Source: Bacteroidota bacterium (lineage in GTDB: Bacteria > Bacteroidota > Bacteroidia > B-17B0 > Aurantibacillaceae). Taken from it: DNA of 64,000 nt. A program made the position numbers and the translations under genes. The notes beneath the pieces were generated by a model that had not been told where the DNA came from, ran no database searches, and worked only from the letters and a program-made list of their open reading frames with translations. Positions within the stretch are counted from its first letter, which is position 1. Each line of letters starts with the position of its first letter. Positions 1-64,000 of this stretch are shown in pieces. The stretch is taken from positions 62,001-126,000 of the forward strand of contig JAJNDK010000004.1 of NCBI GenBank assembly GCA_021156365.1, in the 5' to 3' direction.

Positions 1-2462
1 GTGGCAGAGCTTTGTGCACTGATGCTTTCACCGATAGTGTTTGGATTGTCTGAAGCGACCCAGTTATAATTCGAGCTGATATCGCTGCTCAAAGGAATGT
101 TTACGATAGCTCCTGAACAAATAGTTGCGTTGTTTGCACTTGTCATGGTGGGCATTGGGTTCACGCTCGTTATAAAGCTGAAAGGACCACCTACGCAACC
201 TGCTGCAGAAGTAGGCGTTATCGTATACGAAACATTTATCGGGCTGGTGGAAACCGTCGTAAGTGTATTGGTGATAACCGGGTTTGTTTGCGCAGAAAGA
301 CTTTCACCGCTAGTAAGAGGATTGTCGGTAGCGATCCATGAGTAGGTACCTCCGGCCGGAATACTTGCTATGGTATAATTGACTGCGGAGCCTGAACAAA
401 TGCCTATGCTGTTTGCACTGCTGATGGCTGGCAGCGGGTTCACGGTAATGTTTACAGTCTGTCCCGAACCAATACAACCCGCAGCTGAAGTGGGCGTCAC
501 TGTGTAAACTACTATTTCGGGGCCTGCAGAAAGCAGGTTGATCGTATTGTTTATAATAGGGGTTGTTTGCATCCCCACACTCTCACCCGCTGTATTTGGG
601 TTGTTGGCTGCGTTCCAGGTATAAGAGCCCCCACCGAGAGTATTGTTCAGTGGGAGGTTCAGCGCTATCCCCGAACAAACAGCTCCGCTTGATGCGCTGA
701 TCATCACCGGAATGGGATTCACTGTAACGTTCACTGTTTGTGTGGCCGTACATGAATTATTATCCGTTACGGTGATCGTATAAGTAATTATTTGTGAAGT
801 AGCCGTCGGGTTCAGGATCGTATTATTGATCAGTGATGTAGATACGGAGCCTGTGCTTTCACCCGATGTGGCAGCATTGTCTGCAGCGATCCATTGTATA
901 GTATAAGGCGCGGTTCCTCCTGATCCGTTTAGCGTAAGATTTAAAGGAGTGCCACTGCAAACTACATTACTTCCTGAAATTCCCGCTACCAAAGGTCCCG
1001 GGGGTTGGGTTAAGGAATACATGGTAGTGTTTGTGCAGCCAGCTGCACTTGTACCTGTTATGGTATAAGAACCGGCTGCCAATGTTTGAGCCGCTCCGTT
1101 TAAGCCGCCGGGACTCCAGGTATAGGTAACTGCTCCTGTTGCTGTCAGATTAGCTGTTCCTCCAAAACAGGCAACCGGTCCTCCCGAAACACTTACCGGT
1201 GGAAGTGGATTAGCAGTCACGGTAACTGTAGGTCGCACGCTTACACAAGCATTTGCATCTGTTACCTGCGGATAAAAAGAATAGGTGCCTGCCGGGGCAA
1301 GTACCGGTGTGCTAAATACAGGTGAAGATGCTAAAAGCGTTCCGCCGGTGGCAGCATCGTACCAGTTATAGGTATAGGATGGTGTGCCTCCCGAACCATT
1401 CGCAGTGAGTGTGCCGCTGGTGCCCGCACAAACGGTTGCATTGGATGCAGATACTAAAGGCAATGGATTTACAGTTACAGTGGGTGTTCGCACAACCGAA
1501 CAGCCGTTGCCCTGGTTGCCTGTAACTGTGTATACAGTAGTTGTTCCTGGTGATATATTTATAGAGGCTGTGGTGGCTCCTGTGCTCCACGAAAAAGAAC
1601 CCGCACCCGTACCGGTCAATGTTGCTGTTCCGCCTGCACACATAACAGCGTTGGGAACAACAAAGCCCGGAGGAGCCACATTTATTGTTTGATTAGTGGG
1701 ACTTAACCCGCAACTGGATGTCCAGGTAAGTGTTGTCGTTGATCCTGCCTCCGGGCAACCGGGCACGTAGGTTGTTCCGGGATTCCGGGGATCGGCAAAA
1801 GTACCTGTTCCGTTTGTTGTCCAGAAGCCGGGATCACCTCCGCCATTTAAACCTAAGGGTGCACTTGGTGTATTGGCAATGACACCGGACTGAGTGGATC
1901 CTGGCGTTACTGCTCCGCAGGTAGGAACAGCCATATGAACCTCAAAATTATAATCATAGGTAGGATAACTGGTTCCTCCGCGCCATGCGTTCCCTGAAGC
2001 GTATGCATTTACCGAGGTGCGGATCCAGTCAACCTGGCTTCCATTGGCAATTTCTATATAGTATGGAGATGCCGCGGTAAGAGTAATTCCCGGGCCTGGT
2101 AAAAACACATCATCCCAGGAATTGGTGCTGCCCCCTTTAAAATAGGACATAGATGTCAACAAAGACCCACTTCCCGGCGAGCCCGAAAAGATCCTTACTG
2201 TGATCGTTGTACCTGAACCATAAGTGGCTGTGTGAAGTCGTACCTTAAACAAAGTTCCGGTAACAGAGGGTATAAAAGTCTGGCGGCCATCAGCCGTTCC
2301 AAGCCATTCGCCGGTTACGGAGCCGGAGATGCATTGTGCATTTATCACTACAGCCGCACTTATATTCTGTGGGCCTGCAAGTGCCAAAATGCACAAAAAC
2401 AAGAGGATATGCAAACGCCTTGTTAAATAGTTCTTTTGCCAACGCAAAAAATTTTGTGTCAT
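1..2462 (-). CDS. Giant secreted protein with PKD-like repeats, 3' end outside window
   Basis: An open frame runs from an ATG at 2462 to the left edge without a stop, giving about 820 residues of a longer protein. The N-terminus is a signal peptide (hydrophobic stretch around residues 18-36). A jelly-roll-like region follows, and then Ser/Thr/Gly-rich Ig/PKD-like modules. At least four modules near the window edge share a GES core followed by a (Q/S)(T/S)xxIxNT pattern and end in a VNP(I/L/M)P linker. Proteins of this design in Bacteroidota are usually T9SS-exported adhesins, with the sorting domain at the C-terminus, which is not visible here. The gene is divergent from the sigma factor gene at 2653. 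The function as a surface adhesin is inferred; the coding call itself is strong because reading frame and repeat pattern stay intact throughout. Confidence 0.85.
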   Translation of the reverse strand, partial: MTQNFLRWQKNYLTRRLHILLFLCILALAGPQNISAAVVINAQCISGSVTGEWLGTADGRQTFIPSVTGTLFKVRLHTATYGSGTTITVRIFSGSPGSGSLLTSMSYFKGGSTNSWDDVFLPGPGITLTAASPYYIEIANGSQVDWIRTSVNAYASGNAWRGGTSYPTYDYNFEVHMAVPTCGAVTPGSTQSGVIANTPSAPLGLNGGGDPGFWTTNGTGTFADPRNPGTTYVPGCPEAGSTTTLTWTSSCGLSPTNQTINVAPPGFVVPNAVMCAGGTATLTGTGAGSFSWSTGATTASINISPGTTTVYTVTGNQGNGCSVVRTPTVTVNPLPLVSASNATVCAGTSGTLTANGSGGTPSYTYNWYDAATGGTLLASSPVFSTPVLAPAGTYSFYPQVTDANACVSVRPTVTVTANPLPPVSVSGGPVACFGGTANLTATGAVTYTWSPGGLNGAAQTLAAGSYTITGTSAAGCTNTTMYSLTQPPGPLVAGISGSNVVCSGTPLNLTLNGSGGTAPYTIQWIAADNAATSGESTGSVSTSLINNTILNPTATSQIITYTITVTDNNSCTATQTVNVTVNPIPVMISASSGAVCSGIALNLPLNNTLGGGSYTWNAANNPNTAGESVGMQTTPIINNTINLLSAGPEIVVYTVTPTSAAGCIGSGQTVNITVNPLPAISSANSIGICSGSAVNYTIASIPAGGTYSWIATDNPLTSGESLSAQTNPVITNTLTTVSTSPINVSYTITPTSAAGCVGGPFSFITSVNPMPTMTSANNATICSGAIVNIPLSSDISSNYNWVASDNPNTIGESISAQSSA

Positions 2463-2652
2463 TTTTGTTTTCAAGCTGTTAGGTAAATGCAGACTAAATA
2501 TATAGCAAAAAAAGAAATTAACCAATAATTAACGGTATACTCTTATCAATTTGAGGAAAACAACAAAATATCCCTTTTGAAACACGAAAACTAATAAAGG
2601 CGATAAGGAAAAGCGTAATTTGGTTATATTAGTGGCGTCGTAAGAAAACGGT

Positions 2653-3198
2653 TTGACAAAAAAGATAAAATATTCGGAAGAGGAGCTGGTTGCCCTGTTG
2701 CAACAGAAAGACAAAAAAGCCTTTGAATACCTGTACGACAACTATTCGGACGCTCTCTACGGCATCACACTTAAGATCGTAAGAGGTGATACTGACCTGG
2801 CGCACGATATACTGCAGGAAGCCTTCGTGAAGATCTGGAAGAATTTCGAAAAATACGACCGGCAAAAAAGCTCTCTTTTTACATGGATCCTCAACATCAC
2901 ACGTAACCATGCCATCGACACACTCCGGTCGAAGCGCTATAAATATGAGATCCAAAATCTTGAGGATAACGTACGTATCATTGAAACCACCCACACCAGC
3001 CAAACCAATACGGATACACTTGGAGTAAAGCAGGCTGTAGAGACCTTATTGGATCCTGAACAACAACTGGTCATAGATGCCATCTACTTTAACGGACTAA
3101 CCCAGGAAGAAGCCTCGAAGGAATTGAACATTCCGTTGGGAACAGTAAAAACAAGGGTACGAATCGCTCTCCGGGAGCTAAGAAAAATATTTAAGTAA
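2653..3198 (+). CDS. ECF-type RNA polymerase sigma factor (sigma-70 family)
   Basis: The 181-residue protein has the two-domain layout of extracytoplasmic-function sigma factors. Region 2 spans roughly residues 22-95, with DILQEAFVKIWKNF as the core-binding/-10 helix. Region 4 spans roughly residues 128-180, with a helix-turn-helix around LTQEEASKELNIPLGTVKTR. The start is a TTG at 2653; no ATG lies near the beginning of the conserved region. The next gene begins one base after the stop and encodes an RskA-like anti-sigma factor, so the two form a sigma/anti-sigma operon, as in SigK/RskA systems. By analogy it would direct RNA polymerase to a small regulon when the membrane partner releases it. 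The target genes and the signal are not visible here. Confidence 0.95.
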   Translation: MTKKIKYSEEELVALLQQKDKKAFEYLYDNYSDALYGITLKIVRGDTDLAHDILQEAFVKIWKNFEKYDRQKSSLFTWILNITRNHAIDTLRSKRYKYEIQNLEDNVRIIETTHTSQTNTDTLGVKQAVETLLDPEQQLVIDAIYFNGLTQEEASKELNIPLGTVKTRVRIALRELRKIFK

Positions 3199-3199
3199 A

Positions 3200-4012
3200 G
3201 TGAATACAAAGGAATATATAGAGTCGGGAATAATTGAAAGCTATATTCTCGGAAACATTTCACCTCAGGAAAAACAAGAGGTGGAATGTATGGCTCATAT
3301 ATATCCGGAAATCAATGAAGAATTAAAGAGTGCTGCCGCTGCTTTCGAATCGTATGCACAAACCTATAGTAAAAAAGCACCGGAAGGCCTGAAAGCAAAG
3401 ATCTTTGCCGAAATTGAAAAAGAAGGACCGAACGAAGAAGCAAAAATTGTTCAGTTAGATGGAGATCGAAGTCAGAAAAATCTGCGCTTCTGGAAATATT
3501 CTGCAGCTGCCGGTTTTGTTTTTTTCCTTACTACAAGTGCATTCCTGATCATGCAGAAAGGTAAATATGCCGGACAATCCGATAAGCTGACAGCTATGAA
3601 TAGCGCCCTGGATAGCTCGCAACAAAAACTGGCCGGCATGTCAGAAGATATGTTGCTGCAAAACAAACGCCTCGATCTATACACCAATCCCGACAATCGC
3701 ATTATTGCCATGAAAGGACTGGAGAAAAAAGATCCTTCATCACTTGCGCTCATTTGCTGGAACACTGCCAGCAAAGATGTATATATCGATGTGAAAAATT
3801 TACCTGCGGCACCCGAAGGAAAACAATACCAGCTATGGGCCATTGTAGATGGAAAACCCATAGACCTTGGAGTAATGGACACCAGCGGAAAAGCAGAATT
3901 CCATAAAATGAAAGCAGTAGCCTCCGCACAGGCCTTTGCCGTTACTCTCGAAACAAAGGGAGGAAGTCCTGTTCCTACAATGGACGAGATGTATGTGATC
4001 GGAAATGTTTAA
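3200..4012 (+). CDS. RskA-like membrane anti-sigma factor
   Basis: The 270-residue protein starts at GTG 3200, one base after the sigma factor stop. It has an N-terminal cytoplasmic region (about 1-90) containing the YILGNISPQEKQEVE motif typical of anti-sigma-K family proteins. One transmembrane segment follows around residues 97-117, then a short coiled-coil-like stretch. The periplasmic RskA domain (about 170-270) carries the characteristic pattern of a conserved W, the LPAAPEGKQYQLWAI segment and a closing SPVPT motif. It should hold the adjacent ECF sigma factor inactive at the inner membrane. No zinc-binding HxxxCxxC motif is visible, so it is not a ZAS-type anti-sigma factor. Confidence 0.93.
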   Translation: MNTKEYIESGIIESYILGNISPQEKQEVECMAHIYPEINEELKSAAAAFESYAQTYSKKAPEGLKAKIFAEIEKEGPNEEAKIVQLDGDRSQKNLRFWKYSAAAGFVFFLTTSAFLIMQKGKYAGQSDKLTAMNSALDSSQQKLAGMSEDMLLQNKRLDLYTNPDNRIIAMKGLEKKDPSSLALICWNTASKDVYIDVKNLPAAPEGKQYQLWAIVDGKPIDLGVMDTSGKAEFHKMKAVASAQAFAVTLETKGGSPVPTMDEMYVIGNV

Positions 4013-4031
4013 AGATTAGTACGGCGATTGT

Positions 4032-6203
4032 TTACTCCGCAACGATGTGGTCTCTTATCAACTGAAGGTTCTTGTTGAACTCCGTAACATTTTTATTGAA
4101 GAAGTCCAGGAGGATCATCTCTTCCAGTGTATACCGCTTGCCTTCCACAAAACACACTATCCACGCATCTTTCTGGCCTTTTCCGATAGCGAACTGCCGT
4201 TGGAATTCCGCGTCATCGAGACTGTTGAAAGTACCCTGTGTAAAGCGCGTGATTCCATCCGGGTAATTGATCTGCTCTGGTGTTCCGTATTCTTTCAGGT
4301 GATCCCATTTGTAATTCTGAGGCGTTCTGTAAGCCGCGATCTGCACTTTAAATTGCATCCTGCTACAGGAGACCTTGTCACCGATCTTCAATAACATTCT
4401 ATACACTTCCGGGTTGTTGAGACTTTTGTTTTTCAGAGCTGTAAAGTCGAGTGCTTTAAATGCAGCGCATGGATCGGAGCTGTTCTCGGGGATCAGCGGA
4501 TTTGTTTTCGTTGTTGTATCAATGGGATGATTGTAGGCGCTTGCATCAGTTATGGTATCCAATAAATTACTTAGCAATTCATTCATTTTCTTGGTCGTGT
4601 CCACGTGCGGATCGATATAGCCGTCTTTTGCGAGGTGAAAGTCTTTGTGGACTTCCACAAACTTATTTAACTTGGCAATATCAAAATCCTCCTGGTAATC
4701 CGGAAATGTTTCGGCTTTGATCTTGAATGTATAGTTTTCCCCGGGGCTCAGTGCCACGAGGTATTTACCGGTTTTCGCATTGGAAAGAAAAGGCCCGATT
4801 ACCTCGCCCGTACTCTTTTTAACTACTTCGAGATGCGCTTCCATTGGAATATCATTGCCATACACATGTCCTAATATCATCGCCAGCACAGGCCGTTCAC
4901 CAATGATCCCCGGAGTTACGGTGTAAATATCCTGCGTACCGTCTCCCCCAATGCTCTTACGGTTCGAAGAAAAATAACCCCTGTCGCCTTTTGCTGTGAT
5001 CACATAGTACCTGTCATCATCCGTCGTGTTCAGAGGAAAGCCCATATTGGTTGGCTCTATCCAGCGGCCATCTTTTTTGATGCTGTACATAATATCAAAG
5101 CCGCCTATACTTTTGTGTCCCTGCGAGCTGAAGAACAACGTGATCCCATCCGGGTGAATAAACGGATCGTCGTCATCGTATTTGGTGTTGATCGTAGGTC
5201 CTAAATTTTCTGCCACTCCCCAGGAACCGTCAGCCTGCCGTTTTGATACGTACATATCCCGTTTGCCAAAACCTCCCGGCCGCTCACTTGCAAAATACAG
5301 AGATTTTCCATCCGCAGTAATGGAGCAACTGCCCTCCCAATACTTCGTGTTGATATTCGGGCCAAGCACTTCCGGTTTGCTCCAGGTCTCCCCTACCAAA
5401 TGACACACATAAATATCGCCGCCGTTCTTTTTATCACTATAGAATGTGTATAGTTCCTGCCCGTCAGGTGAAAGGGCAATGGAAGCATCGTTGTGGTTGG
5501 TGTTGATGATATCGCTGATGCCCGTTGGCTCGCCCCAGGTAGAATCGCTGTTTTTGCGGGAGATCAGGATATCTTCATAATATACCCCGTCCGGGGACGG
5601 ATTGAATTTTTCATTTTGCAGGCCACCGGTACTTTTCGAACCTTTGTATGTGTATATCAGCATCGATTCATCCGTGGAAATAACCGGCACGTATTCATTT
5701 CCGTTCGAATTAATAGGCGCGCCCAAGTTCCGGATGTCGGCTTCCACCATCGTTTTGGTCAGGTTCTTTCCAAATATCGAATTATCTTTATAGTGAATAG
5801 CTTCGCCCTTTATATACCCTTCTTCCGGGTTGGTCGCCAGAAACTCGTCAAAGAATTTTATCGCCTCATCAAACTTATAGTTGGAGTGGTAGGCGCGTCC
5901 CAGGTAGTACAGAACGATGAGATCTTCGGGACTTTCCTTACGTACCTCTTCGAAGATCTGGATGGTTTCTTCTTTTTTCTCCGGTAATTTAAGCGCGCAA
6001 CGTCCTTTCTGGAATTTGAAATACGTCGTTTTAGGATCCAGTTTGGTGAGCTTGTCATACAGCTCATAAGCCTTATCCCAATCCTCGTCATCCATGTGCA
6101 TCTCTGCATCTTCGGCTATACGCGAGATATTATCCTTTTTCTGGGCGTAACCAAAGATGGAAAACAACGACAATAAAATTAGTATGGAAAAACGCTTTAG
6201 CAA
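4032..6203 (-). CDS. PorE/SprE-like TPR and WD40-like propeller protein with SPOR-like tail
   Basis: The frame is open from an ATG at 6314, but the signal peptide (LLKRFSILILLSLFSIFGYAQ minus the last residue) begins at TTG 6203, preceded by AGGTG. The 37 codons upstream look non-coding, so I place the start at 6203 (723 residues). TPR helices span about 25-130. PD40 beta-propeller blades with SPDG and FASERPGG-type motifs span about 168-433. A carboxypeptidase-regulatory-like beta domain spans about 438-523, and an SPOR-like segment (FKVQIAAYRTPQ) about 618-703. TPR, propeller and regulatory-like domains in this order resemble PorE of the T9SS, which ends in an OmpA-type peptidoglycan-binding domain that I do not see here. 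A role at the outer membrane/peptidoglycan interface is inferred. Confidence 0.85.
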   Translation of the reverse strand: MLKRFSILILLSLFSIFGYAQKKDNISRIAEDAEMHMDDEDWDKAYELYDKLTKLDPKTTYFKFQKGRCALKLPEKKEETIQIFEEVRKESPEDLIVLYYLGRAYHSNYKFDEAIKFFDEFLATNPEEGYIKGEAIHYKDNSIFGKNLTKTMVEADIRNLGAPINSNGNEYVPVISTDESMLIYTYKGSKSTGGLQNEKFNPSPDGVYYEDILISRKNSDSTWGEPTGISDIINTNHNDASIALSPDGQELYTFYSDKKNGGDIYVCHLVGETWSKPEVLGPNINTKYWEGSCSITADGKSLYFASERPGGFGKRDMYVSKRQADGSWGVAENLGPTINTKYDDDDPFIHPDGITLFFSSQGHKSIGGFDIMYSIKKDGRWIEPTNMGFPLNTTDDDRYYVITAKGDRGYFSSNRKSIGGDGTQDIYTVTPGIIGERPVLAMILGHVYGNDIPMEAHLEVVKKSTGEVIGPFLSNAKTGKYLVALSPGENYTFKIKAETFPDYQEDFDIAKLNKFVEVHKDFHLAKDGYIDPHVDTTKKMNELLSNLLDTITDASAYNHPIDTTTKTNPLIPENSSDPCAAFKALDFTALKNKSLNNPEVYRMLLKIGDKVSCSRMQFKVQIAAYRTPQNYKWDHLKEYGTPEQINYPDGITRFTQGTFNSLDDAEFQRQFAIGKGQKDAWIVCFVEGKRYTLEEMILLDFFNKNVTEFNKNLQLIRDHIVAE

Positions 6204-6374
6204 TTCACCTTTTTTGGATATGCTAAAATGCTTACTATTTAAAGTCAAATGACCTGGAGGGTTATTAACTTTTTTACACCTGTATGTTAATAACCGTGCC
6301 CGTTCAAAAGACATGAAGCCCGTATTCCTTTGTTTATGGCCCTTTCAAGGAACCAGGCAGATCTCAAAGTGGGC

Positions 6375-6776
6375 CTACTTTATGGAAAGGAGCCATTGTA
6401 CCGCACTATCCATATCCGAAAAACATTTTGACGGATTCGGCGGGCGGTTTATCTTCAGGTAAAAGTTAACAAAAATACTCTGGGCAGTGGAAGTTGCAAT
6501 GAAAGCATCCGCAAGTGTGTATCGCTGCCCTTCTTCTCCTGCAGAAAATTCCCTCGCTTCTTTTTCGAAATTGGTGTTGATGGCAGATTCCATTAAAACC
6601 CGCATCCGTTTTCCCTTCCCGAGCTTTCCTATAGCATCGTTTATTTCTTTTGATTCTTTATAGCCAATAGTGATGAGGTCCCTGAATACCACATGAATGA
6701 TGCCATTGCTGCGCAACGAAACGATAGAATGAGGAAATACTCTTTCCTGCACACTATTTTCATTATTGGCTGACAT
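6375..6776 (-). CDS. Small SpoIIAA/STAS-like protein
   Basis: The 133-residue soluble protein has no signal peptide or membrane segment. Its alternating strand/helix pattern, with an N-terminal VSLRSNGIIHVVFRD strand pair and a C-terminal DSAVQWL helix, resembles SpoIIAA/STAS-like domains that are common as conserved hypothetical proteins in Bacteroidota. No catalytic motif is evident. It lies downstream of radA on the same strand with a 75-base gap, so co-transcription is possible. I do not recognise a specific function; the family assignment rests on fold-like pattern only and is tentative. Confidence 0.7.
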   Translation of the reverse strand: MSANNENSVQERVFPHSIVSLRSNGIIHVVFRDLITIGYKESKEINDAIGKLGKGKRMRVLMESAINTNFEKEAREFSAGEEGQRYTLADAFIATSTAQSIFVNFYLKINRPPNPSKCFSDMDSAVQWLLSIK

Positions 6777-6851
6777 AAGGGTAAGACAAATATAACAATG
6801 TAAGTGAAAGAAAAAAATGGCAGAGAAAGCCGATTTATTATCTGCGATGCA

Positions 6852-8234
6852 TTAGCCGAAGATGGCCCCGAATACCTCATCCATTTTGCTTACAGCGATC
6901 ACTTCTATGGACAGATTTTTTTTCTCTATTCCTTTGAGGTTGTAGGAAGAGATAAATATTTTTGAAAAGCCCAGCTTATCGGCTTCCGAGATCCGCTGAT
7001 CAATGCGGCTTACCGGGCGGATCTCTCCGGTGAGCCCAACCTCACCTGCAAAACAATAATCCTGCGGAATGGCCATGTCTTCGTTAGAAGAAAGTACGGC
7101 ACATACGAGTGCCAGGTCCACACCCGGGTCTTCGATCTTGATGCCTCCCGCAATGTTCAGGAACACATCCTTGATGCCCAGGCGGAATCCACATCTTTTT
7201 TCAAGCACGGCCAGCAGCATCGATAAACGACGAAGATCGAAGCCCGTGGAAGAACGCTGCGGCGTTCCGTAAGCGGCGCTGCTCACGAGTGCCTGCGTTT
7301 CGATCAGCAGCGGACGATTTCCCTCGAGGCTGGCAGCAATAGCCACACCGCTGGTAGGATGATCCCTGCCCGTGATCAGTATTTCGGATGGATTGTTCAC
7401 TTCTTTCAATCCCTCACCCTGCATCTCATAGATCCCTAATTCGTTGGTGCTGCCGAAACGGTTCTTGGTTGTTCGCAGCAACCGGTATACGTGGTTTCTG
7501 TCGCCTTCGAACTGCAGCACGGTGTCCACCATATGCTCGAGCACTTTGGGTCCGGCCAGGCTACCTTCTTTGGTGATATGCCCGATCATAAACACGGGTG
7601 TATTGGTTTCTTTTGCAAAGCGCAGGAATTCAGCAGCACACTCACGTACCTGGCTTACACTGCCCGGACTGCTTTCCACATACGTTGTATGAATCGTTTG
7701 TATGGAATCAATGATCACTAACTGAGGCTGGATCTCTGCGATCTGCTGGAAAATATTCTGCGTATTGGTCTCCTGGAGAATAAAACAATTGTTGGTCGTT
7801 ACACCGATCCGATCTGCCCGCATCCTGATCTGCTGCTCACTCTCTTCGCCACTTACATACAGTACTTTCAGGTTTTTTAAGCGCAGGGCCAATTGCAGCA
7901 TCAGCGTTGATTTTCCAATGCCCGGCTCACCGCCAAAAAGCACAAGGCTTCCGGGAACAATACCTCCACCCAGCACGCGTGTAAGCTCTTTGCCCGGCAC
8001 AGGTATCCGCGGATATTCTGCAGATCCGATATTTTGCAGGAGCACCGGTTTATTGCTTTGCCCTTTCCCGTTCTTGGAAGAGGAAAACAGTTGCAGCCGA
8101 TCGTTTTTCGTGTCTTTTTGAATGACTTCTTCCACAAAGGTGTTCCACTCATTGCAGTTAGGACATTTGCCCACCCATTTGGCCGACTGGGTACCGCAAT
8201 TCTGACAGAAAAAAGTTGTTTTTGTTTTGGCCAT
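6852..8234 (-). CDS. radA: DNA repair protein RadA
   Basis: The 460-residue protein has the complete RadA architecture. An N-terminal C4 zinc finger has CQNC at residues 10-13 and CPNC at about 24-27. A RecA-like ATPase core follows with Walker A GEPGIGKST. The RadA-specific KNRFG motif comes next, and a Lon-protease-like C-terminal domain lies at about 280-455. RadA promotes branch migration during homologous recombination. I start at the ATG at 8234 (MAKTKTTFFC) rather than four codons upstream, because MAK followed directly by the zinc finger is the usual N-terminus. It heads the leftward genes that continue with the SpoIIAA-like protein. Confidence 0.97.
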   Translation of the reverse strand: MAKTKTTFFCQNCGTQSAKWVGKCPNCNEWNTFVEEVIQKDTKNDRLQLFSSSKNGKGQSNKPVLLQNIGSAEYPRIPVPGKELTRVLGGGIVPGSLVLFGGEPGIGKSTLMLQLALRLKNLKVLYVSGEESEQQIRMRADRIGVTTNNCFILQETNTQNIFQQIAEIQPQLVIIDSIQTIHTTYVESSPGSVSQVRECAAEFLRFAKETNTPVFMIGHITKEGSLAGPKVLEHMVDTVLQFEGDRNHVYRLLRTTKNRFGSTNELGIYEMQGEGLKEVNNPSEILITGRDHPTSGVAIAASLEGNRPLLIETQALVSSAAYGTPQRSSTGFDLRRLSMLLAVLEKRCGFRLGIKDVFLNIAGGIKIEDPGVDLALVCAVLSSNEDMAIPQDYCFAGEVGLTGEIRPVSRIDQRISEADKLGFSKIFISSYNLKGIEKKNLSIEVIAVSKMDEVFGAIFG

Positions 8235-8379
8235 TTGGAAAAGCAAAGTTAGTCAAAAGCAGGCACAGATTCAGACTTGTTAAAAGATTGTTCGGGAAGC
8301 ATTTTTACCGCTTCGGAGGCGGATTACCTTTGTTTTGAAGCGTGCATGTTAGTAGCTTGTCCGCTATTCGGCGTGTTGA

Positions 8380-8613
8380 TCACGATCTAACCCGGGATCT
8401 TTGAGGTTTTATCTTTATTTTGTAAAAACCATTGCTGACTGCCCATTTGAGCAGGCCGACGCCGGAATGCGTTTTTGTTTTTTTGTAAAGTACTGTTTTT
8501 TGTTTTTCAAGATACCTCAGCTTGAGGTCCAATTTGGCAGCAATATCGGCATTGCGATGATCATCGCAGATCAGTTTCAGTAATTTCAGTTCTTTCGGGG
8601 TCAGTTCAATCAT
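8380..8613 (-). CDS. Stand-alone LuxR-type helix-turn-helix protein
   Basis: The 77-residue protein starts at ATG 8613. Residues 3-63 match the GerE/LuxR DNA-binding fold: LTPKELKLLKLI at the start, a NADIAAKL helix, then a basic recognition helix and a closing GLLKWAVSNGF segment. It has no receiver or sensor domain. The same frame stays open further upstream over trmB (to 9261), but that part is antisense to trmB and does not look like protein, so I use the internal ATG. Small isolated HTH proteins of this type occur in Bacteroidota, but their targets are unknown. The gene is divergent from trmB, with about 180 bases between the starts. Confidence 0.75.
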   Translation of the reverse strand: MIELTPKELKLLKLICDDHRNADIAAKLDLKLRYLEKQKTVLYKKTKTHSGVGLLKWAVSNGFYKIKIKPQRSRVRS

Positions 8614-8796
8614 GCACACGAAAATAGCAAAATATTGTTTCCGGCAAGTGTGGTGTTTTCCCCAATGATTTAAGCCACAGCGAATAAAAACCGGGGCTGA
8701 TACTAAATGCAGAGACACGGTAACACAATCAATCTGCGGTAAACACAATGGTTGTGATAAGAAATATGTATTTTTGCCGCTTTCAAAATCATAGCT

Positions 8797-9474
8797 GTGC
8801 CAAGTAAAATAGAAAAATTCGAAGAATTCACCTCCTTTCCCAATTGTTCTTTTTTGCCTTTTCAAAAGATAGCAGAAGGGCATCCGCTTCGTGGCAAATG
8901 GAGGAGCGAACAGTTTAAGAACAGCAACCCCATCGTGCTTGAGCTCGGCTGCGGCAGAGGTGAATACACGGTAGGGCTGGCAAAGAACAACCCGGAAAAG
9001 AACTTCATCGGGGTGGATATAAAAGGAAACAGGATCTGGACCGGAGCCAAAGAAGCACTGGATAAAAAAATGGACAATGTTGCTTTTATACGTGTGCGTA
9101 TCGACTTTATCGAACATTGTTTTGTAAAAGATGAGGTGGATGAGATCTGGATCACCTTTCCCGATCCACAGCCCAATAAGCCGAGAGCCCGCCAGCGCCT
9201 GACCAACCCGATATTCCTCAACCGGTATTTTAAATTCCTGAAACCCGGAGGACGTATCCATTTAAAGACCGATAATACCGGTTTTTATGAATACACCCTG
9301 GAGATCATAGAACAGGAAAAACATCTGTTGATCTGGTCTACAGCCGATCTGTATACTCACAATCCTTCCGGGCAAAAAGAGCTGACGGAGATCCAGACCT
9401 ATTACGAAAACCTGTTCTCCGCCAAAGGAGAGAAGATCAAATACTGTTGTTTTCAAAAAAATGATAACAACTAA
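8797..9474 (+). CDS. trmB: tRNA (guanine-N7)-methyltransferase
   Basis: The 225-residue protein starts at GTG 8797. It carries the Rossmann SAM-binding motif LELGCGRGEYTVGLAK (about residues 48-63), then FIGVDIKGNRIW. The TrmB signature DEIWITFPDPQPNKPRARQR follows, with its conserved Asp and Pro residues, and then RLTNPIFLNRY. The enzyme places m7G at position 46 in the variable loop of many tRNAs, using S-adenosylmethionine. Length matches the family. It is followed 45 bases downstream by the O-antigen-ligase-like gene, probably a coincidental neighbour. Confidence 0.97.
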   Translation: MPSKIEKFEEFTSFPNCSFLPFQKIAEGHPLRGKWRSEQFKNSNPIVLELGCGRGEYTVGLAKNNPEKNFIGVDIKGNRIWTGAKEALDKKMDNVAFIRVRIDFIEHCFVKDEVDEIWITFPDPQPNKPRARQRLTNPIFLNRYFKFLKPGGRIHLKTDNTGFYEYTLEIIEQEKHLLIWSTADLYTHNPSGQKELTEIQTYYENLFSAKGEKIKYCCFQKNDNN

Positions 9475-9519
9475 GTTGTTTTGTGTATACTAAAATCCTA
9501 TTTCTGACGTTTTTATTGA

Positions 9520-11169
9520 ATGCCCCCGATCAAAACCTTATTTACACATAAGACTATCTTCCTTTTCGGGATTTTCCTGATCATGGTGGGCATGCCCTTA
9601 TCCAAATTCCTGATGAGTGTGGGGCAATTCGTGTTATTAGGAAACTGGATATGGGAGGGAGACTGGAAACGCAAGTGGCAGGTGCTAAAACGCTCCAGGG
9701 TATTGTGGGTCATCAGCGGTTTCTATTTGCTGCATCTCATCGGTTTGCTCTGGACCACTGATTTCGACTATGCTTTCAATGATCTCCGGATAAAACTGCC
9801 GCTTCTTTGGTTCCCGCTTCTGTTTATCACTTCAAAGCCGCTCGAAAAAAAGGAGATCCAGGTCCTGCTTTGGTTTTTTGTTGCTGCCATTTTTATTGCC
9901 AGCATGGTCTGCACAATGGTGTGGCTGGGCTATACCAACCACCGGGTGGTCGACATCCGTGATATTTCCATATTCAATTCACACATCCGCTTTGCGCTGA
10001 TGATCGACCTGGCCATTTGTTTTCTATTGTACAATTTCTTTAAAAGCGGAAAGCTTTATCTGTATGCGGTCAAGATCGCGCTGGTGATATGGCTGGTGAC
10101 TTTTCTCGCTATTATGCAATCGTTCACCGGTATTATTATTTTGTGCATTGTAATGGCCTATTATGCTTTCCTGTTTTTGAAAAATCTTCAAAAGCCTCCT
10201 CTCCGGATCAGCGCTTTTACGATTGTGGGTTTGTTTGTCACGTCTCTTATTGTGATCGTAGTGAAAGAAATAAAAGAACAGCAAATGCCGGTGAAACCGG
10301 TTACACGCCTTTACAGAACGGTGAATGGGATGGATTATTACAATGATCTGCTGAACACTGAAACAGAGAATGGAAACCTCACCTGGGCCAACGTTTGTGA
10401 ACCGGAGCTGGAAAAAGAGTGGAACAAACGAAGCCAGCTGAAATACAGAGGAACTGATAAAAAAGGAAATCCGATACGGTTGACCATACTCCGGTATCTG
10501 GCGTCTAAAGGCCTGAATAAAGATTCTATGGCCATTTCCAAACAAACCGCTGCAGATATTGCGCTGATAGAAAACGGCACACCGAATTTTTTGTATACAA
10601 ACAAATCAGGCATGGAGAACAGAGTTTATGAGCTGATCTACGAATACGAGTCGTATAAGAAAGGGAACAACCCTACCGGGCATTCCTTTCAGATGCGCCT
10701 CGAATTCTGGCGGGTGGGCCTCGACATCGTAAAACGCAGGTGGCTGTATGGTGTAGGAACTGGCGATGTACAAAGGGTTTATGACAACCAGTATCATTTA
10801 TCCGGATCCAAGCTGCGTTCTGAGTGGCGTAAACGAAGTCACAACCAGTTCCTGGCTATTACCATAGCTTTTGGGGTGACCGGCCTGAGCGTTTTTTTAC
10901 TCTATTTATTTTATCCTGCTATTGCGATCAGGACTAAGCACTATCTCTTTTCCGGTTTTTTTATCATATGCATTCTTTCTATGATCAATGAAGACACCCT
11001 TGAAACGCAGGCAGGCGTTACCTTTTTCGGGCTGTTCTACAATTTATTTCTGTTCGCTGCACAAAAGGATACTGAACGTTTTTCTGCACTACCGGGGAAA
11101 ACTAACGAGCCATTAAACCCTGCCCCTCTTGTTGCTTTCAATAAAGACAATTTGAAAAATTATAGTTAA
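9520..11169 (+). CDS. O-antigen ligase/polymerase family membrane protein (Wzy_C domain)
   Basis: The 549-residue protein has about ten predicted transmembrane helices. The layout is that of the O-antigen ligase superfamily: helices 1-8 in the first 260 residues, a large periplasmic loop (about 260-445) and two or three closing helices. The loop contains the family motifs LEFWRVGLDIVKRRWLYGVG, GDVQ and RSHNQFL with a conserved Arg/His pair. Members join lipid-linked glycans to lipid A core, protein or another chain. It opens the polysaccharide-like locus that runs to 20931. The loop is rather long, with an insert of about 140 residues before the Wzy_C motif. Ligase and polymerase cannot be told apart from sequence alone. 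Confidence 0.87.
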   Translation: MPPIKTLFTHKTIFLFGIFLIMVGMPLSKFLMSVGQFVLLGNWIWEGDWKRKWQVLKRSRVLWVISGFYLLHLIGLLWTTDFDYAFNDLRIKLPLLWFPLLFITSKPLEKKEIQVLLWFFVAAIFIASMVCTMVWLGYTNHRVVDIRDISIFNSHIRFALMIDLAICFLLYNFFKSGKLYLYAVKIALVIWLVTFLAIMQSFTGIIILCIVMAYYAFLFLKNLQKPPLRISAFTIVGLFVTSLIVIVVKEIKEQQMPVKPVTRLYRTVNGMDYYNDLLNTETENGNLTWANVCEPELEKEWNKRSQLKYRGTDKKGNPIRLTILRYLASKGLNKDSMAISKQTAADIALIENGTPNFLYTNKSGMENRVYELIYEYESYKKGNNPTGHSFQMRLEFWRVGLDIVKRRWLYGVGTGDVQRVYDNQYHLSGSKLRSEWRKRSHNQFLAITIAFGVTGLSVFLLYLFYPAIAIRTKHYLFSGFFIICILSMINEDTLETQAGVTFFGLFYNLFLFAAQKDTERFSALPGKTNEPLNPAPLVAFNKDNLKNYS

Positions 11170-11181
11170 TATTGCACGAAT

Positions 11182-13215
11182 ATGCAGGCTTTTAAAAAAA
11201 CTCTATTTTTCCTTCCTGTACTATGCGTTCTTGCTTGTTCGTGCGACAGAAAAAACACTTCTTTTGAGATCGTTTCTTTCAACGCGCTTACCAATAAAGA
11301 GTTTAAACCACAGGACAGCACTGTTGCCATCGAAGCGGATATCAGCAACGCACCTTTGCAAGGCATTCGTATTCCTACCGTACAGCAATGCAAAGGAGGC
11401 AAGCTTGCCTTCAATTTTACGCTGAAAAGAAAAGACGGTTCCAATGAGAAATTGTATTACCGCTTATTTTATCAGAATGAATCGTATAAGTTTGATGAAA
11501 CCCACGAATACAATGGGGAGAATTTTTATGGCGGCTGGGAAGAAGTGAACATTGGCTTTAAACCCGTTCCTGACTTTAAGGATGCGGTTACGATTGCCGA
11601 CAGTCTGGTCATATTGGGTAACCCGCGGAATGAGAAAATATTTTTTGGTCCCGATCCTACCAATAAACTGATCGACGACCAACTGCTGGCAAACACGATT
11701 GCGTATATCAAAGACGATCCTATCTGGTTTGGACAGATCACAAAGAAAGCAAAGCAGGAAAAACGGACAGTAGAAGAGCAGCTGTTCCTGGATGCTTCCT
11801 GGAGTGTTGAACAATTGCGTAAAGATGCGGGCGATGTAAACAATCGCATGAACCGCAATCCGCGTATGGGAAAATATGAGTTTATGCTTGTTGTCGTTTC
11901 GGAGAGCGCATTGAATAAGTTGCCATATTTTGCAAAACGCATCGATCTGCCGGATATTAACGGCCGGTATGTGAACCCGTTTTCCTATTTTAAAACCGGG
12001 AAAGCTTCGGGTTGGGATGGTGTGCTCTCAGCAATGGCGAATAAAAAAATAAAGACCAAAGCAAAATTTGATTTAGGTGCCGGAATTTTTATCGATAAAC
12101 GCGATCTTGGGAAGGAAGAGTTCAACCGGGATAGTTATTCATCTGCCTGCGGCGAGAAATACGCACTGTACCGAAAAGCCCAGTTCCGCCAGTATTTTCA
12201 TTATATCAATAAAGACTTTCCTCTAAAAAACATTCCAGAAGTGGTTGATGTTACAGATGCTTTTACGAGGCAACAATACGATGCCTATAAAAAGCAATAC
12301 GAAACTTCGAAAAAATTTGTCGATACCTATGTAAACAGCTCAGACTGTCCCTGCAAAACAGTGAGCTCCGATTCGGCCACCAAAACGATCACACTCATCA
12401 ATCCGGGAAATGCAGCCGGTGAATATAAAAAAGAACACGTGGGAGTCGAAAGCCGTATTGGTTTTACGTATGGCAAGTGGAGAGCAAAAATAAAATTCCC
12501 GGAACTGATCAACAAAAACAATGTGTGGAACGGACTCACCAATGCCTTCTGGCTGTTGGCACAGGAAACAGAAGCCCCGTGGAATTTCCGCCGTGAATGC
12601 AGGCACCCGATCGCCTATATTCCAAAACCGGCAGCCGATGCCGAAGCGTCACTCTGGAATACCCGTAAAAAAGACGGGTATTCGGAGATCGATTTTGAGA
12701 TCCTTAAAGAGTCGCAATACTGGCCGGCAAGTTCTTACAAAGAGGAGAAGCAGGCTCCTTCAGAAAATGCTGCTGCCCTTGATGATATTACAGTAACCTG
12801 TACCAACTGGGACCTGGCCTGCCACGAGCCGAAGAAATTCGATATCGGGGCAAAAACCAATACCATTGATGAGCTGGAATTCGTGCACCATCGCTGGAAC
12901 CCATGGTACAAAGCCCTTACCACCAAAGTGCCTGCAAAGAACAAAGAAGTATTCGGAGGAGATCATTATTACTTTGAGATAGACTGGCAACCTGAAAAGA
13001 TCATTTGGCGGATTGGTCCATCCAAAGAGAATATGCGGATCGTTTGTATTATGGATAATTCGGTTACTTCCATCCCCAATAACCAGATGGTAGCGCTTGT
13101 AACACAGGAGTGGCATAGTCAGGAATGGTGGCCGATGGCACCGTTCAAGCAAAACTTTGTGCCTTTCCCGAAAAAGGATATCATTGGAAAAATATTAGAA
13201 ATCGAAGTTGAATAA
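11182..13215 (+). CDS. GH16-like surface lipoprotein
   Basis: The 677-residue lipoprotein precursor has a signal peptide ending in the lipobox VLAC (Cys19). The N-terminal half (about 25-170) is a beta-rich module. Residues 176-211 form a charged helical motif that recurs at the C-terminus of the membrane protein encoded at 17149-18936. The C-terminal half (about 400-677) resembles a glycoside hydrolase 16/concanavalin-like domain. It contains E502-I-D504-F-E506, the ExDxE catalytic signature of GH16, and downstream Trp-rich segments. It probably cleaves or remodels a beta-glycan at the cell surface. It begins 12 bases after the ligase-like gene and overlaps the next gene by one base, so it is in the same operon. 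The substrate is unknown. Confidence 0.82.
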   Translation: MQAFKKTLFFLPVLCVLACSCDRKNTSFEIVSFNALTNKEFKPQDSTVAIEADISNAPLQGIRIPTVQQCKGGKLAFNFTLKRKDGSNEKLYYRLFYQNESYKFDETHEYNGENFYGGWEEVNIGFKPVPDFKDAVTIADSLVILGNPRNEKIFFGPDPTNKLIDDQLLANTIAYIKDDPIWFGQITKKAKQEKRTVEEQLFLDASWSVEQLRKDAGDVNNRMNRNPRMGKYEFMLVVVSESALNKLPYFAKRIDLPDINGRYVNPFSYFKTGKASGWDGVLSAMANKKIKTKAKFDLGAGIFIDKRDLGKEEFNRDSYSSACGEKYALYRKAQFRQYFHYINKDFPLKNIPEVVDVTDAFTRQQYDAYKKQYETSKKFVDTYVNSSDCPCKTVSSDSATKTITLINPGNAAGEYKKEHVGVESRIGFTYGKWRAKIKFPELINKNNVWNGLTNAFWLLAQETEAPWNFRRECRHPIAYIPKPAADAEASLWNTRKKDGYSEIDFEILKESQYWPASSYKEEKQAPSENAAALDDITVTCTNWDLACHEPKKFDIGAKTNTIDELEFVHHRWNPWYKALTTKVPAKNKEVFGGDHYYFEIDWQPEKIIWRIGPSKENMRIVCIMDNSVTSIPNNQMVALVTQEWHSQEWWPMAPFKQNFVPFPKKDIIGKILEIEVE

Positions 13216-14804
13216 TGCTGAGCATTTTAAAAAAATATACCTGGGAAAATTACCTGTTTTTTGCGCTGCTGCTGCTAAACACTCTGCCCTTGTTTACCTC
13301 CTCCAACTTTGTTACGCTGGATGGTGGTGCGCATGCCTACAATACGAATATTATTTCCGGGTTGCTTTTCGATAAAACAAGTGTGTACCACGACTATTAC
13401 CAGTTCAATCCTGAACTCGTTCCCAACTGGTTCACCCATATCCTGCTGGTGATCTTTAAAATCGTGCTACCCTACTCCCTTGCTGAGAAATTACTGGTTC
13501 TTCTCTATTTCATTCTCACTCCTTTTTTCTTCCGGAAAACAGTATTACTGATGAATCCGGACAACAAGACCCTTACTTATGTGATTCTTCCTTTTGTACA
13601 TTTCTTTATGCTCTACCTGGGCTTTTTCAATTTTTGTTACGGCATCCTTTTCTGCTTTGCCGGTATTTATTACTGGACAAAAACATTTGGCAATAACAGT
13701 TTTAAAAAGTGGGCGATCATGTTTCTGATCGGGTGTCTCACCTACTTCTCGCATATTTTTCCTTTTGTGGTGCTGGTGATGTATTCGCTGAGCAGCGTTT
13801 TCTTCAATTACCTGCGCGAATACGGATCATCTTTTAAAAGCCTGCTTTCCGCCCTTTTTTTAGCCTTTCTACGGCCCATGTTGATACTATTGGTGCTTTT
13901 CATTCCTCTTTTTCTTTTACTGAAAAACTATTTCGACAAGCGTCCTACATTTGGCAAAGAGATCTTCCTCACCCACTCGGATCTGGCCCGGCAGGTATTA
14001 GGTATCAAACCGCTGCAGGTATATGGTGAGCAGGAGTTCCGTTTCACCCGCATTATTTTTATCTGGTTTGCTATCTTCGCGGTGGCCGTGGGGCTTATTG
14101 CATTGTGGAATTATATCCGTAAAAAGTGGTCGTTCAGGGCCGACTATCTTAAACATAATTTCGTTTTCCTGGCAGCCGTTCTCATCTGTTTATTGCTGCG
14201 TGTTCCGGACGACGACGGGTACGGCGGGTTCATTTCGATACGTATCATCCTGTTCATCTGGTATTTCCTCATGTTCTGGCTGGCCGTTCAACGCATCAAG
14301 AAAAGTATTCAATGGATCTTTGTGATCGGGCTCCTGGGCGTGCAGGCTCCTTTGCTTATGGATCGGGTGCAGGGAGTGAAATGGGTATGTTCCGAATATA
14401 AGAATATAGAAGGCATTGAGAATTTTATCGAACCGGGATCTACGGTGACTCAAATGTACTTCGACGATGCCAACTGGCTGGGTCATCATTTTTCCAATTA
14501 TATCGGCGCAAAAAAACCGATCGTTGTACTTGACAATTACGAGGCATCCAAAGAGTATTTTCCCCTGGTATGGAAAGACGATTATATTCCTAATATGCTG
14601 ATCGGAAAAACATCTACATTCGAGACCTGCCTGTATTGGAAAAGTAATCCTTACAATCCTGAAACGAAACAAGTAGATTATCTTCTTTTGATCGGGGAGA
14701 AGCCGGGAGACGATTGTTACGAAAAAACACTAAAGCTCATTGTGGAGAATGCCGTGGAAGTATACCGGCAGGGCAAGGTTGTTCTGTACAAAACGAAGAA
14801 GTAA
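13215..14804 (+). CDS. Polytopic membrane protein, glycosyltransferase-C-like (copy A)
   Basis: The 529-residue protein has about ten membrane helices and a C-terminal globular region (about 390-529). The ATG at 13215 overlaps the stop of the upstream lipoprotein gene. After helix 1 it has LDGGAHAYNTNI, an acidic loop in the place where GT-C glycosyltransferases keep their catalytic acidic residues. It is clearly homologous to the protein encoded at 17149-18936: both have LDGGAHAYN, VPNW, NFxYGILF and LTYFSH in the same order. I infer a membrane sugar transferase using a lipid-linked donor; no characterised family can be named with certainty. The next gene, after 83 bases, encodes a small lipoprotein that is also duplicated. 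Confidence 0.8.
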   Translation: MLSILKKYTWENYLFFALLLLNTLPLFTSSNFVTLDGGAHAYNTNIISGLLFDKTSVYHDYYQFNPELVPNWFTHILLVIFKIVLPYSLAEKLLVLLYFILTPFFFRKTVLLMNPDNKTLTYVILPFVHFFMLYLGFFNFCYGILFCFAGIYYWTKTFGNNSFKKWAIMFLIGCLTYFSHIFPFVVLVMYSLSSVFFNYLREYGSSFKSLLSALFLAFLRPMLILLVLFIPLFLLLKNYFDKRPTFGKEIFLTHSDLARQVLGIKPLQVYGEQEFRFTRIIFIWFAIFAVAVGLIALWNYIRKKWSFRADYLKHNFVFLAAVLICLLLRVPDDDGYGGFISIRIILFIWYFLMFWLAVQRIKKSIQWIFVIGLLGVQAPLLMDRVQGVKWVCSEYKNIEGIENFIEPGSTVTQMYFDDANWLGHHFSNYIGAKKPIVVLDNYEASKEYFPLVWKDDYIPNMLIGKTSTFETCLYWKSNPYNPETKQVDYLLLIGEKPGDDCYEKTLKLIVENAVEVYRQGKVVLYKTKK

Positions 14805-14842
14805 GATCCTTTTATCCGGTTTTCAGTACTGTCACTAAGCCC

Positions 14843-14872
14843 TTTTGATATACAAAATCATTTGTACCTTTG
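14843..14872 (+). promoter_or_regulatory. Bacteroidota-type promoter for the lipoprotein gene at 14888
   Basis: TTTTG at 14843-14847 and TACCTTTG at 14865-14872 are separated by 17 bases, close to the Bacteroidota -33/-7 consensus (TTTG and TAnnTTTG). The start codon follows 15 bases later. This suggests the lipoprotein has its own promoter in addition to any read-through from the upstream operon. Confidence 0.55.
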
Positions 14873-14887
14873 AGAAGATAAGACTCT

Positions 14888-15433
14888 ATGCACAAAAACA
14901 TACAGATAGTGCTGATAACGGCTTTTGTTTCATGCTTCTCCTGCAGGCCGAAATATGATCCGAAACCGGTTTTCTCTACCCTGAATGATTTTGAGAATGT
15001 CCGGGGTTGGATCAGCGCCGTCGTTAACAACTCTAATACCCTTACTGATGTAACAGCTCACAGCGGAAAGTACAGCAGCCGGATCGATAAGAACAACCAA
15101 TACAGTTATTCTTTCAGGCAACAACTAAAAAATCTGGGCGCGGAACCCAAAAGTTGGGTACGTGTTTCCATGTGGTGTAAATATACCGGAACAATTGATA
15201 AATCCCACCTGGCCTGTTTCATAACCAACGACAAGGAAGTAACGCAACTGTGGCGAGCCATACATCTCGCGCCGGAGCTAAGCGGGAAAAAAAATCAGTG
15301 GGTATACATCGAAAAAAGTCTGGACTTTTCCGGACACAGGGACAACGATTTTAATTTTAATTTGTTTGTGTCTTCCGGCGGAGGCGATGAGGAAGTTTTC
15401 ATCGATGATTTGAAGCTGGAGTTTTTTAAATAG
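14888..15433 (+). CDS. Small lipoprotein, carbohydrate-binding-like fold (copy A)
   Basis: The 181-residue protein has a signal peptide followed by a lipobox-like FVSC (Cys16; Cys19 is the alternative). The mature part reads as a single beta-sandwich. It has an opening NDFENVRGW segment, a central HSGKYSSRI segment, and a closing EVFIDDLKLEFFK strand like those of galactose-binding/CBM-type domains. The protein encoded at 18923-19471 is a full-length paralogue with the same SCRPKY sequence after the lipobox. Its position after a GT-C-like protein suggests it binds or presents the polysaccharide of this locus; that role is inferred. It converges on the gene at 15445, with 11 bases between the stops. 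Confidence 0.8.
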   Translation: MHKNIQIVLITAFVSCFSCRPKYDPKPVFSTLNDFENVRGWISAVVNNSNTLTDVTAHSGKYSSRIDKNNQYSYSFRQQLKNLGAEPKSWVRVSMWCKYTGTIDKSHLACFITNDKEVTQLWRAIHLAPELSGKKNQWVYIEKSLDFSGHRDNDFNFNLFVSSGGGDEEVFIDDLKLEFFK

Positions 15434-15444
15434 ACCAGGGGCTC

Positions 15445-17058
15445 TTATTTGAGGCAGTCCAGAGTTGCGAATGGTTTCTTTACATATCCAAGTGTATCGC
15501 CCTTTGTATTGATCTTAATTACCTCGTAGTCGGAAGCATTCATCTTTACGAGCTGCGCGTTGTATTTTGAATCGATCTGCTGCAATATTCTCGTTGCGTC
15601 CACAACGTCAGCGGAGGTCATAATGTTACGTTTGGCATACCAGGTTGTTTCGGGTGAAACAGAGATCGTGCAAAAAACGATCTCGTTAGGTTTTATGTAC
15701 TTTCGGACAATTTCCCCTATCACTATATTGTTCTTATCCAGTTTTCCCCGATGGTTTACCTTGTAATAGCTTTGGGTGGAGAAATGAAAGAAAAGCCCGA
15801 ATATAATGACACTAAAACCAATGAACCCGTTACGCGCATTCCTTTTGCCGTCCAGATCAAAAAGAACCCACATAAGACCGAGCACGTAACCGCAAAAAAG
15901 CGAGAGGAGCAAAGAGGTTTTCAGTGTTGAAAAATCATGCACTGCCGTGAAATTGAAAAAGGCATAATGATGAAGGAGGATGCTGGCAAGAATGATAGCA
16001 AAAATGAGAAACTGCTGAAGGGTGATCGCCCCCTTTTCGAGCATCCGGTTGATGGCAGCGAGGAAAAAGAACAACAATAAGGCATACCATCCGTAATCCA
16101 GCAGCAGGGCATAGTTCCGCTCATAATGCTCGGAAAGGAACTGGAACGAAAAGGAATTCTGCATACTCAATCCCACTTCCGCTGCCCCCGCATCTCCGCC
16201 GCTTCGTTGTTTGTATTTGTTGGAAACCGCCTCTATCAGCTCCTCCGAACCTGCTATGCCGCTGTATTGCATATATACTATAAACACAGGGAGTAAAGCA
16301 GCTATACACACCATGATGAAATACAAAAAGTATTTCCGGTCGCGGAACCCTTTAAAAAACAAAACAAGGCTGGCAAAGAACGCCACAAAAAGCATTTGCC
16401 ATTCGGTATACGCTCCGAGGGCACAGGTTACAAAAAGCAGGAGGCAGGCTTTTCTGGTGCTGAGCTCTTTTTTTAATACCCGTAAAAACACATACAGAAA
16501 AGAAGTGATAAAAAGAGGAACGAGCATGTCGGCAAAAAACACATGGCCATGGAACCACAGATTACCGGCAGCAAACATATAGAATCCAAACGCCAGTATT
16601 GCAGGCAGAAAAAAATCCCTGCGTATGTTCTTATCAAAAAACTTCAAAACAAGAAGAAAAATAAAAAAGGCCGTAAAAAAATGAACGATCAGCCCCATCA
16701 CCCGCAGCCCGATCACCGATGCATCCAAGAAGCAGATCTTAAAGAGATAGTGTGGCAGCAGGAAACACATCGGCGGATACGAAACATAATAGGTATAGTT
16801 GTTCTTATCTTTAAACTGTTGCCCTGAAGCTATATAACGATCCGCCTCGGTGTTGAAAGTCCATACCGGCGCAAAATAATGCATGGCCGCCCCGTCCTGT
16901 TCATAAATATACACTGTAGAGAGTACATGTCCGCTGAGCCACTCGTGATGCCTTCCCATCGGGTCTTTCAGGTTATCAAGACGCACCAGGACAGAGACAA
17001 GGAAAAGAGCCAGCAGGATGGCAGTATTTATGAAAACTCTTGACCTGATTAATCGCAT
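15445..17058 (-). CDS. Polytopic membrane glycosyltransferase-like protein (GT39-like)
   Basis: The 537-residue protein has a first membrane helix at about residues 10-25 and about ten further helices. A loop after helix 1 contains DNLKDPMGRHHEWLSGHVL. Such an acidic first periplasmic loop is typical of PMT/ArnT-like GT-C transferases. The C-terminus (about 440-537) is a soluble domain. It is the only leftward gene in an otherwise rightward locus and separates the two copies of the membrane protein/lipoprotein pair. It is not close in sequence to those two membrane proteins. Function as a lipid-donor sugar transferase is inferred from topology. Confidence 0.75.
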   Translation of the reverse strand: MRLIRSRVFINTAILLALFLVSVLVRLDNLKDPMGRHHEWLSGHVLSTVYIYEQDGAAMHYFAPVWTFNTEADRYIASGQQFKDKNNYTYYVSYPPMCFLLPHYLFKICFLDASVIGLRVMGLIVHFFTAFFIFLLVLKFFDKNIRRDFFLPAILAFGFYMFAAGNLWFHGHVFFADMLVPLFITSFLYVFLRVLKKELSTRKACLLLFVTCALGAYTEWQMLFVAFFASLVLFFKGFRDRKYFLYFIMVCIAALLPVFIVYMQYSGIAGSEELIEAVSNKYKQRSGGDAGAAEVGLSMQNSFSFQFLSEHYERNYALLLDYGWYALLLFFFLAAINRMLEKGAITLQQFLIFAIILASILLHHYAFFNFTAVHDFSTLKTSLLLSLFCGYVLGLMWVLFDLDGKRNARNGFIGFSVIIFGLFFHFSTQSYYKVNHRGKLDKNNIVIGEIVRKYIKPNEIVFCTISVSPETTWYAKRNIMTSADVVDATRILQQIDSKYNAQLVKMNASDYEVIKINTKGDTLGYVKKPFATLDCLK

Positions 17059-17074
17059 TTTAACAATGAATGTT

Positions 17075-17082
17075 TACCTTTG
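17075..17082 (+). promoter_or_regulatory. Candidate -7 promoter element upstream of 17149
   Basis: TACCTTTG matches the Bacteroidota TAnnTTTG -7 element and is identical to the -7 element of the promoter at 14865-14872. A good TTTG element at the usual upstream distance is not visible, so this is only half a promoter. It sits in the divergent gap between the genes at 15445-17058 and 17149. Confidence 0.4.
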
Positions 17083-17148
17083 CGAAGGTAGCATTTTTAA
17101 TGAAAAAGGGAATCCCGTTCGTTTATTTTGCAGCTGCAAAAACCATCT

Positions 17149-18936
17149 ATGCAAAGATCCTTATCATACGTCAAAAACAATCACAGGGATCTTCTGTTCC
17201 TTTTGTTCATTATCTGGAATTCGCTCATCCTGTTCCAGACAAACTACTTCCCTACCCTGGATGGTGGTGCACATGCGTATAATGCCAAGATCATGGCGTC
17301 TCTGCTTTTCGGGAACGATCCATTTTACAGCAATTTTTATCAGATGAACCCGGAGCCGGTCCCGAACTGGCTTACCAGCGGGCTCTCCATGGTACTGAAT
17401 ACACTCATGTCCCCTTCGGCTTCCGAAAAAACGATCCTGCTCCTTTATTTTATTTCGTTTCCTTTGTTGTTCCGGTTGGTGGCAGATCGCCTGTCGGAAA
17501 AGAAAAGCTACCTCATTTTCCTCGTTTTCCCGCTCACGCATTATGCTCTGCTCTATTATGGATTCTTTAATTTTTCCTATGGCATCCTTTTCTTTCTGTT
17601 AGGTATCTCTTATTGGCTAAAACATGCAGAAAACCTGAAGCTCAAAATGCTGCTTCTTTTTACGCTCATTTGCCTGCTTACCTATTTCTCACATCTGTTT
17701 GCGTTTATGGCGCTGCTCATTTTTCTGGCAGTAAACGAATTATATTTTTTCATTGGCTGCATCTGGCTCAACGAGGACAGGAAATCATTTAAAGAACAAT
17801 TTAAGATCTCCCTTTTCCGGGCTCTGAAGCTGCTTCCCTGTGTTCTGGTGCCGCTGTTGTTTTCGCTGTTGTACTTTACGAGCAGGCCGGAGTTATCTAC
17901 CGTTTTTCTCGAGCCCGCAGCGCTGAACAAACTGCTGACGGAAGGATCTATTTTCAAGTCCTTCAATACCTCCGAAAATTACACGGCTGCCTTTTTCTTT
18001 TACCTGTTCACGATCCTTGTAGTGTATGCTTTTATTACCAAATTGAAAACAGCCATTGAGAACAAAGGAGTACGCGGCTTCTTCAGCAAAAACGATGTGT
18101 TTTTCTTTTGTTCGCTCATCATGCTCTGGCTGTTCTATACACGGCCCGATAGTGATGGATACGGTGCCTTCATCAGTCTACGTTTTGCGCTGTATACATT
18201 TATCCTCGCTGCGCTTTGGCTGGCCGGCAGAAGTCTTGATAAGGTCGTGGAGCTCCTGGCAACCGCATCTCTGGTGGTCTGCATGTTCTTCTTTGTGAAC
18301 ATAAAAAAAGAGTCGGTGAGATGGCTGAATTCTGAGCTGAAAAAGCTGGACCCGATAGCCGGTCACATCAGGGAGGGATCGATCGTTGCTCCCCTGCATT
18401 TTGCAGAATACAACTGGCTGGGCGCACATTATTCCAATTACCTCGCTGCCCGGAAAAAGATCATTGTGACCGAAAATTTTGAAGCTTCCACCGGCTATTT
18501 CCCTGTGACCTGGAAGTCGCATGAAATGCCTTTATACCTGCTCAGTCCTCCGCCTATCGACGAATACGATTGTGTTGCTTTTACCGAAGAGCTGAAAAAT
18601 TATTCCTTTGGCCATGTAGACTATGTTTTTGTGTATGGCGAAAAAACCAATGTGGCTTATTACAATGTGCTGATAAAGGAGATCAAACAATACTACAAGC
18701 TCATTTATTCGTTTGAGAATGTTTTTTTATATGAACGCGATCCGGAAAGGAGCAATCTCACACCTGAACAACTAAGGGCCAAAGTGATCAAAGATGCGGA
18801 AGCTGAGATCCGGAAAAACCCGGAATGGATGAAGCAAATTGAGAAAAAGGCAAAAGAGCAGGGTGTGGCGGTGGATGAAATGGTGACAAGAGATGCCGTG
18901 TATATGATAGATCTTGAAAAGAATGAGCAGAAATAG
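17149..18936 (+). CDS. Polytopic membrane protein, glycosyltransferase-C-like (copy B)
   Basis: I start at ATG 17149 (595 residues); a TTG seven codons upstream is also possible. About ten membrane helices are followed by a soluble C-terminal region. The protein is paralogous to the one at 13215-14804 over most of its length, sharing LDGGAHAYN after helix 1, PNW, NFSYGILF, LTYFSH and a late NWLGAHYSNYLAA segment. It differs by a C-terminal extension containing an IRKNPEWMKQI...KKAKEQG motif, which is also found inside the GH16-like lipoprotein. The stop overlaps the start of the next lipoprotein gene by 14 bases, so the two are translationally linked. Function as a sugar transferase is inferred. 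Confidence 0.8.
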   Translation: MQRSLSYVKNNHRDLLFLLFIIWNSLILFQTNYFPTLDGGAHAYNAKIMASLLFGNDPFYSNFYQMNPEPVPNWLTSGLSMVLNTLMSPSASEKTILLLYFISFPLLFRLVADRLSEKKSYLIFLVFPLTHYALLYYGFFNFSYGILFFLLGISYWLKHAENLKLKMLLLFTLICLLTYFSHLFAFMALLIFLAVNELYFFIGCIWLNEDRKSFKEQFKISLFRALKLLPCVLVPLLFSLLYFTSRPELSTVFLEPAALNKLLTEGSIFKSFNTSENYTAAFFFYLFTILVVYAFITKLKTAIENKGVRGFFSKNDVFFFCSLIMLWLFYTRPDSDGYGAFISLRFALYTFILAALWLAGRSLDKVVELLATASLVVCMFFFVNIKKESVRWLNSELKKLDPIAGHIREGSIVAPLHFAEYNWLGAHYSNYLAARKKIIVTENFEASTGYFPVTWKSHEMPLYLLSPPPIDEYDCVAFTEELKNYSFGHVDYVFVYGEKTNVAYYNVLIKEIKQYYKLIYSFENVFLYERDPERSNLTPEQLRAKVIKDAEAEIRKNPEWMKQIEKKAKEQGVAVDEMVTRDAVYMIDLEKNEQK

Positions 18937-19471
18937 TAAAACAATTCTATTGGGTCTTGTGGCGCTGATCTGCTCCTGCAGACCGAAGTATTCGCCGGAG
19001 CCCGCCTGTGTTGTTTTCAATGATTTCGAAGCTGTTTCGGGCTGGAGAAATACACCGGGCAATAATTCACAAACGGTAACCTGGGAAGACTCCCATTCCG
19101 GTAAATTCTCCTATAAGATCGGAAAAGGCCAGGACTTCGGTTATTACTACAAAAACAAACTAAGGGACATAAGTGACAAAAAGATCAGCTGGGTGAAGAT
19201 ATCCGGTTATTGCAAGTCGAAGTCGGATAAGCTGCAAAAGACAGGCATTCTGTGCTGCATACTGGACGATAAGGATGTGTATAAAAAATGGTCGGTCCAC
19301 TTTATGGATGAATTCACCGCGAAGAAAAAAGACAAATGGGTGTATTTCGAAAAAAGCTTTGATATCGGATCGGTGAACGATCCCGGTTATTTCTTCAGCT
19401 CCGTTGTTTGTACTACAGATTCATCTGATCAGGCTTATATTGATGATTTTAAAATAGAGTTTTTCAATTAA
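18923..19471 (+). CDS. Small lipoprotein, carbohydrate-binding-like fold (copy B)
   Basis: The start is ATG 18923, overlapping the end of the membrane protein gene by 14 bases; a TTG at 18914 is the alternative. The 182-residue product has a signal peptide with Cys19 in LICSC as the likely lipidated residue, followed by RPKYSPEP. It aligns along its whole length with the protein at 14888-15433: NDFExVxGW, HSGKxSxxI, SWVxxSxxCK and an IDDxKxEFF ending. The fold looks like a single beta-sandwich. Its pairing with a GT-C-like protein is the same as in copy A, which argues that each lipoprotein works with its neighbouring transferase. Confidence 0.8.
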   Translation: MSRNSKTILLGLVALICSCRPKYSPEPACVVFNDFEAVSGWRNTPGNNSQTVTWEDSHSGKFSYKIGKGQDFGYYYKNKLRDISDKKISWVKISGYCKSKSDKLQKTGILCCILDDKDVYKKWSVHFMDEFTAKKKDKWVYFEKSFDIGSVNDPGYFFSSVVCTTDSSDQAYIDDFKIEFFN

Positions 19472-19482
19472 ACGTACACCTT

Positions 19483-20931
19483 ATGAAAGTGATCAATTAC
19501 CTGAAAGGCATAAGCTGGCGTAAATATGGTTTTCTGCTTCCATTGATTATATTACTCGTCATTTGCTGTATCCTTTTGTATATAGCCTACTACAACGAGA
19601 TGTGGGAAGGTGGGGGAGATAATTACTGGCACTATTATTTTTCGAGGTATGCCTACAAGTTCCCGGAGTTTTTTCTGCATCACTGGGGCAAACCCCTGTT
19701 TATCCTGCTGAGCTGCCCTTTTGCGCAATTCGGATTTTACGGTATCAATGTCTTTAATATTGTTTGCGGGCTCTTAAGCGCCTGGATCACGTATCGTTTT
19801 TGCAAGGAATTAGGACTGAACTCTCCCTGGCTGGCCATCATCATTACCCTGTGTACGCCGGTCTATTTCCTGATACTGCAAAGCGCGATGACAGAGCCGC
19901 TTTTCAGTCTTGTATTCATTTATACTGCTTATCTGTTGTACAAAGAAAAGTATGCCTGGGGCGCTATTATTGCTTCTTCTGTTTTATTCTCCAGGAGCGA
20001 GGGAATGTTTGTGATCCTGGTCTATGCCGTTTATCTTCTGCTTATGAGGAAGTGGAAATACGTTCCATTGTTAGGGGTAACTTTCCTTCTATATTCTATC
20101 ATTGGTTATTTCAGCGGGCACAATTTCTTCTGGTACTTTACCGAAAACCCGTATGCGGAGATCAGTGGGTATGGACATGGAACCTGGGATCATTTCTTTT
20201 TAAGATACCGGATCATATGGGGTAGACCAGGATGTATCACATTTGTTGTAGGGTTCCTTGTGTTGGCGTTCCTCATATTCCGTAACCGTGAGTACAATAT
20301 TTTCAAGCCTTTGCAAAAGAACATGAAAGTGCTCCTGCTTGTTTTTTTTCCCGTGCTTATTTTCTCGGTTTTCCATATCTATGCGTGGGCGGAAGGAAAA
20401 TATGCCTCGGCTGGACTGGAGCGGGTATTCTCCTGTGTAGTACCCGGCATGACCATCATCTCTATGTACAGTGTAAGCCTGCTCAATACGCAACGTTTTC
20501 ATTTTGCTGTCAGGGCTGTTTTCACCATCGCTTTTCTCTATGTTTTTATTCCTGAAACCAATAGTTTTACCAAATATCCTCTCGTAGCACGTGGGCCTGA
20601 AAAGGTTAACCGGGAAGCCGCCAGGTGGTTTTTAGGAGAAAGAAAACCGGGAAAGATCGTTTATTATGCACATCCTGCTATCCTGCTCTTTTGCAATTAC
20701 GATCCTTTCGACAGGGCAATAAACAGGGAATGTCACAATGTGACCCACGATTGTAATTTCAACCCGGCCGAACCTTTCTATTATTTCTGGGATTCTGCGT
20801 TCAGCGAGATCGGGCCTTGTGGTATGAAACTGAACGACCTGAAAAAATGCCCCAACCTGAAATTATTGCGGGTGTTCGGAGATGGAACTTATGCATTGTT
20901 CGTTTTTGAATATTCGCCTCCGAAACTCTAA
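19483..20931 (+). CDS. Polytopic membrane glycosyltransferase-like protein
   Basis: The 482-residue protein has a first helix at about residues 16-36 and about ten further helices. The loop after helix 1 contains MWEGGGDNYWHYYFSRYA, with an Asp near the membrane surface, as in GT-C/ArnT-like transferases. A second conserved patch, HHWGKPLFILL, follows. The C-terminal region (about 400-482) is soluble and Cys-containing. It starts 11 bases after the lipoprotein gene and closes the rightward polysaccharide-like operon. It is more distant from copies A and B than these are from each other. Function is inferred from topology and context. Confidence 0.77.
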   Translation: MKVINYLKGISWRKYGFLLPLIILLVICCILLYIAYYNEMWEGGGDNYWHYYFSRYAYKFPEFFLHHWGKPLFILLSCPFAQFGFYGINVFNIVCGLLSAWITYRFCKELGLNSPWLAIIITLCTPVYFLILQSAMTEPLFSLVFIYTAYLLYKEKYAWGAIIASSVLFSRSEGMFVILVYAVYLLLMRKWKYVPLLGVTFLLYSIIGYFSGHNFFWYFTENPYAEISGYGHGTWDHFFLRYRIIWGRPGCITFVVGFLVLAFLIFRNREYNIFKPLQKNMKVLLLVFFPVLIFSVFHIYAWAEGKYASAGLERVFSCVVPGMTIISMYSVSLLNTQRFHFAVRAVFTIAFLYVFIPETNSFTKYPLVARGPEKVNREAARWFLGERKPGKIVYYAHPAILLFCNYDPFDRAINRECHNVTHDCNFNPAEPFYYFWDSAFSEIGPCGMKLNDLKKCPNLKLLRVFGDGTYALFVFEYSPPKL

Positions 20932-20991
20932 TGTGCCGGAAAGTACTGATTTTCAGGATCTACCGACTCCGGGTGATGTTAAAATCAGGGC

Positions 20992-23900
20992 TTAGCTCTT
21001 TAGCAGTTTAATCACTACAGCTCCTTCTTCGGAAGCCATACGCAGGTAATAGATCCCGCTTTGCTGTCCAGCCAGGTCTACGCTCAGACTTATAGCATCC
21101 GTTGTAAGCTCACCATAGTTGCGGATCGTTTTGCCAAGCGCATCTACGAGAGCGAATGAGATCGTTTGTGCATGATCAAGCTTTTGCTGCAGCTGGTATT
21201 GTGATTCGCCGGTTGTTTTTATGATCAGGCCTTTGGTAAACGACTGATTGCTGAGCCCGGTTACATTATCAATAACAAGTATCGTTCTGCTCGTACTGTC
21301 TGCACACCCGTCCGGGCTTTCTGTTATAAGCACCACTGTATAAACTCCGGCTGCATTGTATATGTAAGAAGGAGATTCGCTGGTTGAAATTCCCGTACTG
21401 TCACCAAAATTCCAATTGCTGAAAATTGAATTGGAAGACGTGTTCGTGAAATCAACACTGGCTCCGCTGCTTAGGTACACCGTATCTGCGCTGCTGCTGA
21501 ATTGCGCCACCGATATATCAATTGCATCCACAGTGTATTGTGTAGTGTTATAATCACACATACCAACTGTTGTAATAAGCAAATTGTAATCGCCACCGGA
21601 CAAACCGGACAAGGTATCTGCCGTTGTTTTATTCAGGCTTGTTTGCACTGCCACTCCGTTGTTGTCTGTCCAGAAATAATTCCACGGACCACTGTTGTCA
21701 CCGCTCGCAATGATCTCTCCCCCAGTTGGCGCCTGACAGGTAGGCGAGCTCATGCTGCTGTTTACCTGCAAAGGATCGATAGTGATCGTAACGAGGAATC
21801 TCGAAAAAACAGTGGTGTCGCTGAGTGTGAAGGTATAGGATGAAGTGGTCAGGTCGGTTGTGATGCCGGTGTAGTTATCATATAAGCTGATACATGCTCC
21901 CGGTGCAAAAGCAGAAACTCCTTCCGAGCTGATCGTATAGCTTCCCGCATAGCCTGTAGTTGTTCTAAGTGGCATTGAAAAGTTGGAAACAATAGGAGCT
22001 ACTCCATTCACCTGGTATATATCATTGTTATATTCCAGCGAGATCAATGGCGCTAAATAATCGCCGCCTATTAATTTGTAAGCATCGTATTCCTCATCAA
22101 ATGTATGATTCGCTCCGGACTGGGTGTACAATACCGTTTCATCGTGGAACGTTCCGCTACTTTCATCCAGGAACAGGCGTATCAAAGGATTAGAAACCGT
22201 ATTAACAGAGTTCTCCGGATTTATCTGGCGCAGGAAGGTCGGATTTCCACCCACCTTGTTTGTTTCTCTTGCACTTAGCGCCGTTGCTCCGGTGGAGTGA
22301 ACATAAAAGCCCTGACCGATCGGGAGCGTATCGCCAATACCACCTGCACTTTTTGCAGGACTGCTGATGCCGTTAATGTACGTTGCATACGACCCTGTTC
22401 CTCCGTTGAGATCGGCATTGTATACATACACACTATTATCGATCCCTGTTGTTGTTCCTTTCAGCAGGCTCCAGCGAATCGGCGACGGATACGGGTTGGA
22501 GATCAGGTTCCAGCCATCGTTCACGGCAGAGCCGAAATTGGTATACGAAAGAGGCAGTGTATAATTTCCTTTACGTACAGCTCCGGTTACATCCAGCGTG
22601 ATATTGTTGGTTGTTGTAAATCCATCCCCAAAATATACCCAGTAGCCTTTTCCATTGACAATAGGATCATTGATATCAACGAGCGCTACATAGGCGCTTG
22701 CATTATCATAGGCTCCGTTCACGGCTTCGTTGTATGTATAAATAGATTCGAACCCTGCTGCTGATCCATCAGGACAGGAATTGCAGCTGATAGGAATATC
22801 GTCGTCCCAGGCTGTATAGCTAAGTGCCGAAGTGATCGGTGCACCCAGGAATGCCCAGCCTGTATATCCACCAGGTGCATAGCGCTGAACGATCACATTC
22901 CCTGTGATATCCCCGGTGCCCGTTATCTCCGCTATCCTTCCACTTCCGGTTGCAGTAGAAATAAGGGTAAAATTCCTGCCGTTCACATTAAAGGTTCCGT
23001 TGTTCAGTACCAGTGAATTGATAATGTTCTCATCGCTCAGCAGGGAAGCGCCTGCCGCATTGTTCAGTGTAAGATCATAGAAATTGGTGAGCGTTGTTCC
23101 GCTTATTGTCTGAGCCGTGGTCCCGTTCATGAACACATTTCCGCTCCGGTTCACCATGGTGCCGCTGTTGGTGAAATTCCCTTTTACCGTCACAAGGAAA
23201 TTACCGGTATTTACATCAAAGGTGCTGCCCGAATTAATTGTTAAACCCGCATTGGTAGTAACCGGACTGTTCAGTGTTTTTGTGCCGGCATTGGTGCAAA
23301 CAAGATTATTAAATGTTTCTCCGCCGGTTTTAAAGATCGTTTGAGCAGTTGTTCCGGTTAAAGTCACAGTGCCGGTGCCGGGGGTAAAAGTGGCCCCGTT
23401 ATTGGTCCAGTTGCCGTTCAGATTAATATTGGCTCCGGAAGTAAAAGTCCCTGCGGTTAAGAGTATGGATGATGTGGTAGCAGCCGTTACATTCAGCGTT
23501 GCCGGTGCAGTAAAATTGCCGGTTGTTTGCGTCAAACTATTTGTTGATATCGTTGTTACGCTACCTCCTGCAGAAAGCAGGGTTCCGGCTGTTTTAGCAA
23601 TAACCACATTGTTGAAGTTGTGGCTGGCAATTGTACCGTTTATCGACTGGGCGGCGGTACCTGAGAAGGTAACAGTGCCGGTGCCCGGAACAAACGTACC
23701 GCCGTTCCGCGTCCAGTTGCCTGTTACGAATGTTGCTGCGCCGGCAATATAAGTGTCTGAGTTATGTGTAAGCGATGCCGTAGCTGATCCTGTAATATTT
23801 AAGGTTGCAGGAGCATTGAAGTTACCCGTTGTCAGCGTTAAATTATTTGTTGTGATAGTTGTTGTACTTCCTCCTGCAGAAAGTAATGTACCCGCCGTTT

Positions 23901-26262
23901 TAGCAACGTTCACATTGTTAAATGTCTGGCTTGCTGCGGTTCCGTTTATTATCTGTCCGCCTGTTCCGTTAAAGATCACCGTACCGGTGCCCGGAGCAAA
24001 TGTTCCGCCATTATTCGTCCAGTTTCCACCCAGGCTGATATCAAAAGAATTTGAAGTGAGGGTTCCGGCGGTGATGGTAACATTGCTTATTACGGAAAGT
24101 GCGCTTGTTTGCAGCGATGCGTTTGCACTGGCATTGTTTACGAGAAGGTTCGCAACAGGATAAGTAGAGTTGATCTGGATGATCTGTGCAGCAGCAGGTG
24201 TGCTGGCATTACCGATCTGTAAGGTTCCTCCTGTTACTGTTCCGCCCGTAGCTCCTGTATTTACAAAGCCAAGGTTTTGAGCTCCCGAACCTCCTTCGCG
24301 AGGGATGATAAGGCTTCCGGCAGTCATTGTAAACTGTGAGCCTGCCCCGGCGATCTGGAAAGGCGCAATGGTGGTGCTGCTGGAACTAATAGCAGGAACG
24401 ATCACGGTTCCACCCGTAATATTAAATTTAGATAAGTTGTTTATTCCGGTTGCATAATATTTCCCTGCGATATTGGTGGTTCCTCCCGAAGCCGTTAATA
24501 CTCCTCCGTTGGAAACAAGGTCCTCATCTGCAATATTACCGATGTTCATAGTCCCGTTCGAATTGGTAATGTTACCATACATTGTAACTGTTGTTCCGAA
24601 ATTGATCGTGGAGCTTGCCGAGTTCAGCCAGATCCCTCCTTTTTGCGGAATAGTAACCGTTCCTGTAAAAGGTGTGATAGTAGATGCACCTGAGGTAGAC
24701 AATTTAAATGTTCCGGTAGTAAGCGTTAAAAAATTGGCAGGAGCCACAAAGGTCGGTGTAGTAACTTCAAGTGTATTATTAATAGAAGTCCCCAGGTTCA
24801 TTGCGATCGTATTGAACGTTGTGGTGGCACCGGTACCCGAAATGGTAACATTCCCGTTTTTCTGGATGGTGGTTGTACACAAACTGTTTGCATCCGAGGC
24901 CAGATTTAGTGTTCCGTTGTTCACCACATTCCCGTTGATCGTGATAGCGTGTGTTGCATTAGAGCCTACAGGTACACTTAGCGAGGAACCGGTATTGATA
25001 GTAATATTGGCGCCTACAGCGAGGGTACGGATAGTAGTATTGTTCCCTATCGACAAGGTTGCCGGCGAGCTCACACCTACCGTAAGATTATTACATACCG
25101 CATTTACATTTATAGTAACCGTATGTGTGTTGGATATCGTTACATTATCAGTGGCGGTGGGAACACCAGCTGGTGTCCAGATCCCCGGTGTATTCCAGCT
25201 TCCGGTAGCATTGGATACTTTATTGCCTGCAGCGAGGGTTGCCTGCGTACCGCTCAGGAAAGCGCTTAATCTTCCTTCGGTAACTGTGTAAAGTCTCCAA
25301 TAATAGGTTGTGCCGGGTGTCAGTCCTGCAACAGCTCTATTGATAGCGTTCGCTGCTGTTTGTGCAACGAAGGTAAAATTCACATTATCGGTCGAGTTAT
25401 AGATAACATACCCAACTTCATTGGTTGCCCAGTTGGTCCAGTTCAGTGTCATGCCGGTCTGGGTGATAGCTGTAAAAGTAAGACTTCCTGTTGGTGCTCC
25501 CGGTGTAGGAGGGGTGAATGTATAACGCGATCCTGACGCCGGCATCACCGAAAGAGCGTTGTCTTCCACGTTACTCAATGTATTGGTGTTCTCCGTTTGG
25601 AGTGTTTTCAACTGTGCGGCAGTTGGCGTGTTGTTAAGGGTCGGTCCATTGATCCCGGTGGTATATGAAAATGTTACACCTCCATTATTCATGGTTCCGT
25701 AATTCATTTCTATAACCCCGGTGGTTTCAGATAATTTTACCTGAAAATTGAGACTTGGTGCGGTATTTCCATATACGGCCATATTGATCCACTCGATGGT
25801 TAAGATCCTGTTGGGTGCCGTTCCGGAAAGCTGATATTTAATACTGTTACCAAGGGCCGCCTCGCCGCCCTGAGCTGTAAGATCATCATAAAAAGGAGCG
25901 ATGGAAAGCCAGGTACCCGATCCGTTTGCAGTAAAGGCCGCGTTTGAATAGCCATAATCACCGGTTCCGGTTCCGTCATCCACTGATGTCGAAAAATCAA
26001 GGAATCCATTCGTGGAAACGGAAAACTGCGTGTAGCGGATACCATTATACCAGAAATCAAAGCCAATATCGGTGAGATCCGAGCGGTTGTCATCCTGACT
26101 AAACGTGCCGGTGTTTCTCCAGCTGTCGAAGGCTGTTCCGGTTGAGGCGATGGATGTGTAGGTATTTCCCGCAGTGCGGGCGGTGGTGTAATTTGCTATA
26201 GATTGCGAAAATCCGAACTTAGGGACAAGCAATGCAAAGACAAAAAGTAAAAATACTTTCAT
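20992..26262 (-). CDS. Very large T9SS-secreted adhesin-like protein
   Basis: The 1756-residue protein has a signal peptide (MKVFLLFVFALLVPKFGFSQ). It then has a beta-sandwich N-domain and a fibronectin type III domain (about 253-345). A long Thr/Asn/Gly-rich beta-helix-like region with tandem GNWTNNG...PGTGTV repeats follows (about 740-1065). Another beta domain follows, then a PKD domain near 1600, and a C-terminal type A sorting domain (about 1680-1756; VDALGKTIRN and GIYYLRM patterns). Such proteins are exported by the type IX system and anchored to the outer surface. The long low-complexity repeats suggest a stalk or adhesin. It converges on the membrane protein gene ending at 20931. Confidence 0.9.
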   Translation of the reverse strand: MKVFLLFVFALLVPKFGFSQSIANYTTARTAGNTYTSIASTGTAFDSWRNTGTFSQDDNRSDLTDIGFDFWYNGIRYTQFSVSTNGFLDFSTSVDDGTGTGDYGYSNAAFTANGSGTWLSIAPFYDDLTAQGGEAALGNSIKYQLSGTAPNRILTIEWINMAVYGNTAPSLNFQVKLSETTGVIEMNYGTMNNGGVTFSYTTGINGPTLNNTPTAAQLKTLQTENTNTLSNVEDNALSVMPASGSRYTFTPPTPGAPTGSLTFTAITQTGMTLNWTNWATNEVGYVIYNSTDNVNFTFVAQTAANAINRAVAGLTPGTTYYWRLYTVTEGRLSAFLSGTQATLAAGNKVSNATGSWNTPGIWTPAGVPTATDNVTISNTHTVTINVNAVCNNLTVGVSSPATLSIGNNTTIRTLAVGANITINTGSSLSVPVGSNATHAITINGNVVNNGTLNLASDANSLCTTTIQKNGNVTISGTGATTTFNTIAMNLGTSINNTLEVTTPTFVAPANFLTLTTGTFKLSTSGASTITPFTGTVTIPQKGGIWLNSASSTINFGTTVTMYGNITNSNGTMNIGNIADEDLVSNGGVLTASGGTTNIAGKYYATGINNLSKFNITGGTVIVPAISSSSTTIAPFQIAGAGSQFTMTAGSLIIPREGGSGAQNLGFVNTGATGGTVTGGTLQIGNASTPAAAQIIQINSTYPVANLLVNNASANASLQTSALSVISNVTITAGTLTSNSFDISLGGNWTNNGGTFAPGTGTVIFNGTGGQIINGTAASQTFNNVNVAKTAGTLLSAGGSTTTITTNNLTLTTGNFNAPATLNITGSATASLTHNSDTYIAGAATFVTGNWTRNGGTFVPGTGTVTFSGTAAQSINGTIASHNFNNVVIAKTAGTLLSAGGSVTTISTNSLTQTTGNFTAPATLNVTAATTSSILLTAGTFTSGANINLNGNWTNNGATFTPGTGTVTLTGTTAQTIFKTGGETFNNLVCTNAGTKTLNSPVTTNAGLTINSGSTFDVNTGNFLVTVKGNFTNSGTMVNRSGNVFMNGTTAQTISGTTLTNFYDLTLNNAAGASLLSDENIINSLVLNNGTFNVNGRNFTLISTATGSGRIAEITGTGDITGNVIVQRYAPGGYTGWAFLGAPITSALSYTAWDDDIPISCNSCPDGSAAGFESIYTYNEAVNGAYDNASAYVALVDINDPIVNGKGYWVYFGDGFTTTNNITLDVTGAVRKGNYTLPLSYTNFGSAVNDGWNLISNPYPSPIRWSLLKGTTTGIDNSVYVYNADLNGGTGSYATYINGISSPAKSAGGIGDTLPIGQGFYVHSTGATALSARETNKVGGNPTFLRQINPENSVNTVSNPLIRLFLDESSGTFHDETVLYTQSGANHTFDEEYDAYKLIGGDYLAPLISLEYNNDIYQVNGVAPIVSNFSMPLRTTTGYAGSYTISSEGVSAFAPGACISLYDNYTGITTDLTTSSYTFTLSDTTVFSRFLVTITIDPLQVNSSMSSPTCQAPTGGEIIASGDNSGPWNYFWTDNNGVAVQTSLNKTTADTLSGLSGGDYNLLITTVGMCDYNTTQYTVDAIDISVAQFSSSADTVYLSSGASVDFTNTSSNSIFSNWNFGDSTGISTSESPSYIYNAAGVYTVVLITESPDGCADSTSRTILVIDNVTGLSNQSFTKGLIIKTTGESQYQLQQKLDHAQTISFALVDALGKTIRNYGELTTDAISLSVDLAGQQSGIYYLRMASEEGAVVIKLLKS
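23070..24050 (-). repeat. Tandem ~300-base repeat units inside the adhesin gene
   Basis: Three successive GNWT(N/R)NG modules begin roughly 308 and 306 bases apart, and a shorter fourth begins about 237 bases on. The first two also share a KTAGTLLSAGGS segment nearly unchanged, and a TTGNFxAPATLN segment. At DNA level the units differ by many substitutions, so the duplication is not recent, but they could still recombine. Confidence 0.7.
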
Positions 26263-26381
26263 ATGTAAGATTCCAGGTAGTTTAGTGTTCTACCCAAAAT
26301 TAGACATTTTGGTTCCACTTTCGTGTCAATTTTAGACGAAACCGGTAAATCTCCCTGTAACTAAACCCATGCAGTAGCCGG

Positions 26382-26810
26382 TTAGCAGTCTATTTTGCTG
26401 ATCCGGTCGGCATGTCGGCCACCCTCAAAGCTATTATTTAAGAATGCATCAGCACATTTAACAGCCGTTTCTTTCGTAATAAAGCGCGCAGGAAGCGCCA
26501 TTATATTTGCATCGTTGTGTTGACGGGCAAGCGCAGCTATCTCTTCATTCCAGCAAAGCGCGCTTCGGATCCCCTTATGTTTATTGGCAGCCATATTTAT
26601 CCCGTTTCCGCTTCCACATAAGATAATACCAAAATCCACTTCTTTATTTCCTACGGCCATAGCAACCGCATGACCAAAATCGGGGTAGTCGGCACGTTCT
26701 TCCGAATAGGTTCCTTTGTCTGAAACATCGATCCCTTTTTCAATAAGGTACTTCCTTACTTCCTCTTTTCGTTCAAAACCCGCGTGATCACTGCCAATTG
26801 CTATTTTCAT
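26382..26810 (-). CDS. rpiB: Ribose-5-phosphate isomerase B
   Basis: The 142-residue protein matches the RpiB/LacAB family end to end. MKIAIGSDHAG forms the substrate loop at the N-terminus. ILCGSGNGINMAANK contains the catalytic Cys and the anion-binding loop. RALCWNEE and RQHNDAN complete the active site. It interconverts ribose 5-phosphate and ribulose 5-phosphate in the non-oxidative pentose phosphate pathway. Length is typical. The gene stands alone, leftward, between the adhesin gene and the nadA leader region. Confidence 0.96.
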   Translation of the reverse strand: MKIAIGSDHAGFERKEEVRKYLIEKGIDVSDKGTYSEERADYPDFGHAVAMAVGNKEVDFGIILCGSGNGINMAANKHKGIRSALCWNEEIAALARQHNDANIMALPARFITKETAVKCADAFLNNSFEGGRHADRISKIDC

Positions 26811-27323
26811 AGTTCTTATTTTTATATTTGTATGCTCTTTATTTCAAAAAGTATTACAAAGTAAATCAAAAAATACAAACACGCCTTTTTGTTCAAAATC
26901 TAAAGGGCTGGAAACTAAGATCAATTGGGGAAATTTATCCACGCTTTCTTTGTTCAAAAGAAAATGATCCGTTAATAAATAATTCGGGGAAGTTTACCGG
27001 ATTGTTAAGTACTTTTCTTATAGAAGAGATTTTTGTTAGCAGCAAGTCGTGTTAAAAAAAATATCCGGGCAATTCTGAACATTTTATACAACCGGGATCA
27101 CCCCGAATTTAAAGAATTTTATTAAAAATGTTCATCCGGGACCGCTTGTTAATTTGTACATTTGTAGCTGTATTTCAGTAATTTAATATGTTAATTGTTT
27201 TTTAATAGCTGTTAGTTCATTCTTAATAACTCAATTACCTACTATTAATTCGATTTTTAATCAACGGTATTAACAGCTTATATAAATAATAATAATTTTA
27301 ATTTTTAAAAAGAAGATATATAT
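26811..27323. other. 513-base AT-rich divergent intergenic region
   Basis: No credible gene is seen; an open frame at 26828-27055 has no recognisable features. A TACATTTG element at 27157-27164 matches the Bacteroidota -7 consensus and would give nadA a leader of about 155 bases. I see no known riboswitch or strong hairpin in that leader. One DnaA-box-like 9-mer (TTATCCACG, 26935-26943) is present, but isolated. Confidence 0.5.
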
Positions 27324-28301
27324 ATGTTACTAAGCAAAGGTTATTTGGAAAAAGAAATTGATCCAACACTTGATTTGTTCGAAGAAATTAACCATCTTAA
27401 GAAAGAAAAGAACGCTGTAATACTTGCTCATTACTATCAGGATGCTGATATTCAGGATATTGCAGACTATATTGGAGACAGCCTGGGCCTGGCTCAAAAT
27501 GCCGAAAAAACGACTGCCGATATTATCCTTTTTGCCGGCGTACATTTTATGGCAGAAACAGCCAAAATCCTGAACCCGAAAAAAAAGGTATTGATCCCTG
27601 ATTTCAAAGCCGGCTGCTCACTTGCAGACTCCTGTCCTCCTGCTGAATTTGCTGCTTTTAAAGCACAACACCCGGATCATATCATACTTACGTATATCAA
27701 TTGCACTGCAGATATAAAGGCACTTTCGGACGTGATAGTAACCAGCACCAATGCTGTTCAGATAGTAGAATCATTTCCGAAAGATCAGAAAATAATTTTT
27801 GCGCCCGACAAGAACTTAGGAGCTTATATCAATAAATTAACAGGAAGAAATATGGTACTGTGGAACGGAAGTTGCATGGTTCATGAGATCTTTTCGCTGG
27901 AGAAAATTATAAAACTGAAAGTACAGCATCCGGAAGCATTGTTACTGGCACATCCGGAATGTGAAGCAGCACTGCTGGATAAAGCAGATTTTATAGGAAG
28001 TACGACAGCGATTTTGAATTATTCGAAAAAATCGGAAGCAAAAGAATTCATTGTGGCCACAGAAACAGGTATCATTCATCAAATGCAGAAAGCATCTCCT
28101 GAAAAAACATTTATTCCTGCACCTCCTGATAATACCTGTGCCTGCAACGATTGCCCGCACATGAAGCTGAATACACTGGAAAAAATTTATATAGCGCTTA
28201 AATATGAACAGCCTGAAATTCTTATGGATGCTGCTTTGATAGAAAAAGCAAAAAAACCGATAAGTAAAATGTTGGAATTATCTGCTAAATTTGGATTGTA
28301 A
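27324..28301 (+). CDS. nadA: Quinolinate synthase
   Basis: The 325-residue protein has the three-fold pseudo-symmetric NadA sequence. It contains [19 protein letters not shown] near the N-terminus. Cysteines for the 4Fe-4S cluster lie in GCSLADSCP (Cys98), WNGSCMVHE and the CACNDCPHM segment near the C-terminus. It condenses iminoaspartate with dihydroxyacetone phosphate to quinolinate in de novo NAD synthesis. No nadB or nadC gene is in the window, so the pathway genes are dispersed. It has an AT-rich leader, and the MORN-repeat gene starts 28 bases downstream. Confidence 0.97.
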
Positions 28302-28329
28302 TAGTTTTTTTGGAATGAGAGGAATAGTA

Positions 28330-30018
28330 ATGAAAATAGTGTTTGCCTGCCTGGTGTTACCTCTGTGTACAGTTGCCCAGCCAAAGAACGAAGTAAATCC
28401 GAACGGATACAATACATTTTATTACGATAATGGAAAAGTATCGAGCGAAGGAACCATGCGTGATGGGAAACCGGACGGGTACTGGAAAAATTTTTACCAG
28501 AACGGAAAAATAAAAAATGAAGGGAACCGTCTTAATTATGAACTGGACAGCACCTGGAAATTTTATGACGAGCAGGGACGGATCAGTAAAAGCTATGCTT
28601 ATAAAAAAGGAAAAAAAAATGGCTATACAATGAGCTATGATACTTCCGGAAGAGTGACACAAAAAGAAAATTTCGCAGATAACGTAAAAACCGGGAATAC
28701 TTACACTTATTACAAATCAGGAAAAACAAAACTATTGATCCCGTATAAAAACGGAAAAGCAGATGGTACAGCTTATGAATATTCTGAAGATTCACTGATA
28801 ACGGCTATTACCATTTATAAAATGGGTTATATAGAACGGTCTGAAAAAGTAAATAAAAAAGATGCCAGTGGTAACAAACAGGGTATGTGGAAGGAGTTTT
28901 ACCCGGATGGAACAGTAAAATCAGAAACCCGATACCGGAACAACGAGATAGACGGATATAAAAAAGAATTTGATAAGAAAGGCAACCTACAGAATATTGA
29001 AAAATTCGATAATGGTAAGAAAGTAGAGAACGCGCCGGAATTAGCTAAATTGGATGTTTTTAAAGCCTATTATGAAAATGGCCAGGTTCGCTATGAAGGT
29101 GGTTATGTGAACGGCTTACCAATCGGGACGCATTATCATTATAAGCTTACGATCGAAGTATGCGATTCGATCCTTATCTATGACGACACTATTTCCAAAA
29201 AGATATTACACTGCGAAAAAATAAGCATTCCCGATTCGGCTATCGTGTATGATGAAGGATACCTGATAGAAAAGGGAGCGGTAGATTCTGTACGCAGAAA
29301 ACAAGGGATCTGGACAGAGTATCATTTGTCGGGCGAATTCAGAGCTAAAGGACTTTACAAAGATAACAACAGGAACGGGGAATGGATCTATTATTATCCG
29401 GATGGAAAAGTAGAGCAAAAAGGAAAATATAATAAACAGGGGCATCCCACAGGCGAATGGAAGTGGTATTATGAGAACGGACAGATATTGCGCGAAGAGC
29501 ATTACAAAGCTGGCAAGCTGGAAGGTTTGATGCAGGAATTCAGAGAAGATGGAAAGCTCATTACTAAAGGTGAATATGAGGATGATCAGAAAGAAGGTCC
29601 CTGGTATTATGAAATAGAGAATTACAAAGAACAGGGAAATTACAGGGCAGGAATGCCGGACAGTATATGGAAAGCCTGGTATGTAAAAGAAAATCAATTG
29701 TTGTTTACAGGTAATTTTATTGCCGGCGATCCGGATGGTAAACATACAATGTACTATCCGAATGGAAGAATAATGTCGGTAGGTGTCTACCAGGGCGGGA
29801 TGAAACAGGGCAACTGGAAATATTTCGACGAGTTTGGAGTTCCTTTTACCAGTATAGATTATGACAATGATATTGAAGTAAAATGGAATAATCAGGTAAT
29901 TTTGCCAACTTACGAAGAAGCTTTACGGGCTTATGAAGGCGCACGGAAAAAAAGCGATCCGGGAAAAGGGACTAAAGAGGACAAATCGACCAAACCTGTT
30001 AATGAGTCTGAACAATAA
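28330..30018 (+). CDS. Secreted MORN-repeat (YwqK-like) protein
   Basis: I start at ATG 28330 (562 residues), where a short signal peptide, [17 protein letters not shown], begins; ATG 28315 would add five residues. The mature protein is almost entirely MORN_2/YwqK-like repeats of about 23 residues. The pattern is G.W..YY.NG....G.Y..G, with well over ten copies; one stretch around 265-325 is divergent. Databases often label such proteins as YwqK-family antitoxins, but there is no toxin partner here. Its last 17 bases overlap the start of the PAS histidine kinase gene, so it belongs to that signalling operon. Its repeats could form a beta-rod at the envelope; the role is unknown. Confidence 0.85.
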
Positions 30019-33000
30019 AACAAAAAAAGAACTTATTAATGAAATAAACGCACTTAAAAAAGAACTGCGTAAAAAGAATACTCTGCCTTCCCCGGTAGCT
30101 ATTGGACCAAAAAAATCCACCCCAGGCAAAAAAGCAAAGGAAGTAGATCCGGTTAGTTTTGAGAATATGCCTTTTGGGTACTGTCTTTTTGATGAGAACC
30201 GGGTATACTACATGAACAAGGAAGCAGTAAAAACCATGCGTCTTCCAAAAAACAAACAACAACATTTAGAGAAGCTTTGTATCTACGATTTCATCAACAA
30301 AGAATTCCATTCCCGGATCAAAAAGATGAACAGGGATATAATGAAAGGAAAGACGTTCAATGGCGTGGAATTTAAATGTACCGATTCCAAAGGAAAAGTA
30401 CTTGATATAGAGTGCCATTCCAGGTCGGTGTATTACCAGGGAAAAAAGCTGCAGCAATCATTTTTCAAAAACATCTCCGATAAAAAAACAGCCCAGCTGG
30501 AGCTGGAACGCGCAAAGAATAATTTCGAAGAGATCGTTTCGAAAATAGATGAAGTGGTATTTTACTACAATCGTGTAGAGCACCGGATCGAATACATTTC
30601 CAGCCAGCTCTACAACCTGGTGGGTATCAAAGCAGCAGATTACATAAAGAATCCAAAAATGTCCGTGGGTCTTGCACACCCGGATGATCTGCCAAAATTA
30701 TTCAAGGCAAATGAAGAGCTGAACAAAACAAAGAAGCCGCAGAACTTTACGTATCGTATGTTCCATAAGAAACAGAAAAGGTATGTATGGATAGAAGAAA
30801 AAATATTCCCGCAGTTCGATAAAAACGGACACCACATTGCAAATCTTGGTATTTCGAGGGACGTAACGGAACAGATCGAACAAAAAGAACAGTTAAGACA
30901 AAGCGAGGAAAAATTCAGGCTGCTGGCCGAAAATGCCAGTGATGTGATCTTTTCCTACATGTTCAAACCGTATCCCCATTATTCGTATATCAGCCCTTCC
31001 ATGGAGAAGATAACGGGCTACCCGCTGAAGAATTTTTACAAAGACCCCTATTTTGGTTTCAAAATAACCCACCCGGATGACAGGAACAAACCGGCGGTGG
31101 TGGAAACGCAACGAACACTGAAAGAGAACCTCGATAATTATGAAGATATAGAAAAGGCGCAGGTTGTACGTTTTGTAAGAAAGGACGGAAAGACTGTGTG
31201 GCTCGAAACACGCTATACCCAAATAAAGAACGGTGACGAGCATATCGGGCAGGAAGGGATCTCGAGGGATATTACCGCACAGAAAGAAGCGGAGCTGGAA
31301 CTGGAAGAAAAAGAAAGGACTATCCGGAACCTCTTCAACAACCTTCCGGGCATGGCGTACCGCTGTCTCAATGATAAGCACTGGAGCATGCAGTTCCTCA
31401 GTGATGGTTGTTATGAGCTTACGGGATACAAACCAAAAGACCTGATCAATAACCACAATAAATCCTATTCGGACATTGTGCATCCCGAGGACCGAATGCT
31501 GGGCAAAGACGATATTTATTTTGCCATTAAGAACAAAACGGTTTTTGAGATCGAATACCGGATCGTTTCCAAGCACAACAAAATAATCTGGGTTTGGGAA
31601 AAAGGGGAAGGGATCTATAACGATAAAGGCGATCTGCTCTACATCGAGGGGTTTATAACCGATATTACCGAACGGAAAATATTTGAGCAGGAGCTGAACA
31701 GGAAATGGCAGGATTACAGGAACCTCATAGATACACTGCCTATCGGGATCATTATTCACGACAAGGGAAATGTGCTGCTTTCCAATAAAATTGCCCGAAA
31801 AATGGGCGGTATAGAAGACAGCCAGGATATTACGAAGATCAACCTGTATAATTTTCTTTCGAGGAGCGATAAATCGGTGGCAGAAGAAAAGATCCGGGCA
31901 GTGCTGAGCGGCGAAGAATCCAAACCAATTGTATACCCGATAACCAATACCAAGAATCAAAAGCTCTATGTGCGGATCAGCGCCAACCACGTATTTTTCA
32001 ATGGGAAAGATGTGGTGCAGATCAGTGCGGAAGATCTTACACAGGAAATACAATTAGAAAAGGAAAAAGAAAGGGCTCAGCGTGCGGAGACAACCAACAT
32101 TGTGTTGCAGCGTGAGATCCAGCAACGGATAGATACCGAGCGACAGCTGGAGCACACCAAAAATTACCTGCAGCTGCTTATCAATTCTTCTCTCGATATG
32201 ATCTCGGCAAATGACCGTAACGGAAATATTACCGAGATAAACGAGGCAGGACTGAAAACATTTGGTTATAAGCAGGAAGAACTGATAGGAAAAAAAGCAA
32301 CCTTATTGTTTGCCGGCACCCAACAAGATCCGGAGGCTGCAAAGCTGCTGATCAAAAACGGTTATTTTGTAGGAGAGGTAAAAAACAGGCGAAAGAACGG
32401 GGAAGAATTCACCAGCTTCCTTTCTGCATCGGTGCTGCGAAACGAAGAAGGGGAGATCATCGGAACCATGGGTATTTCCAGGGACATCACCGTTCAGAAA
32501 CAGCGCGAAAAATTGTTGCAGGAACGACAGGAACAGATCATCCAGCAATCGTCCCGTATCAATGCTATTTTCGAAAGCTCTTCGCATTTGGTATGGACCG
32601 TAGACAAGGAATACAGGGTGAGTACCTATAACTCCAATTTTGCCACGGTCCTGAAGGAAAAATACAAGCTTGGTATCAAACCATTCGATAAGGTCCACGA
32701 ATTGATCTCCGACAAAAAAGAGCGGGCAGCTTATTTGGATTACTGGAAACCATTGTACGATCGTGTATTTAACGGGGAAGTGATCAAAACGGAACGCCTG
32801 GACCGCGATAAGAACGGGAATGAGCTTTACCGTCTCATATACCTGAACCCCATCTACAACAATAAAAAAGAGATCATCGAGATCTCCTGCCTGGCCAATG
32901 ATATTACGGATATCAAGAAGTATGAAAGACAGATCATCGAACAGTCTTCCAAGCTGAAAGCGATCTTTGAGAACGGTAATCAGCTCTTCTGGACCGTGAA

Positions 33001-34744
33001 CAAAGACCGTGAGCTGGTTACTTTCAATCAAAAATATTCGGAAGCTATTTTCGACATCTATGGCTTCCACCCGGAAATGGGAAAAGAGCTAAGAGCGGCA
33101 GGGAAGGAAAAAGTGGAAAAAAATTATTACGATTTCTGGGGCGAGAAATACGGAGAGGTTTTTTCGCAAAAAAGGACCATCAATTTTGTTACGGAGCGAA
33201 AAACAAAAAGTGCTAAGATTATTTACCGTCAGATCTTCCTCTACCCTATTTTCAATGATAGGAAAGAGATCATCGAGGTCGGCGGAATGGGCATGGATAT
33301 TACCGACCTGAAGTATTACCAGGAGAAAACGATAGAGCAGGCAGCCAAGCTCAATGCGATCATCGATAATTCCCATCATAAGATCTGGTCTTTCAACACG
33401 AATCAGGAGATCACATCGAGCAACCGGAATTTTGATGACTTCATCGAATCGGTATTTGGTGTCCGGCCTAAGATCGGTGATGCTATGAATAAGCCGCCAT
33501 TCATGAGTGTTCCGCAAAACAATGATGTGTTCAGTGAAAATGCGGCAAAGGTATTCAACGGTGAAACCGCGGAATTCATTTATTCCATTGAAAGAGAAAA
33601 TGAAGAGAAGATCTGGCTTGAGACCTTCTTTGCCCCGATCAAAGACAAGGATGGAAACATTGTGGAAATATCAGCAATCGCCAACGACATCACCCTGCGC
33701 CGGCAGATAGAAGATGAGAAGAACCGCCAGGCGGCCCTCATCAAAGCGATCTTCGACAGCTCTTCACATCTCATTTTTACGATCAACAAAAATTACGAGA
33801 TCACCTCCTTCAATAAGAACTATTACAACCATGTGCTCGAGAACCACGGGCAGGAGACCTATGTGGGCAAATCATTGATGGATGGTGGCCTGAAGAACGA
33901 TATGCCAAGGCATTTTATTGAATGGAAGGAACGCCATGATTCGGTGATCTCCGGAAAACCCTCGTATTATAAAAACATGGCAAGGCGCCCTAACGGCGAC
34001 CAGGTGTTTTTTGAAACCTTCCTCGATCCGGTATACCTGCCCAGCGGCGGCATTGAAGAGGTTTCCTACATTTCACTGGATATCACGGATAAATACCTCG
34101 CAGAAGAACAGATCAAGAGCTCCCTCAAGGAAAAAGACATCCTGTTGAAAGAAGTGCATCACCGGGTGAAAAACAACCTGCAGGTTATTTCCAGTATCCT
34201 CAACCTGCAATCGACCTATGTAAGGGATGAAAAAACCCTGTACATTCTTCGTGAGTGTCAGAACAGGATCAAGTCGATGGCCTTTATTCACGAGGCTTTG
34301 TACCAGAATAAGAATTTCTCGGAGATCCCGTTCAACGACTATCTGATCATGCTGGTGAAGAATCTTTTCCAGACATACAATGTGGATCATTCCAACGTAA
34401 AGCTGAACTTTGATATCGATCCGGTGTTCCTGAATCTGGATACTTCCATACCTTGTGGGCTTATTGTAAACGAATTAGTATCAAATTCGTTTAAATATGC
34501 TTTTCCGGATAATAAACAAGGATTTATTTTTATATCTTTGAAAAAACAAAAAAACGACGTATGTCTGATAATCAAAGACAACGGCGTTGGTTTGCCAAAC
34601 GAAATCGATTTTAAGAACACAGAGAGCCTCGGACTTCAACTGGTGGTTACACTGGTAGAACAGATTGGCGGGAACATAAAACTTGACAATACGAACGGAA
34701 CCAAATTTGAAATAACCTTTAAACAAACAGAAAAAAATGTCTAA
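30002..34744 (+). CDS. Multi-PAS histidine kinase, HisKA_2 type
   Basis: I start at ATG 30002, which overlaps the MORN gene stop and gives 1580 residues; a start at 29933 would add 23 unlikely residues. A basic coiled coil opens the protein. About ten consecutive PAS domains follow to residue ~1370. PAS 2-4 and 6 have clear PAC endings of ISRDIT type, and PAS 7-10 are close relatives that each start with a (S/A)xxxxAIFxxSxxL pattern. The kinase has an H-box [11 protein letters not shown], typical of HisKA_2/HWE-like enzymes, and an ATPase domain with [12 protein letters not shown] and DNGVGLP. No membrane helix or signal peptide is visible, so it is cytoplasmic. It overlaps the LytTR regulator gene by 8 bases; the two are probably partners. 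Confidence 0.92.
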
Positions 34745-35492
34745 GACAAATATTTTAGTTGTAGAAGATGAAAGTATCGTTTCTAAAGATATTCAAAACA
34801 GTTTGAAAAAACTGGGTTACAACGTTATTGGAGCAAGCAACAACGGTGAGGACGCTATCGTCCTGGCCCGTGAACATCACCCGGACCTGGTGCTGATGGA
34901 CATCATGCTGAAAGGCGAAATGAGCGGTATCGATGCTGCTGACGTTATCCGTAAAGAATTGAACATCCCGGTTATCTTCCTCACAGCCTATGCCGACGAA
35001 AGCACACTGGCCAAGGCGAAGATCACAGAACCTTACGGTTATATCCTGAAGCCATTCAAAGAGATCGACCTCCACTCTTCTATCGAGATGGCGATCTACA
35101 AGCACAAAAAAGTAAGCGAGATCAAAAAAGAGCGCGACTTCCTGTACTCACTCGTGGAGAACAAAGAAGGAGCAAAAGATATCCTGTTCGTTAAATCCAA
35201 CAGCCGCCTGGTGAAAGTAAACACCAACGATATTTTCTATATCGAGGCCCTGAAAGATTATGTGGTGATCAACACCGAGCTTACACGCTACACCATTCAC
35301 AGCACCATGAAAGACATTGAAAAACGCCTTGCTCCCAACGAATTTATGCGGGTGCATCGTTCTTTCATTGTACGTATCGATAAGATCGTAGCGATCGAGA
35401 ACCACAACCTGGTGTTGGAAAAAGATAAAAAGTCCGTTCCTATTGGTGGTTCCTACAAAGACGAACTACTGCAACGTCTCAATATGGTTTAA
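34737..35492 (+). CDS. LytTR-family response regulator
   Basis: The 251-residue protein has a receiver domain (1-120) with phosphoacceptor Asp55 in [11 protein letters not shown], an acidic pair at Glu10/Asp11, a conserved Thr in VIFLTAYAD and Lys in YILKPF. A LytTR DNA-binding domain (about 155-251) carries [21 protein letters not shown] and [10 protein letters not shown]. The start ATG overlaps the end of the PAS kinase gene by 8 bases, so translational coupling and a cognate kinase-regulator relationship are likely. LytTR proteins bind direct repeats as dimers. No obvious target site was recognised in the window. Confidence 0.95.
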
Positions 35493-35493
35493 G

Positions 35494-35952
35494 ATGCAAA
35501 ATCAGTTTTTCCGTAATATACTTGTTTTGCCCTTCGCTGCGGTACTGTTATATTCCTGTGGTTTTGGAGTAAAAGAAAAAGTGAACAGCGCAGGCAATGC
35601 AGCCGGACAGGTAGCAGGCGAATTTGTAGAAGGTGCTGTACAGGGCGCGAGCTCGGCATTTGATGTGAAAGTAGACCTCGCGGAGAAGCTGGAAGAAAAA
35701 GGAATTAAGCTCGGCAAAACCACCGTGAGCAGCGATAGCACCGGAACCGACAATTTGCTCACAGTGTATGTAATATTTGAAAAGGATTTTGAAGGTACTG
35801 TGATTGCCGAAGTGTTTGATGCGAAAGGCATGGAGATGGGCCGTAGTGTTCAGAACATCCGGGGCAAAACAAAGGATGCTCAATTCGTGGATTTCCGTTT
35901 CGATCCACGCACCAATATCGACAGCAATTGTAAGATCACGATTGTGGAGTAG
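35494..35952 (+). CDS. Putative lipoprotein at the end of the PAS-kinase operon
   Basis: The start is ATG 35494, one base after the regulator stop; a longer open frame from 35443 would overlap the regulator and lacks a signal peptide. The 152-residue product has a signal peptide with LLYSC as lipobox (Cys22). It then has a Gly/Ala-rich amphipathic stretch (AGNAAGQVAGEFVEGAVQGA) and a beta-rich domain ending in an FRFDPRTNIDSNCKITIVE segment. I do not recognise a family. Its position suggests a role in, or control by, the upstream two-component system. Confidence 0.75.
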   Translation: MQNQFFRNILVLPFAAVLLYSCGFGVKEKVNSAGNAAGQVAGEFVEGAVQGASSAFDVKVDLAEKLEEKGIKLGKTTVSSDSTGTDNLLTVYVIFEKDFEGTVIAEVFDAKGMEMGRSVQNIRGKTKDAQFVDFRFDPRTNIDSNCKITIVE

Positions 35953-36035
35953 TCCAAATCTAATAGTCCCTTAAACAAAACCTTGTTTTCCCACTTTAAA
36001 TTTTGTTTATTTGATTATTCAAAAACCACAGGCGC

Positions 36036-38258
36036 ATGCGTAAATTTTTACTTCTTGCCATCTTTTCACCACTCATGGGCCTGGCTCAAAACGGATTCAA
36101 AGTGTTGAATGAAACCAACTCTTTCATAGAGCTGGAATATACGCTGAATGACTATTCACTAAGCAACATCACTTACAAAGGGCAAAATTGTCAAAGCATT
36201 AAAGCCCCAGGCACCGTTCCTTTGCTGGAAAAAGGCGCTCCGGAACTGCGTAGCTCCAGTGTTGCCTTGAGTATTCCAGGTACCGGTAATCCTACAATAG
36301 AAATCATTTCCGGGCAGCTGTCTCTCAAAAGCAATGTGAACCTATTGCCCTCCAAAGGAAGCCTGAAACGCAACGTGGATCCGGCAGGCATTGATTATAC
36401 ATTCGGCGAAAGCTACACAAAAAATGCATTTTATAGCGTTCAGCAAGCAAGGCTGGGAAAGGCTTTCCAGCTCCGTAACGAAAGAGGTATTGTGCTTTCC
36501 GTTTCTCCGTTCCAGTACAACCCGCAGGCAAAAGCACTGGTTGTGTACACATCCATGAAAATACGCGTGTATTACAACGAGGGAACTGCAGGACAGAACG
36601 AGCGCGCAGGAGCAAAGGCTGTGTACTCAAAAGATGAACAGGCATTGTATCAGAACAAATTCATTAATTACCACGCTACCACACAATACGTACCTATCCC
36701 CGAACAGGGAAGCATGCTGGTGATCTGCGCAGATAACTATCTTTCTACCATGAAGCCTTTTGTTGACTGGAAAAATCAGAAAGGGATCAAAACTGTTATG
36801 GTACCTACCAGTCAGACTGGCGCAGACCAAACCTCGCTTTACAATTTTATTCAGGGCTATTACTCATCCAATCCCGATCTGCTGTACCTTTTGCTGGTAG
36901 GCGATCACGAGGACATCAACACCGCTGACCTTGGGCAGTCGGGCTCCGAAACATTATGGTCCGATACCTGGTACGCGTTTCAGAATGGATCGGATGTATA
37001 TCCTGAGCTATTTGTAGGACGTTTTTCAGGCGAATACATTCCGCATATACAAACCATGGTGGATCGTACGCTTGAATATGAAAAGAACCCAGCTCCAGGA
37101 AGCTGGTACAGTACTGCTATTGGTATCGGATCGGGCGAAGGAGATGGGTATGGCGACGATGGAGAAGCCGATTGGCAACACGAACGGAATATGGGAACCA
37201 AGTTGCTGAACTGGGGCTATACCACTTTTCATGAATTCTATGACGGAAGCCGTGGTGGAAACGATGCGGCCGGCGATCCGACCCCTGCCATGGTAGAAAC
37301 GGCGGTGAACGATGGAGCGTCACTGTTTATGTACACAGGTCATGGCTGGGATGCCGGCTGTGTTACTTCCAATTATACTACTGCTGAAGTGGCGGCTGCA
37401 ACCAACAACGGTAAATATCCGTTTGTGGTATCGGTAGCCTGTAACAATGGCACTTTTGCCAATGCCAATTGTTTTGCCGAAGAGTTTGTGCGTGCGGCCA
37501 ATGTTAACGGACCTACCGGCTCCATTGCCTGTGCCGGATCTTCTATCCTGATGGCCTGGGCAGAGCCGATGTCGGTGCAGGACGAGATCGTGGAGATCCT
37601 TACCGATCAGTATGCAAACAATAAGAAAATAACCCTGGGTGGGTTGTTCTATAACGGAGGTTTAAAAATGCTGGACGATTACCAGAATGCTACAGCTGAT
37701 GAGGTAATGGAAACCTGGGTGCTTTTCGGTGATCCGAGCTGCGTGATGCGCTCCCGTGAGCCTTCGCAGATAACAGCAAACCTTGATCCCTGCTATCCTC
37801 CCGGAAACAATTTAATGACGATCACTTCTCCGGATGAAGGAGCCTTAGTGGCGCTGTCTGTAAATGATACCTTACTTGGAACAGCTTATGTGCAAAACGG
37901 AACAGCTTCTGTATCCTATACGACTACCAGTACTTCTCCCCTGCTCGTCACGATCAGCGGATACAATATGCTTCCTTTCCAGGGAACCGTAAACCCTTGC
38001 GCGATAGGGCTTGCAAACGTTTCGGCTACTAATGGAATTAAGATCTACCCGAATCCGGCGCATGATATGCTACAGGTAGAGACACCTGGCGCTATGTTCG
38101 ACATAAAGATCATTGACGCATTGGGTCGCGTTGTGTACAATGCAACGGCTTTGCAATCAAAAGAAAGTATTAATACAAGCGCTATTGCAAAAGGGATCTA
38201 TACTGTTCAGCTTGCATCGGAAGGCAGACAATACATTCAGAAGCTGGTGATCGATTAA
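36036..38258 (+). CDS. Gingipain-type C25 cysteine protease, T9SS-secreted
   Basis: The 740-residue protein has a signal peptide ending at GLAQ (about residue 18). A beta-rich pro-region runs to about 215, with the C25 catalytic domain at about 220-590. The likely dyad is His436 in YTGHGWDAG and Cys469 in SVACNNG, spaced as in gingipains. An Ig-like domain (about 590-660) and a C-terminal sorting domain starting at IKIYPNPAHDML (about 670) follow. The family includes gingipains and PorU, the T9SS sortase. The presence of a sorting domain and the short C-terminal Ig domain fit a secreted protease or PorU-like enzyme; I cannot separate these safely. It stands alone. Confidence 0.9.
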   Translation: MRKFLLLAIFSPLMGLAQNGFKVLNETNSFIELEYTLNDYSLSNITYKGQNCQSIKAPGTVPLLEKGAPELRSSSVALSIPGTGNPTIEIISGQLSLKSNVNLLPSKGSLKRNVDPAGIDYTFGESYTKNAFYSVQQARLGKAFQLRNERGIVLSVSPFQYNPQAKALVVYTSMKIRVYYNEGTAGQNERAGAKAVYSKDEQALYQNKFINYHATTQYVPIPEQGSMLVICADNYLSTMKPFVDWKNQKGIKTVMVPTSQTGADQTSLYNFIQGYYSSNPDLLYLLLVGDHEDINTADLGQSGSETLWSDTWYAFQNGSDVYPELFVGRFSGEYIPHIQTMVDRTLEYEKNPAPGSWYSTAIGIGSGEGDGYGDDGEADWQHERNMGTKLLNWGYTTFHEFYDGSRGGNDAAGDPTPAMVETAVNDGASLFMYTGHGWDAGCVTSNYTTAEVAAATNNGKYPFVVSVACNNGTFANANCFAEEFVRAANVNGPTGSIACAGSSILMAWAEPMSVQDEIVEILTDQYANNKKITLGGLFYNGGLKMLDDYQNATADEVMETWVLFGDPSCVMRSREPSQITANLDPCYPPGNNLMTITSPDEGALVALSVNDTLLGTAYVQNGTASVSYTTTSTSPLLVTISGYNMLPFQGTVNPCAIGLANVSATNGIKIYPNPAHDMLQVETPGAMFDIKIIDALGRVVYNATALQSKESINTSAIAKGIYTVQLASEGRQYIQKLVID

Positions 38259-38431
38259 GCCTGTACGGCCTCTGTTTACAGTGCATTTATTCATTCCTTG
38301 TTTGTAATTTTACAAGTATTTATGAATTACACACCCACTTGTGCGTATAAATACTTCAGTGGTAAAGATATAAATCGTAAATCCTTCCTATCTTTGCAGA
38401 AATTTTCTAACCTGTAATTCTACATCTTTCG

Positions 38432-40327
38432 TTGAAATCTTCTTACGATATAATTGTTGTTGGCGCCGGTCATGCCGGTTGTGAGGCAGCAGCAGCAGCG
38501 GCTAATATGGGATCCAAAGTATTATTGATCACCATGAACATGCAGACCATTGCACAAATGAGCTGTAATCCTGCCATGGGCGGAATTGCCAAGGGCCAGA
38601 TCGTTCGTGAGATAGATGCATTGGGCGGGTACTCGGGTATCATTTCCGACAAGTCTGCTATACAGTTCCGGATGCTCAACCGCAGCAAAGGACCTGCCAT
38701 GTGGAGTCCACGCACACAGAATGACCGGATGTTATTTGCATCGGAGTGGCGCTATATGCTGGAGCAAACTCCCAATGTGGATTTCTGGCAGGATATGGTG
38801 AAAGGTCTACTGATTTCTGAGGATGGAAAACGTGTGGAAGGAGTGATCAGCGGAATGGGCATCGAATTCAAAGCAAAAGCTGTGGTGCTCACCAACGGCA
38901 CTTTTCTGAACGGAGTTATACATATTGGTGAGAAACAATTTGGCGGTGGCCGTACCGGTGAAAGTGCTGCTTACGGAATTACCGAGCAATTGGTGAAACT
39001 GGGTTTCGAGAGTGGCCGTATGAAAACAGGAACTCCTCCGCGTATTGATGGCCGCTCGCTGAATTATGGTAAAATGGAAGTACAGGGAGGTGATGAAGTG
39101 GTAGATAAATTCTCCTACCTGGACAATACTTCTCCTTTTATTCCAAATGAAAAAGGTGAAGTAAAGAAGCAGATCCCCTGCCACGTAACATATACCAACC
39201 AGGATGTGCACGATATCCTGAAAACCGGTTTCGAAAAGTCGCCGATGTTTGCGGGACGGATCCAGGGATTAGGGCCACGTTATTGTCCAAGTATTGAAGA
39301 TAAGATCACGCGTTTTTCCGAAAGGGAACGTCATCAGCTTTTTGTGGAACCGGAAGGATGGAATACAGTGGAGATCTATGTGAATGGATTTTCCACTTCT
39401 CTGCCTGAAGATGTGCAACAAAAAGCATTGGAATTGATCCCGGGTTTTGAGAAAGTGAAGATGTTCCGTCCGGGATACGCGATCGAATATGACTACTTCC
39501 CTCCTACCCAGCTCAAAACCACATTGGAAACGCATCTAATTGATAACCTGTATTTTGCAGGGCAAATAAATGGAACAACCGGATATGAAGAAGCAGCTTG
39601 CCAGGGATTGATGGCAGGTATAAATGCGCACCTTAAAGTGAACGAGAAAGAAGCGTTTGTTCTGAACAGGTACGATGCATATATCGGAGTTTTGATTGAC
39701 GACCTTGTAACAAAAGGAACGGAAGAGCCCTACCGCATGTTTACATCGAGAGCTGAATACCGTTTGCTATTACGCCAGGATAATGCGGATGTTCGACTTA
39801 CTCCTCTTTCCAATAAGATTGGTTTGGCTTCTGACAAACGATTGGCTTCTGTAAAAATAAAGATCAAATCGGCAGAAGAAGTTGTTTCCTTTTTCAAAAA
39901 TACAAGTGCTGAACCTGCGGAAGTAAATCCATATTTAGAAAGTTTGGACTCTGCTCCTGTTTCTCAAAAAATTCGTTATTTCAATATTTTATCCCGGCCC
40001 AATGTTTCGATACGTGAAATGGCAAAACACTGTAAGGAGCTTTCGGTATTTGTAGCTCCTATCAAAACCGATGCTATTGATGAAGCGGAGAACCTGATCA
40101 AGTATGAAAATTATATTATAAAGGAAAAGGAGAATGCGGATAAAATGAAACGTCTGGATGATTATATTATCAGGGAAGATTTTGATTATTCTTTAATATC
40201 CAGCCTTGGAGCAGAAGCCCGTGATAAATTCAAGAAATTCCGTCCTCGTACAATTGGACAAGCGAGCCGACTAAGTGGTGTAAATCCTTCCGATATTTCC
40301 ATCCTGCTTGTGCATTTGGGTAAATAG
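38432..40327 (+). CDS. mnmG: tRNA uridine 5-carboxymethylaminomethyl modification enzyme, FAD subunit
   Basis: The 631-residue protein matches MnmG (GidA) throughout. The FAD-binding motif VVGAGHAGCEAA is at the N-terminus. CNPAMGGIAKGQIVREIDAL and GTFLNGVIHIG follow, then the second nucleotide motif GQINGTTGYEEAA, and the C-terminal MnmE-binding helical domain. With MnmE it modifies U34 of several tRNAs. The start is TTG 38432; a TATCTTTG promoter element lies at 38389-38396. In many bacteria this gene sits close to the replication origin. Here the first parS site begins at the base directly after its TAG stop, in line with that. Confidence 0.97.
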   Translation: MKSSYDIIVVGAGHAGCEAAAAAANMGSKVLLITMNMQTIAQMSCNPAMGGIAKGQIVREIDALGGYSGIISDKSAIQFRMLNRSKGPAMWSPRTQNDRMLFASEWRYMLEQTPNVDFWQDMVKGLLISEDGKRVEGVISGMGIEFKAKAVVLTNGTFLNGVIHIGEKQFGGGRTGESAAYGITEQLVKLGFESGRMKTGTPPRIDGRSLNYGKMEVQGGDEVVDKFSYLDNTSPFIPNEKGEVKKQIPCHVTYTNQDVHDILKTGFEKSPMFAGRIQGLGPRYCPSIEDKITRFSERERHQLFVEPEGWNTVEIYVNGFSTSLPEDVQQKALELIPGFEKVKMFRPGYAIEYDYFPPTQLKTTLETHLIDNLYFAGQINGTTGYEEAACQGLMAGINAHLKVNEKEAFVLNRYDAYIGVLIDDLVTKGTEEPYRMFTSRAEYRLLLRQDNADVRLTPLSNKIGLASDKRLASVKIKIKSAEEVVSFFKNTSAEPAEVNPYLESLDSAPVSQKIRYFNILSRPNVSIREMAKHCKELSVFVAPIKTDAIDEAENLIKYENYIIKEKENADKMKRLDDYIIREDFDYSLISSLGAEARDKFKKFRPRTIGQASRLSGVNPSDISILLVHLGK

Positions 40328-40343
40328 TGTTCCACGTGAAACA
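40328..40343. promoter_or_regulatory. parS site 1 (ParB-binding centromere element)
   Basis: TGTTCCACGTGAAACA matches 15 of 16 positions of the near-universal bacterial parS sequence. It begins directly after the mnmG stop codon. Confidence 0.9.
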
Positions 40344-40363
40344 TTGAAAAGCCAGTATACAAA

Positions 40364-41029
40364 TTGAAACGAAAGAAGAGAATACTAATTAGTATATTGT
40401 TTTTAGGGCTGCTTGGGATAGTTGCCTTATTATTTATAAAGAGAGGCTTTAACCCTAATCCGGAGTATACAGTTGGGCAAAAGATAGACTCTCTTAACGG
40501 CGTTTATATTTATTACAATGGTGGAGTTGGTAATATAGAAGAAAGAAACACCTCTCCTGACGGATACAATATCGGACTCAAATATCAATGTGTTGAGTTT
40601 GTAAAACGATATTATTACGAATTCTATAAGCACAAGATGCCGGATTCCTATGGCAACGCAAAGGACTTTTTTGATCCATCCCTGAAGGATGGTAGAATAA
40701 ACAAAGCGAGAAATCTCTTTCAGTTTACGAATCCAAGCGATTCTTTTCCCAGGGTTGGGGATCTTATTATAATGGATGGTCATCCCGGAAATCCCTATGG
40801 ACATGTAGCGATTATATCCAGGGTAGAAGAAAAGGGAATAGAAATTATCCAGCAGAACCCAGGACCCTTTGCTCCTTCCCGTGTCACCATACCTCTTATT
40901 TGTATTGATTGTTCAACAACAATTATTGATGAGAAAAGAGGATTAACTACTTTTAAAGGCAAATATCGAATTGCCCTGGATAGAGTTTTGGGTTGGTTAA
41001 GAAAGCAAGATCAGGCGGATAGAATATAA
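40364..41029 (+). CDS. CHAP-domain amidase/peptidase, membrane anchored
   Basis: The 221-residue protein starts at TTG 40364; the first codons encode KRKKR and then one membrane segment (about 7-25), an uncleaved anchor or signal. Residues 60-205 form a CHAP domain, with the catalytic Cys in YQCVEFVKRYY and the catalytic His in YGHVAIIS. CHAP enzymes cleave peptidoglycan cross-bridges or glutathionylspermidine-type amides. This form (QCVEFVKR, NxxxFF) resembles the latter and small cell-wall amidases. It lies between parS sites 1 and 2, 36 bases after mnmG, and may be co-transcribed with it. Confidence 0.85.
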   Translation: MKRKKRILISILFLGLLGIVALLFIKRGFNPNPEYTVGQKIDSLNGVYIYYNGGVGNIEERNTSPDGYNIGLKYQCVEFVKRYYYEFYKHKMPDSYGNAKDFFDPSLKDGRINKARNLFQFTNPSDSFPRVGDLIIMDGHPGNPYGHVAIISRVEEKGIEIIQQNPGPFAPSRVTIPLICIDCSTTIIDEKRGLTTFKGKYRIALDRVLGWLRKQDQADRI

Positions 41030-41030
41030 A

Positions 41031-41046
41031 TGTTCCACGTGAAACA
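41031..41046. promoter_or_regulatory. parS site 2
   Basis: TGTTCCACGTGAAACA, identical to site 1 (15 of 16 positions to the consensus). It begins one base after the CHAP gene stop codon. Confidence 0.9.
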
Positions 41047-41062
41047 ATTTTAAATAGTATAT

Positions 41063-41956
41063 ATGGAGACAGTACAAAAGTGTGTAGTTTGTAATTCGGA
41101 TCAGCAGGAGCTATTTCTGACCTGCGAGGACTTTACCGTATCCCATGAGAAGTTTACCATTCAGTCCTGCAAAAGTTGTGGCTTCCGCTTCACCTCTCCC
41201 CGACCGATTGCAGATGAGATCGGTCCCTACTATAAATCGGAAGAATACATTTCCCATTCCGATACAAGGAAAGGATTGATATCTAAACTGTATCATTGGA
41301 TTCGCTCTTATACACTAATTAAAAAACTGCAGCTCGTAATGTTCCATTCCGTTAAGCGGGGAACGATCCTGGACTTTGGATGCGGAACCGGGGCATTCTT
41401 ATCTGTATGCAAAAAGAACAAATGGAATGTCTTCGGCATAGAACCCGATCCGGATGCAAGGAAGATTGCAAAGGACACCAATGAAATTTCCTCCGCCTCC
41501 TCCATCCATGAATTCAATTCGAAGTTTCCGGATGAGCGTTTTGATGCTATTACTATGTGGCATGTGCTCGAACATATTCATGACCTGGAAGGATTCTTTG
41601 CTTTTGTAAACCAACGCCTGAATCCGAAAGGAGCATTGATCATTGCTGTACCAAACTGTTCTTCTTATGATGCGAAGAAGTATTCAGAGTTTTGGGCAGC
41701 TTATGATGTACCCCGACATTTATATCACTTCACACCAAAGGACATGAAAACACTCTTTGAGAAGCGGGGATACAAACAGGTAGATCTGCGCCCGATGATT
41801 TTCGATTCTTTTTATGTGTCGATGCTAAGTGAGAAGTACAAGCACGGAAAGATCAGCTATCTGAGTGCCTTCTTCACAGGTCTCCGCTCAAACATAAAGG
41901 CAAACAAAACCGGAAAGGAATTTTCCTCGCAGATATACGTTTTTAAGAAAGCATAG
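41063..41956 (+). CDS. Class I SAM-dependent methyltransferase with zinc ribbon
   Basis: The 297-residue protein opens with a zinc-ribbon-like region holding two Cys pairs, CVVC and CKSCGFRF. A class I methyltransferase domain (about 90-230) follows, with motif I ILDFGCGTGAFL, an acidic motif II in FGIEPDPDA, and MWHVLEHIHD. A C-terminal helical tail follows. Proteins with this layout methylate diverse small molecules or sugars, often in cell-surface gene clusters. The substrate cannot be inferred. It sits between parS sites 2 and 3 and is followed by a strong terminator. Confidence 0.87.
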   Translation: METVQKCVVCNSDQQELFLTCEDFTVSHEKFTIQSCKSCGFRFTSPRPIADEIGPYYKSEEYISHSDTRKGLISKLYHWIRSYTLIKKLQLVMFHSVKRGTILDFGCGTGAFLSVCKKNKWNVFGIEPDPDARKIAKDTNEISSASSIHEFNSKFPDERFDAITMWHVLEHIHDLEGFFAFVNQRLNPKGALIIAVPNCSSYDAKKYSEFWAAYDVPRHLYHFTPKDMKTLFEKRGYKQVDLRPMIFDSFYVSMLSEKYKHGKISYLSAFFTGLRSNIKANKTGKEFSSQIYVFKKA

Positions 41957-41960
41957 ATAT

Positions 41961-41976
41961 TGTTTCACGTGAAACA
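41961..41976. promoter_or_regulatory. parS site 3, perfect consensus
   Basis: TGTTTCACGTGAAACA is a perfect 16-base palindrome and matches the parS consensus at every position. It begins four bases after the methyltransferase stop codon. Confidence 0.95.
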
Positions 41977-41979
41977 TGC

Positions 41980-42012
41980 AGAGCCCGGTATAGAACCGGG
42001 CTCTTTCTTTTT
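41980..42012 (+). terminator. Rho-independent terminator after the methyltransferase gene
   Basis: AGAGCCCGGT (41980-41989) and ACCGGGCTCT (41995-42004) form a ten-pair stem with a five-base loop, followed by TTCTTTTTT. It ends rightward transcription of mnmG-CHAP-methyltransferase before the gene-free region. Confidence 0.9.
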
Positions 42013-42510
42013 TGTGACAAGTCCTCCCCTATCGATCAGGTGCTAATATGAATCAACCCTTTCTTTAGGATGTCTTTTCCCGGTTTTTTCCTGGATTCAT
42101 TCTTCTCCTTTTTATTGATTTGATCAATATGAGTTGTAGCCTAATCAGGAATACCACAAACTATATTGGGCCTTCTTTGAACAGTAAAATTCGATTGAAC
42201 GACCCATGACAGAATTTAATTACGAGCCGGCTAAACGCTATCCAAACCTTTCTCTTTTGGGAGAGTTCCACTCAGAAGAGATATGATGTCGCAGGGTTGA
42301 TTTCTTTTCAGAAAGAGTATCCGTTCCTTTTGACCCCGTATTTCTTTCGCCTATATATTTCCCTGTCCTGTAAGGAAAAAAAGTCATTTTGTGATCTCGT
42401 TTAATTCAACCTGAAAGCCGGTTTATTTCTAATCGTTCCGTGCTCTCTTTTCAATGTCTCCTCTTGTGGTAAAAGATCCTTATGGTAATTTATATTCAAC
42501 CCCCCCGATA

Positions 42511-42526
42511 TGTTTCACATGAAACA
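42511..42526. promoter_or_regulatory. parS site 4
   Basis: TGTTTCACATGAAACA, 15 of 16 to the consensus; one central base differs. Confidence 0.85.
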
Positions 42527-42619
42527 AAACCTTGCTGCCATTCCCAGGTTATTCGCTTTGACTTTAGAACAAGAAATGTTCTTCGCGGAATGCATGAGGT
42601 AAAATTCGTTAAGGACGAG

Positions 42620-42638
42620 AATTTGTGTTTCACAAATT
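42620..42638. repeat. Perfect inverted repeat in the gene-free region
   Basis: AATTTGTG (42620-42627) and CACAAATT (42631-42638) flank TTT. The right part also contains a parS-like half-site (TGTTTCAC, 42626-42633), so it may be a decayed parS or a separate protein-binding site. Confidence 0.55.
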
Positions 42639-42724
42639 AGAAAGTAGGAGGGAGTTCTTCAGGGGACTTTTGCCAGGATGCGCTGGATAGAATACTCGCT
42701 TTCCCGATCAGAACCACCAAAGAA

Positions 42725-42740
42725 TGTTTCATTCGAAACA
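42725..42740. promoter_or_regulatory. parS-like site 5, degenerate centre
   Basis: TGTTTCATTCGAAACA keeps both outer arms (GTTTC and GAAAC) but has lost the central CACGTG; 13 of 16 positions match. Binding by ParB is doubtful. Confidence 0.5.
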
Positions 42741-42938
42741 AAGTCTTATTTTGTTCTCTTCTGTTTTATGCCCCGTGGCTTTTATAGTTCTCTTCCGGGA
42801 CCTATTTGAAACAAATCCCTTTTTAGGAAGATCCACCTTTAATGAATGGAGAAACCCGTGGGAAATCATCAGGCATATGGAACAAACTCTTTTTTAGTAT
42901 TCTCTTCAGAAAGCGTGTCAAGCGAATTACCCAAAGAA

Positions 42939-42954
42939 AGTTTCACGTGGAACG
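42939..42954. promoter_or_regulatory. parS site 6
   Basis: AGTTTCACGTGGAACG matches 13 of 16 positions, and 13 of 14 in the core. In reverse orientation its core variant is the same GTTCC form as in sites 1 and 2. Confidence 0.75.
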
Positions 42955-43097
42955 AAGTCTTTGTCTGTCCTTCCATTTCAACTCTGTCTTGAAACACTCT
43001 TTCGAGTCAGGGAGAGTTTTGATGGAGGATCAGAAACTCATTTATTGAAGTTTATTTCTCAGGCATAGCACTCTGCTATTCTGAACAAATCAAAGTA

Positions 43098-43113
43098 GGT
43101 TTCACGTGGAACG
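43098..43113. promoter_or_regulatory. parS site 7
   Basis: GGTTTCACGTGGAACG has the same core as site 6: 13 of 14 core positions match the consensus. Confidence 0.75.
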
Positions 43114-43281
43114 GAATCGTATGTTTTATTGACCAAACCTGACAGCCGTGTTTTTCTTTCAGGTCCAAATGATGTAAACCTTTTCAGGAGGATTGACATT
43201 ACGCGAGCAGGAGGAAGAACAATCTTCAGCAGATAACAACTTTTTGATCCTATGCCGCATTTTCCAAAACAGACTCAAGAC

Positions 43282-43297
43282 GGTTTCACGTGAAACA
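43282..43297. promoter_or_regulatory. parS site 8
   Basis: GGTTTCACGTGAAACA has a perfect 14-base core (43283-43296) and matches 15 of 16 positions overall. Confidence 0.88.
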
Positions 43298-44507
43298 AGA
43301 TTGGCCTTGTCTATTCCTTTAATTTGGTTTTTTTTGAGAAGACCAAATAGAGGCTCAATGACCTATACTAAAAAGAGATCATGTCTTCCCGGAAGAATAT
43401 GATAAAGCAGGGAACGGGTTCCATACTTCTTTGATGCTAATCGACCCTCTGCATTTTATCCTACTGCTTTCGCTGGTACCTTTCATCTTCTTCTTAAACA
43501 CAACCGACACAAAATCCGCTTGGATCATTCTGGCTTCTTTCGAAAGACTTGTCGTAATCTATCTCCTGTTTAAATACATCCGGCTGACCAGTACGGGGGT
43601 ATAAAAACGGAGTGGCAAATGAATACCCGAATCCTGGCAGACAAAAGCAGGGGAGAGAATATCTATCGGAACAGCAAACAATACCACAAAGAAAAGAGCT
43701 GCTTTCTGTGTTTAGGAAACAAGGTCCAGACGAATTGGATAGCATGCGCAGATATCGAAGCAAAGAAATGAGAAAGATCATCTTTTGGCTCGCCTGTTTT
43801 TTATTACCCTACTGCAGTTGCTTGTTTTTCTGGTCCATTTATTTAAACAAACGGAACCAAAACAGTTGACGGTTTTCCTGTTCTTTTCTCTTGTCTACAC
43901 AGAAAACCTGTCTTCGGATTTGTTTCTGGTAGGCGTTCCATAGGTGAAGCTATTCGTTCGGGAGAAAGCAGATCCTGGAAATGGAGATTTCTGACAAAGA
44001 TGGAATTGAATACCAGGTGAGATCCGCTTATCGCCATTTACAGAAACCTGTCGGTGCCTGTATTATTTTTTATAGTGGGGGAAACTTTTGATTAGATCAG
44101 GAAGAGTACACGCTGGTTCAAAGCAATGAAAAGATAAAGTTGTTATCCTTCTGACGCCGCGAATCGTTATCGGGATAGAGATGTGGTTCCTTTTCTTCCC
44201 CGGTTCTTATCCAATGATCTTCCCCATCAAGCTACCAATCCTGAGGCATGTATTCTGAACAAATCTTTTAACGGTCTTTTGTATCTGTTCTCAGAGTAGG
44301 AAGGAAACTGTGAGTTATGATTCTCTCCTTCACTTCATTTATCATTTAATTTATGGGTCTGGCCGGAACACCACTAGGTGGAATCTGATTCTTCCAAATC
44401 TCCACTGATGCGATTTGTCGGGATCTCTTTGTACATTCTTTGAGCTCTTCATCCCGAACTGCCAGCCCATAACTCATCATCCAAAACCAGGATACAATAA
44501 ATCAAGC

Positions 44508-44536
44508 AAGGATCCATACCGATCGGGATCCTTTTC
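44508..44536 (+). terminator. Terminator-like hairpin in the gene-free region
   Basis: AAGGATCC (44508-44515) and GGATCCTT (44526-44533) form an eight-pair stem with a ten-base loop, followed by TTC. The T-tract is short, so it may be a weak terminator or a structural palindrome. If real, it implies rightward transcription through this region. Confidence 0.4.
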
Positions 44537-44728
44537 TCATAGTGTACCATACAATGCCTTGTTACGGAAAAATTGAATTTCAATTAAACCTGTGCAGAGC
44601 TCATCCTCGCTCAAGTGAAACCAAATCTTCAGGTTTACAAACCAAACCTATCCTACAACATCTTCAGATAGAACAATCTCCATTAGAGCCAATCCCCAAT
44701 CATGGAAAAAAGTAGTAGCTTCTACTGA

Positions 44729-44744
44729 AGTTTCACGTGAAACA
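44729..44744. promoter_or_regulatory. parS site 9
   Basis: AGTTTCACGTGAAACA has a perfect 14-base core (44730-44743) and matches 15 of 16 positions. It is the rightmost site and lies about 1.4 kb from site 8. Confidence 0.88.
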
Positions 44745-45073
44745 TGTCCTTTAATAATTTGGTTTATCTCATCTAACTATATTCAGTGAGCTGGGACCTG
44801 AAAATAAAATTTTGATATCTCTAAACGTTATTAACAATATAGAGGAATGAGAATTTGGATAAAGGGAATCATTGAGAATATTCAATGGACAAAAAATCAA
44901 AATCCTGGATAAATTCTCCGTTTTTCAGTTTTTCCGGGTATTTGTCTGCGGGAGATCGAAAAGCTTCTGAAAATAGCCGGAAATGCAAAATAAGCATTGT
45001 TTGAGTGGAATATGAACTCCGGAAAATGATTGATATATTAAACCCAGGATCCTTTTCTGGACTTTTATTTGTA

Positions 45074-45113
45074 TTAGTTTAATCTAACAAATATAATTGT
45101 CTTATCTAACAAA
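45074..45113 (+). promoter_or_regulatory. Candidate autoregulatory operator of the DtxR-type gene
   Basis: TTAGTTTAATCTAA (45074-45087) is a near-palindrome of the TTAG...CTAA type bound by DtxR/MntR proteins. The half-site ATCTAACAAA occurs at 45082-45091 and again at 45104-45113, exactly 22 bases apart, about two helical turns. The start codon is 52 bases further on. Autoregulation is inferred. Confidence 0.5.
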
Positions 45114-45164
45114 CAAGTCTTTACTATATATTTACTAATTTAGAGGCCTTCATACTTATCAACA

Positions 45165-45821
45165 ATGAATTCGCTCACCGAAGAAAATTACCTGAAAGCC
45201 TTGTTCAACTTGGCTATTGAGAATGGCGAGGTGAGCGTGAACGAGCTGAGCAAGCACCTGCAGATCAAAATGCCTACAGTGACCAGCATGATGAAGAAGC
45301 TGGCCGAAAAAAAGCTGGTGAGTTATGAGAGCTATAAACCGCTACGCCTTACCGAGAAGGGCAGGAGGGAGGCTGCTCTCGTGATCCGGAAACATCGCCT
45401 TACGGAGATGTTCCTGGTAGAAAAAATGGGATTTGGCTGGGAGCAGGTGCACGAAATCGCCGAACAAATAGAACATATACATTCCCCGGAATTCTTCGAA
45501 AAAATGGATGAGCTCTTAGGTTTCCCCAGGTTCGATCCGCATGGCTCGCCTATCCCCGACAAAACCGGTAAAATGGAGTGGCTCCATTACAGCAAACTAA
45601 GTGATTGTAAAATAGGCGACACTGTCAGATTAGCTGCAGTAACGCACACTTCTGAAGATTTCCTGAAATTCCTGAATGCCCGGGAACTAAAGCTAGGGTT
45701 GAAAATAAAAATAAAAACCATTGAGAGCTTTGATGGAAGCATGCTGGTAAGTTATGGAAAGCACAGCTCCGAACACCTCAGCGGGCTTGTTTGCGAACGG
45801 TTGCTGGTAGAAAAAGAATAA
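45165..45821 (+). CDS. DtxR/MntR-family metal-dependent repressor
   Basis: The 218-residue protein has the DtxR layout. A winged helix (about 1-62) contains EENYLKALFNLA and the recognition helix segment MPTVTSMMKKLAEKKLV. The metal-binding dimerisation domain (about 63-140) carries RKHRLTEMFLVEKMGF, ending in HEIAEQIEHIHS and DPHGSPIPD. A FeoA/SH3-like domain (about 150-218) completes it. The His/Glu/Cys-type ligand positions fit a Mn or Fe sensor; which metal cannot be decided here. It begins right of the parS cluster with an AT-rich promoter and candidate operator. The phosphotransferase gene follows after three bases, probably in the same transcript. Confidence 0.93.
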   Translation: MNSLTEENYLKALFNLAIENGEVSVNELSKHLQIKMPTVTSMMKKLAEKKLVSYESYKPLRLTEKGRREAALVIRKHRLTEMFLVEKMGFGWEQVHEIAEQIEHIHSPEFFEKMDELLGFPRFDPHGSPIPDKTGKMEWLHYSKLSDCKIGDTVRLAAVTHTSEDFLKFLNARELKLGLKIKIKTIESFDGSMLVSYGKHSSEHLSGLVCERLLVEKE

Positions 45822-45824
45822 GCT

Positions 45825-47783
45825 GTGCGCAGGATCTTCGAAAAAATAATCAGGCATATACCGCCTTACATACGCTTGCTGATCAGGCTGCATCTGTTCA
45901 GCATTTTCCTGTTTTTCCTGTTCCGGCTGGTTTTTTACTGGTACAACCGATCGGCAGATACGGCTGATGTGCCGTGGTTCGATACCTTTATGGCTTTCAG
46001 GATGGGTGTGGAGTTTGACAGTGCTGTACTCTGCTGGATCGCCTTTCTGCCGGTCCTTATCTTTTCTTTTGCTTACTTCCTGCGCGATCGTTTTGTGCTC
46101 ATTTACAAAGCCGGGTTTGTGATCTATCTTATTCTACTTTTCATTTATTGTTTTGTTTACACGGCAGATATTCCGTATTACAGGCAATTCGGAAGCCACC
46201 TCAACCGATCGGCCCTGCTTTGGAACGAAAGCCCGGCTTTTGTGGCCGGCCTGGTATTCGGCAGCTTTTCCTACTGGGGTTTTCTTCTTGTTTTCCTTAG
46301 CCTGGGTATATTTGCGTTTATCATGCTCCGGCACTTTTTCCTTACTTTTTCCCGTAGTCTCCCGGAGAACAGGCCGCACGGGATCGTTTGGACGCTTGGC
46401 TATTTCCTCTTGCTGGCGGGTATTGTTACGCTTGGTGCCCGGGGCCGCTCTTCCGAACGTTCGGGGCTGCACGAAGGGCTTTCTATTGTGTCTGCGCATC
46501 CCTATACCAATGTCGTGGCCATCAATCCTAACTTCACCTTCTGGAAATCGCTGTTCTATAACAAACGCAGGGAATACAAGGTGCCGGAGAACATCAACGA
46601 TGATATCGCTTATACACGTAGTTACCTGGGTGTTCCGGGATCTTTTGCTGTTTCCATCGACCGGCGCGTGCAATCCGATAGCGTTCCCCGCAGGCTGAAT
46701 GTAGTAGTGGTGGTGATGGAAAGCATGTCGATATACAAAATGGGCTATTACCAAGGCAAGCGCCTGACACCGAATCTGGAGAAGCTTGCAAAGGAATCTG
46801 TCTTTTTCGATCATTTCTTTTCTTCCGGCATTCACACCTATAACGGATTGTTTTCTACTACAAGTGGTTATCCGGGCATTCTCGATGAAAAGAGCCTGAA
46901 GAGCTACGTAAAAGCGCCTTTTGACGGCATCGGAATGCTGCTGAAAAAGCAAGGATATGAGACCTGGTTCTATACCACGCACGATCCGCATTTCGACAAT
47001 ATGAACGGATTTTTTACACAGAATGGCTTTGATCACTTTATCAGCCAGTACGAATTTAATTTCACGCAGGCCGAAAGCTCATTAGGCGTGCCCGATCATT
47101 TACTTTTGGATAAAATGCTCGAAACGATCAATACGCGCGACACCACTAAGCCCTTTCTTTCCGTGTTGATGACGGCTTCGGATCATGGTCCCTGGAAGAT
47201 ACCGAAGGATATACCTTTCAAACCCAACAGCGGCGACGAACAGGACAACTGTACACTGTATGCGGATTGGTCCATTGGGCGTTTTATGGAAGCTGCGAAA
47301 AAAGAATCCTGGTATGCAAATACGCTTTTTATTTTTGTAGGCGATCACGGGCTCGCTAAAGGGCACACCTACGAAATGCCGATCAGTTACAACCATGTTG
47401 CCTGTATTATGCACCGGCCGGGTATTTTACAGCCTGATACCATTTCTTCGCCCTGCTATCAACCCGATATCACTCCAACAGTAATGGGGATATTACGGAT
47501 ACCCTATACAAACACAACATTTGGAGTGGATGTGATGAAGGAAAAGCACCGATTTGTGATGTTCAGCGCTGATGACAAGATCGGTTGTGTGAATGATCAG
47601 GGTTATTATTATTACAAAACGCTCTCGAACGGGCAGCGTTACCTGCGCAGGTACGAATCGCTGGATCCCGTAAACTATATTGAAACCCGGAAAGAGCTCG
47701 CAGACAGCATGGACAAAGACGTACAGGCTGTGTTTGAAACGGCGCGCTATTTCATCCACCAAAAAAACTACCTCTATGAATAA
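45825..47783 (+). CDS. LTA-synthase-family membrane phosphotransferase (sulfatase fold)
   Basis: The 652-residue protein starts at GTG 45825, three bases after the regulator gene. Five N-terminal membrane helices (about 15-205) are followed by an extracytoplasmic alkaline-phosphatase-like domain. Metal and catalytic residues are visible as VVMESM, the nucleophile region GIHTYNGLFSTTSGYPG with Thr, and FVGDHGLAKG near the end. In Gram-negative bacteria such enzymes transfer phosphoglycerol or phosphoethanolamine to surface glycans or lipids. The substrate here is unknown. It overlaps the next lipoprotein gene by eight bases. Confidence 0.92.
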   Translation: MRRIFEKIIRHIPPYIRLLIRLHLFSIFLFFLFRLVFYWYNRSADTADVPWFDTFMAFRMGVEFDSAVLCWIAFLPVLIFSFAYFLRDRFVLIYKAGFVIYLILLFIYCFVYTADIPYYRQFGSHLNRSALLWNESPAFVAGLVFGSFSYWGFLLVFLSLGIFAFIMLRHFFLTFSRSLPENRPHGIVWTLGYFLLLAGIVTLGARGRSSERSGLHEGLSIVSAHPYTNVVAINPNFTFWKSLFYNKRREYKVPENINDDIAYTRSYLGVPGSFAVSIDRRVQSDSVPRRLNVVVVVMESMSIYKMGYYQGKRLTPNLEKLAKESVFFDHFFSSGIHTYNGLFSTTSGYPGILDEKSLKSYVKAPFDGIGMLLKKQGYETWFYTTHDPHFDNMNGFFTQNGFDHFISQYEFNFTQAESSLGVPDHLLLDKMLETINTRDTTKPFLSVLMTASDHGPWKIPKDIPFKPNSGDEQDNCTLYADWSIGRFMEAAKKESWYANTLFIFVGDHGLAKGHTYEMPISYNHVACIMHRPGILQPDTISSPCYQPDITPTVMGILRIPYTNTTFGVDVMKEKHRFVMFSADDKIGCVNDQGYYYYKTLSNGQRYLRRYESLDPVNYIETRKELADSMDKDVQAVFETARYFIHQKNYLYE

Positions 47784-48555
47784 AACAATTTACATCCTGC
47801 TTTGCGCAGCAATGGTATCTGCCTGCGAATCTTCAACAGAACAAACAACTACTGAAAAAACGGATTCAATGAGTCTTGCCGCTGTACCAATGGATCCTGC
47901 CCTGGAAAAGCTTATTGCTAATTTCACACTTGATAAAGAGCTTATGTACGTCATCGATGCACAAAAAATGGACGACCTGATCCCCGGGAAAGAGCTGAAG
48001 GCAGCAGACGTAAAATTGCTTATGCAAAACCCGTTGAAGGATGAGCTGTTTGGCAGCACAGCATACACGATAAAAGAATTCATGCAGATAGACTCTGTCA
48101 AAGCCCTTGGGAAATATGAAGAGTGGTCTGCCGGCCTTGATGTTGGAGCAACGATTGATTCGCATGTGTATGCCTATTCGAAAGCCAGAACGGGGGTAAA
48201 TTCCTGGGCTCTTTTCTGGATCCACGAGCACCGGACCATGGAGGCCTGCCCGTATTCCTATGGAAAAACGGTGTATGTAACAGCCATTAGCAATAATAAA
48301 ATAGGGGAAACCATCGCGTTTGCAGAGCAATCAGGCGCTTCGGACGCACCCGTTTCTTTCGACAGGAAACTCTCCGGAACCATGCTGGATAGTGCACACC
48401 TGGCCCTGAGTGTAGTGGAAGAGCAGGACGACGATGAACCTACATTAGAGAGAACAGAAGCACTCTATGAGATCAGCCTGAAAGACGGTAATTTCAGCTT
48501 TACCAGCCGCAAAAAAGAAGCGCCTTACAAAGTGGAGAAGAAAAAAGCAGAATAA
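47776..48555 (+). CDS. Putative lipoprotein
   Basis: The start is ATG 47776, inside the end of the phosphotransferase gene; the open frame begins earlier, but only this start gives a signal peptide with lipobox VSAC (Cys17). The mature protein of about 240 residues begins with a Ser/Thr-rich linker. The remaining domain includes YGKTVYVTAISNNK and a late acidic EEQDDDEPTLE stretch. No known family is recognised. The eight-base overlap indicates translational coupling with the phosphotransferase. Confidence 0.8.
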   Translation: MNKTIYILLCAAMVSACESSTEQTTTEKTDSMSLAAVPMDPALEKLIANFTLDKELMYVIDAQKMDDLIPGKELKAADVKLLMQNPLKDELFGSTAYTIKEFMQIDSVKALGKYEEWSAGLDVGATIDSHVYAYSKARTGVNSWALFWIHEHRTMEACPYSYGKTVYVTAISNNKIGETIAFAEQSGASDAPVSFDRKLSGTMLDSAHLALSVVEEQDDDEPTLERTEALYEISLKDGNFSFTSRKKEAPYKVEKKKAE

Positions 48556-48692
48556 GATCTGCTCTTGAAACGTGTTTCGCCAAACATTCCTGTTGTTTCA
48601 CATATAGAAAGCAACCGCTTACAAATTAGCGCGAAAATGCGCATCCATAATCCGTAGATTAGTACTGTTATAATTCCAAGTGCATTTAACCT

Positions 48693-49073
48693 ATGAAAAC
48701 CATTTTTTCCATTGCTCTATTTCTGCTTGTATTTCAAATGCAGGGACAAAAGAAAAAAACAAAATCCATGATAAATACCAAATACCTGATCGGCACCTGG
48801 GAACTGGTGCAGGCTGCCAATGGAGATGGAATATCCATATCCCAAACCTGGGAGTTTAACGGAGTTGACGTTAAGATGTATGGTTATCCGCAGATCCAGC
48901 AAAAAGGAAGATACACGGTAAAAAAAGACAGTGCCGATATCCTCATTCTTCATTTATACGGGCAGGAAGGAGACTGGAGGCCGGCAGACAAAGAGCTCAA
49001 ACTGCAGATCGACCGGACCAAAGGCATAATGACCATGGGGGGTTCTATGGAGTTCAAAAAGAAACAGGATTGA
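48693..49073 (+). CDS. Small secreted lipocalin-like protein
   Basis: The 126-residue protein has a signal peptide (MKTIFSIALFLLVFQMQGQ) and a small beta-barrel-like domain opening with LIGTWELVQAANGDG. A GTW motif near the start of an eight-stranded pattern is typical of lipocalin-like domains in Bacteroidota. Later strands include KGRYTVKKDSADILIL and GIMTMGGSMEF. No binding partner is known. It is separated by 137 bases from the preceding lipoprotein gene. Confidence 0.72.
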   Translation: MKTIFSIALFLLVFQMQGQKKKTKSMINTKYLIGTWELVQAANGDGISISQTWEFNGVDVKMYGYPQIQQKGRYTVKKDSADILILHLYGQEGDWRPADKELKLQIDRTKGIMTMGGSMEFKKKQD

Positions 49074-49128
49074 GATTTCATTCACCTGTAAAAATTATTT
49101 GACACGAAGTAGACTTACATTTGTTGGA

Positions 49129-50712
49129 ATGACACTAACAAAGAAATATAGTTTAACACTGCTTTTTGTGATCAGCGTTGTTACCGGCTTTTCGCAGATA
49201 CAATGGCAGAAATCACTGGGCGGATCGGATACAGAGCAATCAGTCCAGGTACTTACCTGTCCGGGCGGGTATATTGTCGCCGGCAGCACTTCTTCCAATG
49301 ATGGCGATGTTTCCGGCAATCATGGAACATCCGATGTCTGGATCGTAAAACTGGATCAGGCGGGAACGGTTCTGTGGAAAAAGATCTTTGGTGGAACCGG
49401 TGATGAAAACGCTACCGCCATTTGCCGGACTAATGACCTGGGATATATTATTACTGCCTGGTCAAACTCCAATGACGGTGATGTGTCCGGCAATCACGGC
49501 AATTATGATATCTGGGTAATTAAGATCGATTCGGTTGGTACTATGCAATGGCAGCGTTCATTTGGTGGTTCAGGAAAAGATCAACCATCCGGAGTGATCC
49601 AAACAGCAGATGGCGGATACATGGTTTCCGGAACTACTTATACCAATAACAATGGAGACGTTTCGGCAAATCATGGAGCGGGGGATATCTGGTTGGTAAA
49701 GCTTGATGCCAGTGGCAGCTTACAATGGCAAAAATGTTATGGCGGCAGTGGCAACGAAGAGGTTTCAAAAGTCGGGATCCGGCAGCTGCCGGATGGAGGT
49801 TACATTGTTTCAGGAAGTACCTTATCTAACAACGGCGATGTTTCCGGCAATCATGGATTTGCAGATTACTGGATCTTCCGGCTGGACTCTTCGGGGACTA
49901 TACAATGGCAAAAAACCCTTGGCGGAAACTCCTGCGATTATAGCGAAAGTATAGAGTTGACCCCCGACGGCGGTTATATTGTAATAGGCGGAGCCACTTC
50001 CGATAATGGTGATATTACAGATCATATCAGTTTTTGCACATTTTGCCCGGGAATGGGCTCTTATGTTTATCAATGTATGGATTACTGGATCACTAAACTG
50101 GACAGCAGTGGAACAGTAGAATGGAAAAAATCAATCGGAGGCTCTACAGGAGATTTCCCCTTTCATATTCATGCAGCTGGAAACGGGAGCTATATTATCG
50201 GTGGAATGTCCCAGTCGGCGGACGGCAATGTTTCCGCTAATCACGGCGGTATGGATTTCTGGGCAGTGAACATAGATAGCCTGGGAAATATCCTCTGGGA
50301 AAAATCCTTTGGCGGCACAGGAGATGATAATCTCTATACGGATATTTGTAGAACAACCGACGGTGGTTACGTATTGTGCTGCACTTCCGCTTCAAACGAT
50401 GGAGATGTGTCCGGAAATCATGGCTCTACAGATATATGGGTAGCGAAGATCGGTGATCCCATTGGCCTGGCAAAAAACAACCGCGATACCGGAATTAAAA
50501 TCTACCCTAATCCTTCTTCCGGATCCGTTACTTTTTCTAATCTTGAAGGCATTTGTTTAATAGAGTTGTATGATGCTTTAGGCAAACTGGTAAAGAAAGT
50601 AACTACCACAGAAGGATCCTGTGTTGTATCGCTTGATGCAAAAGGTTTTTATCAGTACAGCGTTATTTCAGCAAGCGGAATAGTTAAAACCGGAAAACTG
50701 CTTGTTGAATAA
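49129..50712 (+). CDS. T9SS-secreted seven-repeat propeller protein
   Basis: I start at ATG 49129 (527 residues), where the signal peptide MTLTKKYSLTLLFVISVVTG begins; an in-frame TTG ten codons upstream is less likely. Seven repeats of about 55-60 residues follow, each with GG(S/T/N) at the start, GGYI(V/I), NDGDVSGNHG and DxWxxKxDxxG patterns. This is what a seven-bladed beta-propeller would give. The C-terminal sorting domain begins at GIKIYPNPSSGSV. Proteins of this kind are surface exposed; the ligand is unknown. Confidence 0.9.
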   Translation: MTLTKKYSLTLLFVISVVTGFSQIQWQKSLGGSDTEQSVQVLTCPGGYIVAGSTSSNDGDVSGNHGTSDVWIVKLDQAGTVLWKKIFGGTGDENATAICRTNDLGYIITAWSNSNDGDVSGNHGNYDIWVIKIDSVGTMQWQRSFGGSGKDQPSGVIQTADGGYMVSGTTYTNNNGDVSANHGAGDIWLVKLDASGSLQWQKCYGGSGNEEVSKVGIRQLPDGGYIVSGSTLSNNGDVSGNHGFADYWIFRLDSSGTIQWQKTLGGNSCDYSESIELTPDGGYIVIGGATSDNGDITDHISFCTFCPGMGSYVYQCMDYWITKLDSSGTVEWKKSIGGSTGDFPFHIHAAGNGSYIIGGMSQSADGNVSANHGGMDFWAVNIDSLGNILWEKSFGGTGDDNLYTDICRTTDGGYVLCCTSASNDGDVSGNHGSTDIWVAKIGDPIGLAKNNRDTGIKIYPNPSSGSVTFSNLEGICLIELYDALGKLVKKVTTTEGSCVVSLDAKGFYQYSVISASGIVKTGKLLVE

Positions 50713-50788
50713 GGAGAATTTAACAAGTTGGCAATTTTGAGATAACGGGGAACTTACCTCAAAAATTAGGATTTTTCCCCTCGTTCAC

Positions 50789-50796
50789 TATATTTG
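50789..50796 (+). promoter_or_regulatory. Candidate -7 promoter element upstream of 50822
   Basis: TATATTTG matches the Bacteroidota TAnnTTTG element and lies 25 bases before the start codon. No clear -33 TTTG is visible. Confidence 0.4.
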
Positions 50797-50821
50797 TTCA
50801 ACAATAATTAAACTAAACACA

Positions 50822-51103
50822 ATGAAAAAATTCGTATTACTTTCTACGCTGGTAATAACAGCATTCGGAAGCACCTTCGCTGCAGTAACCATTCGTTATT
50901 ACAACAAAGATTCCAAATCTCACACATTTGATGTGAAAATGGACGGATCTACCAAAGAAGTGACATTTGATGCAAGCAAAACATCTTCTGTAACTATCCA
51001 GGGCGGTGGCAAAACATGTATTATCGAAACTTCCTGCGGAAAAGTGGAAGTGAAAGACGGAGCAAATATTGAGATCAAAGATGGTTGCATCAAGATCAAC
51101 TAA
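50822..51103 (+). CDS. Small secreted beta-strand protein
   Basis: The 93-residue protein has a signal peptide (MKKFVLLSTLVITAFGSTFA). The mature domain of about 70 residues is strand-rich, with YYNKDSKSHTFDVKMDG and two cysteines, CIIETSC, which could form a disulfide. It has its own promoter element and ends at a very strong terminator, so it is probably transcribed on its own. The family is not recognised. Confidence 0.78.
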   Translation: MKKFVLLSTLVITAFGSTFAAVTIRYYNKDSKSHTFDVKMDGSTKEVTFDASKTSSVTIQGGGKTCIIETSCGKVEVKDGANIEIKDGCIKIN

Positions 51104-51126
51104 TTTTTAGATTAGTTTTATAAGTT

Positions 51127-51165
51127 AAAAAGCCCCCGACAGTATTGTCGGGGGCTTTTTGTTTT
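51127..51165. terminator. Strong bidirectional Rho-independent terminator
   Basis: AAAAAGCCCCCGACA (51127-51141) and TGTCGGGGGCTTTTT (51146-51160) form a 15-pair stem with a four-base loop, followed by GTTTT. The A-tract on the left side makes it a terminator in both directions, serving the gene ending at 51103 and the leftward gene ending at 51169. Confidence 0.95.
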
Positions 51166-51168
51166 CCA

Positions 51169-54100
51169 TTATTTGAGAATGATCCACTTGAAGTGATAAC
51201 GTTCTCTATTCAGATCCAATCGCAAAGTGTACATGGCAGACTGGAGCTTAGGCATCAGGTCGTTCAGGAACCGGTTGGTATCTTCGAGACCTTTTACTTC
51301 GGCAGATGCAATTGATTTTCCATCTGCAGCATATACTGAAACTCTTATGAGCTCATTTACCTGGCATGCGGAGCTTATCGTAATATGATCTGTTCCCGGA
51401 TTCGGGCTTAGCGTAAAGCCACATCCAGAGCTTTTTGTATCTGCTAAAGAAACAATGCAATTATTTGGGTCCTCCTGCGTAATATGTATCGTATCGCTGA
51501 AAGTGTATCCGCAGTAATAAGCATCCACATAATAGGTTCCGAAACCATAAGCAGTGATATGAGAATCCCAGGAGCCGGTATTCCAGTGATAAGAATCGAA
51601 GCTACCGGTAGCATTTAGTGGAAGAATATGTCCGTCGCAAAAGCTTGTGTCATTACCCAGGTCTACAGATAAAGCAGGAGGAGTGAACACGGTATCTAAA
51701 TACACATGAATATACTGATGGATTAAACATGTCGACTGCAGATCCGGATAAGCGGCCAACATTACATAATCACCGGATTGGTACATGCTTAGCGTATCGC
51801 CGTGAATAGAATAATCAAGCAGCTGGATCCCGCCATTCAGAAACTCGCCGTTGCCCTGCAGGTCCAACGTATCCGCGCAGGAAACAATTGTGTCAGTCGC
51901 AAATATGCGCGGACGGAAGCGGTAGATAGAATCACGCCCGGCCCCGCAGAGATTGGAATAATCCAAAACATAGTAACCATCCACCAGTGGAGTGATCGTA
52001 ATACTGTCTGTTTGCCCGCCGGAAGGATAGGTCCACATATAATCGTCGAAACCGGAAGGAGCCGTAAAAGTTGCAGGGCCGACAAGACAAATGATCACCG
52101 TATCGGTCGCAAAAACATCCTGAACTATATTTTTTCGAACGTGAATAGTATCCAGGAACAAGCAACCGTATTTGCTAACCGTTACAACATAGATCCCCGA
52201 ATCGGAAACCGTGATGGATGGAGTAGTGGCGGCGTTGCTCCACAAATAGGAATTCATGCCGGCAGGAGCAGCAAGGGTAATCGTCTGAGGACTGCAGATG
52301 GAAGTATCTTCTCCAAGCTCCAATGGAACACCGTAATAACGGATCTCTACGGAATCGCGCAGCACACAGCCCGATTGGGTAATAACTTCGGCCACTACCA
52401 GGCCTGAATCGTTTACGTTTGTTGCCTCGTAAGGTGCCCCGCCGCTGCTCCAGCTATACTGGTAAAAACCGGCTCCGGCATTGAGACTCACGTTTGTTCC
52501 GCGGCATACTAAGTGATCCGGTCCGAGATCAAGTGTTTCCACCGGACCATTTGCATAGATAAATAAGGTATCAAAACTGTCTCCACAAATGGCATCGCGC
52601 ATCACGATCAGAGTATCCGTTCCGGGATTGGAAAACTGAATGCCGGCAGTGCTATCGTTGACCGCTATAAAAGAATTGGGACCGTGATGGATCCAGGTAT
52701 ATGTGGCAGTACCTATGGGATCGAAAGAATACTGAGCGTTAACCGGAGGGCCGTTCAGGCAGATCTTGTCAGGGCCTGTAATAACCGGATCTACCGAAGC
52801 CAGTGCACTCTGCACGGGGTTTGGTAATCCATAAAAACAGGAAGTGTAATCTGCCAGCTTAAGTCCGTTGGCAACATAGCCGCAATTGGCAGGATTCAGG
52901 GCGTTTGGATTGGAGATCACACCCAGATAATAGCTGCCCCTGCGTGAGGTATAGATCTTCCCGTTAGGTCCTAACTGTATAGAGCCTCCTTCTCCGTTTC
53001 CTGAAGTGATAAGCACCGCGGAAGCCAGGATAGAAGCCTGACCGGGAGCACTGAGATCAAACCGGTGGATCTTGTTACTGGTAGATGTCGCATAGAGATA
53101 ACGTTCGTTGGGAGAGAAAGCAACACCGTATGCATACTGGGTTAAGCTTGCATCCTGGAGAGTAATAGCATTGGAAAGCATTCCTGTTGCATTGTTAAAG
53201 TCAAAAACCTGGTACAAGCCGGGAGCAGACATGGCTAAGGCTATTTTTTTCCCCGATGGACTGGCTTTCATTTCACCCAATGCATAATAGTAGGAATAAC
53301 CCGGGCTTGTATGCGTAACACCCACATGGCTGACAACTGGTGCGGAGATACCTGTGGAAGTGACCAGCCAGGAATAAAACGCATCGGAGTGCCATAGGTG
53401 AGCGATTACCCAGATCCCGTTGCCGGCCAGGTTTTTTATTGCTGTTACTTTTTCCACTACAGGCGAGATCAGCAACTGATTTTTTGCAGTTACTGCACCA
53501 TTACCGTTATCACCCAACTTATCAATGATTGAATAATAAATACCTCCGTATGCCGTGTAATCACCAGCCTGCGGCGCTACCGTAAAGAGATAGACAAACT
53601 GATTATTGCCGGGCTGCGGAACGAATAATGCAGACTGTGTCGTGGTCTGATCGCCGGTAAGTCCGGAACCGTTCAACAGCACATTTCCTGTACTGCTGTT
53701 GCCAACATTTTCTCCATTGGAATGGAACAACGCGTTTCCACTTGCATCGCACAGCACAGCACAGCCCTCCTGGGTATTGATCCTGCCTAACATAGTTTGT
53801 GGCGGATTGGTATTAAAGTTTACTCCTCCGCCCATACCGAAGTACCAGACATTGTTTTCTTTGCTGTTGTTGCAGTTGCCCGGAATAAGCTGTTGCGGCT
53901 CGCTAACGGCTTTACAGGTTCCGTTACTGGCTTCTAATGTGATCAGTCGCCCGTAATTTCCGTTTGCAGTATAATTGAACGGAGTCCCGCTTCCCACAGC
54001 AACGCCGTCTTCTGCCCATGTGTAGGTAAATCCGTTATTGACCGTGGAGAATGTAACCACCTGTCCGGGATTAATAAGTCCCGAAGGATTTATGGTAAAC

Positions 54101-55401
54101 ACCGGTTGAGGCACCGGGCAGACGAAATTAACGGTATCATGCAGTGTTTTGTTACACCCAGCTCCTGTTCCTACCACAATTACCTGGACAGGCACTGATT
54201 GTGTAACATCTATTGTAATTGTAAAAGTAGGACCTATCTGCACCTGCCCGTTCACGATCCAAATGATCTGAGTGACAGGGCTTCCTGTTGTTACAGAAAA
54301 CGTTGCGGCCACTCCGGCAGGTAGTGTACCCGGCAGGTTGAGGCTGGCGATCACGGGATCGGTACACTGTGAACAGGCACCCGGACTGTCGATCAGGCTG
54401 TTCCTTATAGTACGCAATGCGTCCCGCATCCGTGTTCGCTGTCCGTCTGTGAAAGCATTCTGACAGGTCTGGAATCCGTAATCCATATAGTTCTGGTGCA
54501 TATCCGGCTGATCCCCGATCCCACCAAGGCTGACAGCGCGGAAAGGATTATCTGCAGAAGGATCGTCTTCATCCGTATGGCAGGTATTAGCACTGTTCTG
54601 ACATGGAAGGGCGGCAATCGAATTATCCGGCGGCGTGTCGCACACCTTGTCTCCATCCATATGGCAGTCATTGTTCTGGCAACCGCCTTCGAAGGTGTGG
54701 TACAAGCCGAGATAATGCCCCACTTCATGCACCAGTACTTTCACATCATCCGGATTGTTATTAACGAAATCCGCTTCTATTACGATCCCGTCCACAGGTG
54801 AGCCGTGTGCGTATGGAAGCATCGCATAACCCGCTACTCCCGGGCCCATCGCCTGCGAGTTAATGGAATTTACCACCCATATATTAATATAGGCAAGAGG
54901 ATTCCAGGTCCCGATCTGCTTCAATGCGGCATCGTCGTTTTCCATCACTATATTGGTGAGCGGGGATGTGTGACGCGTAATAGCTGTGTTTCCAAGACAA
55001 AAGTCAATGTCGACCGGTACGCCAAGAGATGGATCGAAAGGAGCTGTTTCTGAAAAAGCCTGGTTAAGCAATACAACCGCATCCAGTACATCCTGATCCG
55101 GAATATTTTCAGGACCGCCCTGGTTTATGATGTGAAATACAACGGAGAGCGTATACTGTTCTGTATCCGCTGTGGTGGCGATGTTCGATCCTCCGGCCAG
55201 CCTGCTGTACATGCTTTGCTCAAAAGCATTCATTTTCGAAATATCGGCAGGGTCGGTAGGTAAGGTCGAACCGCAATGCGGAAGCTCCATACTTTTTAAA
55301 AGAGGCGGCTTCAGGTTTGTCTGTGCCCGCATAAAAACCGAAAACAGCAGAAAGGCTGAGAACAGTGCTATGCAAGGTCGGGGGTAGATGATTTTTTTCA
55401 T
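51169..55401 (-). CDS. Secreted M43 (pappalysin/cytophagalysin-type) metalloprotease with T9SS domain
   Basis: The 1410-residue protein has a signal peptide (about 1-26), then the M43 catalytic domain (about 80-340). The zinc-binding motif HEVGHYLGLYH spans 225-235, and the Met-turn NYMDYG comes about 70 residues later. A PKD/Ig-like stretch (about 345-510), a beta-propeller-like region (about 515-870) and about four further PKD-like modules follow. The C-terminal sorting region begins around GCGFTLSPNPGTDHIT. M43 enzymes are secreted gelatinase/collagenase-like proteases. The very long modular tail suggests surface attachment and substrate binding. The frame is intact throughout. Confidence 0.92.
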   Translation of the reverse strand: MKKIIYPRPCIALFSAFLLFSVFMRAQTNLKPPLLKSMELPHCGSTLPTDPADISKMNAFEQSMYSRLAGGSNIATTADTEQYTLSVVFHIINQGGPENIPDQDVLDAVVLLNQAFSETAPFDPSLGVPVDIDFCLGNTAITRHTSPLTNIVMENDDAALKQIGTWNPLAYINIWVVNSINSQAMGPGVAGYAMLPYAHGSPVDGIVIEADFVNNNPDDVKVLVHEVGHYLGLYHTFEGGCQNNDCHMDGDKVCDTPPDNSIAALPCQNSANTCHTDEDDPSADNPFRAVSLGGIGDQPDMHQNYMDYGFQTCQNAFTDGQRTRMRDALRTIRNSLIDSPGACSQCTDPVIASLNLPGTLPAGVAATFSVTTGSPVTQIIWIVNGQVQIGPTFTITIDVTQSVPVQVIVVGTGAGCNKTLHDTVNFVCPVPQPVFTINPSGLINPGQVVTFSTVNNGFTYTWAEDGVAVGSGTPFNYTANGNYGRLITLEASNGTCKAVSEPQQLIPGNCNNSKENNVWYFGMGGGVNFNTNPPQTMLGRINTQEGCAVLCDASGNALFHSNGENVGNSSTGNVLLNGSGLTGDQTTTQSALFVPQPGNNQFVYLFTVAPQAGDYTAYGGIYYSIIDKLGDNGNGAVTAKNQLLISPVVEKVTAIKNLAGNGIWVIAHLWHSDAFYSWLVTSTGISAPVVSHVGVTHTSPGYSYYYALGEMKASPSGKKIALAMSAPGLYQVFDFNNATGMLSNAITLQDASLTQYAYGVAFSPNERYLYATSTSNKIHRFDLSAPGQASILASAVLITSGNGEGGSIQLGPNGKIYTSRRGSYYLGVISNPNALNPANCGYVANGLKLADYTSCFYGLPNPVQSALASVDPVITGPDKICLNGPPVNAQYSFDPIGTATYTWIHHGPNSFIAVNDSTAGIQFSNPGTDTLIVMRDAICGDSFDTLFIYANGPVETLDLGPDHLVCRGTNVSLNAGAGFYQYSWSSGGAPYEATNVNDSGLVVAEVITQSGCVLRDSVEIRYYGVPLELGEDTSICSPQTITLAAPAGMNSYLWSNAATTPSITVSDSGIYVVTVSKYGCLFLDTIHVRKNIVQDVFATDTVIICLVGPATFTAPSGFDDYMWTYPSGGQTDSITITPLVDGYYVLDYSNLCGAGRDSIYRFRPRIFATDTIVSCADTLDLQGNGEFLNGGIQLLDYSIHGDTLSMYQSGDYVMLAAYPDLQSTCLIHQYIHVYLDTVFTPPALSVDLGNDTSFCDGHILPLNATGSFDSYHWNTGSWDSHITAYGFGTYYVDAYYCGYTFSDTIHITQEDPNNCIVSLADTKSSGCGFTLSPNPGTDHITISSACQVNELIRVSVYAADGKSIASAEVKGLEDTNRFLNDLMPKLQSAMYTLRLDLNRERYHFKWIILK

Positions 55402-55868
55402 AAAAATTCTTGTTTAATGAATACTAAAAACTCGCGCGCTTAATTTAAAGTTAAGTAAAGCAATGTGAAGAAAAAACAGGTAAGCCATCAAAAGGTCACT
55501 AAAATAGGCAAAGCTGAGGTTTTTGCGGTGAAAAAAACATACGATCGTATTCTTTCTATACATGAATAATAATTTATTAAACAAATGATCACAATTCTGC
55601 CGTTTGCATAACAAAGCTGCATTCGCTTATGGTGCAAGGGTTTCATAAGATAGCAGCAGGTAACTAAAAATAAGGAAAACAAAGGACTCCGAATGCAGCA
55701 TTTGTTTATTTGTTTGCTACGTATATTCATTAGATCGCGACGTTTATACAAGATCGTCTGTAATCAATGAAAACGACATCAGATTTATACCTGTTTCAGG
55801 TACAAGGTTAAGTATCACTTCTTTTTTTGCGATATCGGTAATGCAATTGCCCGAAGGAACTTATCAAG
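55402..55868. other. Intergenic region without a recognised gene
   Basis: This AT-rich stretch lies upstream of the M43 protease gene and contains that gene's promoter region. Open frames here are short and featureless. I see no tRNA, repeat or strong hairpin. Confidence 0.5.
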
Positions 55869-56012
55869 GCATATTCAGCTTTTGCTCAATCCGACTTCCG
55901 GTACATTAGAATTCTCCGGTAAAAACCGATCTCGGAAGGAGAATCGATCATCACATTACACTCGGAGTTGTTTTCTGCGTATACTGATGGCTCCGCAAAA
56001 CAGGAGTACACG
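55869..56012 (-). pseudogene. Decayed duplicate of the 3' end of aspS
   Basis: Bases 55928-55974 align without gaps to 56728-56774 in the intact aspS gene with five differences. Further matches run to about 56004, where a 17-base deletion shifts the offset from 800 to 817. A shorter match around 55871-55880 (ATATTCAGCT) corresponds to 56699-56708 near the aspS stop, with an insertion between. The piece corresponds to the last roughly 45 codons of aspS, and gaps break the frame. It is an old partial duplication, not a gene. Confidence 0.75.
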
Positions 56013-56024
56013 ACTAAAGAAAAC

Positions 56025-56657
56025 TTATTGTTCAAAATCAAAACAAACAGGAGCGTTTTTCAGCCTGTAATTTACATCCAAAACAGATGCATTGATATAA
56101 GTGGTCTTTCCGGAAGTCACCTGCCCGTATGCCTCATGAATATGTCCGCAAATGTGAAAAGCCGGGTTTATCTCCTCAATCTTTCGTTTTAAGTCTTCGC
56201 AGCCAGCATGTTGATTGCGCACCGTTTTGTCTAAGATATTCGCAACAGGGCCGTGTGTGATCAGGATATTAGTGTCAGAAGGAATGAGGTCCCAGTGTTT
56301 TGTAATCTCAGCGCCACGGTCACGGTTAAAGGCCCAGTCATAGAACCAGGGAGTGATCGGTGATCCCCAGATCCGGATACCTTCGATCTCCACGCCCCAA
56401 TCGTTCAGATAAATAACGTTGTCCGGAATAATTGCTTTTATTTCTTCCTCTTTTGCTTCTTCAAAAAAGAAATCATGATTGCCTGCAATGAAGATCTTAT
56501 ATTTAAAATTGAGAGAAGAGAACCAATCCAGGAATTTTTCTGTTTCCGCTTTTGTACCGCGGCTGCTGATATCGCCCGCGTGGAGCAATACATCGCCTTT
56601 CGGCAAAACAAGACTTTCGTGAAGCCCGTGTGTATCAGAGATCGCAACAAACTTCAT
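56025..56657 (-). CDS. Calcineurin-like metallophosphoesterase
   Basis: The 210-residue protein has the metallophosphoesterase signature motifs in order. ISDTHG lies near residue 6, GDVLLHAGDIS at about 21-31, and IFIAGNHDFFF at about 55-65. ITHGPVANILD and ICGHIHEAYG follow near the end. These bind the two-metal centre. It resembles the MPPED-type short phosphodiesterases; the substrate is unknown. It follows aspS on the same strand with 13 bases between, so it is probably co-transcribed. It lies between aspS and the decayed aspS fragment. Confidence 0.9.
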   Translation of the reverse strand: MKFVAISDTHGLHESLVLPKGDVLLHAGDISSRGTKAETEKFLDWFSSLNFKYKIFIAGNHDFFFEEAKEEEIKAIIPDNVIYLNDWGVEIEGIRIWGSPITPWFYDWAFNRDRGAEITKHWDLIPSDTNILITHGPVANILDKTVRNQHAGCEDLKRKIEEINPAFHICGHIHEAYGQVTSGKTTYINASVLDVNYRLKNAPVCFDFEQ

Positions 56658-56670
56658 GACATCAACATTA

Positions 56671-58482
56671 TTATTTTTTCTCCTTCAATACCACCCCGAT
56701 ATTCAGCTCGTTCAATTGCTCATCACTGATCTCCGAAGGAGAATCGATCATCACATCGCGCCCGGAGTTGTTTTTCGGGAAGGCAATAAAATCGCGGATA
56801 CTGTCGGCACCGCCAAACAAGGAACATAAACGATCGAATCCAAAAGCAATTCCACCATGCGGAGGCGCTCCGAATTCAAAGGCATTCATCAAAAATCCGA
56901 ATTGTTTCTGCGCTTCTTCTTTCGTAAAGCCAAGCACCTCGAACATCTGCGCCTGTAGATTTTTATTATGGATACGGATACTTCCGCCACCCACTTCCAC
57001 ACCGTTGATCACGATATCGTATGCATTCGCACGTACCGCGCCCGGATCGGTTTTCAGCAGTTCGATATCTTCCGGCTTAGGTGAAGTGAACGGATGATGT
57101 TTCGCATGCCAGCGTCCGGCAAGGGATGCCAGCAAATTAGGATCACCTTCGTTCCATTCCAGCAAAGGAAAATCAACCACCCAGAGGCAGGAGAAGGTGT
57201 TTTTATCACGCAGGCCAAGACGGCTACCCATTTCCAGGCGTAGTTCCGACAGGGCTTTTATTGTTTTATCCTTTGTGCCGGCCAGGATCAGCATCAGGTC
57301 GCCTTTTTCAGCGCCAAAGAGCTGTGCCCAGTTTTTCAGATCGGCTTCTGTAAAGAATTTATCTACGGACGACTTGATCGTGCCGTCTTCGTTATATCTT
57401 GCGTATACAAGTCCCGTAGCGCCGATCTGCGGGCGTTTTACGAACTCGGTGAGCTCATCTAACTGCTTGCGGGTGTAGGAAGCTGCGCCTTTTGCACAAA
57501 TACCTGCGATCAGCTCTGCATCTTCAAATACTTTGAATGCTCCTCCTTCGCCATTTCCTTTCCACATAGAGCTATCCGCTTCACTGTCTTTCAGGTAAGC
57601 AAATTTCATTTCGAAACGTGTATCCGGCTTATCGTTCCCGTAATAACGCATAGCATCTGCGTAGGTCATGCGTGGAAGTGCAGGAATATCAACACCCTTT
57701 ACTTTTTTGAACAAATGACGGGTGAGGCCTTCGAAGGTTTGCAGGATGTCTTCCTGTTCTACGAAGCTCATTTCGCAGTCGATCTGTGTGAACTCCGGCT
57801 GACGGTCGGCCCGCAGATCCTCATCACGGAAACATTTCACGATCTGGTAATACCGGTCAAAGCCACTCACCATCAGCAATTGTTTGAAGGTTTGTGGCGA
57901 TTGCGGAAGCGCATAGAATTGCCCTTCGTTCATCCGGCTGGGTACCACAAAATCACGCGCTCCTTCCGGTGTTGATTTGATCAGTACAGGCGTTTCCACC
58001 TCGAGGAAGCTTTGGGCGTCTAAATAATTGCGGGTCTCGATAGCCAGGCGGTGACGCAGTTCCAGGTTCTTCCGTACGGCACTCCTGCGAAGATCGAGAT
58101 AACGGTATTTCATACGCAGCTCATCGCCTCCGTCGGTATCGTCTTCTATGGTGAAAGGCGGAGTGATCGCTTCGTTCAAAACCCGTAGCTCTGTGACTTT
58201 GATTTCTATTTCCCCTGTCGGGATATTCAGGTTCTTCGATTCGCGCTCTATTACGGTTCCTTTGGCTTGTATAACGAATTCGCGCCCTAGGGAACGTGCC
58301 TTTTTGGTCAGCCCGGGATTGCTGGTCTCATCAAAGAAAAGCTGTGTAATGCCGTAACGATCGCGAAGGTCTACCCACAGGAGACTTCCTTTGTCGCGTG
58401 TGCGCTGCACCCAGCCGCACAGTGTTACTTCTGTTCCTTTTTTTGATAAATTAAGCTCTCCGCAATTGACCGTTCTTAGCAT
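56671..58482 (-). CDS. aspS: Aspartyl-tRNA synthetase
   Basis: The 603-residue protein is a bacterial-type class II synthetase. An OB-fold anticodon-binding domain (about 1-105) contains [20 protein letters not shown]. The catalytic core follows, with motif 2 around [22 protein letters not shown] insertion domain of bacterial type lies at about 285-420. Motif 3, [13 protein letters not shown], sits near the C-terminus. The enzyme charges tRNA-Asp, and possibly tRNA-Asn in organisms lacking a full AsnRS route. I start at ATG 58482 ([10 protein letters not shown]); a TTG seven codons upstream is also in frame. A decayed copy of its 3' end lies downstream at 55869-56012. Confidence 0.97.
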
Positions 58483-58593
58483 TTTTCGAAATTTTAGCTG
58501 CAAAGGTAAGAGATTTGGAGTGTTTTGCCACAGATTACGCAGATTTTCACAGATTGAATTATTTTGACTTCAGGTTTGTTGGGGGAGGACAAA

Positions 58594-59310
58594 TCACAAT
58601 CCCAAAACCCTGTACACTTCATCCTTGTAATTGCTGCCAATAGGGATCTCTTTTTTTCCAATGTCCAGGGTACTGCCTTTGATGGCGCTGATCGCTTTTA
58701 CAGATACAATGAAAGAACGATGAACACGGATAAACAATTCTTTCGGAAGCAGGCTCTCGATCTCTTTTAAGTGCGAGCTGATAAGCGTTTTCTTTTCTCC
58801 CCTGAAAAGATTGGCGTAGTCTCTTTCGGCTTCGATATAGGTGATGTCTTCGAAATTCACTTTAAGGAGCTTTGAGCCGTCTTTCATAAATACGTAGCCA
58901 TCTGCAGCGGTCTGTTTTTTGCTCCTGTTTTCAGGTTCGGGATCCAACGGACTGTTCTTTATCAGCACCCGGATGCGGGCCATCAGCTCATCGATGCTGA
59001 ACGGTTTTTTTACATAATCATTGGCCCCGCTTTCGAAACCTTTCAACACATCCACCGTTTGCGACTTGGCACTCAGGAAAAGAATAGGCAAGTGTTGGTT
59101 AGTTTTTCGAATGGTCGTTGCCACTTCATACCCGCTGATCTTCGGCATCATGATATCGAGGATCAGCAGATCGGGCTCAAAGCTTTTTACGAGTGTAAGC
59201 GCATCTTCTCCGTTGCCCGCTGTAGCTACCTCGAATCCTTTTATCTCCAACGCATCTTTGATGATCAAAGACAACATCTCCTCATCTTCAGCTATCAGTA
59301 CTTTTTTCAT
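58594..59310 (-). CDS. Response regulator, receiver plus LytTR
   Basis: The 238-residue protein has a receiver domain of OmpR-like sequence (1-120). Phosphoacceptor Asp52 is in LLILDIMMPKISG, with Asp9 nearby and Lys in YVKKPFSIDEL. A LytTR DNA-binding domain (about 145-238) follows, with KVNFEDITYIEAERDY and [11 protein letters not shown]. This combination of an OmpR-type receiver and a LytTR output differs from the receiver type at 34737. The stop of the upstream kinase gene overlaps its start by four bases, so the pair is a two-component operon. Confidence 0.94.
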   Translation of the reverse strand: MKKVLIAEDEEMLSLIIKDALEIKGFEVATAGNGEDALTLVKSFEPDLLILDIMMPKISGYEVATTIRKTNQHLPILFLSAKSQTVDVLKGFESGANDYVKKPFSIDELMARIRVLIKNSPLDPEPENRSKKQTAADGYVFMKDGSKLLKVNFEDITYIEAERDYANLFRGEKKTLISSHLKEIESLLPKELFIRVHRSFIVSVKAISAIKGSTLDIGKKEIPIGSNYKDEVYRVLGL

Positions 59311-61160
59311 TTGTTGAGCACTAAGGTTATCAGCGTTCCGTTTTTACCGTCGCTTTCCAAAGTTACAATTCCTTTGTGAAGGCGCATGATGGTGCTCACA
59401 TAATTCAGTCCCAGCCCGTGTCCTTTTTGATTGTGGCGGTCGCTATCAGGGATCCGGAAATATTTTTCGAACACCGAACGTTGATAGTGTTTCGGAATAC
59501 CGATCCCATTATCGCGGATACTGATTCTGCATTTGTTTTTTTCCGCAGCCAGCTCCACGTGGATCACAGGATCCGTATCACAGTACTGGATGGAGTTTTC
59601 GAGCAGGGTATTCAACACATTGCTCAGGTGGAAAGTATCTACACCTGCCTCGAAATTCTCCCCGGAAGAGGTGAAGTCAATGCGTAGTTTGTCCGTCAAA
59701 CGAAACCTTTCGGAAGAGATCAGCTCCTGTATCAAGGTTTTCAGGTCTGTTTTTTCAGGCAACAGGTTAAAATCAGTACTCTCGAGGCGGGCGATTTCCA
59801 TGGCCTTGTCGATGAGCAGATTCAGCTTCACGGCCTGCACTCGGGTAATTTCTATATACTGTTCGGTTTTTTCTTTATTGTCCAGGAGCTTGTATTGCTG
59901 CAACACGTCGATGGCTGCCAGTATAGTAGAGACGGGTGTTTTCAGCTCATGGGTTATATTATTGGTGATCTCGTATTTCAGGGTATTGATCTGTTCCTGT
60001 TTCACCAGGTATTTTCGGATCAACAGCACAAGGAATACGGAAAAAGAAACGGAAACAACAAGCAGCACGAGCTGAATGGCAATGCGGGAGAGGAGATAAC
60101 CTGTAAAGGAAAACACTTCGCATCGCACAGCGGTATTGGTATCGATAAAATACAGATTTGTTGCCAGCCTCTTATCAGGAACCGGAAATTGCGCCACTTT
60201 TTTTCCGGGCCTCGTATTTCCTTCTATATGCTGTGATACCAGCTTATAGCTAAGATCTAATTCCCGCAGGTCCATTTCATCTTTAAACAGGGTTTTAACA
60301 GCGGAAAGATCTATGGCAGGATTGATCTTTATAGACTCAGCCCTTTTTTTTGTTTCGATCGGTGTATCCCCTGTTTCAAAAAACTCCAGGTGGTCGAGTC
60401 CCATATCGTTGTAATTACTACCTGTGTTGAGGTCTGACAGTTCGATGTTGGCGAGGCTATCGTTGCCCGAATTCCAGTTTGTTTGAAAGACCTGCCAGGC
60501 TTTGATAGTGGAAGGTGCAAGGGAAACACCTACATATTGCCCATTGATCTTTACCTTTACCAATGCCTGCTGCCAGTACTCGTTTTTGCCGGCATTTTTG
60601 GAAAGCGCCACCGAACTGATCCGGAACCGGAAACAATAATTGCGGTGTGGCTCTGTTTTTACCTGCTGGTTCCAGATCACATTATCGTTGAGCAGGGAGC
60701 CGTCGACTAACATAAAGTTACCCTTTCCGCCCCAGCCTTTTCCCTGCCATTGCGGAAAGTGTTCACCCGGATCGGAGGTGATCCAGTACCAGCCATTACT
60801 GTTCGGGATAATGTTGGCAAGGCCCAAAGGTAGTTTGGAGCAATTGCTGTACATAACCAGTTCTGTTTCAAAATCAGGATTCCAGATCAGGTTGGCAGAT
60901 CTTCTTTCTGCATAGGTAGTATCGCTGTACAAATAAACTTCGGGCAGCAGTTTTTCGATCCGCTCTTTGTTGTGCGAAAAAGTTTTGTAAGCAATAACCG
61001 CATGCTGCAGGCTTTCGTCCAGGCTCTTTGCCAGTAGCTCCTTTTCCTGCTCATAATTTTTGAATGTAAAATAGCATTGAAGAGAAATGAAAAACACCAG
61101 GATCGCTGTGAGTAAAACAAGCGAAACCTTAGGTTTTAGTTTATGTCCGATCCTATGCAC
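59307..61160 (-). CDS. Membrane histidine kinase with sugar-binding-like sensor domain
   Basis: The 617-residue protein starts at GTG 61160. A first membrane helix lies at about 12-31, followed by an extracytoplasmic region to about 345. Within it, residues about 85-265 have a beta-sandwich pattern with aromatic residues, including NLIWNPDFETEL, NGWYWITSDPG and MGLDHLEFFE. This resembles galactose-binding/CBM-type folds. A second membrane helix (about 350-375) leads to the HisKA domain with His404 in NITHELKTPVS, then an HATPase domain with NTLLENSIQYC, RDNGIGIPKH and GHGLGLNYV. It pairs with the LytTR regulator, whose gene overlaps by four bases. The ligand is unknown; a glycan is plausible. 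Confidence 0.92.
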   Translation of the reverse strand: MHRIGHKLKPKVSLVLLTAILVFFISLQCYFTFKNYEQEKELLAKSLDESLQHAVIAYKTFSHNKERIEKLLPEVYLYSDTTYAERRSANLIWNPDFETELVMYSNCSKLPLGLANIIPNSNGWYWITSDPGEHFPQWQGKGWGGKGNFMLVDGSLLNDNVIWNQQVKTEPHRNYCFRFRISSVALSKNAGKNEYWQQALVKVKINGQYVGVSLAPSTIKAWQVFQTNWNSGNDSLANIELSDLNTGSNYNDMGLDHLEFFETGDTPIETKKRAESIKINPAIDLSAVKTLFKDEMDLRELDLSYKLVSQHIEGNTRPGKKVAQFPVPDKRLATNLYFIDTNTAVRCEVFSFTGYLLSRIAIQLVLLVVSVSFSVFLVLLIRKYLVKQEQINTLKYEITNNITHELKTPVSTILAAIDVLQQYKLLDNKEKTEQYIEITRVQAVKLNLLIDKAMEIARLESTDFNLLPEKTDLKTLIQELISSERFRLTDKLRIDFTSSGENFEAGVDTFHLSNVLNTLLENSIQYCDTDPVIHVELAAEKNKCRISIRDNGIGIPKHYQRSVFEKYFRIPDSDRHNQKGHGLGLNYVSTIMRLHKGIVTLESDGKNGTLITLVLNK

Positions 61161-61379
61161 GACAACATAATTAGTAAATTATCCGGCAGACTGCAATTCT
61201 ATTCAACAAATATACTTTTTGAGCCAACGAAAAGGCCGTGTGAAGCAATGAAAGAAAGCGAAAGCATTTTGTTGTTCTCCCGGGCCTCCTGCTTGTTTTA
61301 GAATACCTGCCGGTTGTTTCAGCAATAAGATCCCATTCATGATGCCTTACTTTTGAATATCATCTTAAACAAACAACGA

Positions 61380-63932
61380 ATGAAATTAAAGACGTATCTC
61401 CAATATATAACTGCTATCACTTTGTTTGCCGTTTTTTCCGTTGTGCAATTCAAACCGCTCTTTCACGGGAAAGTGATCGATCAGTCAGATATCACTCAAC
61501 ACAAAGGGATGAGCAAAGAGTTGAGTGATTTCCGGAAAACAGAACACCGGGAGGCACTCTGGACCAACTCTATGTTTGGCGGAATGCCGGCCTTTCAGAT
61601 CTCTACCCTGTACCCGGGCAACCAGCTGGACCTCGTTGAGAAAGCTCTTCATCTTTTTATGCCACCCCTGGCCGGCTGCATGTTTATGTTTTTCTTTGGA
61701 TTTTTTATTCTCCTGCTTTGTCTTGGAGTAGATCCCTGGGTGGCAATTGCCGGCAGCCTGGCCTTCGGGTTCTCTTCTTATTTTTACATCATCCTGGATG
61801 TAGGGCACAACTCAAAAGCCAATGCGATGACCTACCTGGCACCTGCACTGGGTGGAATTATTTTGCTGATGCGTGGGAAGTACTACCTGGGGTTTGCGCT
61901 CACTGCTTTATTTCTTGCCCTGGAGCTAAATGCAAATCACCTGCAGGTTTCCTATTACGGCTTCCTGCTTTTTTGCCTGGTTTTCATGGGGTATTTTGTC
62001 AGGGCATTCAAAGAAAAAACATTCAGGCCCTATTTTACCGGACTCGCAGTTTTTCTTGCAGCCTTTCTTGTAAGTATTTTACCGAACTCGGGCAGCCTGC
62101 TCTGTACCTATGAATACGGAAAATACAGCAGCCGGGGAAAAACAGAGCTGACGATAGATCCTTCCGGTGCATCGAACAAAGAAGTGCTGACATCCGGTCT
62201 GGATAAAGACTATGCTTTGCAATACAGCTATGGGATCAGTGAGAGCTTCACCTTCCTGGTGCCGGATTTTAAAGGCGGCGGATCCGGTGACAGGATCGCT
62301 TCGCATAAAAAAGCGCTCGATCAGGTAGATCCGGAAATGAAACAATTGGTGGGACAGTTCGGATCCTATTACGGTCCGCAGGAATACAGCGCGGGCCCTT
62401 CGTATGTGGGTGTTATTGTTATGCTCTTAGCTTTCCTGAGCCTGCTGATCGTTGATCATACCATTAAGTGGCCTTTGCTGATTGCCACGCTGTTTTCAGT
62501 CATGCTGGCCTGGGGAAAATATTTCGAGCCATTGAGCGCTTTCTTTTTAGATTATTTTCCGGGCTACAACAAGTTCAGGGCCGTGTCTATCATCAACATT
62601 ATTGCAGAGCTCTGTATTCCGCTGCTGGCAGTACTTGCACTCGATAAGATAATAAAGACGAAAGGATCCATACAAAGTAAAATCCCCTTCCTGAAAACAC
62701 AAACAGATCTGAAAAGATCCCTGCTTCTATCCGTGCTGGTAATCGGAGGTTTCTGCTTTCTCTGTTTCGTGCTTCCGGGAAGTGTAAACGAATTCACACA
62801 AGATGGCGAAGAAGCTCAGATAGCCGGCAGTTTTAAAAATGCAGGATATCCGCCGGCAGATGTTCAGCAGCTATTGCCATCTTTTATGGATAATCTGGTT
62901 CGTGCGCGGACTTCCGTGTTCACAAGCGATGCCCTCCGTTCGCTGATCTTTGTTCTGCTGGCGGCCGCTCTTCTTTTTCTCTTCATCAAGGGGAAGATCA
63001 AACACAGTATCCTCGTGTTGGGAGTATGCATTGCGGTAACAGCCGATCTGTGGCCGGTAGCCAAACGGTATCTGAATGAAAAGAGTTTTGTACCCAAAAC
63101 ACAGTTCGACGCTATTCCCATGAGCAAAGCTGACGAGGAAATACTCCGGGACAAGGATCCGGATTACCGGGTATTGAATATTGCTGCAAGCCCGTTTCAG
63201 GATGCAGTCACATCTTATTACCACAAATCGATAGGCGGTTACCACGGCGCGAAGCTGAAAAAATATGACGAGCTGATCCGTTTCCATTTGTTCCGTGAAA
63301 TAGATTATTTCCGGAAAAATGGATCTGTGGCCTGGCCGGACGATTCGCTTCGTAAGACATTGCTGAACAGCTTGCCGGTACTCAATATGCTCAACACGAA
63401 ATACATTATCTGCCCTACCACGCAGGAGCCGCTTGTGTTGAGAAATACAGAAAGCAACGGAAATGCCTGGTTCGTGGAAAAGGTAGAGGGTGTAGCGACG
63501 GCAGATGAGGAGATGATGGCCTTAAAAAACACAGATACCAAATCGACCTGCCTGCTCCGGAAAAAAAACAGGAAGGACCTGAAAAGCACATATACTGCGG
63601 CAGGAAACATTCAATTGATCTCTTATAAACCGGATCAGCTCGTGTATGAAACAAGTACTTCTGAGAACCAGTTTGCTGTTTTTTCCGAGATCTTTTACCC
63701 CGAAGGATGGAATGCCTCCATCGATGGAAAAGAAAAAACGTATTACTGCGTTAATTACCTGCTGAGAGGCATGGAGATCCCTGCAGGAAAACACAAAGTC
63801 GAATTCCGCTTCGAACCGGAGACCTACCACATGGGAAACAGGCTAGCTTATGCCGGATCCGGAGTATTGATCGGATTGGTGCTGGCGGCCTTGTATATGG
63901 CAAAAAGAGGGAACGGCAGGGAAAATAGCTAA
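61380..63932 (+). CDS. YfhO-family polytopic membrane protein
   Basis: I start at ATG 61380 (850 residues); an in-frame ATG-like start nine codons upstream is less likely. About 12 membrane helices in the first 550 residues and near the C-terminus surround an extracytoplasmic domain (about 570-810). It opens with KPLFHGKVIDQSDITQHKG, and a conserved NSMFGGMPAFQIS follows. These are YfhO features, a GT-C-like family involved in sugar modification of cell-wall polymers in Firmicutes and of unclear role in Bacteroidota. A TACTTTTG -7 element lies at 61348-61355. Confidence 0.88.
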   Translation: MKLKTYLQYITAITLFAVFSVVQFKPLFHGKVIDQSDITQHKGMSKELSDFRKTEHREALWTNSMFGGMPAFQISTLYPGNQLDLVEKALHLFMPPLAGCMFMFFFGFFILLLCLGVDPWVAIAGSLAFGFSSYFYIILDVGHNSKANAMTYLAPALGGIILLMRGKYYLGFALTALFLALELNANHLQVSYYGFLLFCLVFMGYFVRAFKEKTFRPYFTGLAVFLAAFLVSILPNSGSLLCTYEYGKYSSRGKTELTIDPSGASNKEVLTSGLDKDYALQYSYGISESFTFLVPDFKGGGSGDRIASHKKALDQVDPEMKQLVGQFGSYYGPQEYSAGPSYVGVIVMLLAFLSLLIVDHTIKWPLLIATLFSVMLAWGKYFEPLSAFFLDYFPGYNKFRAVSIINIIAELCIPLLAVLALDKIIKTKGSIQSKIPFLKTQTDLKRSLLLSVLVIGGFCFLCFVLPGSVNEFTQDGEEAQIAGSFKNAGYPPADVQQLLPSFMDNLVRARTSVFTSDALRSLIFVLLAAALLFLFIKGKIKHSILVLGVCIAVTADLWPVAKRYLNEKSFVPKTQFDAIPMSKADEEILRDKDPDYRVLNIAASPFQDAVTSYYHKSIGGYHGAKLKKYDELIRFHLFREIDYFRKNGSVAWPDDSLRKTLLNSLPVLNMLNTKYIICPTTQEPLVLRNTESNGNAWFVEKVEGVATADEEMMALKNTDTKSTCLLRKKNRKDLKSTYTAAGNIQLISYKPDQLVYETSTSENQFAVFSEIFYPEGWNASIDGKEKTYYCVNYLLRGMEIPAGKHKVEFRFEPETYHMGNRLAYAGSGVLIGLVLAALYMAKRGNGRENS

Positions 63933-63980
63933 GCAAAAAATTCTATATTTGTTTGACCTGCCTATAGGACAGTCAATAGT

Positions 63981-64000
63981 ATGAAAGATCCGATAGAAAA
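63981..64000 (+). CDS. Start of a further gene, cut by the window edge
   Basis: ATG at 63981 followed by AAAGATCCGATAGAAAA encodes MKDPIE in an open frame. TATATTTG at 63944-63951 matches the Bacteroidota -7 element and supports a promoter just upstream. The product cannot be identified from six codons. Confidence 0.4.

What the first reader, a model, noticed from the sequence alone, without database searches (positions are those of the whole stretch)
40328..44744. Cluster of nine parS centromere sites next to mnmG
Nine copies or close variants of TGTTTCACGTGAAACA lie within 4.4 kb: one perfect, five with 15 of 16 matches, two sharing a 13-of-14 core, one with a degenerate centre. A random 4.4-kb stretch would not be expected to contain even one 14-of-16 match. 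ParB loading at parS and spreading from it is well established for chromosomes; nine sites in 4.4 kb is dense compared with the usual one to several per origin region. mnmG is often near the origin. This marks the window as the partition centromere and suggests the origin is close.
Basis: partly seen in the sequence, partly recalled or inferred. Interest (0 to 1): 0.85.

Follow-up and report, generated by a model that had tools for sequence, protein, structure and literature searches.

The report
Chromosome centromere beside the mnmG gene
This uncultured Bacteroidota bacterium carries a tight cluster of DNA sites that mark where its chromosome is pulled apart at division; such sites sit beside the same gene in most relatives examined, so the cluster is a dense example of a known kind rather than something new.

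Summary
Confirmed: nine parS-like 16-mers at 40328-44744. Eight are the eight best-scoring 16-mers of the 397-kb contig; the ninth (42725, degenerate centre) is unsupported. All six sites with at most one mismatch in the 5.31-Mb genome lie here; parA-parB are on another contig. The centromere reading is well supported. In relatives, 54 of 65 such sites lie within 5 kb of mnmG. An origin nearby is likely but not located: the GC-skew minimum is at or near parS in two complete relatives and one family member, and weakly here, about 45 kb upstream; dnaA is elsewhere; no DnaA-box cluster was found. Two points go further. Six of the palindromes (five credible) lie in a 3.2-kb non-coding, single-copy stretch with almost no alignable counterpart in the relatives' loci. 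And ScpA and ScpB were found in none of the 37 family genomes, nor a full-length SMC here. Density tops the family loci examined but is exceeded in a Flavobacterium. A new member of a known kind.

The parts
38432..40327 (+). mnmG (gidA), tRNA-modifying enzyme; neighbour to which parS is linked in relatives
   Evidence: Pfam GIDA 533.5 bits; ORF
40328..40343 (.). parS 1, TGTTCCACGTGAAACA, starts at the base after the mnmG stop codon
   Evidence: matrix score 28.8
40364..41029 (+). CHAP-domain protein
   Evidence: Pfam CHAP 52.1 bits
41031..41046 (.). parS 2, TGTTCCACGTGAAACA, one base between it and the CHAP stop codon
   Evidence: score 28.8
41063..41956 (+). SAM-dependent methyltransferase; conserved neighbour of mnmG in the family loci
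   Evidence: Pfam Methyltransf_23 106.6 bits; synteny
41961..41976 (.). parS 3, perfect palindrome, four bases between it and the methyltransferase stop codon
   Evidence: score 28.1
41977..45164 (.). non-coding spacer (39% G+C) holding sites 4-9; single copy in the genome; only a 32-bp match, upstream of the DtxR-like gene of G001, in 25 loci of relatives
42511..42526 (.). parS 4, TGTTTCACATGAAACA
   Evidence: score 22.6
42725..42740 (.). parS-like palindrome with degenerate centre, TGTTTCATTCGAAACA; doubtful
   Evidence: not in the top 16 of the contig
42939..42954 (.). parS 6, AGTTTCACGTGGAACG
   Evidence: score 22.9
43098..43113 (.). parS 7, GGTTTCACGTGGAACG
   Evidence: score 21.9
43282..43297 (.). 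parS 8, GGTTTCACGTGAAACA
   Evidence: score 24.0
44729..44744 (.). parS 9, AGTTTCACGTGAAACA
   Evidence: score 25.0
45165..45821 (+). DtxR-like iron-dependent repressor, right border of the spacer; a homologue is also found beside the cluster in both genus siblings (G001, G002)
   Evidence: Pfam Fe_dep_repr_C 106.6 bits

Best explanation
The cluster is the chromosomal centromere of a ParABS system. ParB (299 aa, on contig C10 next to ParA) is expected to bind the parS sites as a dimer, close into a CTP-loaded clamp, slide into the flanking DNA, and so build a partition complex over mnmG and its neighbours that ParA pulls apart soon after the origin region is copied. Shown here: the sites, their uniqueness, the par genes, the linkage to mnmG in relatives, and the approximate coincidence with the GC-skew minimum. 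Inferred from the ParB family: binding, clamp loading, sliding and segregation. The palindromes in the 3.2-kb spacer (six, five of them credible) look like lineage-specific additions to three older sites that follow mnmG, CHAP and the methyltransferase. Because SMC-ScpAB was not found, the complex probably works with ParA and not as a loader of that SMC.
For: Nine sites, six of them the only ones with at most 1 mismatch in 5.31 Mb. Eight are the top eight of the contig. parA-parB side by side with AAA_31, ParB_N and HTH_ParB domains; ParB matches solved chromosomal ParB, Noc and Spo0J chains. ParB in 53 of 60 genomes, 50 of 50 good ones, and parS-type sites in 57 of 60, 48 of 50 good ones. Outside this genome 54 of 65 sites listed are within 5 kb of mnmG, about 0.3% expected. 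63 of 80 named mnmG loci have a site within 2 kb: 148 sites near versus 6 far, control centres 0 near and 1 far. Skew minimum at or near parS and away from dnaA in G060, G061 and G009.
Against: No ParB binding data. The skew of this contig is weak and its minimum is about 45 kb away on a flat curve. No DnaA-box cluster above shuffles in the window or contig. 17 of 80 named mnmG loci have no site in the DNA held, and in G028 and G043 the sites are 21 and 88 kb from mnmG. One of the nine sites (42725) is not supported.
Confidence: 0.93

Rival explanations
1. The palindromes are operators of a transcription factor or 3'-end elements: three start 1, 2 and 5 bases after stop codons and would act on the neighbouring genes.
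For: Sites 1-3 directly follow the mnmG, CHAP and methyltransferase stops; a site starting within about 12 bases of the mnmG end is kept in many family loci.
Against: The other six lie in DNA without convincing genes. The sequence matches the parS consensus and is not a G+C-rich hairpin with a T-run. In relatives the same 16-mer also occurs inside the methyltransferase coding sequence and inside mnmG. Very few such sites occur elsewhere in the genome.
Confidence: 0.04
2. The spacer is a decayed mobile element or repeat that happens to carry copies of one palindrome.
For: Six palindromes in 2.2 kb; 76% identity over 41 nt between the copies at 42717 and 42931, spaced 214 bp, as are 42511 and 42725.
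Against: No tandem array, no autocorrelation peak at the spacings, single copy in the genome, no Rfam match, no similarity of its open-frame fragments to 25 loci of relatives. Pfam was not run on the fragments and no wider collection was searched with the spacer.
Confidence: 0.05
3. The cluster is parS but the replication origin is not near; ParB only marks this locus.
For: No DnaA-box cluster above shuffles in the window or in contig C1; dnaA on contig C13; flat skew.
Against: Skew minima at or near parS in G060, G061 and G009 and weakly here. DnaA-box clusters within 10 kb of mnmG in 27 of 80 named loci. Published oriC predictions at mnmG in two flavobacteria.
Confidence: 0.15

Closest known systems
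Chromosomal ParABS centromeres (parS of Bacillus subtilis Spo0J, Caulobacter and Pseudomonas ParB)
   Same: Same 16-bp palindrome (recalled consensus, also given in PMC10197239); ParA-ParB pair with the same domains; sites clustered in one place, apparently origin-proximal.
   Different: The par genes are not next to the sites (other contig); SMC-ScpAB, which ParB recruits in several model species (passages of PMC7022226), was not found.
parS clusters of gut Bacteroidetes (Bacteroides caecimuris, Muribaculum intestinale; PMC10197239, passages read)
   Same: parS clusters were used with GC skew to place the origin, which does not always go with dnaA; no known condensin found in those two Bacteroidetes.
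   Different: That paper does not mention mnmG (0 occurrences) and treats 12 strains of several phyla; here the linkage to mnmG is counted over 60 genomes and 80 named loci.
oriC predicted at mnmG in Mariniflexile litorale and Algorimicrobium (PMC11278836, PMC12843772; passages read)
   Same: Origin by GC skew and Ori-Finder next to mnmG, in the first case explicitly not at dnaA.
   Different: parS was not among the terms I looked up in those two papers; the origin itself is not located in our window. A figure legend of PMC11278836 labels mnmG as ter, against its own text.

Membership tests
Chromosomal parS centromere (ParABS) | 16-bp palindrome TGTTTCACGTGAAACA or close variants | tested here: met
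   eight credible sites of nine
Chromosomal parS centromere (ParABS) | Sites concentrated in one chromosomal region | tested here: met
   6 of 6 sites with at most 1 mismatch in the cluster
Chromosomal parS centromere (ParABS) | ParA and ParB of the chromosomal type in the genome | tested here: met
   parA-parB on C10; that this ParB binds these sites is not tested
Chromosomal parS centromere (ParABS) | Location near the replication origin | tested here: inconclusive
   skew minimum about 45 kb away on a flat curve; consistent in G009, G060, G061; no DnaA-box cluster above shuffles
Chromosomal parS centromere (ParABS) | ParB binds and spreads from the sites | not testable with these tools
   needs ChIP-seq
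ParB-SMC loading platform | Smc-ScpAB present | tested here: not met
   no ScpA, no ScpB, no full-length SMC; three larger candidates examined were a CheB/CheR hybrid, an OLD-like ATPase and a 550-aa RecN-sized protein, the shorter ones were not examined; MukBEF and MksBEF not tested; the genome is 98.67% complete in 23 contigs

The most novel reading that the evidence does not exclude
In this part of the Bacteroidota the ParB-parS centromere is held next to mnmG and near the true origin regardless of where dnaA and parAB lie, and in this family it works without any SMC condensin; the window shows such an SMC-free centromere enlarging by gaining parS sites in a dedicated, fast-changing non-coding spacer.
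Probability: 0.4. Interest if true: 0.55.

Novelty: new member of a known kind. Interest (0 to 1): 0.36.

Why it matters
It gives a sequence-only centromere marker, and probably an origin marker (parS beside mnmG), for Bacteroidota genomes, where dnaA can mislead. It also points to a family with parS clusters and no detectable SMC-ScpAB, where the ParA role of ParB could be tested apart from SMC loading.

Tried and rejected
Tandem-repeat origin of the array: no array by Tandem Repeats Finder and no autocorrelation peak, despite the equal 214-bp spacings of 42511, 42725 and 42939 and the flank similarity of two copies. DnaA-box search with the recalled consensus TTATCCACA and with a matrix from relatives: nothing above shuffles on contig C1. 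The best stretch of the window, at 44828 beside the last parS site, scores 37.4, while maxima of five shuffled contigs are 44.2-59.8. The AT-rich divergent intergenic at about 26.8-27.3 kb was looked at as an oriC candidate; it is not among the window's eight best box stretches and was not pursued. Synteny of the skew minima of G000 and G009: only patches align, so the origin could not be pinned. Three SMC candidates in the own genome turned out to be other proteins; a fourth stretch held an ABC transporter-like ORF by eye. Livny et al. 2007 (J Bacteriol), the basic parS survey, is not held; I know it from citations and recall. Protein remnants in the spacer: none matching 25 loci of relatives. 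In the script the mnmG end of one locus without sites (L068) was set about 1.4 kb too low, which touches only the base counts.
Full report
Observation. One further match with up to 3 mismatches lies elsewhere in the window (15646). Whole-window shuffles give 0.37 matches on average, at most 2. In the 5.31-Mb genome all six sites with at most one mismatch are in this cluster; at two mismatches two lone sites appear elsewhere, against three for the reversed control. A matrix built from 184 sites in 80 named relatives' mnmG loci ranks eight of the nine as the eight best 16-mers of the 397-kb contig; 42725, with its degenerate centre, is not in the top 16.

Surroundings. The order is mnmG, parS, CHAP protein, parS, methyltransferase, parS, then 3.2 kb without convincing genes and with six more palindromes (five credible), then a DtxR-like repressor. 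Sites 1-3 start 1, 2 and 5 bases after stop codons. The longest stop-to-stop frame in the spacer is 104 residues. The spacer has no Rfam match (search of 38000-47000) and is single-copy in the genome. Against 25 loci of the family and close relatives (two of them overlap two others) it gives one match, 32 bp upstream of the repressor gene in sibling G001. In genus sibling G002 the corresponding gap is 1.6 kb with two sites. Many family loci carry a parS inside the methyltransferase gene. In the six such loci that I translated, it encodes the VSRGT stretch just before the SAM-binding motif; the window's gene reads VKRGT there and has no site, and G002's internal site lies elsewhere in the gene. 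So the window's lineage appears to have lost that internal site and gained sites in the spacer (inference).

Par genes. The genome has parA and parB side by side on contig C10. ParB has ParB_N and HTH_ParB domains (the ParB_C match is below its cut-off) and its best solved relatives are ParB, Noc and Spo0J. A second, weaker ParB-like protein on C20 sits near a DNA adenine methylase and a GmrSD-like protein and is probably not the partner (inference).

Linkage to mnmG. The 80 named mnmG loci are the best 80 of 592 confirmed relatives in a capped list. 63 of 80 have a site (at most 1 mismatch to TGTTYCACGTGRAACA) within 2 kb of mnmG or in it, 60 of 80 within 200 bp. There are 148 sites near against 6 far, a 57-fold higher rate per base; four control palindromes give 0 near and 1 far. 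These loci were chosen by mnmG, so a second count starts from the sites: of 71 sites with at most 1 mismatch to the palindrome in 41 of 60 genomes, 60 lie within 5 kb of mnmG; without the window's genome 54 of 65. Of the other 11, four lie on contigs other than mnmG's in G001 and G051, where assembly breaks are likely; two are in G049, where no mnmG was found; two are truly distant (G028 21 kb, G043 88 kb); three are lone sites on other contigs (G055, G057, G059). With the broader pattern, 57 of 60 genomes have a site, 48 of 50 good ones; the reversed control hits 5 of 60, once each (its match list was cut, so linkage was counted only). ParB is found in 53 of 60, and in 50 of 50 good ones. The 60 genomes are the own one, 36 of its family and 23 of its class.

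Origin. dnaA is not near: contig C13 here; 1.1 Mb from parS on the same contig in family member G009; 0.59 Mb away in the complete Chitinophagaceae bacterium LGM1 (G060); 1.9 Mb away in the complete Chryseobacterium sp. ZHDP1 (G061). GC skew was sampled in 20 slices of 20 kb per complete genome. In G061 the cumulative sum is lowest at the 2.95-Mb slice, flat from 2.46 to 3.2 Mb; mnmG is at 3.03 Mb. In G060 it is lowest at the 166-kb slice, with a second low at 3.0 Mb; mnmG is at 0.154 Mb. In G009 the minimum of the 80 kb read through is near 504 kb and the slices from 552 kb on are mostly positive; parS is at 469 kb. In the window's contig the minimum is at 57.5 kb on a flat curve that stays above it from about 90 kb on; parS is at 102-107 kb. 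Clusters of four or more DnaA boxes per 500 bp lie in 27 of 80 named mnmG loci, 10 of them 4.4-4.5 kb from the mnmG start, against at most 3 in 30 shuffles of each of those 27. None above shuffles was found in the window or its contig; the window's best, weak, stretch is at 44828 beside the last parS site. So 'origin near' is likely, but oriC is not located.

SMC. ScpA and ScpB were found in the same 4 of 60 genomes, none of them among the 37 of the window's family, own genome included; 28 of those 37 are at least 90% complete and at most 5% contaminated. In seven genomes searched for the SMC head, a full-length frame of 1179-1193 aa appears in G060, G062 and G063 but not in G000, G002, G009 or G061. 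The bacterial SMC model reaches only 29.6 bits here, and the three larger candidates examined are other proteins. MukBEF and MksBEF were not tested. PMC10197239 reports no known condensin in two gut Bacteroidetes (passages).

Density. In a span of 4.4 kb the window has 6 sites with at most 1 and 8 with at most 2 mismatches to the variant consensus. 20 family loci have at most 5 and 6. Among 80 named loci, Flavobacterium sp. MC2016-06 (L083) has 11 and 13, partly by a 117-bp tandem repeat, and Terrimonas ferruginea (L053) has 5 and 9.

What is in print. In nine searches of the held library neither the listings nor the passages I read state the parS-mnmG linkage in Bacteroidota; most listed papers were not opened, and subscription papers, among them Livny et al. 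2007, are not held. Origin prediction at mnmG is in print for two flavobacteria (passages), and older work lists gidA among origin genes in bacteria at large (PMC2099444, passages). A Blattabacterium paper reports an origin by skew without gidA or dnaA in that reduced genome (PMC2768785, passages). That multiple parS sites may make segregation more robust, and that one is enough in species tested, is from PMC7022226 (passages).

Verdict. An ordinary kind of element, well identified: a dense chromosomal parS cluster. Its interest lies in the mnmG anchoring independent of dnaA, the family without detectable SMC-ScpAB, and the fast-changing spacer that holds most of the sites.

Noticed in passing
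G000 and 36 family genomes: No ScpA or ScpB in any of the 37 family genomes (28 of good quality); both present together in 4 of 23 other genomes of the class.
   Followed up: partly
L083:9306-9926: 117-bp tandem repeat upstream of mnmG in Flavobacterium sp. MC2016-06; four of its units carry a parS-like TGTTCCACATGGAACA, so parS seems amplified by tandem duplication.
   Followed up: no
L041, L044, L046, L048, L060, about 370-380 bases into mnmG: parS-type site inside the mnmG coding sequence at nearly the same position in five named loci.
   Followed up: no
G024:C2:461636-463498: mnmG homologue with 14 in-frame stops of all three kinds, parS-type sites still near it: broken gene or assembly error.
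   Followed up: no
window 29933-35492: 1603-aa ORF that by eye looks like a multi-PAS sensor histidine kinase, followed by an ORF that looks like a LytTR response regulator (no family search run).
   Followed up: no
27 of 80 named mnmG loci: DnaA-box clusters at characteristic distances from the mnmG start: +4.4-4.5 kb in ten (Algoriphagus, Spirosoma and other Cytophagales), +4.5-5.9 kb in nine Chryseobacterium, -4.6 to -6.5 kb in four Chitinophaga, four others.
   Followed up: partly
window 44828-45164: Weak group of DnaA-box-like 9-mers between the last parS site and the DtxR-like gene, the best of the window but below shuffled contigs.
   Followed up: partly
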